This document shows positions 1-37,753 of a DNA stretch of 37,753 nucleotides, one piece after another (the first letter of the stretch is position 1; every line of letters starts with the position of its first letter). The position numbers and the translations under genes were made by a program. The notes under the pieces are model-generated. The model searched no databases. It saw nothing but the letters and a program-made list of their open reading frames with translations, and was not told where the DNA came from. The stretch comes from Bacteroidota bacterium (lineage in GTDB: Bacteria; Bacteroidota; Ignavibacteria; Ignavibacteriales; Ignavibacteriaceae). The stretch spans positions 1-37,753 of the forward strand of contig JAMCWE010000138.1 of the NCBI GenBank assembly GCA_023475265.1. Reading direction: 5' to 3'.

Positions 1-2109
1 AGTAATTCCGTACACATTACCAAAATCTACGTTTGTTAGTCTTGCGTATTGGGCTGCCGTATAAGTGCTGACAAATTCAGTTCCCAAAAGATCACGAATA
101 TCTTTGCTGAAGAAAGTTAATTGAGTTCCTAAATTTTCTGACAGAGCTTGCTTTAAGCCAACTTCATATTGAACAGTAAATTGAGGTTTAAGATCCGGAT
201 TACCTAACACGCCGTAGTCAATTCCACCAGCTTGCAGCTGATCGAGAACAAGATAATTAGAATTATTATACAGGTCTCCCAATCCCGGCATTTGATAAAA
301 ATGACCGTATGAAAAATAAATAGAAGCAGTTGAAGTCAGCGGAAAACTAAGTCCGACTCGCGGAGCTAACGAAGCTTTTATTGTTGTTCGTTTTAAAGAA
401 GATAACGGCGCACCTTTAATTGAATTAGCAGGATTCTGAAGATCGGTGGGTACATAAGCATTTGCGTCGAATACTTGAAGCCGTAATCCTCCTCTTACAA
501 CAAGGTCGCCAAGCTCAACCCGGTCTTGCAAATAGGCGACACCTTGTCTTGGATAATATATCTCAACTTTTGGATCTTTCGGATTAGTACTGTAATGAGG
601 TTGAAGAATTTCCACACCGTTAACATTTGTCTGTCTTAAAAAGCCCGGACTGCCGAAAGAAAGTTTTGATAACTCTCCTTCCAAACCAGCTTCAATTAGG
701 TTTGCCCTATTCGCCTGCCAACTATAATCGAGCTTGACAATCCCGTCGTTTGTTTTCTGAATAAATCTTGTGAGATCAACACCTTGAACATCAGCTCCAT
801 ATTCATAGCTGGCATCGCTCTGAGGAATTCCATCCTGCAAATAGCGGGGATCATAAACACTCGGATATTTATAATTACTATAATCAAAATAATTATATCT
901 GAAATTGAGTTTATAAAACATTTGCTGGCTAAGAGTATGAGTTATATCCAAACCTTGAGTTAATGAAAGAGTTGTTTGGGTTGGGATACCATCCGGTAGA
1001 AACCTGAATGAATTATTATAAGTTGTTTCATCAAAGCTGTTCAGAATCGCCACGTAACTCAATTGAATTTTAGGTAAGGTTCGATTAGTAATTTTAAACT
1101 GGCCGCTCCATTCATGATGAGTCTGCATTGGAACCAATTTATTATCACCAGTTGGGCGGAAAACCTTTTTCTCAAAATCATTTGAATCAGTCGGCAAAAA
1201 CCTTCTGATACCAAACAGGTAACCATCGTTCAAATATCTTCTGCCGCTAATAAAAAAAGTTGTATTATTTAAGATCGCTGGTCCGCTGATAGTTAACTGA
1301 TAATTTTGAATTTGAGCAGGCCGATAAGTATTATCAAATGGATATCTTGTAACGTCGGTTGTATAATAATCTCCCATGTAAACTTCGCCGGAATATTGGA
1401 AGTTTTCTGTACCGGTTCTTAGTACAGCATTAACAACACCGCTCATCGCCTCACCATATTTTGCATCAAACGTTCCGCTTATTACCTGGACTTCCTGTAA
1501 AATGGATTTGTCCAATTGCAGAGTTGATGAGTTGTCATATGGATTATTAACAGTTACTCCGTCAACCTGGTATTGAACTTCACCAATTCTTCCGCCTCTA
1601 AAATGCCCATCAACCACGCCAGCTTGAAGATTTACAATTTCATTTAAACTTTGAACAGGAAGATTTTGCATATCCTCCTTGCTTACATTAACAACGGAAC
1701 TAGTCTGATTAAACTCTACAAGAGGCTTTTGAGCAACTACAGTTACTGTCTTACTTTGAATTGCCTCTTCGCTTAGAGTAACATTTATTTCAGTTGTTTG
1801 GTCAGGGATAATTTTGATATTCTTAACAATTTTTGATTGATAACCAACGTAGCGGTATTCTACAGAGTATGTGCCGGTTCTAAGATTTAGAATGTTATAA
1901 TAGCCATCCAAATCACTTGTGGTTCCAGTGCTGGTACCTTGTACTAATATATTAGCTCCAATTAAAGGTTCACCTTTTGGATCTGCAACTCTTCCTTTTA
2001 GCTTTCCACTAGTTTGAGCAAAGATTGAATATCCGGATAATAAAATTATGATTATGACCTGTAAAAAAGTATAAAAGATTAATTTTCTTTTGCGCTCCTT
2101 GTTTAACAT
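1..2109 (-). CDS. TonB-dependent outer-membrane receptor (partial, C-terminus beyond left edge)
   Basis: An open frame of 703 codons runs from an ATG at 2109 to the left edge with no stop, so the C-terminal barrel strands are missing. After a signal peptide ending near residue 32 (...YSIFAQ), residues about 35-115 match a carboxypeptidase-regulatory-like domain (GRVADPKGEPLIGANILVQG), followed by a plug domain (about 120-235) with the receptor-typical VDGVTVNNPYD, VQVISGTFDAKYGEAMSG and NAVLRTGT motifs. The rest reads as aromatic-rich beta strands. This is the domain order of SusC-like or carboxypeptidase-regulatory TonB receptors. No SusD-like lipoprotein is visible beside it. Placement downstream of a sugar-degradation cluster suggests oligosaccharide uptake, but no LacI-type palindrome lies in its upstream gap, so the substrate is inference. 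Start choice: only ATG directly before the signal peptide; GGAG lies inside the first codons, and no strong upstream RBS is seen. Confidence 0.9.
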   Translation of the reverse strand, partial: MLNKERKRKLIFYTFLQVIIIILLSGYSIFAQTSGKLKGRVADPKGEPLIGANILVQGTSTGTTSDLDGYYNILNLRTGTYSVEYRYVGYQSKIVKNIKIIPDQTTEINVTLSEEAIQSKTVTVVAQKPLVEFNQTSSVVNVSKEDMQNLPVQSLNEIVNLQAGVVDGHFRGGRIGEVQYQVDGVTVNNPYDNSSTLQLDKSILQEVQVISGTFDAKYGEAMSGVVNAVLRTGTENFQYSGEVYMGDYYTTDVTRYPFDNTYRPAQIQNYQLTISGPAILNNTTFFISGRRYLNDGYLFGIRRFLPTDSNDFEKKVFRPTGDNKLVPMQTHHEWSGQFKITNRTLPKIQLSYVAILNSFDETTYNNSFRFLPDGIPTQTTLSLTQGLDITHTLSQQMFYKLNFRYNYFDYSNYKYPSVYDPRYLQDGIPQSDASYEYGADVQGVDLTRFIQKTNDGIVKLDYSWQANRANLIEAGLEGELSKLSFGSPGFLRQTNVNGVEILQPHYSTNPKDPKVEIYYPRQGVAYLQDRVELGDLVVRGGLRLQVFDANAYVPTDLQNPANSIKGAPLSSLKRTTIKASLAPRVGLSFPLTSTASIYFSYGHFYQMPGLGDLYNNSNYLVLDQLQAGGIDYGVLGNPDLKPQFTVQYEVGLKQALSENLGTQLTFFSKDIRDLLGTEFVSTYTAAQYARLTNVDFGNVYGIT

Positions 2110-2326
2110 AATTTAAACCTAGAAAATTTTTTTCAAAAAAATAATAACTCACCTTACACTTATTTTATTTTATTGTCAAAGTCCACCTTGCTCAATAAAT
2201 TTTTATATTTTGAGAAAAGGAGTTTTGGTTGAGTCTTGCCTGCAATAGACAGGTCAGAATTTTGATAAATTTAATTTAATAAGTGAACAGATGGAAATTT
2301 TCATTCCATCTGTTCAATAAATTAAA
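2110..2326. other. Intergenic region between TonB receptor and CBM9-like gene
   Basis: Short AT-rich gap upstream of the receptor. It must hold the receptor promoter unless the gene is read from the upstream operon. A small CCTG-7 nt-CAGG hairpin lies near 2239-2253 and a stronger one at 2284-2316. No TGTAAACGTTTACA-type operator is present. Confidence 0.6.
2284..2316 (-). terminator. 13-bp perfect hairpin downstream of the CBM9-like gene, probable terminator
   Basis: TGAACAGATGGAA and its exact reverse complement flank a 7-nt loop, 11 bp after the stop of the minus-strand gene ending at 2327. The following bases on that strand are A/T-rich but lack a clean T run, so this may be a weak terminator or an RNA 3'-end stabiliser. 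Confidence 0.6.
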
Positions 2327-4249
2327 TCACTTTAATAAGATCATCTTAGACGTTTTGCTTAGATAATTAAGCCCGTTATCGTTTGATTTTAACGACAGCC
2401 TATAGAAATAAACTCCGGAAGCGAGTGTATTCGCGTTGAAGTCATAGACATGTATTCCAGAAGTTTGATGCAATAAGTTTACGTTAGAAACCAATTGACC
2501 TAACATATTATAAATTGATAAAGTTACTTCACCTTCTTTAGGTATGGAATAACTAATTTTGGTTGAAGGGTTGAACGGATTCGGATAATTTCCATATAGA
2601 ACCAAGCTAACAGGAACTGTATTTGCAGGATTAGTTTTTACATCAGTTGGAACATTAGGATCCATGTACATCCACGCTGTTGGGCCTGCGTCTTTATTCT
2701 CCTTAAAGAACCATGTTCTTGTTCCATAATTGTTAGCAGGATTATCAAAAACATCTGCATCCAATACATCAACACCGCCAAACAATAAGTGATCTCCTAA
2801 ACCATTTGCATAACCAAGCTTAGAAAGATCAATTTTTAATTCAACTGTGTAGCCGGTATCAACGTCAGTATTGTTATTAACTGTACCATGAACCTGCATT
2901 CCTAAAGTAGCAATACCTTGTTTTACAAGCGTATCAAGATCCTCATCTGCTTTCGGATTTCCGAGGGTATCAAAATCTGCTAATAAATTTAAGAACTGCA
3001 TTACGTGATCAGAATTTATTGAATCTCTTAATCCTAAGATAAAACGTACACCGTCTTTTTGATCCTGATTAGTTGCACCGCCTTCAATTAATTGATCAGC
3101 AACATTAGCAGCTAAGTATAGATAATTTCCTTTGAAGAACATTTTAACAGTTGCATCTGAAGGATCCAAAACTTGAGGAAGAGTTGGAGAAGGAGGATTT
3201 GATGTACTTACCTCATACGAAGCACTCATACTTTTTCCTAGTCCTGGATAAGTATTAAACGTTGCAAGATCACCGTATTTAACTTTTAAAGTATATGCAC
3301 CATTCCATACCGGATCATTTAGATTTCCATCAATAGTCGGATCTGTAGCGTTAGCTCCATTAGGTACAACAACATCCGGTGGAATTGTTGGTACCGGACC
3401 TGAATTAACTGTAACGTCAGGGCGAATATAAATTCTGCCAGCATTTTCGCCTTGATCGCTCCAAGGATGCTGCCACCAAGCTTTACCTACAGCTCTCTTA
3501 GTTGGATCGCTTTGCCAATACCAATCAGCATCAACAATTTGAATATTAGCGCCTACAACATCACCGTTGGTTTGTGTTGTATTGTAGCCTAATGAATCAA
3601 GATTTATTGCCATTTCAAAAACGTAATCTGTATCCGGAGTACTGTCATCATTTGAAGTGCCCTGAATTGAATAACCCATATTCCAACCCATTGCAGCTAT
3701 CATAGAATCGGTAAGCTGATCTTGATAAGGCCCCATGTAGCCATATCTAGGTCCAGCACCTTTTCCTCTGCCACCGGTATAACTAGATGAAGTATCGGTG
3801 AATAAAAAACAAGGGAAAATTTCTTTACGCCCAACAGGTCTTGTTCTAATATCCTTTACATTCATTAACACACCATCCCACCAGGCAGGCCCAGGCCAAT
3901 CATGGCCACCAATAGAAGCGTCTGGGATTATAAATGCAATGTAAAGTTGATTATTATGAGATAGGAATTTTAGAGTAGCGTGGAGACTATCAGAATATCC
4001 GCTCGGGTTAGGATATCCATCGGTATTCCATCCGCTCGTTGGTAAGCCTGAACTTACCCCGTAAGTAATGTGAATAGAATCTGCCTTAGCCCAGGATGCT
4101 TCATTAAGCTTTCCATCCAGAACAATTGGTTCAGATGTTTCTCTTGCCCATACTGCATCTTGCCTTTTTATCATTTGAGCTTCCGTTAACGGAGTAAAGA
4201 AAGGAATCAACAGTACTAGAAATAATAAGTACCGTAAGTAATTGTTCAT
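2327..4249 (-). CDS. Secreted protein with two CBM9-like domains and a T9SS sorting domain
   Basis: The chosen ATG at 4249 gives 640 residues and sits 5-6 nt after a perfect AGGAGG; a longer frame starting at 4300 adds 17 residues before the obvious signal peptide (MNNYLRYLLFLVLLIPFF...EAQ) and is rejected. Two repeats of the CBM9/DOMON-like fold are recognisable by their opening pattern (PIVLDGKLNEASWAKAD at about 37, DPTIDGNLNDPVWNGAY near 305), each about 230-250 residues. The C-terminal about 80 residues, beginning GNYPNPFNPSTKISYSIPK and ending in KMILLK, are a T9SS type A sorting domain, so the product should be exported through the outer membrane and held at the surface or released. 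No catalytic domain is seen. It follows the LacI gene and is probably co-transcribed with it; a surface glucan-binding role is inferred. Confidence 0.85.
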   Translation of the reverse strand: MNNYLRYLLFLVLLIPFFTPLTEAQMIKRQDAVWARETSEPIVLDGKLNEASWAKADSIHITYGVSSGLPTSGWNTDGYPNPSGYSDSLHATLKFLSHNNQLYIAFIIPDASIGGHDWPGPAWWDGVLMNVKDIRTRPVGRKEIFPCFLFTDTSSSYTGGRGKGAGPRYGYMGPYQDQLTDSMIAAMGWNMGYSIQGTSNDDSTPDTDYVFEMAINLDSLGYNTTQTNGDVVGANIQIVDADWYWQSDPTKRAVGKAWWQHPWSDQGENAGRIYIRPDVTVNSGPVPTIPPDVVVPNGANATDPTIDGNLNDPVWNGAYTLKVKYGDLATFNTYPGLGKSMSASYEVSTSNPPSPTLPQVLDPSDATVKMFFKGNYLYLAANVADQLIEGGATNQDQKDGVRFILGLRDSINSDHVMQFLNLLADFDTLGNPKADEDLDTLVKQGIATLGMQVHGTVNNNTDVDTGYTVELKIDLSKLGYANGLGDHLLFGGVDVLDADVFDNPANNYGTRTWFFKENKDAGPTAWMYMDPNVPTDVKTNPANTVPVSLVLYGNYPNPFNPSTKISYSIPKEGEVTLSIYNMLGQLVSNVNLLHQTSGIHVYDFNANTLASGVYFYRLSLKSNDNGLNYLSKTSKMILLK

Positions 4250-4335
4250 ATATCCTCCTGAAATATATGTTATGAGTTTTGTGTTATTTATTGCGGCCAA
4301 TTATAAGTTTAAGAATTACATTTTTTTTCTTACTT

Positions 4336-5346
4336 TTAAGCACAACCACAAGAACCGCCGATGACCAAACATGTTGAAAGAATTTCAACAAAAGATTTCT
4401 TCTTTAATTTTTTATCTTTTATCATTCCAAGCAGATGAATAACCGCTTTGCTGCCTAATTCCGCTATCGGCACATGAACTGTTGTCAGCCTGGGATGAAG
4501 AAACTGACTTAGATAAATGTCATCAAATCCAACTAACGCAATATCCTCCGGAATTCTTATCTTCAATTCCTTAGCTGCCTGATAAGCTCCTACTGCCATC
4601 ATATCATTTGCCATAAATATTGCATCCGGCTTTACTTTATTACTTATCAATTTTTTGAATCCATGATATCCGCCTTCTACTGAGAAGTCACCAGGCACTA
4701 CCATCGATCCGTTTTTATTTAATCCATATTTCTGTAATGCCTTGTAATATCCATTTGATCTATCGATTGCATCGTAGTTATCTTTCGGACCTTCAACCAT
4801 ACCGATTATTTTATAACTATGATTTTGAATTAGATGTTCCACTATGGTGTATGCACCTTGAAAATTATCTACCTTAAAGTTCGCATTATTATTTGTATCT
4901 CCGCCGGCATTGATTAGCACAATCGGACGCTTACTCTTTCTTATGATCTCATTTATACGCTCGTCAATTTGCGGCGCCATCAAGATAACTCCGTCTACTC
5001 TTCCGCTTCCCATAAATTCGATCAATGTTTCCAAAATATTTCTTTTACTGTGTGAACTTGATACAAGCACAAACCAATTTTGTTTATATGCTTCTTCATC
5101 AATGCCATGAATAATGTCCATAAAAAACTCACCAACTAGATCAGGCAAAACAACTCCGATTGTGTCGGTTAATTGCCTGGAGAGGCTTCTAGCAATCGGA
5201 TTAGGAATATAATTGAGCTCTTTAGAAATTTTTAATACTTTATCTTTTGTCGGCTGCCTAACTAAGTCGCTGTTGCTAAACACCCTTGAGACAGTTGCAA
5301 TTGATACGCCTGCCTTCTCTGCTACTTTCTTTATATCAACTTTCAT
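4336..5346 (-). CDS. LacI/GalR-family transcriptional regulator
   Basis: 336 residues from the ATG at 5346 (MKVDIKKVAEKAGVSIATVS); a TTG nine codons upstream is open in frame but would put extra residues before the family's conserved start. Residues 2-50 form the LacI helix-turn-helix plus hinge helix (NPIARSLS), followed by a periplasmic-binding-protein-like ligand domain with the typical GVVLPDLVGEFF, DGVILMAPQ, FMANDMMAVGA and VGFDDIYLSQFLHPRLTTV segments. A cysteine pair closes the protein (GGSCGCA). Two perfect 14-bp palindromes lie 36 and 135 bp upstream of the ATG and a third lies in the GH94/toroid divergent promoter, so it probably represses its own gene and the sugar locus. The inducer, perhaps a sophoro-oligosaccharide or a breakdown product, is inferred only. 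Confidence 0.93.
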   Translation of the reverse strand: MKVDIKKVAEKAGVSIATVSRVFSNSDLVRQPTKDKVLKISKELNYIPNPIARSLSRQLTDTIGVVLPDLVGEFFMDIIHGIDEEAYKQNWFVLVSSSHSKRNILETLIEFMGSGRVDGVILMAPQIDERINEIIRKSKRPIVLINAGGDTNNNANFKVDNFQGAYTIVEHLIQNHSYKIIGMVEGPKDNYDAIDRSNGYYKALQKYGLNKNGSMVVPGDFSVEGGYHGFKKLISNKVKPDAIFMANDMMAVGAYQAAKELKIRIPEDIALVGFDDIYLSQFLHPRLTTVHVPIAELGSKAVIHLLGMIKDKKLKKKSFVEILSTCLVIGGSCGCA

Positions 5347-5382
5347 GACTATCCGACTTAATTTGGTTGACAATTATAATAT

Positions 5383-5396
5383 TGTAAACGTTTACA
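5383..5396. promoter_or_regulatory. LacI-type operator, copy 1
   Basis: Perfect palindrome TGTAAACGTTTACA with the central CG found in LacI/CcpA-type operators. It lies 36 bp before the lacI ATG. On the minus strand a TATAAT sits just downstream of it (within 5371-5380), so a bound repressor would cover the -10/-35 region. Autoregulation is inferred. Confidence 0.85.
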
Positions 5397-5481
5397 TTTT
5401 TTTGTTGAAGTTTTTTCTGCTTTCAATTTTTTTCCATATCAGTAATAAATTTATCGGTAATTTGAATTAGAGTAGAAACAA

Positions 5482-5495
5482 TGTAAACGTTTACA
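5482..5495. promoter_or_regulatory. LacI-type operator, copy 2
   Basis: Second perfect TGTAAACGTTTACA, 99 bp centre-to-centre from copy 1, in the gap between the permease gene end and lacI. The pair could support cooperative binding or a repression loop around the lacI promoter. Confidence 0.83.
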
Positions 5496-5623
5496 TTTTA
5501 AACTACAAAATCACATTCATTTTGTCAAGTAAATTTTTTAGCATCATTACTTTTTGTTATATCCTAGTCATTTTTCGTTAAAATTATATTTGAATTATAT
5601 CAACCGACACAAAAAATAATATC

Positions 5624-6433
5624 CTATTCTTTTATTCCTCCCATCATAATGCCTTTTATATAATATTTTTGCAGCGCTAAAAAGACTAATAGAATAGGCA
5701 TAATTGTAACAACTGAACCAGCCATCATTAATTCGGTATCTTGATTATGTTCACCCATTAGATTTGCTAAAGCAACGGGCAAGGTATACATAGAATCATT
5801 AGTCATTGCAATTAAAGGCCAGAGGAAATCATTCCACGCTCCCATAAAAGAAAAGATGGCAAGTGTAATCAAAATTGGTTTTGCTAAAGGAAGGATTACC
5901 GAAAAATAAATTTGAAAATCACTAGCGCCATCCATTTTAGCTGCTTCAATAAGGCTGTCCGGAATTGCAATTAAGTATTGCCTTATCAAAAATATTCCGA
6001 ACACGCTTGTCATTCCGGGAATAATCACAGCCATATAAGTATTGATCAATCCCATATATTTCAACATCAAAAAAAGCGGAAGCATTGTTACCTGGGCAGG
6101 TATAATCATAAAACTTAATAACAGCTTGAATAAATTTTTCTGACCGGCAAATCTATATTTTGCGAAAGCAAATCCAGCCATCGAATTTATGAACAATGAA
6201 ATTACAGTTATCCCGACAGAGACTACGATACTATTAAGAAAATACTTCGCAATATTTAATCGTGAGAATAAATTTTGATACTGAGAAAACGTTATTTTAC
6301 TTGGAAAAAATTTTGGTGGAAAAACATTTGACTCTCCTGTTGACATTAACGAAGCCGATATCATCCAAATGAAAGGCATCAAACATAAAATAGCTACAAA
6401 GATTAATGTGAAATAAAGTACATAACGTTTCAT
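5624..6433 (-). CDS. ABC sugar importer permease, MalG/UgpE type
   Basis: 269 residues with six predicted membrane segments and the inner-membrane component EAA loop starting at residue 163 (EAAKMDGASDFQ...LPLAKP) that docks the ATPase. The N-terminal MISASLM...GESNVFPPKFFPS segment is typical of the MalG side of CUT1 carbohydrate importers. Its ATG overlaps the stop of the other permease gene by four bases (ATGA), showing translational coupling and a shared heterodimeric channel. It is the last importer gene; no ATPase gene follows. Substrate from context: beta-glucan oligosaccharides. Confidence 0.95.
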   Translation of the reverse strand: MKRYVLYFTLIFVAILCLMPFIWMISASLMSTGESNVFPPKFFPSKITFSQYQNLFSRLNIAKYFLNSIVVSVGITVISLFINSMAGFAFAKYRFAGQKNLFKLLLSFMIIPAQVTMLPLFLMLKYMGLINTYMAVIIPGMTSVFGIFLIRQYLIAIPDSLIEAAKMDGASDFQIYFSVILPLAKPILITLAIFSFMGAWNDFLWPLIAMTNDSMYTLPVALANLMGEHNQDTELMMAGSVVTIMPILLVFLALQKYYIKGIMMGGIKE

Positions 6434-7320
6434 ATGTAAGATTCTTTTTGAAATTTTAATTGAATTAAGCTAACGACAAGAATTATAAAAAATAAAATAA
6501 ACGCCAATGCCGCTGAATAGCCCATATTCCACCAGCGAAAACCTTCTTGGTACATATATAAAACAATACTAAGCGTGCTGTTCAACGGCCCGCCTTGCGT
6601 CATTATATAAGGTTCAGCAAATAGTTGGAAATAACCGATCATAGTTATTATGCCGACAAAAAGTGTAGTCGGCGCTAACATTGGAAGAGTTATATTTTTA
6701 AATTGATTCCACGCAGAAGCACCTTCGAGACTAGCTGCCTCATATAAATCTTCCGGAATGTTTTGAAGGCCGGCAATAAAAATTATCATGTTATAACCGA
6801 AGTTTTTCCATATTGCCATTAGAATAATTGCCGGCATCGCCCATTTCGGATTTCCTAACCAATCTATTCTATGAATTCCTATAAAACCTAAAAAGTAATT
6901 TAGAATGCCGAATCTTGGATGATAAATGAATCTCCATAAAACTGAAACTGCGACAAGAGTTGTAACCACCGGAATGAAATATACTAATCGGAAAAAACTT
7001 TTGAATCTAACTAGCTTTGAATTAATTAATAAAGCCGCAGCTAATGAAACGGCTATCGATAAAGGCCCTCCAACTATGACAAAGTATAAAGTGTTTTTTA
7101 ACGAAGTCCAAAATAAAGGATCATTAAAAATGTCTATATAATTTCTAAATCCCACAAATTGTGCAAAGCTTAAATTACCAAGTGAGTAAATATCAAAATC
7201 GGTAAAGCTCATTAATAATGCCGCTATCACCGGAAGCAGAAAAAAAATGAAAATAGTGATCATTGCAGGTGCAAGAAAAAAGTAAGCTGCGGATATTTTA
7301 AATTTATTTGAATCTATCAT
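6430..7320 (-). CDS. ABC sugar importer permease, MalF/UgpA type
   Basis: 296 residues, six predicted membrane helices, and the EAA loop starting at residue 194 (EAASLEGASAWNQFK...LPMLAP). The motifs FAEPYIMTQGGPLNST and LYMYQEGFRWWNMGYSAA are characteristic of the MalF/UgpA side of CUT1 importers. It starts 8 bp after the binding-protein gene and overlaps the next permease by 4 bp, so the three genes form one unit. It moves the sugar delivered by the neighbouring lipoprotein across the inner membrane. Confidence 0.95.
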   Translation of the reverse strand: MIDSNKFKISAAYFFLAPAMITIFIFFLLPVIAALLMSFTDFDIYSLGNLSFAQFVGFRNYIDIFNDPLFWTSLKNTLYFVIVGGPLSIAVSLAAALLINSKLVRFKSFFRLVYFIPVVTTLVAVSVLWRFIYHPRFGILNYFLGFIGIHRIDWLGNPKWAMPAIILMAIWKNFGYNMIIFIAGLQNIPEDLYEAASLEGASAWNQFKNITLPMLAPTTLFVGIITMIGYFQLFAEPYIMTQGGPLNSTLSIVLYMYQEGFRWWNMGYSAALAFILFFIILVVSLIQLKFQKESYI

Positions 7321-7328
7321 TGCAAACT

Positions 7329-8639
7329 TTAATTTGACTTTCTTTCTTTATTTAAAATCCATCTTCTTTTTTCAAGAATTTTATCAACATCGTGATCAAG
7401 CATTTTTAATGCTGCCGTAGGAGAAACTTTTTCTCTTGCACCATACTCTGCATATTGCTGAACCTTTGCAGAAACAATCTGTTCCCATTCCGGAACTTTT
7501 GGAGTTGGAATTACATTCTGCAACTGTTCGTAAAATGCTTTTAGATATTTATCATTTTTTAATGTTGAATCCTGCCATGCATCAATTACTGAAGGCAAGT
7601 CTGTAGACAAATGATAAAACTCAACCTGATTGGATTTTTCAGATAAAAATTCTATTAGCTTCCATGCTTCTTCTTTATGCTTGCAGCTTTTAAACATCGA
7701 TAAGCTTGAACCGCCCGCTAACGATAAGCCGGGATATTTTTGATTATCATAAGCCGGTAAAGGCGCTGTCATCCAATCATTCTGGAGAGATTTTGGTAAT
7801 CTATTTTTAAATTCGGCAACGTTCCAGGGGCCTGTTATATACATTGCAAAAAAGCCACTGGCGAAAGCTTGATAAACATTTGAAACTTCGGTCATATCTA
7901 CCGGAGCAAATTTTTCTTTATAAAATTTCATGAGATAATTAAATGCTATTTGAAATTTATCTTCGCTAAAATCTCCGAGTGAATTATCATCTTTTAATAA
8001 ATCAGCACCTGCTTGCATTCCAAAAATTATGAACGGGGCCCATTCATTTGTTGGGATGAATAAAGAATATTTTTGTTCCGAGCCGTAAAGTTTTTTTATT
8101 TTTTTAGAAACGTCATACAGCTCATTCCAATTTTTTGGCGGATCAGGATATCCAACTCGCTTTAAAATATCTGACCGATAAAAAAGGACACGTGTGTCAA
8201 CATACCAGGGAATACCGTATAGTTTATTGTGAATAATATTTGTCCGCCAAATACCCGGGAAATAATTTTTGCTGTGTACAACTTTAGATTGGTCAACGAA
8301 ACTGTCCAAACTGTCGAGAGAATTTAATGCTACAAACTCCGGTATCCATGTGTTCCCCATCTGAACAATATCCGGTGTAGTTTCACTTGCATAGGCAGTA
8401 ATTAATTTTTCATGCGCCGCGGTCCAGGGAATCGCTTGAACTTTAACAACAATATTCGGATTTAATTTTTCAAATTGTTTGGTAAGCTTCTGAACGTGCT
8501 CTGCTTCAGCACCCATCGTCCAAAAATTAATTTGAATTTTATTTGAAGTGCTATTACTGCAGCTTAATTCGCTTAAAACTATAAATGCGAATGTAAGATA
8601 GAATAATAAATGACGGACAATATTTTTTAGTTTGTTCAT
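7329..8639 (-). CDS. ABC sugar importer solute-binding lipoprotein
   Basis: 436 residues of the family 1 extracellular solute-binding fold: INFWTMGAEAEHVQKL at the start, TPDIVQMGNTWIPEFVAL, YGIPWYVDTRVLFYRSD, and PLPAY...SLAGGSSLSMFKSC further on. A hydrophobic leader ends in SELSC, so Cys27 is the likely lipidation site, though glutamate at -3 is not the usual lipobox residue. The product should be anchored in the periplasm and hand an oligosaccharide to the two permeases encoded directly downstream. The RBS-like AAAGG is only 2 nt from the ATG. A 163-bp gap with a strong inverted repeat separates it from the upstream GH144 gene, so its expression may differ from that of the enzyme genes. 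Confidence 0.94.
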   Translation of the reverse strand: MNKLKNIVRHLLFYLTFAFIVLSELSCSNSTSNKIQINFWTMGAEAEHVQKLTKQFEKLNPNIVVKVQAIPWTAAHEKLITAYASETTPDIVQMGNTWIPEFVALNSLDSLDSFVDQSKVVHSKNYFPGIWRTNIIHNKLYGIPWYVDTRVLFYRSDILKRVGYPDPPKNWNELYDVSKKIKKLYGSEQKYSLFIPTNEWAPFIIFGMQAGADLLKDDNSLGDFSEDKFQIAFNYLMKFYKEKFAPVDMTEVSNVYQAFASGFFAMYITGPWNVAEFKNRLPKSLQNDWMTAPLPAYDNQKYPGLSLAGGSSLSMFKSCKHKEEAWKLIEFLSEKSNQVEFYHLSTDLPSVIDAWQDSTLKNDKYLKAFYEQLQNVIPTPKVPEWEQIVSAKVQQYAEYGAREKVSPTAALKMLDHDVDKILEKRRWILNKERKSN

Positions 8640-8682
8640 TACCTTTTATGATAGATGAAAAACATTAATTGATAAAAATTTT

Positions 8683-8755
8683 GTGATACTGAAACTTGAA
8701 AAACCTTCCGCGTAGAAAGGAGTGAAATACGCAGATCAATTTGTTTCAGTATCAC
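8683..8755 (-). terminator. Long inverted repeat between GH144 gene and importer operon
   Basis: A perfect 13-bp inverted repeat, GTGATACTGAAAC at 8683-8695 and its complement at 8743-8755, encloses 47 nt that contain a second small stem (GCGTA/TACGC). On the minus strand it is followed by AAAATTTTT. It could be a terminator or attenuator after the GH144 gene, or an RNA processing element that sets the ratio of enzyme to importer mRNA. Confidence 0.5.
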
Positions 8756-8803
8756 TGTTTATTTCATTGAATTTTTAATTCAAAAAAATATTTCTGACTA
8801 AAG

Positions 8804-10660
8804 TTATTTTAATAAAATCATTTTACCTGAATAAATTTTATCTTCCATTCTCAAAGTGTAAATATAAACTCCGGATGAAACCACACTATTATTATCATCT
8901 TTGCCATCCCATACAATTTTATTTTCGCCGGAAGACAGAACATTATTTACTAATGTTCTCACTTTATCGCCAAGCATATTATAAATGTTTAGTTCAACAT
9001 TTTGACGTCGAGGTAATTCAAATTTAATTGTTGTGCTTGGATTAAATGGATTCGGGTAATTTCCTTCAAGCACAAATTCTTTAGGCAATGTTTGAGAATT
9101 TATTACATCGGTATTATCGGGAACGAATCCTACACTATCGAGCATCGGTTGAATTTCCGGATTAGCCATAAAATTTTTCCACAAAAGCTGGGAGCGATAA
9201 TTTTCAATCATATCAATAATCGGCCCTTCATCAATTGAAATGTAACTGCTGGCGTACCAATTCTTGCTAACATTAAATGCATCTTTAAATCCAAAAGGGC
9301 CCCAAATGTTTTTTCCATATTTAAGGTACATATTTTTGAAAGCAGCAATTGATTCAACTGGAGTATATGGCATAGAAGAAATCGCCGCAGAAGGAGTTAT
9401 TGTTCCATTGTCGTTTGTCGGGCTGTGAGCATCATAGCCAGATGGATCGTCGCTTGCAGTTAATCCCCATGTAACAGAATCGTAACCGGCATAGTGATTG
9501 GGATTAGCGATACAGTATGCTCTATTAATTAAAGTCTGATTTCTATTATTAATGAAATAATTCGTGAACTTATCTTTTTTGCTACGCGGATCAAATCCTA
9601 AAAAAGAATAATGAGCAAAAAATAAAGGCCCGCCATAATCTTGACCTACATAAAGCGGTATACCATAAAATGATTTCCCGTTCGCATACAAAAAGCCTGA
9701 CCAGCCAATAGCAAAATCGTATTTAGGAACCGAATGAGTTGGAGATGCAATTGCAAGTAAGTAAACGATCATAGCTTCATTGTATCCGCGTATGGGCATG
9801 TTCATCATCCATCCATAATCCGGCGACCAATGCCAATACAATGTATAACCGGTGTTATCTCTTTGGTACCAATCGTATTCGACAGACTGCCAGAGATTTG
9901 TAATCATAATTCGAATGCTGTCTTCATCAACAGTGCTTTGATTGAAATATTGTCTTGCTGTTAACAGCCCTTCCATCATAAAAGATGTTTCTACTAAATC
10001 ACCGCCGTCATCATAAGTACTGAATGGAATTACCTTACCGGTAGTTCCGTTCATCCAATGTGGGAAAGCTCCGTGGAAGCGATCAGCTTTTGTTGAAAGA
10101 AAATTTAATATCTTCAACATTCTTTGGATACCTTGGTCGCGAGTAATAAAGCCGCGTTCTATTCCAACTAAAATTGCCATCACTCCGAATCCTGAACCGC
10201 CAATTGTTACTGTTTCCCCGGAGCCCAATCTTTCTCTTGCTAATCCGGAAACCGGATGAGCATAATCCCAAAAATATCTAAACGTAGCTTCCTCAAGCAT
10301 TGTTAAAAGTTGATCATCAGTCATTGAATGAGTAAATGCAGTTACGGTGGCGCTTTTACCAGATTCATTATAGTCTGAATCAAATGCAGAAACTGCATAA
10401 GTAGCGGTGTCTCCCAGCGCTTCTAAAAAATCATCATAGATTCTAATATCAGAAGTTGCAATAGCAATTCTTTTATAAGTCGTATCCTGCAGTTTGTAAA
10501 TATAATACCCAAGAATGTTTGACTCAGGATTTGCGTTCCAGGTTATGTCGATGTGGCTTTCATATCCAGTAGCTTCAACTCCGGTTGGAACAGAAATCTG
10601 TGCAAAATTAATTCCAAAGGCTAAAAGAATTGTGACAATTATAAGTAAAACTCTTTTCAA
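8804..10660 (-). CDS. Secreted GH144-type endo-beta-1,2-glucanase with FnIII and T9SS domains
   Basis: 618 residues. The start is a TTG at 10660 with AAGGA 10 nt upstream; no ATG lies near and the signal peptide (KRVLLIIVTILLAFGINFAQ) begins right there. Residues about 21-112 are a fibronectin type III domain, about 115-525 the glycoamylase-like (PF10091) (alpha/alpha)6 domain that defines GH144 (FRYFWDYAHPVSGLARER, SGFGVMAILVGIERGFI, DLVETSFMMEGLLTARQY, NEAMIVYLLAIASP, GLTASDDP, DEGPIIDMIENYRS), and about 540-618 a T9SS sorting domain (GNYPNPFNPSTTIKFELP...KMILLK). Characterised GH144 enzymes cut beta-1,2-glucan to sophoro-oligosaccharides; this assignment fits the GH94 phosphorylase and importer nearby. 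Exact specificity is inferred. It should act at the cell surface. Confidence 0.87.
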   Translation of the reverse strand: MKRVLLIIVTILLAFGINFAQISVPTGVEATGYESHIDITWNANPESNILGYYIYKLQDTTYKRIAIATSDIRIYDDFLEALGDTATYAVSAFDSDYNESGKSATVTAFTHSMTDDQLLTMLEEATFRYFWDYAHPVSGLARERLGSGETVTIGGSGFGVMAILVGIERGFITRDQGIQRMLKILNFLSTKADRFHGAFPHWMNGTTGKVIPFSTYDDGGDLVETSFMMEGLLTARQYFNQSTVDEDSIRIMITNLWQSVEYDWYQRDNTGYTLYWHWSPDYGWMMNMPIRGYNEAMIVYLLAIASPTHSVPKYDFAIGWSGFLYANGKSFYGIPLYVGQDYGGPLFFAHYSFLGFDPRSKKDKFTNYFINNRNQTLINRAYCIANPNHYAGYDSVTWGLTASDDPSGYDAHSPTNDNGTITPSAAISSMPYTPVESIAAFKNMYLKYGKNIWGPFGFKDAFNVSKNWYASSYISIDEGPIIDMIENYRSQLLWKNFMANPEIQPMLDSVGFVPDNTDVINSQTLPKEFVLEGNYPNPFNPSTTIKFELPRRQNVELNIYNMLGDKVRTLVNNVLSSGENKIVWDGKDDNNSVVSSGVYIYTLRMEDKIYSGKMILLK

Positions 10661-10697
10661 GTTTAATTATTCCTTTTTACTTTCTTTAAACAGATTA

Positions 10698-12773
10698 TTA
10701 AATCGGCTGCACAATTGAAAAATCAAAATAGTTTTTTGATATTTTTTCACCGGTATCTTTTTTAATCAACTCTAATTCCATTTTATGTTTTCCAAAAATT
10801 AGACTTGATGGAACTAGAAGATTGATAAGTTCATAATTAATAAAAGTGATTTGATTTTCTTCCAATGAAATGTTCTCAATCGTTCCAATCACTTTTTCAT
10901 TAATTGAAAACTTAAGAATGCAGTCTTCATATTTTTTGTAAAGATCGTTAATGATAAAAATATCAAAAAGAAATTTTTTACCGGGGAAATATTGATCTTG
11001 TCTTAAGTTGATTGAGATATAAATAGGCTCGTAACATTCTTTTAAAGTTTCATATGCTTTTTTCTTTTCACCAAAATAATCAACAACCGACCAGGTAATT
11101 GAAGGCCAGCAGTCGATCAGCATAAATTGGAAAATTCCGTTTATTCCGTCAAATCTTTTCCGACGATAAAAATCTATTGCTGTTTTAAGTAATTCCGATT
11201 GATACGATTGTGAATTTTCAATGAACGTTTCGATTGAATTTCCAATTTCAACTTTTGCAATATTAAAAGTTTGATCAACCTGGAAATTATGATACTCCCA
11301 AACTTTCCAGTTTGGGGGGAACAAATTTTCTTTGCCAACAATTTTTGTTAAAGAATTTTTATTCGGCAAACCTTGTGCACCAAATTCAGTAGCCAGCGGA
11401 CCCATTGGCGCAGCGGCATAATGTTCTTTATTCCCCCAATACCAACCGTCGTAAGCATGCTCTTCATAATTTGATGCCCTGCGGACAATCCGGGTTGAAT
11501 CTTCGTTCAAAACAGCTTTCTCAAGTAATGGATCTAAAGTTTTAATTTGATTCCCGGGTTCATTGTGACAGCACCAAACCGCAATTGAAGCATGATTATA
11601 TAAATGATTAACCATTTCTTTAATTTGTTTCACCGCTTCCGATTTAAAAGAAAGCGATTCATCGTAAGTCCATTGAAGACTGAAATCCTGCCAAACAATA
11701 ATTCCTTGTCTATCACATTCGTCATAAAATTCTTTTCTGTTCACATGAGCATGAACCCTAACAATATTGATGTTAGCTTCTCTCATGAGTGAAACGACTT
11801 TTATAATTTTATCGTTTGTAAAATCACTCAAGAATTGAGTTGGAATTATGTTTGTTCCTCTCAAAAATAATTTTTTCCCGTTGATAAAAAATTGCTGCTT
11901 CTCACCGAGAAAAACATCGCGAATTCCAAAAGTATTTTCCTTCGTCGAAAAATAATCAGATGAAATTTTCAGGTAATATAGATTAGCTTCTCCCAAATCC
12001 CAGCTCCACCACAAGAAAGGAGAATCTATTTCAAATAAATAACTAATTTTATTATTACCCTGTTGGAAAAGAAAAGTCTCATTTTTATTTAACGATTTTT
12101 TATCTGGCGTTGTAATTTTGAAATTTACCGATACTTCTTTAGCAGATATTTCAGAAGAACAATAATTGAGATCAATTAACACGGCGGCTTTAGTTCGCTC
12201 ATTATTTAATGATGGAATTATTTTTACTTTTTCTAAAACGATATTATATCCGAAATCAATAAAAATATCATTCCAAATGCCGCCGGTGTTTTGATCTTGC
12301 CCATACTCTTTGCTACTGCCGCCGGGCCTGCAATCATGATGACTAAAAATACCTTTGATTGTTCTTTTTTTATCAGGCCAAGTCTCACCAGGCTTTTCAA
12401 ATGGTGAAGTTACTTTTACAACAAGGGTATTTTTTTTATCTAGAATTTTTGATACATCAAAAAAGAATGGTGAAAAGTATCCCTCATGTTTGCCGAGAAA
12501 ATTACCATTAAGCCAGACTTCGGCAAAATAATCAACACCTAAAAAATGTAATAGACTGATTCCTTCAATTGCTGAATTATTATCAAAATTTTTAATGAAC
12601 CAAACAGTACCGTTAAAATTATGAAGCCCGGCTAATTCCCAATTGATAGGAATGTTCATCGACTCTAATGATTTTTCATCTTTTATAATATTATGAAATT
12701 CATCAACAGAAAATATTCCTTCCGGATCACGAAAATATTTCCAATTACCGTTGAGATTAATTTTATTGCTCAA
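10698..12773 (-). CDS. Cytoplasmic GH2-family glycosidase (beta-mannosidase/glucosaminidase-like subgroup)
   Basis: 691 residues starting at a TTG at 12773, with AGGA 7 nt upstream lying over the end of the GH94 gene; the ATG four bases earlier runs into TGA at once. Starting here keeps the family's N-terminal LNGNWKYFRDPEG. Order: jelly-roll sugar-binding domain (1-170), Ig-like domain, TIM barrel. Glu405 in HNEPG is the likely acid/base and Glu463 in TEFGAQG the likely nucleophile. FQFMLIDCWPSITWSVVDY near the barrel end resembles the beta-mannosidase/exo-glucosaminidase branch rather than LacZ. No signal peptide, so it acts on imported oligosaccharides. In this context a beta-glucosidase or transglycosylase on 1,2-linked glucose is possible, but that is inference. 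It follows GH94 without a gap. Confidence 0.88.
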   Translation of the reverse strand: MSNKINLNGNWKYFRDPEGIFSVDEFHNIIKDEKSLESMNIPINWELAGLHNFNGTVWFIKNFDNNSAIEGISLLHFLGVDYFAEVWLNGNFLGKHEGYFSPFFFDVSKILDKKNTLVVKVTSPFEKPGETWPDKKRTIKGIFSHHDCRPGGSSKEYGQDQNTGGIWNDIFIDFGYNIVLEKVKIIPSLNNERTKAAVLIDLNYCSSEISAKEVSVNFKITTPDKKSLNKNETFLFQQGNNKISYLFEIDSPFLWWSWDLGEANLYYLKISSDYFSTKENTFGIRDVFLGEKQQFFINGKKLFLRGTNIIPTQFLSDFTNDKIIKVVSLMREANINIVRVHAHVNRKEFYDECDRQGIIVWQDFSLQWTYDESLSFKSEAVKQIKEMVNHLYNHASIAVWCCHNEPGNQIKTLDPLLEKAVLNEDSTRIVRRASNYEEHAYDGWYWGNKEHYAAAPMGPLATEFGAQGLPNKNSLTKIVGKENLFPPNWKVWEYHNFQVDQTFNIAKVEIGNSIETFIENSQSYQSELLKTAIDFYRRKRFDGINGIFQFMLIDCWPSITWSVVDYFGEKKKAYETLKECYEPIYISINLRQDQYFPGKKFLFDIFIINDLYKKYEDCILKFSINEKVIGTIENISLEENQITFINYELINLLVPSSLIFGKHKMELELIKKDTGEKISKNYFDFSIVQPI

Positions 12774-12777
12774 TTCA

Positions 12778-15159
12778 TTATCCTAAATAAACATCCACTA
12801 AAAATTTTTTTTCATCGTTCTCAATACAAATAATATTTCCGGATACAATTTTTCCGTTTACGGAAATTGATTTTACTCCGCTGTTAACATGATTCGGGTT
12901 AAAAACATTAATGATAAATTCTTTATCTCTGAAAATTCTTTTAACGGAATAACTTTTCCATTTTTTAGGGATACAAGGGTCAACAATTAATCCTTTTTCG
13001 TCAGATCTTATTCCTAAAATTCTATCTACAATTACTTTTTGAAACCAAGCAGCTGAGCCGGTATACCAAGTCCAACCGCCGCGTCCGTATAGCGGAGAAT
13101 TTGGACCTTCAATATTTCCCGGAGTTACATATGGCTCAGCAAAATATTCATCCGGATTCATTCCATTATAAATTGGTGAAAGCCTTTTAAAAATTTCATA
13201 CGGTAATTCTCCATTCTTCGTTTCAGCAAAAGCCCAAATTGCCCATGTTGCAGCGTGAGTGTAAACTCCGCCGTTTTCCCTTCTGCCGGCAGCGTAGCGA
13301 GACAGATATCCAATATATTTATCCGGTTTAGAATATGCCGGATACAAAAGCAATGGACCGTTTTTTTTCAATAAATATTTTTTAAGAGACTGTAATGCTA
13401 CTTGATTTTTATCTTGATCACCAATCAAACTTAATACCGCCCATGTTTGAGCATTCAAATAAATTTTACCTTCTTTATTTTTATTGCTTCCGATTATTTC
13501 ATCATTGTCCTTTGTAGCCCTGATATACCACCCTCCATCCCATGAATATTTATCAAACGCTTCTTTCAATTGAGCTGAAATAGTTCGATAACGAGCAGCA
13601 GAATTATTATCTCCAAGTTTTTCGCAGATCGGAATAAAATGATGCAAGATGTAATACAAAAATTCTGTAAGCCAAAATGATTCACCTTTCATTTCAAGTC
13701 CAACTGCACTTAAGCCGTCGTTCCAATCGCCGGCACCTATTAATGTAATTCCTCTATTGCTCAACCTTGTTAAAACTTTTTCTATTGCTTTAATACAATG
13801 TTTGTAAATCGTTTCCTTTAAATTTTTATCATCATAATATTCTGATTCAAAATTAAATAAGTTAATGTTGTTAGTTTCTTTAAGATAATGAATCATCAAA
13901 AATGGCAGCCATAAAAGGTCATCCGTCATTTTAGTTTCTAATCCGGTTTCTGAAATCGGATGCCACCAATGAAGAACCGAACCATCAGCCATTTGATGTT
14001 TTGCGTGAAGCTTAATTTGTTTTTCGGTTAATTCAGGATTGATCGGAAGAAAAACCAGACTGTCCTGCAATTGATCTCTAAATCCAAATGCCCCGCTTTG
14101 CTGATAATATGCTGTTCTTGCCCAAAGCCTTCCGGATATTGCCTGATACTTCAGCCATTTATTTGTAAGAAGATTCATTGCCTCATCAGGTGTATCAACA
14201 ACTAAAGTTCCTAGCAATTCGTTCCAGCGTTTTTTAACATCGGATAATGCTTTGTCAATGGATTCATTTGACGAAAATTTTTTGATGGTGTTTTTAATTT
14301 CTTTTTTATTTTCTTTCAATCCAAGATAGAAGGCAATTCTATCAGTTCCTTTTGGCTTTAATTTACAATTAACTTTTATACTGCCGATCGGATCTCCCCA
14401 GCTTCCAGTTTTCTTAGATAAATTTTTAGCAAAAATACCAGCGGGTTTGATTAAGTCCCCTAACTGTCCAAGGAAAGAATCTTTGTTACTATCATAATCA
14501 CTTATTTTTTTATTGGAAGATAAAAATCCTAAATAAGGATAATCAATATTCCAATGCCCGCGGTCGCCAAGTGGAATTTCCCATAAACGTTTGGTTGCAG
14601 TCATTACATTTGACTTTGCATCAAACTCAGTTTCTAAAAATGATTTATGAAATTCACGATGATGATCCGCGGATGAACCCAAGCACCATTCGAAATATGT
14701 GTAAATGGAAAGATCAACTTCCTTATTTGTTTTATTAGCAATTTTTAAATCCCATATCTCAATTGATTCATCGAATGGAACAAATATGGTTAAAGAAATT
14801 TCCACACCTTTATATATTGAATTAAATTTTGTGTAACCAAATCCGTGAATGCATTCAAATTTATTTAATTCTGTCTTGACCGGTTGGAAAGTTGGACTCC
14901 AGACATCACCGGTTTTATTATTTTTTATATAAATATATTTGCCCCAATTATCCTGAACCAAATCTTGATGCCATCTTGTAAGTCTGTTAAATTCAGAATG
15001 CTCATACCAGCTAAAACCTCCGCCTGCCTGGGAAATCGTAAGCCCATATACGCCATTTGAAATTACATTTATCCACGGCTTAGGAGTTTGGTAGGTTTTA
15101 ATAATATATTCATCGCCATCTTCAGAAAAGTATCCATATTTAGTTTCAAACAACTTCAT
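12778..15159 (-). CDS. GH94-family disaccharide/oligosaccharide phosphorylase
   Basis: 793 residues, no signal peptide. The N-terminal beta-sandwich opens with the family's NPWINVISNG-like segment (TPKPWINVISNGVYGLTISQ), and the (alpha/alpha)6 barrel carries GAGDWNDGLSAVG, placing the general acid at Asp478. ARTAYYQQSGAFGFRDQLQD and HKxx-type HATWAIWAFA segments are also family-typical. GDWNDG followed by GESFWL resembles the GH94 parts of cyclic beta-1,2-glucan synthases and 1,2-beta-oligoglucan phosphorylases more than cellobiose phosphorylase. The reaction would be phosphate plus oligosaccharide giving glucose 1-phosphate and a shortened chain, in the cytoplasm. First gene of the minus-strand unit; AAGGA lies 8 nt before the ATG. 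Substrate from context: sophorose or beta-1,2-gluco-oligosaccharides; cellobiose or laminaribiose not excluded. Confidence 0.9.
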   Translation of the reverse strand: MKLFETKYGYFSEDGDEYIIKTYQTPKPWINVISNGVYGLTISQAGGGFSWYEHSEFNRLTRWHQDLVQDNWGKYIYIKNNKTGDVWSPTFQPVKTELNKFECIHGFGYTKFNSIYKGVEISLTIFVPFDESIEIWDLKIANKTNKEVDLSIYTYFEWCLGSSADHHREFHKSFLETEFDAKSNVMTATKRLWEIPLGDRGHWNIDYPYLGFLSSNKKISDYDSNKDSFLGQLGDLIKPAGIFAKNLSKKTGSWGDPIGSIKVNCKLKPKGTDRIAFYLGLKENKKEIKNTIKKFSSNESIDKALSDVKKRWNELLGTLVVDTPDEAMNLLTNKWLKYQAISGRLWARTAYYQQSGAFGFRDQLQDSLVFLPINPELTEKQIKLHAKHQMADGSVLHWWHPISETGLETKMTDDLLWLPFLMIHYLKETNNINLFNFESEYYDDKNLKETIYKHCIKAIEKVLTRLSNRGITLIGAGDWNDGLSAVGLEMKGESFWLTEFLYYILHHFIPICEKLGDNNSAARYRTISAQLKEAFDKYSWDGGWYIRATKDNDEIIGSNKNKEGKIYLNAQTWAVLSLIGDQDKNQVALQSLKKYLLKKNGPLLLYPAYSKPDKYIGYLSRYAAGRRENGGVYTHAATWAIWAFAETKNGELPYEIFKRLSPIYNGMNPDEYFAEPYVTPGNIEGPNSPLYGRGGWTWYTGSAAWFQKVIVDRILGIRSDEKGLIVDPCIPKKWKSYSVKRIFRDKEFIINVFNPNHVNSGVKSISVNGKIVSGNIICIENDEKKFLVDVYLG

Positions 15160-15471
15160 TCATATTTCCTTTTTAACAAGATTAAATAGTTTATAATCAA
15201 TTAAAATAATTTTAAAAGCGTTCTCTTAATGAAAACACTAAGCTAAAATTCTTCAAAAATTATCTGCCTGGTTGATTTCAAGATAAGGCTGCGCTCAAAA
15301 AATGTAAACGTTTACATTCTAATCTAAAATTTATATATTTATTTGTCAAGTATATTCCCGTTTTTATTATTCAATTTATTTTAAAGTAAAAAGATTGATA
15401 ATTCTCTCTTAACAAATAAGTCCATAAAATTCTAGTTATCAATTAACATTTAATTTTCAAAGGAACGAGTA
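15160..15471. promoter_or_regulatory. Divergent promoter region between GH94 and toroid-hydrolase genes
   Basis: A 312-bp AT-rich gap between two genes read outward. It holds a LacI-type operator near its centre (15303-15316), 143 bp from the GH94 ATG and 155 bp from the plus-strand ATG, so one site can serve both promoters. No RNA gene or small ORF is convincing here. Confidence 0.75.
15303..15316. promoter_or_regulatory. LacI-type operator, copy 3
   Basis: TGTAAACGTTTACA, identical to the two copies before lacI; the match extends to an 18-bp palindrome (AATGTAAACGTTTACATT, 15301-15318). It links the catabolic operon and the divergent hydrolase gene to the LacI regulator about 10 kb away. 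Confidence 0.86.
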
Positions 15472-18400
15472 ATGAGTATTCTAAAAAAAATTTTAGTCCT
15501 GGCATTTGTAATTTCAAGCTCGTCAATACTTTTTTCTCAGACTAGGGTTATTGATAATTTTGATGACTTAAGCACCTGGCAAAAATCTGTTTCTGACGGT
15601 GCGAAAATGTCTGTTTCCTTAGTTGATGGATTACATGGAAAAGCAATAAAAATTGATTACCAATTTACCGGCTCCGGTTATTGCGGTATTGTTAAGAAGT
15701 TGCCTATGAACTTGCCAACGAATTATAAATTTTCATTTTCTGTTAAAGGCAATTCGCCAAAGAATAATTTAGAATTTAAATTAGATGATTCAACCGGCGA
15801 TAATGTTTGGTGGTATGTTTTTAAAAGATTTGATTTCCCAAATAATTGGACTGAAAAAACTATCCGAAAGAGAAATATCACTTTTGCCTGGGGACCAAAA
15901 GCCGGAGGTGATATTCATAGCTTCAATAAAATCGAGTTAATCATTTCGGCTGCTGATGGAGGCAGCGGAACGATATATCTTGATGATCTTTCATTCGAAC
16001 AATTACCTGTTCCAATTATAAAAAATGTTGCGCCGATCGTGGAAGCAACATCAACATTACAAGGAAAACCATCATTAATTTTCGATAATAATTTAAATAC
16101 TTCATGGAGAAGCAAACCGGTTGATAAACAATCACTGACAATAAATTTTCAATACACTAAAGAATATGGCGGTTTAATAATTCATTGGGATAGTTTGAAT
16201 TTTGCTACTGATTACAACATTGAATCCTCCAATGATTTAAAAAATTGGAAAGTTATTTATTCGGCAAAAGATGAATTAAGAAAAATCAGCTTCATTCCTT
16301 TTGGAGATTATGAATCAAATTATTTAAGAATAAATTTCTTTAAGAGCAGCAGAGGGAAAGGATATGCTATAAAAGAAATTAATATCGAAGATTATAGATT
16401 TTCAGAAGATGATAATTACCGATTTGAACAAATTGCAAAAGAATATCCCAAAGGTTATTTCCCAAAATATTTTTTGAATAAGCAGACTTATTGGGATATT
16501 ATCGGAGTAAGCGGCGGCAATCAAAAAGGCTTGATTAACGAAGAAGGAATGATTGAAACCAGCAAGGAAGGTTGTTCCGTAGAACCATTTATTTATTATG
16601 ATAACAAATTCGTGACGTGGAATGATGTCAGTAAAATTCAGAAGCTGGAAAATAATTATCTCCCAATCCCAAGCGTTAAATGGATAAATAACGATCTTAA
16701 TTTAGATATAAAAGCAATCGCTGAAGGAACTCCTTCCTATTCTACAATGTACATCCGTTATACAATTTCGAATAGAACAAGCGAAACTAAAACCGGCAAA
16801 TTATATTTGGCAATAAGGCCGTTTCAAGTAAATCCGCCCTGGCAAAATTTAAATACCACCGGAGGAGTTTCAAAAATAAATTCAATTGATTATGATAATT
16901 CCAAAGCTATAATCAATAACGATAAAGAAATAATTTCTGTTACTCCGGCTGCTAAATTTGGCGCAGTTGATTTTCGTGAGGGTTCAATAATCGATTATAT
17001 CAGCAAAAATTCTTTGCCGGACAGTTCTAGCGTAAAAGATAATGACGGATTTGCTTCCGGTGCTTTTGAATATCCATTTAAAATAAATTCCGAACAAACA
17101 TTAACAGTTATATTAGAAATTCCATTTTATAAAAGTAATGAGATAACTTCGCCCTCAGGCGACCCTTATATGACTAAATTAATGTATCACTTTAAATCGG
17201 AATATTCCCAAAAGCAGTGGAGCGAAAAACTGAATAAAGTAACTTTTAACCTTCCTCCTTCTGAAAATAAATTAATAAACACTTTGCGAAGTAATCTTGC
17301 TTACATACTTATTAACCAAGATGAAAATGCTCTTCAGCCAGGTTCAAGATGTTATGACAGATCATGGATTAGAGATGGAGCGTTAATGTCTGAATCACTT
17401 TTAAAGATGGGCATTACTTCGGCTGTGAAGAATTTTATTAACTGGTATTCTAATTATCAATTCCCTTCCGGAAAAATTCCTTGTGCAGTTGATAAACGCG
17501 GCGCAGATCCAGTTCCCGAAAATGACAGTCAAGGTGAGTATATTTATTTGTTGAAAGAATATTTCAATTTCACTAAAGATACTTCCATGCTGGAAAAACA
17601 TTGGAATAATATTAAATCGACTGTAAACTATATTAAATTTCAAATTGGAGAAGAATCGACCGAGCAAAATAAAAATGGAACTGATGAACAAAAATCTTTT
17701 TACGGATTAGTGCCGGCTTCAATCAGCCATGAAGGTTATTCAGCTAAACCGATGCATTCATATTGGGATGATTTTTTTGTTCTGAAAGGATTAAAAGATG
17801 CTGTTTCAATAGCAGAAGTTCTGGAAAAGAAAAATGAGATTGAAGAATACTCTAAGCTGCGGGATGAGTTTAGAAAAAATCTTTACCACTCAATTAATCT
17901 TGCAATGAAAAATAAAAAAATAAATTATATCCCCGGCTGCGCGGAGCTTGGAGATTTTGATGCTACTTCAACTACTATTGCTGTATCCCCTTGCGGTGAA
18001 TTAAAATATTTGCCGGAGCCCGCTCTTCAAAATACATTCAATAAATATTTTGAAAATTTTAAGAAGAGGCTTAATCCCAAAGATAATTGGATTAATTACA
18101 CACCTTATGAAATCAGAGTGGCGGAAACTTTTGTTTATCTTAATGAATTAGATAGAACTTATGATTTACTAAATTTTTTCTTTAAAGATCAAAGACCTGA
18201 AGGCTGGAATCATTGGGCTGAAGTTGTTTGGAAAAATAAAGACAATCCAAAATTTATTGGAGACATGCCTCATACATGGGTTGGATCAGCTTACATCAAT
18301 GCTGTAAGAGCATTGTTCGTTTATGAGGATGAGGATAAATCTGCACTAATTATTGGAGCCGGGGTTGAAGAAAAATGGCTTGCCGATACATCAGGAATTT

Positions 18401-18639
18401 CAGTAGGAAATTTACCTACTTATTATGGTCCCATTTCATATTCAATTAAAAAAATTAAAAATCAAGTGACAGTTGAAATTAACAGCAAGCTGGATTCATC
18501 GTGCAAAGAAATAATTTTAAAATCACCGGTAAATAAAAAGATTAAAAAAATAATAGTTGACGGCAAAGAATCGGGTAAGTTTAACGGGAATAATATTTTT
18601 CTTAAACGATCAGATAAAAAAATTGTAATTAACTTCTAA
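15472..18639 (+). CDS. Exported multidomain glycosidase-like protein (CBM11-like, discoidin, (alpha/alpha)6 toroid)
   Basis: 1055 residues. ATG at 15472 has AAAGGA 7 nt upstream and leads into a signal peptide (SILKKILVLAFVISSSSILF-SQ). Residues about 25-178 look like a CBM11-type jelly roll (VIDNFDDLSTWQ ... GTIYLDDLSFEQ); about 185-295 like an F5/8 type C (discoidin) domain (PSLIFDNNLNTSWRS, FKSSRGKGYAIKEINIED); about 300-590 a beta-rich linker; about 600-990 an (alpha/alpha)6 region with GSRCYDRSWIRDGA at 624-637 and DSQGEYIYLLKEYF. The last segment is a small beta domain. RSWIRDG-type motifs occur in GH15/GH63-like glycosidases, but I cannot place a family. No T9SS tail, so it is likely periplasmic. 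The shared operator suggests it processes the same glucan as the divergent operon. Confidence 0.85.
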   Translation: MSILKKILVLAFVISSSSILFSQTRVIDNFDDLSTWQKSVSDGAKMSVSLVDGLHGKAIKIDYQFTGSGYCGIVKKLPMNLPTNYKFSFSVKGNSPKNNLEFKLDDSTGDNVWWYVFKRFDFPNNWTEKTIRKRNITFAWGPKAGGDIHSFNKIELIISAADGGSGTIYLDDLSFEQLPVPIIKNVAPIVEATSTLQGKPSLIFDNNLNTSWRSKPVDKQSLTINFQYTKEYGGLIIHWDSLNFATDYNIESSNDLKNWKVIYSAKDELRKISFIPFGDYESNYLRINFFKSSRGKGYAIKEINIEDYRFSEDDNYRFEQIAKEYPKGYFPKYFLNKQTYWDIIGVSGGNQKGLINEEGMIETSKEGCSVEPFIYYDNKFVTWNDVSKIQKLENNYLPIPSVKWINNDLNLDIKAIAEGTPSYSTMYIRYTISNRTSETKTGKLYLAIRPFQVNPPWQNLNTTGGVSKINSIDYDNSKAIINNDKEIISVTPAAKFGAVDFREGSIIDYISKNSLPDSSSVKDNDGFASGAFEYPFKINSEQTLTVILEIPFYKSNEITSPSGDPYMTKLMYHFKSEYSQKQWSEKLNKVTFNLPPSENKLINTLRSNLAYILINQDENALQPGSRCYDRSWIRDGALMSESLLKMGITSAVKNFINWYSNYQFPSGKIPCAVDKRGADPVPENDSQGEYIYLLKEYFNFTKDTSMLEKHWNNIKSTVNYIKFQIGEESTEQNKNGTDEQKSFYGLVPASISHEGYSAKPMHSYWDDFFVLKGLKDAVSIAEVLEKKNEIEEYSKLRDEFRKNLYHSINLAMKNKKINYIPGCAELGDFDATSTTIAVSPCGELKYLPEPALQNTFNKYFENFKKRLNPKDNWINYTPYEIRVAETFVYLNELDRTYDLLNFFFKDQRPEGWNHWAEVVWKNKDNPKFIGDMPHTWVGSAYINAVRALFVYEDEDKSALIIGAGVEEKWLADTSGISVGNLPTYYGPISYSIKKIKNQVTVEINSKLDSSCKEIILKSPVNKKIKKIIVDGKESGKFNGNNIFLKRSDKKIVINF

Positions 18640-18698
18640 TGAGTTAGCGAAAAATTAACCTTCAGAAATTAATGAAGCATAAGCCGGAAAAATTTTTA

Positions 18699-19337
18699 TT
18701 AAAAATAAAACCTAAACCCGGCACGCATCATTACGCCGCTCATATCAAAAGATCTTTGGAACACTCTTGATCGTCCCGTGTTGGGATCATAAACATTATA
18801 ATCCCAGCTTGGCTGTGAATTATGATAAGAAAGTTCGACTAAAACATCTGAGCGCGGACCTAGCTCATAAGCTACGCCGCTGCCTATCTGCCAAGCAAAA
18901 TCAAATGCACCATGGAAATCATTGTTATCAGGATTATCATAATTCCTATAAAAAATTAGAAGTACTTCAACGCCAACGCCGCCGGTAAAAAATAAATTGG
19001 TTCTTGGCGATATAGGAAAACTTGCTGTTGCAGTACCCATCAACGGAATTGCATGCAAATTTGTTTTTGCACGTATTTCATTTAACGAACTATTGACGCC
19101 ATAATAATCATTAAATTGTGTTACAAGATTTTGATCTACATAGTTTTTGTTAAACCAATCAGCGCTCAATCCAATAATAAAATTATTATCTATAGCCCAG
19201 CCACCTTCATATCCGATGATAAAACCGGCTTCAGTTGCAGATGGATTAAAAATTCCCAGCTTAACGCTTCCGAAATGAGGTTGTGCAAATATAATCGATG
19301 GAAATATTATCATAAGAAAGCAAAATAATTTTTTCAT
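18699..19337 (-). CDS. Small outer-membrane beta-barrel protein
   Basis: 212 residues with a clear signal peptide (MKKLFCFLMIIFPSIIFAQ). The mature part alternates glycine/aromatic-rich strands (FGSVKLGIFNPSATEAGFIIGYEGGWAI; LFFTGGVGVEVLLIFY) and ends in FRFYF, the aromatic terminus of BAM-inserted barrels; eight strands would fit the length. This is the general porin-family/OmpX-like barrel type, with no specific function visible. It stands alone, convergent with the toroid-hydrolase gene, with its own start and a 59-bp gap at its 3' end. Confidence 0.8.
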   Translation of the reverse strand: MKKLFCFLMIIFPSIIFAQPHFGSVKLGIFNPSATEAGFIIGYEGGWAIDNNFIIGLSADWFNKNYVDQNLVTQFNDYYGVNSSLNEIRAKTNLHAIPLMGTATASFPISPRTNLFFTGGVGVEVLLIFYRNYDNPDNNDFHGAFDFAWQIGSGVAYELGPRSDVLVELSYHNSQPSWDYNVYDPNTGRSRVFQRSFDMSGVMMRAGFRFYF

Positions 19338-19376
19338 AATTAAATCCGTATTTTTTTCGTAACAATTAATAACAAG

Positions 19377-19532
19377 ATGAATGCCAATTTTAATTCTTTA
19401 AAAGATGTAGACAGATTGGATGTTTTTAATTCCCTGTACAAAAAAATGAAAAGTGCGAATTCTAAAGTGGACATTGCGAAAATATTTACTTCATACCGAG
19501 GCTTTGAATTAAAAAAACATTTCCGCTTGTAA
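19377..19532 (+). CDS. Candidate small ORF, 51 residues, unknown
   Basis: ATG at 19377 to TAA at 19532, between two minus-strand genes and overlapping the 3' end of the DUF1302-like gene by 24 bp. The peptide (MNANFNSLKDVDRLDVFNSL..., ending KKHFRL) has a balanced, soluble, helix-prone composition with basic residues, unlike a chance AT-rich reading frame, which is why it is listed. No RBS is evident and no family is recognised. It could also be a remnant of a larger gene. Confidence 0.35.
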   Translation: MNANFNSLKDVDRLDVFNSLYKKMKSANSKVDIAKIFTSYRGFELKKHFRL

Positions 19533-20672
19533 ATAAAATGATGTAGGATAATACCAGTATTCTGAAAATCTATTTCCGTAAGAAATCAATCCGCCGGCAG
19601 TTAGTGAAGAATTATCAGTCAATGAATAAACGCCGCTTAAATTTAAATATCCGCTTCCATCATTTAGGTTGGAGTTATTTGAAACAGTTGTTGTTAACAA
19701 TGCCGTAAGCTGGTAACTTGCACTAACTACAATATAATTTCTACTTAAATTAATTATCCTTCCCTCATACAATCCCAGAAGATCGTAATCAAACTTATTT
19801 AATGCACCTTCTCCGTTATACTGATATTCAAAAAGACCATAAAGCTTTGAAGTGAATTGATTATCCATCCCGAAAATTAATTTCAAAAAATTATTGTTGA
19901 GATTTTCCTTATCCATTGAAATTATTCCTTCACCACGAATGCCGGCATCAAAAAAATTTCCGGCAAAGTCTCCGCCGGTGATAATTCTTTTATCGAAGTA
20001 ACCTCCAACTAAAGCGAAATCATATTTATCAAAATTTGTTCTTAATCTAAAACCGGTATTGCTTTCGGAAAATTTATTTTGCGGATTGTACACAATATTT
20101 AAATCGGTAAAATTCCCAAAGCTGTATGTTATCGCAGCAGCATCAACGCCGTCTTTTTCTATCTTTCCAAAATTTGCCGGGTTAATAGGATTGAACAAAT
20201 CGGTTGGACTCCAAACTCTTCCTACGCCCCAGGCTATTCTTTGTCTGCCAATAATTATATTTCCTTGATCAAAACCTTGTCTAAAATAAAGTCTATCGAA
20301 ATAGTGCGTCACATTAAAATTATTCTGATGAAATAACTGCCATCTCAATTTTATAACTTGGCGATTATCGCTTGTCTGATTAACAAATGAAAATGGATTT
20401 TGTTTTGAATATAAAGCATCGATTTCATATTCAATATTAAATCTTCCTCCACTCCACAAATATATTTCAGGTCGCAGTCTTATCCTCATAAGATTTAGAA
20501 ACTGATTCTTATCTATGCCGGCTAAGTTTGACAATTCACTATTATTAATTGAATAAACCGGAAGATCAACAATATAACCGGAGAATGAGTAGTCAACCTG
20601 GGCAAAAGAAGTTTTAGAAAATATCAACATTGTAATAATGATAAAGATTAAATTACGAGAGAATTGATTCAT
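19509..20672 (-). CDS. DUF1302-like outer-membrane beta-barrel protein
   Basis: 387 residues from the ATG at 20672 (NQFSRNLIFIIITMLIFSKTSFAQ signal peptide); an ATG ten codons upstream only lengthens the leader. The hallmark is a strand pair GQRIAWGVG-like: IIGRQRIAWGVGRVWSPTD followed by LFNPINPANF and KDGVDAAAITYSFG, as in DUF1302/alginate-export-like large barrels; the end QAEMFF is a barrel terminus. It is the last gene of the operon with the ABC ATPase, two permeases and LolA-like protein. In other bacteria DUF1302-type barrels are often found beside LolA-like proteins and RND exporters for lipids, so an outer-membrane partner in lipid or lipoprotein handling is a reasonable inference. 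Confidence 0.78.
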   Translation of the reverse strand: MNQFSRNLIFIIITMLIFSKTSFAQVDYSFSGYIVDLPVYSINNSELSNLAGIDKNQFLNLMRIRLRPEIYLWSGGRFNIEYEIDALYSKQNPFSFVNQTSDNRQVIKLRWQLFHQNNFNVTHYFDRLYFRQGFDQGNIIIGRQRIAWGVGRVWSPTDLFNPINPANFGKIEKDGVDAAAITYSFGNFTDLNIVYNPQNKFSESNTGFRLRTNFDKYDFALVGGYFDKRIITGGDFAGNFFDAGIRGEGIISMDKENLNNNFLKLIFGMDNQFTSKLYGLFEYQYNGEGALNKFDYDLLGLYEGRIINLSRNYIVVSASYQLTALLTTTVSNNSNLNDGSGYLNLSGVYSLTDNSSLTAGGLISYGNRFSEYWYYPTSFYLQAEMFF

Positions 20673-20750
20673 TAAAACAGAACAATAAAATTTATGTTCC
20701 ATATTTTCGAAAATTTTAAATCTGTTTGTTTAATGTTAATAACATTTCCC

Positions 20751-21425
20751 TTATTGATTTTCGATCCTGCCATCCTTCAAGATAATTAATCTCTTTGCTC
20801 TATCAATAACTTGCTTGTCATGAGATGAAAAAATAAAAGTGATATTTTTTTCTGAGTTCATCTGTTCCATTAAATCTAGCAAATGTCCGGCGGTTACAGA
20901 ATCCAGATTGGCTGTCGGTTCGTCAGCAAGAACAAGCGAAGGATTATTTACAATTGCTCTGGCAACTGCTACTCTCTGCTGCTGACCGCCGCTCATTTCA
21001 TTCGGACGTTTATTGGCTAATTCTTTTATTCCAAGTTCATCCATTAATTCAAGTGCTTTTTCTTTTCTCACTTTATCTGGAATTCCAAGCAGCATCATGC
21101 TGAACTCAATATTTTCTATTGCAGTAAGAACCGGAATTAAATTGTAAGCCTGGAAAATAAATCCGAGCTTATGAAGTCTGATTTTTGAAAGTTCTTTTTT
21201 TTCTTTTAATGTAATATTCTCGGTCTCAAAATAAACTTTGCCCTTAGTAGGTTTATCCAATGCACCGAGAAGATTTAGCAGCGTTGTTTTGCCGGAGCCG
21301 GATGGACCAGCAATTACAACATATTCTCCTTTAGAAATAGTAAGGTTAATATCCATTAATGCGTTAACAGGAACTCCATTGTCTTGATATATCTTAACTA
21401 AGTTTTCCGCTTTTAATATTTCCAT
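20751..21425 (-). CDS. ABC transporter ATPase, LolD/MacB type
   Basis: 224 residues, the usual size for a stand-alone LolD/MacB-class ATPase. Walker A GPSGSGKTT at 40-48, Q-loop near 92 (FIFQAYNLIPVLTAIEN), signature SGGQQQR at 145-151, Walker B LVLADEPT at 164-171, and the H-loop in FSSHDK. The AYNLIPVLTA(I/L)EN segment after the Q-loop is typical of the type VII (FtsX-fold) ABC class. It follows the two FtsX-type permease genes and should power their mechanotransmission from the cytoplasm. Confidence 0.96.
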   Translation of the reverse strand: MEILKAENLVKIYQDNGVPVNALMDINLTISKGEYVVIAGPSGSGKTTLLNLLGALDKPTKGKVYFETENITLKEKKELSKIRLHKLGFIFQAYNLIPVLTAIENIEFSMMLLGIPDKVRKEKALELMDELGIKELANKRPNEMSGGQQQRVAVARAIVNNPSLVLADEPTANLDSVTAGHLLDLMEQMNSEKNITFIFSSHDKQVIDRAKRLIILKDGRIENQ

Positions 21426-21458
21426 AGTATTTTTTACTTGATTAATTATTAGTAAAAT

Positions 21459-22673
21459 TTATACATAATTAATTGCATAAATCGGTTCTAACTTTATCGC
21501 TTTATATGCCGGATATAAAGCTCCAATTACAGCAACAAACGGCATAAACAAAACTGCATTTATTAAATTACCAATCGACAGTACTGGATAAATTACAGCA
21601 CCAACTCCAAATGATTCCAATCCGGTAGCAAATATGCTTAGGTTAATTCCAGAATGAGCTAGCGGAATATCAAGCAGCAATCCGCAAATTAATCCGACAA
21701 AAGTTCCGAATATGCCAAGGATAAATGCTTCAAATATTATCATCAAATAAAGCCGGCTGTTCTTCATTCCGATTGCCATAAGAACACCAAATTCGCGTAT
21801 CCTTTCGAACACTGACATCAGCATTGTATTTATAATTCCAAAAATTAATGCAAGTCCGATTATAACATTTAATATCATCATCGATTCTTTGTAAAGCTCC
21901 ATTTGATAGATGAGCATCGGAAGAAGATCCCGGTATGTAAATACTTCATAATCACTGCCGAGTTTTGTTTCAACATTATTTTTTACCAAATTAATTTTTG
22001 TATAATCTTTCGCAATCACAGCGAACTCATGATAATTATCTCCGATGCCAAGCATTTCCTGTTCTGTTAAAGCCTGAACATAAACTGTCATCTTATCAAA
22101 CCCTGAGCTTGATGTCTGAAAGATTCCAATGATTCTGAAAGCGTCAGAACCAATATCTCCTTTTAATGTATTTGACATCGCAACTATTTTATCTCCGACT
22201 TCCACACCAAGCTTCTCTGCAAGCTTTTTCCCAATTATTATTTCTCGTTTTCCGCTTCCAAGATATTTGCCGTTAATTATAGAACTTTTTACGATTGAAA
22301 CTTTAGATTCTTCATCCGGATTAATTCCGTAAATTATTACTCCGGATGAATTGCTTGCGCTGCTTAAAATTCCGGTTGCAAAAACACGTTTACTATATGC
22401 CTCAACTTCCGGATTGGTTTGAAGGGTTGATTCGACATGTTTGTAATCGGGAATAAAATTTTTTACAATTTTATTTCTGTCGAACCCGTTCTTATGAATT
22501 TGTAAATGTGAAACATCAAGATTGATTTGATTAAAAAGCATCTGACTCATCATTCCGTTCGATAAGCCGTCAGTCAAAACTATTGCTGCTAAACCAACAA
22601 CCACCGAAATTAAAACGATGAAAGAGCGTCTTTTATTTCTCCAAATATTTCGCCATGCTAATTTTAAAAGCAT
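21459..22673 (-). CDS. FtsX/LolC-E-type ABC permease, paralog B
   Basis: 404 residues starting MLLKLAWRNIWRNKRRSFIVL, with one N-terminal membrane helix, a large periplasmic MacB-like domain (about 45-250) and three C-terminal helices containing VFERIREFGVLMAIGMKNSRL, the coupling-helix region of FtsX-fold permeases. The first 17 residues are identical to those of the gene just upstream, so the two arose by duplication and probably form a LolC/LolE-like heterodimer. It ends 33 bp before the ATPase gene. Confidence 0.94.
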   Translation of the reverse strand: MLLKLAWRNIWRNKRRSFIVLISVVVGLAAIVLTDGLSNGMMSQMLFNQINLDVSHLQIHKNGFDRNKIVKNFIPDYKHVESTLQTNPEVEAYSKRVFATGILSSASNSSGVIIYGINPDEESKVSIVKSSIINGKYLGSGKREIIIGKKLAEKLGVEVGDKIVAMSNTLKGDIGSDAFRIIGIFQTSSSGFDKMTVYVQALTEQEMLGIGDNYHEFAVIAKDYTKINLVKNNVETKLGSDYEVFTYRDLLPMLIYQMELYKESMMILNVIIGLALIFGIINTMLMSVFERIREFGVLMAIGMKNSRLYLMIIFEAFILGIFGTFVGLICGLLLDIPLAHSGINLSIFATGLESFGVGAVIYPVLSIGNLINAVLFMPFVAVIGALYPAYKAIKLEPIYAINYV

Positions 22674-22723
22674 ATTATCTTCTCAATAAACTTTTTTTAG
22701 AATTTTATTCTTCTAAATTTTCA

Positions 22724-23947
22724 TCAAGTATGTCTAATCCCTTTCAAAGGTTCGAGCTTATAAACTTTATATGCCGGATAAAAACATGAGGCTAATGAGA
22801 TTGCTAAAATTGAAAGAGAAACATTAAAAAAGATTGACACCTGCAAGGTTGATTTTAACTGTGGAAGAAAATGATATATCTCGTACAGCTTTTTCAATTC
22901 TTCACCCAAAATTATTGGATGAAGAATGAAATAATAATTAATTGCATAACCAAAAATATTTCCTGCAACCAGGCCGATAAAAGTAATTAACATTGTTTCA
23001 ATATAAACCAGGTAAGTAAGAGTAACTTGCGGCATTCCGATAGCTAACACTACACCAAATTCGCGGAATCGTTCTATTACCGACATCAAGACAGTATTCA
23101 AAATACCAAACGCAACTATGACGATTAAAATTCCGAGGAAAAATATTCCACTCACATTATCCAGTTGAATCGCTTGTTCAAGTTCCGGATTTATCTTATC
23201 CCACGATAATATTTTTATATTCGAATTTCTTATTTTGCTTGATAGCTGATCATTTATTTCTTCCAAATGATTTAGATCATCTGCTTTAATAGCTACTACA
23301 TTTACTTTGCTGCCCATTGCTAATAATGATTGGGCAGATTTTAATCCCATAAAAATTAACGCAGATTCAAGTTCTTGCACTCCAAATTTAACCGTTCCAA
23401 CAATTTTGAATTTTTGATTTCCTAGTGTTCCGTCATAACCCTGGGCAAGCAAGACAATTTCATCTCCAACTTTTGCATCAAGATTTTTTAGAAGCTGATC
23501 GCCAACAACTATTTGATTGGAAGAATCCGATGTAAAAAATTTACCTGAATTAATGTTTTGAACAAAAGTGGTGACATTTTTTTCTTTCTCAGGTTCAATT
23601 CCAAATATTGCCGCACCGCGAGAATTATCTTTGTAGCTTATTAAACCGTCGGCATAAATTCGTGGTGCATAGTCAACAACTCCTTTTGTTGATTTTAAAG
23701 CATCCAATATTTTACTGTCAATTATAAAGCTTGAAGTTAATGAAGGGTTATCAAGATAATTCTTTTCTTGAATTTGAAGATAACCGGAGAAGAGTTCCAC
23801 AACCGATCGAATATTTAATGCATACGTCCCAAGCTGAATTCCGCGCATAGCAATTGCCATTACAGCGGCAAATACAACTGCTGCGAGCGTTATTAATGAA
23901 CGTCTTTTGTTTCTCCAAATATTTCGCCAAGCTAATTTTAATAGCAT
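22724..23947 (-). CDS. FtsX/LolC-E-type ABC permease, paralog A
   Basis: 407 residues from the ATG at 23947, which lies 4 nt after the stop of the LolA-like gene and has GGGGAAA about 8 nt upstream; a TTG seven codons earlier is less likely because the paralog also begins MLLKLAWRNIWRNKRRS. Topology is one helix, a MacB-like periplasmic domain, and three helices, with VIERFREFGVVLAIGMPQVTL as the coupling segment. It pairs with the downstream paralog and ATPase as an envelope ABC machine. Confidence 0.94.
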   Translation of the reverse strand: MLLKLAWRNIWRNKRRSLITLAAVVFAAVMAIAMRGIQLGTYALNIRSVVELFSGYLQIQEKNYLDNPSLTSSFIIDSKILDALKSTKGVVDYAPRIYADGLISYKDNSRGAAIFGIEPEKEKNVTTFVQNINSGKFFTSDSSNQIVVGDQLLKNLDAKVGDEIVLLAQGYDGTLGNQKFKIVGTVKFGVQELESALIFMGLKSAQSLLAMGSKVNVVAIKADDLNHLEEINDQLSSKIRNSNIKILSWDKINPELEQAIQLDNVSGIFFLGILIVIVAFGILNTVLMSVIERFREFGVVLAIGMPQVTLTYLVYIETMLITFIGLVAGNIFGYAINYYFILHPIILGEELKKLYEIYHFLPQLKSTLQVSIFFNVSLSILAISLASCFYPAYKVYKLEPLKGIRHT

Positions 23948-23951
23948 AAAT

Positions 23952-24698
23952 TTAATTTCCCCGTTCAAGTTCTTGATAAGAAAATATTTTATCCGAAATT
24001 TTTATATCAAAGTACATATCGCCAACTATTATTGCGGTTGAATGACCTTTCTTTGCAACATTATACATCACCCATTTTGAAGGCATCTTTCTGCCGTGAA
24101 AATTTTTTATATCGGAATAAACCATGTATCTAACCATGTTTCCTTTTTCATCAAAATATTGAAGTATAGAAGGAAGATAATCTGCTTTGCGAACCCAGTA
24201 ATAAATTTTCCCCCAGACTACCGGTGCATCAGGTTTAGGCGTTAACTCAATCTTCCAGCAATCATCATCAGTAATTTTTTCGGAAGTTAAAATTTTTAGA
24301 TCATAATCTTTTACTAAGTTTGATTCACGTACAAGATCATCGTTCGTGTAATCGGATCCATTCCACGACTGCAGCATCATCGAAGGTGGAATTTTAATTG
24401 TTGTTTCAGTATTTCGAAGGTAGCTCCAAATTTCGTCTCCGATTTTCAAAGTCTTATTGCCAGCTTCTTTGGCCGGTGACTTTGTCACTATCAACGCTTT
24501 TTCATTTCCAATCCACCAGCTTTGCATTTTTAATGACCGGGTATAATCAGGAGTGTTAATTACCATTTCAATTGTCCCTTGTGCGGATTTCCCTTTAATA
24601 TCATTTTCCGCTTTGCTAATAATTTCTTCAGCAGTTTGAGAATAAACAAACCCGTTTATTGCTAATGAAAAGAAACTAATGAGAATTAGATTTTTCAT
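23952..24698 (-). CDS. LolA-like periplasmic protein (outer membrane lipoprotein-sorting protein type)
   Basis: 248 residues from the ATG at 24698, next to a TTG two codons upstream. Signal peptide KNLILISFFSLAINGFVYSQ, then the LolA-like fold of the PF17131 type: AEEIISKAENDIKGKSAQGT, SWWIGNEKALIVTKSPA, MMLQSWNGSDYTNDDLVRES, and a Trp-rich strand WGKIYYWVRKADYLPS. These proteins form an unclosed beta-barrel with a hydrophobic pocket and accompany exporters; the usual partners are RND or ABC machines. First gene of the operon with two FtsX-type permeases, ATPase and barrel, so it is the likely periplasmic shuttle. Cargo unknown. Confidence 0.88.
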   Translation of the reverse strand: MKNLILISFFSLAINGFVYSQTAEEIISKAENDIKGKSAQGTIEMVINTPDYTRSLKMQSWWIGNEKALIVTKSPAKEAGNKTLKIGDEIWSYLRNTETTIKIPPSMMLQSWNGSDYTNDDLVRESNLVKDYDLKILTSEKITDDDCWKIELTPKPDAPVVWGKIYYWVRKADYLPSILQYFDEKGNMVRYMVYSDIKNFHGRKMPSKWVMYNVAKKGHSTAIIVGDMYFDIKISDKIFSYQELERGN

Positions 24699-24876
24699 TT
24701 TCAATTTTTATTTATTTACAATTAATCAAATGTATAAAGTGTAAGTCAAAAGAGCAATTTGATCAGCTTACAACCATTGCGAAAACAAATATTTTTGGTT
24801 GAATAATTATCATAATACTTGTTGAATCTTAAATCATTTCTTACAATGTTAGCATAAAATTAATAACTGAATTCTT

Positions 24877-26847
24877 ATGCATGAATTTACGATCATTAGG
24901 GAAATCGTAATTATTCTTTCGGTTTCACTTCTTATAATTTTTTTATTTAAGAAGATTAATATTCCAAGCATCCTCGGATTCCTTGTTGCCGGAATGATCA
25001 TCGGGCCGTATGGATTTAAGCTAATTTCAAATTCCCAAAACATTCAGGTTATGGCTGAGATAGGAGTCATCCTTCTGCTTTTTACAATCGGACTCGAAAT
25101 CTCGCTTAACAAACTAATGCAAATGCGCCGGATGCTTTTCTATGCTGGCGGAATGCAAATAATTTTTACGATTTCTATCTCAACTTTAATTTTTAAATTA
25201 TTCGACGTCTCAATTAATTCAGCAGTTTTTTTTGGTATGCTCGTCTGCCTTTCCAGCACAGCAATTGTTTTGAAATTACTGCAAGACCGAAATGAACTCG
25301 AAACTCCATTCGGAAGAATTTCAATTGCAATATTAATATTCCAGGATTTAGCAGTCGTTCCTATGCTAATCCTTCTGCCCATTCTTAGCGGCGGAGAAAA
25401 TTTAACATTCGGTAAAATAATAATTCAGCTATTTTATGCGTTTGGTGCAATCATAGTTATTATTTTCGCCGCAAGATATTTGATTCCGAAAATTTTATTT
25501 CAATTAGCAAGACTAAGAGTTAGGGAAGCTTTTACCGTCGGAACAATTTTTTTGCTTTTGGGAACTGCTTATCTAACTCATCTAATCGGATTGTCTTTTG
25601 CAATCGGCGCTTTCATTGCCGGCTTAATTTTATCTGAATCAGATTTCAGCCATCAAGTAACTGCAGATATTTTACCGCTTAAGGATGCATTCAATAGTAT
25701 TTTCTTTGTGGCGATTGGATTGCTTTTAAATATCAAATTTGTTTTAGATAATTTCTTTTTACTCATTTTAATTACTGCAGGAATTATAATTTTAAAAACT
25801 TCTATAGTTACCTTGCTGATTAAGTTTTTGAAATATCCATTTCGTATCGCTTTAATAGCCGGAATAAGTTTATCTCAAGTCGGTGAATTCTCTTTTGTAC
25901 TTTCTCAATCCGGATTATCTCTTAATCTAATCGGAAATAATTTTTACAATGCTTTCCTTGCTTCGTCAATTTTTACAATGCTGCTAACACCTTTCTTAAT
26001 GAAGCTTGCGCCTGTCTTGGGTTATAAAATGGGAGTAATTGATAAATCAAATAAAGAAGGAATCAATTTAAAAGAATTAGCTGACCATGTAATTATTGTC
26101 GGCTTCGGATTAAACGGAAAAAATCTTGCAAGAGTTTTAAAGGAAACCGGGATAAAATATATTGTAATAGAAATTAATCCTCAGACTGTTAAAGAAGAAA
26201 AATCAAAAGGAGAAAATATTATTTTTGGCGACGTAACCCGCGGTGAAGTTTTGCGCTCTGCCGGAATAGAAAAAGCTTTAGTAATAGTTTTTGCTATATC
26301 AGATCCCGCTGCTACCAAATTAAGTTTAAGACACGCTAAAGAAATTAATCCAAATATTTATTCAATCGTTAGAACCCGCTACACAAATGAGATTGATGAC
26401 TTAATTACTTTTGGCGCTGATGAAGTAATACCGGAAGAGTTTGAAACTTCTTTGCAGATTTTCAGCAAAGTGCTCGAAAAATTTCATATCCCATTGAACG
26501 TAATTATGAAACAAGTTTCAATTTTGCGCGGTGAATCTTACAGTATGATGCGGAAAGATGAGCAAGGCATTAGCTCCTTAGTAAATTTGAATGAGCTGCT
26601 AGCCGCCGGCTTAACAGAAGCTTATTACGTTGATGAAAATAATTTACACATTGGAAAGACAATGAAAGAACTTAATCTAAGAGCAATAACCGGCGTTACT
26701 ATAATTGCAATTGTAAGAGGTGAAAAAACAATTACAAATCCAGCCAGCGAAGAAAAGATATTTGATAAAGACACTTTAGTTATTACCGGTACTCACAAAA
26801 CAGTTGATGATGCGATAGATTATTTGAATGGGGTTGTAAAAAAATAA
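24877..26847 (+). CDS. CPA2-family cation:proton antiporter with RCK (TrkA-N/TrkA-C) domains, KefB/KefC type
   Basis: 656 residues: about twelve membrane helices (1-385) with ILGFLVAGMIIGPYGF, ATVLKLLQDR-type LSSTAIVLKLLQ, IAILIFQDLAVVPML and SFAIGAFIAGLILSES, then a Rossmann RCK domain (about 405-525; IIVGFGLNGKNLAR, VFGDVTRGEVLRSAGI-like) and a TrkA-C domain (about 570-655). This is the layout of Kef/YbaL-type potassium:proton exchange proteins gated by a nucleotide or small ligand. The ATG at 24877 has no clear RBS; the intergenic gap to the divergent LolA-like gene (24699-24876) holds both promoters. Ion specificity cannot be told from sequence. Confidence 0.93.
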   Translation: MHEFTIIREIVIILSVSLLIIFLFKKINIPSILGFLVAGMIIGPYGFKLISNSQNIQVMAEIGVILLLFTIGLEISLNKLMQMRRMLFYAGGMQIIFTISISTLIFKLFDVSINSAVFFGMLVCLSSTAIVLKLLQDRNELETPFGRISIAILIFQDLAVVPMLILLPILSGGENLTFGKIIIQLFYAFGAIIVIIFAARYLIPKILFQLARLRVREAFTVGTIFLLLGTAYLTHLIGLSFAIGAFIAGLILSESDFSHQVTADILPLKDAFNSIFFVAIGLLLNIKFVLDNFFLLILITAGIIILKTSIVTLLIKFLKYPFRIALIAGISLSQVGEFSFVLSQSGLSLNLIGNNFYNAFLASSIFTMLLTPFLMKLAPVLGYKMGVIDKSNKEGINLKELADHVIIVGFGLNGKNLARVLKETGIKYIVIEINPQTVKEEKSKGENIIFGDVTRGEVLRSAGIEKALVIVFAISDPAATKLSLRHAKEINPNIYSIVRTRYTNEIDDLITFGADEVIPEEFETSLQIFSKVLEKFHIPLNVIMKQVSILRGESYSMMRKDEQGISSLVNLNELLAAGLTEAYYVDENNLHIGKTMKELNLRAITGVTIIAIVRGEKTITNPASEEKIFDKDTLVITGTHKTVDDAIDYLNGVVKK

Positions 26848-26877
26848 TTGTTGAATTGCTTAATTGTTAAATTGTTT
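26846..26877. repeat. Four-unit octamer tandem repeat
   Basis: Four consecutive 8-bp units of the form AATTGNTN (AATTGTTG, AATTGCTT, AATTGTTA, AATTGTTT) start on the last two bases of the antiporter stop codon and fill half of the gap to the convergent next gene. Simple-sequence type repeat; no function is evident. Confidence 0.75.
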
Positions 26878-26910
26878 GTACCTAAAGTTTAGATATAAGT
26901 TACCGCAAAA

Positions 26911-27237
26911 TTATTTTGTGTGGGGGAAATTTAGTATATCATGCAAACATCGGCCTTTTGTAGGATAACCCAACAAACAAACTTTATACTTCATATTATC
27001 CTGACCTTTAAGGAAGTTTATAAGTTTTGATTCCATAGAATATTTTATAAAGCAGTCTACACAATATTCCATTTCTCGGTTTAAGCTTTTCAGAATATTT
27101 TTAAATTCATTCAGCTTCAATTCAATTGAAATAAGATTTTCGCGCTGTGTACTTGCCAGATCAGAATACAAAGAATCATATTCTCTGTAACCTTTTTGTT
27201 CCATTTTAGATAACAGCTCAAACAATAAAGGTTCCAT
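26911..27237 (-). CDS. Hypothetical protein, 108 residues, coiled-coil-prone
   Basis: ATG at 27237 with AAAGGA about 10 nt upstream. The product is charged and helix-rich (EPLLFELLSKMEQKGYREYD, ISIELKLNEFKNILKSLNRE) with four cysteines, a close CVDC pair in mid-protein and two single ones in the C-terminal third (VCLLGY, GRCLHD). A CxxC pair plus separated Cys and His residues could bind a metal, but no known domain is recognised. Convergent with the antiporter gene; it follows the small-gene cassette on the same strand after a gap of 108 bp. Confidence 0.65.
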   Translation of the reverse strand: MEPLLFELLSKMEQKGYREYDSLYSDLASTQRENLISIELKLNEFKNILKSLNREMEYCVDCFIKYSMESKLINFLKGQDNMKYKVCLLGYPTKGRCLHDILNFPHTK

Positions 27238-27345
27238 TTAATTTTATCCTTTAAAATTTAAAATATCTATAAGAATCTAATTTATTTTTATAAATATATC
27301 GATTGACATTTCCAAGCAATTAGAGATGAGCATTCTTCAATTGTT

Positions 27346-27558
27346 TTAGTAATTATTTCTATTAAAAAGTATTTCTAATTCCTTTGGTATTGTAATGGGC
27401 ATAAAAAATTCTGTGGGATATAAATAATCTTCACCTGTCTCATCGACGACTTTTAATAAGCCATTCTTAGAAAATTCATTTTCGTAAGCCTGATAAATTT
27501 TCCTAATTTCGAGTGAGGCTTCATAATGCTTATTATTTATACAAATCACGTATTGCAT
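27346..27558 (-). CDS. Hypothetical small protein, 70 residues (recurring MQYVICINN family)
   Basis: ATG at 27558 with AAGG 5 nt upstream. The pattern VICINNKHYEASLEIRKIYQ, then VVDETGEDYLYPTEFFMPI and IPKELE, is one I recognise as a widespread small uncharacterised family in many phyla, predicted as a small beta-barrel-like protein; no function is established that I know of. It lies 11 bp after the next small gene and shares its strand, so the two are probably co-transcribed. Paired small genes like these often prompt a toxin-antitoxin guess, but nothing in the sequence supports that directly. Confidence 0.72.
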   Translation of the reverse strand: MQYVICINNKHYEASLEIRKIYQAYENEFSKNGLLKVVDETGEDYLYPTEFFMPITIPKELEILFNRNNY

Positions 27559-27569
27559 TGTTACCTTTT

Positions 27570-27803
27570 TTACCCATAAATATTTTTAATTTTCATATTC
27601 TTCCGAATAGCAACCGGTAATTCATACCAATGCACCTCAACTTTTACTATTGAGCCATTACCTAATCGTACTTGCACTTTGCCTTTAAGCTTTCTCCAAT
27701 TTACAGCATCATATTTTTTCTTAATTCTTTCCTTTTCTAATTCATTTTTATCAACATTTATTTGCTCAATGTCTCGAATTTCATCTATTATTTCAAAGTA
27801 CAA
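27570..27803 (-). CDS. Hypothetical small protein, 77 residues (recurring YFEIIGEI/WRKLKG family)
   Basis: Starts at a TTG at 27803, giving MYFEIIDEIRDIEQI; a stop lies two codons upstream, so no ATG is possible, and AAGG is 9 nt before. The features WRKLKGKVQVRLGNG and VEVHWYELPVAIRKNMKIK match a common uncharacterised family whose members read WRKLKG...VRL.DG...AELHWYEA.GIGRKE.KIK. Here the GIGRKEFK part has become VAIRKNMK, and the middle has an inserted charged stretch, so the copy is divergent. It overlaps the preceding small gene by 11 bp. Confidence 0.7.
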   Translation of the reverse strand: MYFEIIDEIRDIEQINVDKNELEKERIKKKYDAVNWRKLKGKVQVRLGNGSIVKVEVHWYELPVAIRKNMKIKNIYG

Positions 27804-27990
27804 TTCTTATTACCTTCAATTTTGTTATGATATTTAATCTGATTTCTTTTGCCGCAGTATTTAATCCAACTATTACTCCCTGCACTACTTCAGGCGTTTC
27901 ATCCGGGTTAGTCCACTTTCCCGGATTCTTTAACATACCGTTTTTAAGATTTGTTAAACGTGCAATTGCATCTGAAATATACTTGGTCAT
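27793..27990 (-). CDS. Hypothetical small protein, 65 residues, probably a truncated gene
   Basis: ATG at 27990 with AAGGG 7 nt upstream. TKYISDAIARLTNLKNGMLK and NPDETPEVVQGVIVGLNTAA resemble the N-terminal helical region of larger Bacteroidota/Ignavibacteria proteins that normally continue with further helices and a fibronectin-like domain. Here the frame instead ends in LKVIRIVL over the start of the next gene. I infer a truncated remnant that keeps its RBS, but it could be a genuine short protein. Confidence 0.55.
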   Translation of the reverse strand: MTKYISDAIARLTNLKNGMLKNPGKWTNPDETPEVVQGVIVGLNTAAKEIRLNIITKLKVIRIVL

Positions 27991-28669
27991 TTTCGTACCC
28001 TTTTGCCTTTCTGTTTTTTATTATCGATTAGGTTTATTTTGTTAGTTCTCAAAATCATTTGATATTCGCTCAAATTCGCATATTTATATTTGAAATGTCC
28101 ACATTTATTCTATCTATACGCGTATTTCAGTTATTTATATGGACTTTTATTCATATAATTCATGCATTTCAGATATTTATTTCTGTAATAATTCTTCCAA
28201 TGCTTGTATTTCAGTTATTCATATGGATGTCTAAACTTTCCATTCGCATATTCCAAATTATAAGTACCATATCTATACTTCTTATACGGTTACTTAAGAT
28301 ATTACTAGCGGGATTCTAATTAGCCATTCCAATATTTTAACAACAATCACTGCCATTTTCACTATTAACCTTTACAAAAAAAATATTTTTTCATATATAA
28401 GAGTAGATTAAAATCAGTCCTATTGGGAAAATTTTGGGAAAAAAAATTAAAATATTTTTATATATGATGTATAGCATTTGTTAATATTAAATCTAGTAGA
28501 AATTACCAATGACAGGATAGATATTGTACCAATATTACACAATTTATCAAAATAGAAATAGATTAAGACTTCTCCTATTAATAATGGATTAAAACCTATC
28601 AAAAATACTTCGATAGTAATGGCATAATATTAGAAGTTTTTATTAAAAAAATAAATTAGGAATACAATA
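27991..28669. other. Gene-poor AT-rich region with degenerate repeats
   Basis: About 680 bp without a recognised gene. The part at 28078-28260 holds a 42-bp-period repeat (listed separately). Reading the minus strand in the frame of the repeat gives stop codons interrupting coiled-coil-like pieces (ITEIQALEELLQK, ISEMHELYE, ERISNDFEN). The remainder (28321-28660) is very AT-rich, with a near-duplicate of AAAATATTTTT about 70 bp apart, and may contain promoter elements for the small ORF that follows. Confidence 0.55.
28122..28227. repeat. Three-copy imperfect tandem repeat, exact 42-bp period
   Basis: Copies begin at 28122 (GTATTTCAGTTATT), 28164 (GCATTTCAGATATT) and 28206 (GTATTTCAGTTATT), each followed by a matching ATnTATATGGA-like tail; copies 1 and 3 share 21 of 22 bases. 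Weaker relatives flank them near 28080 and 28246. Forty-two bases equal 14 codons or four helical turns of DNA. Probably the remains of a coiled-coil repeat gene. Confidence 0.7.
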
Positions 28670-28759
28670 ATGTTAAAATCATTTTCAATAAAAACAATCT
28701 TTTTGCCTCTAAGCATTATTACATTTTTAGGCATTTTTATTTTGGCTATTTTGTTCTAA
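28670..28759 (+). CDS. Candidate 29-residue hydrophobic membrane peptide
   Basis: ATG at 28670 with AGGA 8 nt upstream, TAA at 28759. The peptide is a short basic head (MLKSFSIK) followed by one membrane helix ending GIFILAILF. It could be a genuine small membrane protein, or the first helix of a decayed sensor or chemoreceptor gene, which start in just this way. It is convergent with the FecR-like gene, 9 bp from its stop. Support is the RBS, spacing and composition only. Confidence 0.4.
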   Translation: MLKSFSIKTIFLPLSIITFLGIFILAILF

Positions 28760-28768
28760 TTCAAAATA

Positions 28769-29710
28769 TTATTGATTCGCATAGATTTTATCAGTAAGCC
28801 CCAATTTATAAATTAGACTTTGATATTCATTTTTATATTGTTCAATATTTGATTTAGCAGTATTTATTTCAATGAATAATTTTAATGCCTTATCAAATAT
28901 CTTATGCTGTTCGTAAAAACAAGCTAAAATAAATTTACAAGGAAGCGATTCCTCAAAATCATTTTCAGAAAGTATTTGTTGAAGTGAATCGTTTATCATT
29001 TTAACATTTTCTTTTGGAAGAATGTAAAACCAATATTCCTTAGAAATTGAATCTTTGCCTTTATTACTAACTACACTCCAATAATAGTGATTGTCTTCTA
29101 ACAGATTATACTTTGACACATCGATGTTTAGTAAAGTATCAGTTGTTTCTGTTTCATAAATAATACGATCGAATTTGTCGGATAATCTAAAGTAATACTT
29201 AGTATTATAGCCGCTGCTGTACCAGGAAAAATTAATTGTAGTATCGATAATATTTGAGTTCCTCGGCAAATATAACTTCACTTGATCTTTTGACTCCTTG
29301 CCTCGCATTACAGCTCCTTTAACATCCATTATTTCGCCATGTGAATTCTTTTGGCTAACCTCACCATAGATAAAATCTGCAAATTTATAAGTCATTGATA
29401 CCGAATTTGTTTGTTTAATATTATTTGCTAAATCCTGAACTGGATAAATGCCAACTTTTTTCAATTCTATTGTTTTACCTGACTTATATACTAAACCTAA
29501 ATAAACATTTTTCCCCAATTTTATAATATCGCTTGAATTTAATTTTTTCCCAAAAGAGAGTTTATCCCATTCGTTAGTTTTTTGATCTTTTACAAATGCA
29601 TCTCCATACACAGCTATAACTTTGAATAATTCAGATTGAGGGAAAATCTGATTTATTGAGGTCAAAATGAAAATAATAAAAAATATTACTTTAATATTTC
29701 TAGCCTTCAT
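28769..29710 (-). CDS. FecR-like periplasmic protein
   Basis: 313 residues from the ATG at 29710, with AGAGG 7 nt upstream; an in-frame start 19 codons earlier lies inside the CHASE2 gene and precedes the signal peptide (IKVIFFIIFILTSINQIFPQ). Residues about 25-110 follow the FecR pattern (LFKVIAVYGDAFVKD, LSFGKKLNSSDIIKLGKN, TIELKKVGIYPVQDL), which in other proteins binds envelope or sensor partners. A beta-sandwich-like part follows (TKYYFRLSDKFDRIIYET), then a helical C-terminus that may be TPR-like. It overlaps the CHASE2 gene by 11 bp. FecR-like proteins commonly neighbour CHASE2 proteins; here it may be the periplasmic binding partner of the CHASE2 sensor. Confidence 0.75.
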   Translation of the reverse strand: MKARNIKVIFFIIFILTSINQIFPQSELFKVIAVYGDAFVKDQKTNEWDKLSFGKKLNSSDIIKLGKNVYLGLVYKSGKTIELKKVGIYPVQDLANNIKQTNSVSMTYKFADFIYGEVSQKNSHGEIMDVKGAVMRGKESKDQVKLYLPRNSNIIDTTINFSWYSSGYNTKYYFRLSDKFDRIIYETETTDTLLNIDVSKYNLLEDNHYYWSVVSNKGKDSISKEYWFYILPKENVKMINDSLQQILSENDFEESLPCKFILACFYEQHKIFDKALKLFIEINTAKSNIEQYKNEYQSLIYKLGLTDKIYANQ

Positions 29711-30902
29711 GATAAAGCCTCTTTTTTTTGTTCTTTTTATATTTAATTTTTTTAATAATTTCTTCATAAGTATTTAGAGAATTTGGTGCTAATATTAGGG
29801 AAAGAAGGATAATGGTCGTATCGAATTGATAATTATAAATATTATAAATAAAAACGGAAACATACAGAATTAATATTATTTCGACTATGGTTAGTACTGA
29901 TGCAATTTCATCATACCAATTTTTGCTTTTAAAGAATAACCATGAAAGAAATAATACATCTAAAAAACAAATCAACATTGCAAGAACAATATTCGAATAA
30001 TCCGACATTGTGTTAATAAAATTACCGCTTAATATCATCGAAATAATATTTGCATGAATTATAACACCATACATATCAGGAAATGTTTTTCCTGCATATC
30101 TTTGATTCATTGGAGTAAAAAACTTATCATGAATAAATAATGAATCATTAAAATTTATTCCTAGAAATCCTACAAGAACAATTTTATTTTCGATCATACT
30201 TTTATCAGTGGTAGAGTCCAATTGGTCTATATCAAGGCGCATATAAGTATTATAATTAACATTTCTTTCATAATTTATTCTTTCTTCAGAATTATTACGC
30301 AACAAAAAGGTAATGTACTTTTTTCTATCAAATAATTTCACGCATTGGAGTGAAAATGCATTTATAGTGTCCTCACCTATTTTATATTGGGGTTTGAAGC
30401 TTCTAACTGTCATAAATCCTTTTTCATTATCAGTAATTAAGTTAGCATAACCTTGGGTTACATTCTTTAGAAATACAATATTAGAAGTGTTTATTGAATC
30501 ATATATATTTGACGAGTTATCTTTTCTTATTAGAGCATTAGCTAAAACTATATTTTTTGTTTTCGTTATACTGTTAACCAAATTTTTATCACTTTGTGAT
30601 CCCTCATAGTTCTCAAAAAAAACATCAATGCCTATAACCTTCGGATTCATATTTCTCAGGATATTTAATCTTTTGGATATTTCATTTCTATTTAGAAATC
30701 CGATATTCACAATTACTATATTAGTATCTAAAGGAACATCAGCGTGATTTCGCAACTTGGAAAAGACAATATCACTAAATTCAAAATCGCTAAATGCTTT
30801 CGACATTGGATTAAGGAAATCAAAATCTATTGGTATCCTTGACATACCAAATATGAAAATAAAAATTAATAGAGTAATAATTATTTTATGAATAAAACGC
30901 AT
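29700..30902 (-). CDS. CHASE2-domain membrane sensor protein without output domain
   Basis: 400 residues. One N-terminal membrane helix (about 5-22), a periplasmic CHASE2 domain (about 30-290; NADVPLDTNIVIVNIG-like segment, NPKVIGIDVFF, VNSITKTKNIVLANAL, IENKIVLVGFLG, PDMYGVIIHANIISMILSG), then three closely spaced helices (about 300-375) and a short basic tail (YKKNKKKRLYHEG). CHASE2 normally feeds adenylate cyclases, kinases or phosphatases on the cytoplasmic side; none is attached here, so any signal must go through the membrane to a partner or act on the periplasmic side. Ten bp after the CHAT gene; overlaps the FecR-like gene by 11 bp. Confidence 0.83.
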   Translation of the reverse strand: MRFIHKIIITLLIFIFIFGMSRIPIDFDFLNPMSKAFSDFEFSDIVFSKLRNHADVPLDTNIVIVNIGFLNRNEISKRLNILRNMNPKVIGIDVFFENYEGSQSDKNLVNSITKTKNIVLANALIRKDNSSNIYDSINTSNIVFLKNVTQGYANLITDNEKGFMTVRSFKPQYKIGEDTINAFSLQCVKLFDRKKYITFLLRNNSEERINYERNVNYNTYMRLDIDQLDSTTDKSMIENKIVLVGFLGINFNDSLFIHDKFFTPMNQRYAGKTFPDMYGVIIHANIISMILSGNFINTMSDYSNIVLAMLICFLDVLFLSWLFFKSKNWYDEIASVLTIVEIILILYVSVFIYNIYNYQFDTTIILLSLILAPNSLNTYEEIIKKIKYKKNKKKRLYHEG

Positions 30903-30912
30903 TAATATTCAA

Positions 30913-33426
30913 TTAAATTCCAACCATGATAAAAGCACCCCAGTAGTATGGGTTTGGATATTTATTTTTAATTTCCAATTGAGCGCTCTTAAATGCTTCA
31001 AATTTATTATCACCGTGAATCCATTTCTTGTAAAACTTCACCATAAGTTCTTGGGTTATTTCATCGTCTATCTTCCAAAGGCTCATTATAATTGATTTTG
31101 CACCAGCAATTTGAAATGCTCGTTGTAAGCCATATACACCTTCCCCACTAACAACCTTACCTTTTGCCGTCTCACATGCGGATAAAACTACTAATTCAGT
31201 ACTGTCTAGATTGAGATTGGTTGCTTCCAAAGCAGTTAAAATGCCATCATCAATATCATCGTTATTCTTTTGGAATAGACTTCTGTTCGCACCGGCAAAA
31301 TATAATACTGATCTTAGCAAAGGATAATCTTCTTGATAAGCGTTATCATCAAGATCATCATTTAAATTAGAAAATCCTCCGTGGGTAGCAATATGCAAAA
31401 CAAATGGATTTTCTATAGACTTTATTACTTCTTCAATTGCATTATCTTTTAAATATTTTTCAACTTGCCAATTATTCTCATGTAATATCTTTTCAATTTC
31501 ATTAATTTCTTTTTCGCTACCTTTTAATTCTTTTAAGCTATCTTCTGATACAAAAGGTTGAGTTTGATTTTCAATTTTTATTTTTTTCTTGTAATATTTT
31601 GAAGCCAACTTTACATTTTGAGATTCAGAAAGATTATAATTAGGATTTCCCATTAGGCAGGCATATTTCCTTATCTGACTTTTGACGTCCGTTTTTGTAA
31701 TTATTTCATCAGTATTTGAAACAATAACAATATCATATTTATCAATAAGAAATTTGTTTTCCTTATCTTTTAAAGTATTTAGATTTATTTTATTATAAAC
31801 ACCATCTGATGAAATATAAATACGCCTAATACCATTTAATTTAAGGTCAATATCTTTCCAAAATTGATCATATGATAAGTCGTCATCGAATGAATTCGTA
31901 ATAGATTTTATATAATTAGGATACATAATATTTTCTAGAGAATATCCATTTTCATTAATAACTATCTCCGGATAATTTTTAGTATCATGTGTTAGAATCA
32001 GTGCAGCATAAAATATTGTATCCGTATTCATAAATTGGAAACGAATTATTTCAATAGCTGCCTCAGCAGGTTTTAATTTTAATTGAATATCTTTCCAGTT
32101 TATTTTTTCATTTTCATCTTCGTTATACTTGGAACCCATTAAGCCGCTTAATTCATGTTCCTTCTCGTTAATTAATTCATCTAAAGAATCTAATGGATTA
32201 TTCTCACTAACAATATTATTTTCTGAACTTATGATAATGTTTGAAAATTCTTGTTTAAGACTTTGTATTTGCGAATATAAATTAATTATTGAAGGATCAT
32301 TTGTACTACGAATCTTATTTTTTTCTTTTTGCACTGAATTCAGTAGTAAACCTTTAGTAGCAATTTGATTATTATACATTTCACAAAGAATTTGGGGATT
32401 TGTTTGAAATCTGGATACCGAAAAAAAATTAAATTTATTAATATAGTTTTTAAGTAAATTCCAAAACTTTTTTCTCTCATTTTCATTTAAGGTAGGGAAA
32501 TATTTATCAACTAAAAGAAGGAGTTCATGATTTAGTTTTAGGAAATATTCTTCGGATTTGTCTAAGTTGCCGGAGTCAAAATAAAAGGAGCTTAAATTGC
32601 TTAGTATTTTAGCGTATTGAGGATGACTTTTCCCAAAAGTATTTTGAGTTAAAGAAAGGGCTTCGATATATAACGATTCCGCCATTGTGTAGTTTTGCAT
32701 TTTTTCATTTACAAAACCAAGGTTGTTTAATATATTAATGTAAAAATTGTCTTTTTTATTCTGGCCATTTAACAAATTTAGAGCTTTTTCATATTTCTCT
32801 TCAGCCAATTTAAATTTGCCACTTTTCAAAAGTTCAATTGCATTGCTGCATAAATAATTTATTTGATTATTTAAATCGTCTCCTTGATTTTTTTTGACAA
32901 TTTTTAATAATGAGTCGGCTTTTAATTCTTGACCTTTGCTTCTATAAATTGACGAAAGATTATTAATCGACCGTATATAATCAGTACTTATCTCACTCTG
33001 TTTCTCTCGTCGGAGAACAATTGCTTTTAAACATAAAATTTCTGCTTTGTCTAATTGTCCTAAATTAAAATATAAATTTGATAAATTATCATAAGATGTT
33101 GCTAAATACTTCCACTCATTTGGATATTGGTTTTCTCTTATTGTAAGAGCTTGAGACAAGTATTTCTCAGCCTCGTTATATCTTCCAAGTTCATTACAAA
33201 ACTGACCGATATAACTAAGAATTATTGTATAATTTATTCCCTTATTATCCAGACTATCATCTGCAAGATTTTTTGCTTGCTTCATCAAAAATAATGCTTT
33301 AGAAATATCACCTTCATTATTAACTTTAATTGATTGTAAGTATAATTCCTTCCATTCTTGCGCATAAATATTTTTTTGTAATAAGGAGAAAGAAATAATT
33401 GATAAAAAGACTAAATACTTAATCAA
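30913..33426 (-). CDS. Exported TPR-CHAT caspase-like protease
   Basis: 837 residues starting with TTG at 33426; an in-frame TAA six codons upstream excludes an ATG, and the signal peptide (IKYLVFLSIISFSLLQKNIYAQ) begins at once. Residues about 30-320 are tetratricopeptide repeats (KALFLMKQAKNL, AEKYLSQALTIRENQYP, AESLYIEALSLTQNTFG), then a helical linker, and a C-terminal CHAT domain (about 550-837) of the caspase/separase clan. The catalytic dyad is visible: His682 in HIATHGG and Cys751 in SACETAKG, followed by VYGLQRAFQIAGAKSIIMSLW. The signal peptide predicts a periplasmic protease, unlike most CHAT proteases of defence systems (for example TPR-CHAT with gRAMP), which are cytoplasmic. It sits between outer-membrane-type proteins and CHASE2 in one operon. 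Substrate unknown. Confidence 0.92.
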   Translation of the reverse strand: MIKYLVFLSIISFSLLQKNIYAQEWKELYLQSIKVNNEGDISKALFLMKQAKNLADDSLDNKGINYTIILSYIGQFCNELGRYNEAEKYLSQALTIRENQYPNEWKYLATSYDNLSNLYFNLGQLDKAEILCLKAIVLRREKQSEISTDYIRSINNLSSIYRSKGQELKADSLLKIVKKNQGDDLNNQINYLCSNAIELLKSGKFKLAEEKYEKALNLLNGQNKKDNFYINILNNLGFVNEKMQNYTMAESLYIEALSLTQNTFGKSHPQYAKILSNLSSFYFDSGNLDKSEEYFLKLNHELLLLVDKYFPTLNENERKKFWNLLKNYINKFNFFSVSRFQTNPQILCEMYNNQIATKGLLLNSVQKEKNKIRSTNDPSIINLYSQIQSLKQEFSNIIISSENNIVSENNPLDSLDELINEKEHELSGLMGSKYNEDENEKINWKDIQLKLKPAEAAIEIIRFQFMNTDTIFYAALILTHDTKNYPEIVINENGYSLENIMYPNYIKSITNSFDDDLSYDQFWKDIDLKLNGIRRIYISSDGVYNKINLNTLKDKENKFLIDKYDIVIVSNTDEIITKTDVKSQIRKYACLMGNPNYNLSESQNVKLASKYYKKKIKIENQTQPFVSEDSLKELKGSEKEINEIEKILHENNWQVEKYLKDNAIEEVIKSIENPFVLHIATHGGFSNLNDDLDDNAYQEDYPLLRSVLYFAGANRSLFQKNNDDIDDGILTALEATNLNLDSTELVVLSACETAKGKVVSGEGVYGLQRAFQIAGAKSIIMSLWKIDDEITQELMVKFYKKWIHGDNKFEAFKSAQLEIKNKYPNPYYWGAFIMVGI

Positions 33427-33500
33427 TTTTAATATCTTTTTTAAAGATCATGATTAGAGCAATTTTATTTATAAAGTCAAACTTAAATCCGGTGAACTTA

Positions 33501-34844
33501 TTACATAAAGAAAAATGAGATACCGGCACCTAATGAAAACCCTGTCGTTTTCAAATCAACATTTTCGTCACTTTTAAGAAATGGGACTAAATGATATCCT
33601 GCATCGCCATAAATTCCGAAGCTTCCAATTCGGAAAGTTAAGTTTCCTATAAAATCGATGTCAACACCACGATATGCTTGAGTTATATTTTCGGATTGAT
33701 TCCCGTTTTGAAATTCAATTGATGTATACATATAGTTAACACCAAAAATTAACCCTGGATAAATAAAATCCAATATGGAGAATTTTTGTTGTATTCCGCA
33801 TCCTACTTGAAAGAAGAATAATTTACTATCAATCTGACTCGAGCTTAAATAAGTTTCCTCTTTATAATCACTAGTAAGTGAAAATCTTCCACTAATAAAG
33901 AAACGAGTATTCGCTTTCGAAAAATTAATTTGTAAGCCAAATACCAATGGTGTCAAAGCCTTTCGATCAAAATATTTTTTTAATGTATCAGAGTTAAATG
34001 AAAAGTTTTGTACCGTAAATATCAGCCAATCATTCACTCTATATTTATCTGTTTCTTTCTCTATTTCAATTTCTTCTTTATCTCTTATTACATTTTCAGC
34101 TCTTTCACTTCTTAATTCTGCTAATTTTATTCTATATCTTTTAGTTTTATTCTTATCTATTTTTGTTCTGATATAAAAATTTCTATAAGTCATTTCATTG
34201 AAATCGACAGATTCATTTTCTAAATTAAAATCACAATTTGATGAAGTAGAATATACTTTATCAACAATAACATCTCCTAGAACTTCATCCTTTGCTGATG
34301 AAACTAATTCAAGTTCTTCTCCCTCCATAGCCGATCTATCTGAACCATAATTTATAGAAATTGTTTTTTTATCTATAAACGAATTAACCTTATAAATCGT
34401 TGGAACAGTATATTTAATATATTGCGCTATATAATCTGCTATTTGAATTATACTGGATTCAGATAAATAATTTTGAGTAATAGTTGAAACAACATTAGTT
34501 TGTAGATTGACCACTTCAATTTTAATGTCAAAAAGCGTAACAAAATCTTTTGATTGAGAAATATGCCCCTTTATGATATAGCTTGCAGGTGTAAAATCAA
34601 CATTAATTGTTTTCTTAAAATAATCACGTATTTCCTGAACTTGCATTTCGCCCTGGGTATCAGAAAAATCTCTTGAAACTATAAAGAATGATTTACTTAA
34701 ATTTTCTTTCAGTTGATTTCCAATTTTTTTTGCAATTTGTTCTGTACCGTTATCATCCTGGTAAGTAAAATTAGAAATTGCAATTTGGGGAAAAGTTTTA
34801 AAACCAAATGTTATTATTGAAATTAATAGTAAGATATATTTCAT
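33501..34844 (-). CDS. CsgG/FlgT-like protein fused to an outer-membrane beta-barrel
   Basis: 447 residues with a signal peptide (KYILLLISIITFGFKTFPQ). The N-terminal half (about 20-170) is of the CsgG/TolB-N type seen in envelope assembly proteins (AISNFTYQDDNGTEQIAKKI, SFFIVSRDF, ASYIIKGHISQSKDFVTLFD); the middle (about 175-280) is a charged section; the C-terminal about 165 residues are glycine/aromatic strands ending FSLGAGISFFFM, an outer-membrane barrel terminus. It lies 10 bp after the FlgT-like gene and 74 bp before the CHAT gene. A fused periplasmic module plus barrel could anchor the complex at the outer membrane; specific function unknown. Confidence 0.72.
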   Translation of the reverse strand: MKYILLLISIITFGFKTFPQIAISNFTYQDDNGTEQIAKKIGNQLKENLSKSFFIVSRDFSDTQGEMQVQEIRDYFKKTINVDFTPASYIIKGHISQSKDFVTLFDIKIEVVNLQTNVVSTITQNYLSESSIIQIADYIAQYIKYTVPTIYKVNSFIDKKTISINYGSDRSAMEGEELELVSSAKDEVLGDVIVDKVYSTSSNCDFNLENESVDFNEMTYRNFYIRTKIDKNKTKRYRIKLAELRSERAENVIRDKEEIEIEKETDKYRVNDWLIFTVQNFSFNSDTLKKYFDRKALTPLVFGLQINFSKANTRFFISGRFSLTSDYKEETYLSSSQIDSKLFFFQVGCGIQQKFSILDFIYPGLIFGVNYMYTSIEFQNGNQSENITQAYRGVDIDFIGNLTFRIGSFGIYGDAGYHLVPFLKSDENVDLKTTGFSLGAGISFFFM

Positions 34845-34854
34845 GATATTTTCT

Positions 34855-35967
34855 CTAGTTGATTTCGAAATTGATTAATTTTCCCGATGTACTTTTAATA
34901 TTTAATCGTCTAAAATTTGTTTTTCCACTTAATGCATCGAAGATAGCATCAACAACTTCATCAGGCCGGGGACTTTTAAATGTTATTTCAAATCTATAAT
35001 AATCATCCTGTTTACTCATTCGAATGTCTCCGCTAAATCCGTTATGATTAGTCAAAGCATTTTTAAATTCTCTTGCAATTAAATAATCTGTTATTCCGAA
35101 AATTCTAATTTCATAATTTCCTCCTCTTTCAGCTATACGATTGAAATTCAATAGAATTTGCTCAACAATTTGGTCCGTAGCTTTTATTGAAGCTTCTTTT
35201 ATTGCAATATAGTTTGCATCTTCTTGGTTTAACATACTTCCAACATTACCGCTTGATTGATTTGCAGTACCTGTTCCAGTCCCATTCTCCGAATCAAATG
35301 CTTCTAAGTTAATATTTGCCGATGCGTAATAAGCACCTGTATTCTGATTTTGTCCTTTATTATCTAAAGAAACATTCACTGTAATGTAATAAGGGGCATT
35401 AGCTTTTAAAGCAATATCTTTAATATCCTGACTACCGGAAATTGAAGCCATGTTTTGCATTATATTTCCAATTGCATCTTGAGATATATAAGTAAATCCT
35501 AACCTTCCCAAGTATTCATCAATTGTATTGACTGATAAATCAGTTAATTTTTTTAGTGGATTTTCTCCACTGTAATAAGTAGACATAACTAAAATTTTAG
35601 GTCTATTAACTCTGTCTAATAAATTGTCAATAGCACCAACATCTTTTTCCAAATCTGATCTTGATACAACCGCTCTAATAGTTACTTCCCATTTTTGTGT
35701 ATCAGTGTCAAATTCTTTGTTAGTAATTTCTTCATTTTTAAGATACGCTGTTGGTTTATTAGTTACTTTCCCTTTTATCACTTCCATTTGTTGTGGTCTA
35801 TCTGAAAACAGATCTTCGACACCAAGTTCAACAGCTTTTCGTCTCGCATCTTCAAGCGCATCACGTTCAGTTTTTCCATAACCTGTTGATTTTTCTTTCA
35901 CAGAAGATTGTGCATCTACTAAAATCGGAACAGTTAATAGAACTAAAATCAAGAATATCTTGTTCAT
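34855..35967 (-). CDS. FlgT-N/LPP20-like exported protein
   Basis: 370 residues, signal peptide to VDAQ, GAGGG RBS 6 nt upstream of the ATG. The N-terminal motif GYGKTERDALEDARRKAVEL matches the FlgT N-domain/LPP20 pattern (GxGxTxxDAxxDARRxAV) and is followed by KVTNKPTAYLKNEE and WEVTIRAVVSRSDLE. Residues about 120-270 resemble the middle domain of FlgT/CsgG-like proteins (ILVMSTYYSG, IVEQILLNFNRIAE), and the end (RIFGITDYLIAREFKNAL) a third small alpha/beta domain. The family includes flagellar and lipoprotein envelope factors; no flagellar genes are seen here, so the link is only fold-level. Ten bp from each neighbour. Confidence 0.78.
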   Translation of the reverse strand: MNKIFLILVLLTVPILVDAQSSVKEKSTGYGKTERDALEDARRKAVELGVEDLFSDRPQQMEVIKGKVTNKPTAYLKNEEITNKEFDTDTQKWEVTIRAVVSRSDLEKDVGAIDNLLDRVNRPKILVMSTYYSGENPLKKLTDLSVNTIDEYLGRLGFTYISQDAIGNIMQNMASISGSQDIKDIALKANAPYYITVNVSLDNKGQNQNTGAYYASANINLEAFDSENGTGTGTANQSSGNVGSMLNQEDANYIAIKEASIKATDQIVEQILLNFNRIAERGGNYEIRIFGITDYLIAREFKNALTNHNGFSGDIRMSKQDDYYRFEITFKSPRPDEVVDAIFDALSGKTNFRRLNIKSTSGKLINFEIN

Positions 35968-35977
35968 AGTTTCCCTC

Positions 35978-37051
35978 TTAAAATTGTTGTTTTGATTTTT
36001 TCCTTTTTTCTTTTTGATTATAGCTATCTTTCTTTGAATTCATAGAATGATTTTCATTTAGTTTTGAAGTAATTATTTCATAAACACCACTCCCTAATGT
36101 TCCCGCATAAAGATTTCCTTCCTTTGATAGATATATAGAATATATCTTTTGATTTGAATAATCACCATTAATTTTAATCCAACTTAAACCGCCGTTGCTG
36201 GAATAATAAACACCATAATCATAAGTACTGGCATATATGTTACCATTATTGTCACAAACTAATCCGCTGATATAAGGATTGGGAATCCCGTCTTTTCTTC
36301 CCCCCTTATTACTAATATTCGACCACTGATTTTTCCTTTTATTAAAAGCATAAACTCCTCCACCATGAGTTGCTATATACAAAGTTCCTTTACTTTCTGT
36401 AATTACCCTTATATTACTATTATCTAAACCATTGCTTATATCTTCCCAATTTTCTCCATGATTTGTTGATTTGAAAATACCTGACACCGTACCCGCAAAA
36501 AATTCTTCTTTAGAGTTTATAAAAAGATAGTTTATAGATACATTTTTTAACCCGTTATTAATCGGCTTCAGAAGAGAATCATCAAATACACGCATGAAAA
36601 TTCCATCATCGGTTCCATATAATAAGCTATTATCTTTCGAAATAACGATTGAATAATTAATTCTGTCTTTAGGTTTTCGTGCCTGAACAGTCCAAAATTT
36701 TTCTAATTTAAATTTGGAATCTACAGCAGTCGTGTCAAATTCGGATGAATAGCGGCGGCTCAATTTATAAACATTACCCAAGCTTCCAGCATAAATATTA
36801 TTTACGCTGTCGGCAATTAAACAATATACATCGGTATTTATTTTACCACCATCAACTCTCTGCCATAAAGTATCCTTTTCAGACCAACACCATATTCCAG
36901 AATTAGAAGTCCCAATAAAAAGAGTACCTGAAATTTCAGTAATTGAATAAATACTCCCTCCAAAAGGTCTTCCCAATTGTTTCCAATTGCTTTGCCCAAT
37001 AATCAATGAGGAGCTTATCAAAATGATTGAGCTAAGTAAACTAAATTTCAT
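35978..37051 (-). CDS. Exported Asp-box beta-propeller protein (photosystem II assembly factor/sortilin-like repeats)
   Basis: 357 residues. Signal peptide (KFSLLSSIILISSSLIIGQ) and about six to seven propeller blades marked by SxNGGxSWxxI-type Asp boxes (STNHGENWEDISNGL, SSNGGLSWIKINGD) and YAGTxGxGVY strands (LYIATHGGGVYAFN, LYAGTLGSGVYEI). The last 30 residues are basic and low-complexity (KKDSYNQKEKRKKSKQQF). Such propellers act as binding or scaffold surfaces; here it is periplasmic or outer-membrane-facing and part of the CHAT operon, 10 bp before the FlgT-like gene. AGGTGAG lies just before the ATG. Confidence 0.82.
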   Translation of the reverse strand: MKFSLLSSIILISSSLIIGQSNWKQLGRPFGGSIYSITEISGTLFIGTSNSGIWCWSEKDTLWQRVDGGKINTDVYCLIADSVNNIYAGSLGNVYKLSRRYSSEFDTTAVDSKFKLEKFWTVQARKPKDRINYSIVISKDNSLLYGTDDGIFMRVFDDSLLKPINNGLKNVSINYLFINSKEEFFAGTVSGIFKSTNHGENWEDISNGLDNSNIRVITESKGTLYIATHGGGVYAFNKRKNQWSNISNKGGRKDGIPNPYISGLVCDNNGNIYASTYDYGVYYSSNGGLSWIKINGDYSNQKIYSIYLSKEGNLYAGTLGSGVYEIITSKLNENHSMNSKKDSYNQKEKRKKSKQQF

Positions 37052-37088
37052 TTCTCACCTTTATATTAATCTAGGGAATAGTTCTGAG

Positions 37089-37532
37089 TTATTTATTTTT
37101 ATTATACAAATTCTCTGGGATTTCAAGTGAATCTTTCAAAATATTTTCATTTCTGTTTTTCATCCTCTCTTTTATCTTTACTATCTTTTCTCTTGATAAT
37201 CCAATTGACAAAACAATTTCGAATTGTTGTAAATCTTGAAAGTATCTTTTCTTAATTATCTTTTCCGACTGAATAAAATAGTCTGGATCTGAACCTATTT
37301 TTATAATTAAACTATCTGGCAAGTCTCCTTTCCTAATACCGTAATCCAACAAAGCATATGAAATTGCTTTTAGTTTTGCTTTTTGTACTGCTTCAATTTC
37401 GGTTTTCCCTCTTCCTCTAGTCTCCCTAAAAATGCATTGACCAATTAATTTTGAATTGCATGCAATTAAAATTACAAATAGAATTTGCGTTACTATAATT
37501 AATGTTTTAATATTATTGTGTAGGCGGTTCAT
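37089..37532 (-). CDS. Small FlgT-N-like exported protein or lipoprotein-like
   Basis: 147 residues, ATG at 37532 overlapping the end of the upstream frame by 20 bp, indicating coupled translation. Leader INNIKTLIIVTQILFVILIAC-like sequence (ending FVILIACNSKLIGQ) suggests an exported protein, possibly a lipoprotein at the Cys in IACNS. The core ETRGRGKTEIEAVQKAKLKA is the same GxGxTxxxA motif as in the larger FlgT-like protein of this operon. It is thus a single-domain relative. Gap of 37 bp before the propeller gene. Confidence 0.68.
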   Translation of the reverse strand: MNRLHNNIKTLIIVTQILFVILIACNSKLIGQCIFRETRGRGKTEIEAVQKAKLKAISYALLDYGIRKGDLPDSLIIKIGSDPDYFIQSEKIIKKRYFQDLQQFEIVLSIGLSREKIVKIKERMKNRNENILKDSLEIPENLYNKNK

Positions 37533-37752
37533 TTAGTTTTATTCTTATATTAACAAACATTTTTAATAGCCCAAAACCATTCGGTAATTGCGAAAGACTT
37601 AGAGATGGACCAAAGGCAAAATCCTTAGCAAAACTTTCAAATAGATTTGAGACTAACAAATCACAACTGACTTGGTTCCTTCGTATATGATCTGTGTCTT
37701 TAAACATATAGTCTAATCTGAAATCAAATTTAGACTGAATTTTATATCCTAA
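37513..37752 (-). CDS. C-terminal end of a probable outer-membrane protein (partial, right edge)
   Basis: An open frame enters at the right edge with no upstream stop and ends at 37513; 79 residues are visible, more than the internal ATG at 37707 would give. Alternating strands (YKIQSKFDFRLDYMFKDTDH, LLKMFVNIRIKLNEPPTQ) are compatible with an outer-membrane or beta-rich C-terminus, but the sample is short. It overlaps the next gene's start by 20 bp, so it is an upstream member of the same operon. The operon promoter therefore lies outside the window. Confidence 0.55.
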   Translation of the reverse strand, partial: LGYKIQSKFDFRLDYMFKDTDHIRRNQVSCDLLVSNLFESFAKDFAFGPSLSLSQLPNGFGLLKMFVNIRIKLNEPPTQ

Positions 37753-37753
37753 A

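Follow-up and report, generated by a model that had tools for sequence, protein, structure and literature searches.

The window analysed here (the whole stretch of DNA, 37,753 nucleotides) contains, between positions 28769 and 37752, a single run of minus-strand genes that are separated by gaps of 10, 74, 10, 10, and 37 bp and that overlap at both ends of the run. The run contains no terminator-like site on its coding (minus) strand, and a promoter scan was uninformative. The window stops at a contig end within this operon, and the remainder lies on another contig of this genome, C26, the start of which shares an exact 127-bp overlap with the window end. A sequence-only reading of this DNA had described eight genes in one minus-strand run with gaps of 10–74 bp or overlaps; the run, its gaps and its overlaps are as described, but it comprises at least 11 genes.

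28769–29710, minus strand: MtxA-like adaptor (predicted model; PDB matches 4z29, MtxA, and 5ix9; hhalign to periplasmic FecR proteins)
29700–30902, minus strand: CHASE2 membrane protein without an output domain (Pfam PF05226, alignment, predicted structure model)
30913–33426, minus strand: exported TPR-CHAT protease with a TTG start and a leader (Pfam CHAT and TPR; CHAT domain at 30919–31872)
33501–34844, minus strand: exported 447-residue protein, first read as 'CsgG-like' with a barrel, label unconfirmed (70% identical orthologue in L072)
34855–35967, minus strand: exported 370-residue protein, label 'FlgT-N-like' unconfirmed (79% identical orthologue in L072)
35978–37051, minus strand: exported beta-propeller protein (Reg_prop/BNR repeats)
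37089–37532, minus strand: short exported protein, kin of the 370-residue protein (HMM of the 370-residue pair, E 8.6e-8)
37513–37752, minus strand: C-terminus of an exported outer-membrane-type protein, partial gene continuing on C26
C26 part of the operon: rest of the outer-membrane-type protein, a 1-TM protein, a multi-TM protein, and a 700-residue VWA/OmpA protein (OmpA 86.3 bits)

The gene order is matched in a second species of the genus (loci L072 and L119), and comparison with that species gives dN/dS values of 0.08–0.20 for the seven complete genes. All seven encode an N-terminal hydrophobic stretch, that of the CHASE2 protein being its first membrane helix, in agreement with the earlier view that every protein here carries an export leader or a membrane segment.

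The protease matches PF12770 (CHAT) with 196 bits (cut-off 24), and His678, His682, and Cys751 do not vary when the window protein is aligned with five relatives, which bears out the initial call of a TPR-CHAT protease with a His/Cys dyad (His682 and Cys751). A leader is present both on this protein and on the CHAT proteins of the other two CHAT-CHASE2-adaptor loci, L072 and L045, in support of the export leader first noted by eye. Compared with the PDB by sequence, the CHAT half gave a single weak match to an unrelated designed protein; the TPR half matched kinesin-light-chain-like TPRs in the PDB sequence search.

The CHASE2 protein matches PF05226 with 80.5 bits (cut-off 26.3) and is composed of a helix, a periplasmic CHASE2 domain, three C-terminal helices, and a short basic tail, with the last helix finishing near residue 399 in the predicted model. 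A Pfam scan of its 400 residues recognised no further domain, and hence no cytoplasmic kinase or cyclase output, as had been proposed. A fold search gave no clear match (best Z 5.7), so that the sensor role is putative and taken from the family name.

The propeller is confirmed by its repeats (Reg_prop 51.3 bits, cut-off 20.4), and this protein is a candidate substrate or surface partner. The labels 'FlgT-N-like', given to two proteins that are akin to each other, and 'CsgG-like' barrel fusion find no support in Pfam or the PDB: neither an FlgT N-terminal domain nor CsgG was matched among Pfam families at E ≤ 1, and no related PDB chain at E ≤ 10. The L072 orthologue of the 447-residue protein has a weak OMP_b-brl match under the cut-off. 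At the outer-membrane-type end of the window, the partial gene product resembles the C-terminus of an exported 411-residue L072 protein, for which Pfam gives no family, so that a barrel there is a call by eye.

The longest open reading frame of the adaptor opens at 29767, and the ATG at 29710 is the likelier start, since the leader begins directly there. In approximate residues of the longest frame, the leader is followed by a FecR/retention-like beta domain (46–110), an Ig-like domain (165–250), and TPR hairpins (252–331). The top Foldseek match of the predicted model is 4z29, MtxA (E 1.9e-6), and VIA-align superimposes the two over the C-terminal Ig and TPR structure (Z 13.1, 155 aligned residues, rmsd 3.0). 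We refer to it as MtxA-like and not as MtxA because the Pfam MtxA_C profile is absent from its matches at E ≤ 0.1, and only one of 18 relatives has a weak match (E 0.0049). The beta domain adopts a retention-type fold, matching the 'Cell surface anchoring domain' 5ix9 (Z 11.6, 75 of 76 residues, rmsd 2.8), which we take to be the retention domain of a Marinomonas adhesin. The LapA-type retention module NF033682 scores 13.1 bits on the adaptor against a cut-off of 50 (E 0.084), and a sequence search of the PDB with the first domain returned nothing useful. DUF928 was considered as the adaptor family but scored below the cut-off (E 0.072).

The original description of this protein as FecR-like is supported by fold and, tentatively, by comparison of profiles when the FecR set is a selected one, but not by Pfam FecR (PF04773), which matches none of 18 adaptor relatives at E ≤ 0.1 and nothing in G000 at E ≤ 1e-3. 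Profile-profile comparison with all 19 fetched FecR loci in one alignment, one row of which is a 26-residue fragment, gave a probability of 1.2 (E 0.046). With four periplasmic FecR proteins picked from those 19, hhalign gave a probability of 93 (E 3.6e-7), and 85.5 (E 5.6e-6) when leaders were removed, against E values of 0.098 and 0.22 for reversed controls.

What is conserved is the pair of CHASE2 and adaptor genes, which extends far beyond the window genome. The comparison covered 58 genomes chosen for strong, mostly full-length matches, 52 of them from the 85 in which CHASE2 was matched plus six more; the 33 weaker-match genomes set aside have mostly longer frames. Among 78 CHASE2 genes from the fetched loci (the ORF picker missed the CHASE2 gene in L044 and L067, and the L064 adaptor, cut by a contig end, was counted as absent), 64 have an adjacent adaptor gene and three are fused to it. 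The adaptor is downstream in 63 of the 64 adjacent pairs, with a median gap of 2 bp and a gap within 100 bp either way in 50. Neighbourhood conservation outside the window genome, proposed at the outset as a test, is thus evident for CHASE2 and its adjacent FecR-like protein.

The larger set suggested at the same time (CHAT, CHASE2, FecR, and FlgT-N) is not constant beyond this pair. CHAT lies beside the pair in three of the 58 genomes, and in two of the 13 genomes of the genus; the 'FlgT', 'CsgG', and propeller genes occur in a like arrangement in one further species only (L072). A fixed set of CHAT, CHASE2, FecR, FlgT, and CsgG is rejected: L045 has CHAT-CHASE2-adaptor without the remaining genes, and CHAT relatives in Fulvivirga and Noviherbaspirillum (L034–L036) show no CHASE2 match in their 20–22 kb. 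Likewise, no CHASE2 match was found near CHAT in the stretches read from five of the eight other genomes of the family with CHAT at E ≤ 1e-40 (L150–L155), and two regions with cyanobacterial and other plasmid CHAT loci have no annotated CHASE2 or FecR.

Exported papain (C1) and caspase (C14) genes also recur beside the pair. Within 7 kb of CHASE2, a limit set after the maps had been viewed, there are 31 CHAT, C14, or C1 matches against 1.00 expected, and 30 of the 31 are on the same strand; weak CHAT rows (G178:C8, G178:C7:38405, and G571:C52) and a further fragment of one C1 match (G471:C35:14620) were dropped before this count. Such loci are present in 21 of 58 genomes, the window genome among them, in 18 of 37 genera and 10 of 13 families. 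CHAT/C14 and C1 presumably represent two unrelated protease clans. The catalytic residues are intact throughout: His and Cys in 22 of 22 C14 rows, Gln, Cys, His, and Asn in 12 of 12 C1 rows, and the CHAT residues in nine of nine proteins (11 alignment rows, two being half-domains of split matches). By a simple hydrophobicity rule, which also accepts 236 of 608 other ORFs, leader-like N-termini are present on nine of nine CHAT, 12 of 12 C1, and 19 of 22 C14 proteins and on 73 of 78 adaptors.

Other counts speak against a link of pair and protease. Of the 78 CHASE2 genes, 57 have no such protease on their strand within 7 kb, some of these loci being cut by contig ends, and the pair occurs without a protease in whole families (f11, with a double CHASE2 and adaptor, most of f7, and also f35) and in same-genus loci L077 and L085. 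Elsewhere in these genomes are 62 of 65 CHAT, 55 of 73 C14, and 25 of 35 C1 matches, and another contig of the window genome (L113) has an adaptor-papain-caspase cassette without CHASE2. In G283 and G505, of one genus, the adaptor domain, a caspase, and an outer-membrane barrel form a single protein encoded directly 3' of CHASE2 (the barrel is above the Pfam cut-off in G283 and below it in G505), and a third species of this genus has the same fusion in a gene broken across two contigs. A quick CHASE2 tree, with long-branch warnings and counting gains and losses alike, requires at least eight switches between presence and absence of the protease.

By analogy, we propose a Lap-like circuit in which the CHASE2 protein and the retention-fold adaptor would control a periplasmic protease, and give this a rough probability of 0.5. 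At its core would stand an inner-membrane CHASE2 protein that lacks a cytoplasmic output, together with a periplasmic MtxA-like adaptor; in a recurrent subset of loci, including the window, the two would be coupled to an exported cysteine protease (CHAT in this operon, papain or caspase at other loci). The CHASE2 domain would sense an envelope condition and, via the adaptor, the protease would be held or released in the periplasm; the FecR/retention-like domain may dock the protease and the TPR/Ig part CHASE2 or a substrate. The output would be cleavage of proteins in the envelope or at the surface, for example the propeller or barrel proteins encoded in the operon. We infer the periplasmic location of the protease, the docking, the direction of control, and the substrate; the position of a membrane sensor and its soluble partner, which are more often linked to signals within the cell, next to exported proteases suggests a response in which a signal leads to proteolysis beyond the inner membrane.

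Alternatively, the locus could be a processing or quality-control machine, in which the proteases mature or clear type IX secretion cargo and CHASE2 and the adaptor form an intermembrane scaffold without signalling. Sorting tails score above the cut-off in four of six neighbour proteins scanned (L037, L113, L040, and L102), further tail-bearing proteins are present in the window, and OmpA proteins adjoin the pair in L045, L040, and L106 and are encoded on C26, but the tail is missing from the window propeller, the L106 protein, and the L072 propeller. The published excerpts consulted moreover join the pair to cyclases and kinases, and thus to signalling (PMC4439547, PMC5192318, PMC9239204), and we regard this alternative as unlikely. 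Rather doubtful, too, is a house-keeping or chance neighbourhood, with the pair an envelope module in its own right and the proteases simply sharing envelope-gene operons: most pairs lack a nearby protease and their other neighbours are varied, but the excess of proteases over expectation, nearly all of them on the same strand, the repeated gain or loss on the quick, long-branched CHASE2 tree, and the adaptor-caspase-barrel fusions all argue against it. Proteases of the CHAT and caspase types have known roles in defence (Craspase), and the caspases of L037 and L046 match the PADLOC caspase model, but a defence or programmed-death module, in which an envelope insult leads an exported protease to kill its own cell or a rival, is improbable, as PADLOC matches none of seven window proteins at E ≤ 0.01 and the predicted leaders point to a site outside the cytoplasm.

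Beyond the Lap-like circuit at this locus, it is possible, though less likely than not, that there is a kind of transmembrane signalling in which CHASE2 receptors have lost their cytoplasmic output and signal outward, with a retention-fold adaptor gating a periplasmic protease for which unrelated folds can substitute (CHAT, caspase, papain, and perhaps metallopeptidases), up to an outer-membrane adaptor-caspase-barrel protein. Little is understood of what CHASE2 receptors bind and how they act, and we found no assigned role for exported bacterial CHAT and caspase proteins in the literature searched; the conserved pair links these two questions, and the natural fusions point to the likely docking domain.

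Parts of this arrangement have precedents, described here from excerpts of the papers cited. FecR-CHASE2 pairs with cytoplasmic outputs are already published (PMC4439547, PMC5192318, PMC9239204). In magnetotactic bacteria a CHASE2-adenylate-cyclase gene neighbours that of MtxA, whose Ig and TPR C-terminal half has the same fold as that of the adaptor; that CHASE2 bears a cyclase, whereas the window CHASE2 lacks an output domain, and the excerpt mentions no protease (PMC4439547). The BiofilmReg operon encodes a LysM-FecR protein with a CHASE2 histidine kinase (PMC5192318), and Campylobacterota combine a CHASE2 cyclase with FecR-domain and TPR proteins (PMC9239204); both place a periplasmic or envelope FecR-domain protein next to CHASE2, but their output, kinase or cyclase, is cytoplasmic. 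Of the new arrangement first suggested for this locus, a periplasmic protease paired with an output-less sensor, the sensor and FecR half is therefore known in cytoplasmic-output form, and a protease-coupled form was not found in the literature searched. Trichodesmium has a caspase-CHASE2 fusion, which similarly ties a caspase-fold protease to CHASE2; its authors put the caspase in the cytoplasm, whereas the proteases here have leaders (PMC3501461, PMC2853523).

The parallel behind the proposed circuit, again from excerpts, is the Lap/Dvh system, in which LapD inhibits the periplasmic protease LapG (PMC3032545) and the LapG-type protease DvhG is the docking target of retention domains (PMC13090378). 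As in that system, an inner-membrane protein would here control a periplasmic cysteine protease, and a retention-type beta domain would dock it. The window-type proteases differ in being CHAT, caspase, or papain, the membrane protein is of the CHASE2 type and has no c-di-GMP domains (Pfam matched neither GGDEF/EAL nor a LapG family among seven window proteins scanned), and the retention-like domain resides in an adaptor and not in a known adhesin. If correct, the Lap principle of inner-membrane control over a periplasmic protease would extend to new protease folds.

The window is one of 270 contigs (C123) of a 4.77 Mb genome, and from 37752 down to 28769 it carries a single minus-strand run encoding seven complete proteins and one truncated by the contig end, with no terminator-like site on that strand within the run. 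Pfam matches bear out the TPR-CHAT, CHASE2 and propeller domains assigned in the sequence-only reading, whereas its FecR, FlgT and CsgG labels found no Pfam match among the run's proteins. The first 127 bases of contig C26 are the last 127 of the window, and C26 carries the missing upstream part of the run. The features are:

28769-29710, minus strand: MtxA-like protein (the adaptor)
29700-30902, minus strand: CHASE2 protein
30913-33426, minus strand: TPR-CHAT protease
35978-37051, minus strand: exported propeller protein
C26: rest of the gene truncated at the window end
C26: protein with one transmembrane segment
C26: protein with several transmembrane segments
C26: protein of 700 aa carrying OmpA domains (86.3 bits) and matching VWA weakly

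All eleven genes recur in identical order in G512, another species of the genus, and dN/dS between the two is 0.08-0.20 for the seven complete genes. An AT-rich segment (28050-28320) separates the run from the neighbouring genes; it contains similar short motifs (e.g. TTTCAGTTATTCATATGGA variants), and a tandem-repeat program reported no array in it. The window also contains a carbohydrate-use cluster (2327-18639) with a GH94 phosphorylase, a GH2 enzyme, a putative glucoamylase, ABC transporter parts, a LacI regulator and proteins bearing type IX sorting tails.

The protein first labelled FecR-like is here named MtxA-like. Its model, built from 18 relatives (mean pLDDT 80.2), shows a beta domain, an Ig domain and TPR hairpins in that order; the MtxA crystal structure is the best match of the C-terminal half (Foldseek E 1.9e-6; Z 13.1), and the cell-surface anchoring domain 5ix9 matches the first domain (Z 11.6, 75 of 76 residues). 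Sequence support is thinner than this structural support: none of the 18 relatives matches Pfam FecR, and one matches MtxA_C weakly. A profile comparison against the full set of fetched FecR proteins was unsuccessful; with a hand-chosen subset of four periplasmic ones it gave E 3.6e-7 (5.6e-6 without leaders), against 0.098 and 0.22 in reversed controls.

CHASE2 and the adaptor form a recurrent pair. The CHASE2 protein as query matches 50 of 296 phylum genomes (E <= 1e-3), and its alignment matches 85 of 391 class genomes (E <= 1e-15). Among the fetched loci, 64 of 78 CHASE2 genes adjoin an adaptor gene, which lies downstream in 63 of the 64 (median gap 2 bp), and three more are fused to it; in one fusion (L039) a hydrophobic stretch separates the two parts, fitting the need for a fifth membrane pass. 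A Bernardetia plasmid provides a named case, its adaptor annotated as hypothetical (E 4e-70 to the adaptor model) and its annotation showing no protease nearby. Family f11 retains two CHASE2 genes and an adaptor, and most of family f7 retains the pair beside genes that presumably resemble short NfeD and stomatin.

CHAT adjoins the pair in three loci (the window, L072 of G512, and L045); at other loci the neighbours of the pair are papain-family (C1) and caspase-family (C14) genes. The order CHASE2-adaptor-C1-small protein-C14 recurs in L037, L038, L065, L073, L075, L076, L078 and L087, and in L071 it is interspersed with extra genes. In 58 genomes, chosen for CHASE2 rather than for proteases, and with a 7-kb limit fixed after the maps were viewed, 3 of 65 CHAT (0.43 expected), 18 of 73 C14 (0.41 expected) and 10 of 35 C1 matches (0.16 expected) lie near CHASE2. 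Thirty of these 31 are on its strand, and by our tally they come from 21 genomes, which represent 18 of the 37 genera and 10 of the 13 families. A CHASE2 tree, made by a quick method and carrying long-branch warnings, gives a minimum of 11 changes among protease states and 8 between presence and absence of a protease. Catalytic residues are retained in 22 of 22 C14 rows, 12 of 12 C1 rows and all nine CHAT proteins, counted over all fetched loci and not solely beside the pair.

Several observations count against coupling: the frequent lack of a nearby protease (57 of 78 CHASE2 genes have no CHAT, C14 or C1 gene within reach on the same strand), the retention of the pair without one in family f11 and most of f7, the scarcity of CHAT of the window's type (2 of 13 genomes within the genus, 11 of 80 within the family) and the post hoc limit. 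Most CHAT, C14 and C1 genes in the 58 genomes sit away from CHASE2.

Other layouts were seen. In another family, L107 (8353-13677) encodes a 674-aa CHASE2 protein, its C-terminal part without a Pfam family, with an adaptor and a 1032-aa propeller protein; L108-L110 are alike. That neighbour has a below-cut-off match to another peptidase family, Peptidase_MA_2. A second locus of the window's genome (L113, 4821-11804) has adaptor, papain-family, small-protein and caspase genes, together with a gene whose product carries a type IX sorting tail, CHASE2 being absent. In L150 and L151 an exported-looking CHAT gene adjoins a caspase-like gene, with no CHASE2 in the stretch read.

Adaptor and protease can also be fused. 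The gene that follows CHASE2 in G283 and G505 codes for a leader, an adaptor domain, a caspase and a C-terminal outer-membrane barrel (28.2 bits in L046, above the cut-off of 27; 23.3 in L068, below it), and in a third species of that genus the same fusion gene is split across two contigs. In L046 the match to the adaptor model spans residues 2-151 and the caspase occupies 165-386, the Ig-TPR half being missing. The caspase of L071 bears a CsgG domain (70.3 bits).

Passages in PMC5192318 and PMC9239204, and for MtxA in PMC4439547, describe FecR-domain proteins adjoining CHASE2 kinases or cyclases, and the pair is therefore best viewed as a sensor and its periplasmic partner. That pairing is already known, but the protease-coupled form was not found described: among the papers listed on CHASE2, CHAT, FecR, caspases and periplasmic proteases, with subscription papers and preprints outside the scope, there was neither a protease-coupled CHASE2-FecR pair nor CHASE2 together with 'CHAT domain'. 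The window's CHASE2 protein stops after its last helices, and in the recurrent neighbourhoods the sole enzyme is exported. According to PMC3032545, LapD, an inner-membrane protein, controls the periplasmic cysteine protease LapG, and PMC13090378 describes retention domains that dock on a LapG-type protease and accelerate cleavage; a retention-type fold is seen in the adaptor's first domain, the part joined to the caspase in the fusions. Because of the output-less CHASE2, the exported enzyme, the Lap precedent and this fused domain, we propose that CHASE2 and the adaptor may gate an exported protease, which would cleave envelope or surface proteins. Candidate substrates are the propeller protein of the same run or neighbouring proteins that carry type IX sorting tails (four of the six scanned); we infer docking, the direction of control and the substrate.

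In this proposed working, inner-membrane control of a periplasmic cysteine protease, the loci would resemble the Lap system. Unlike it, they are without the LapG family and a c-di-GMP receptor, and since these features define Lap, we keep the pair-protease loci out of that class.
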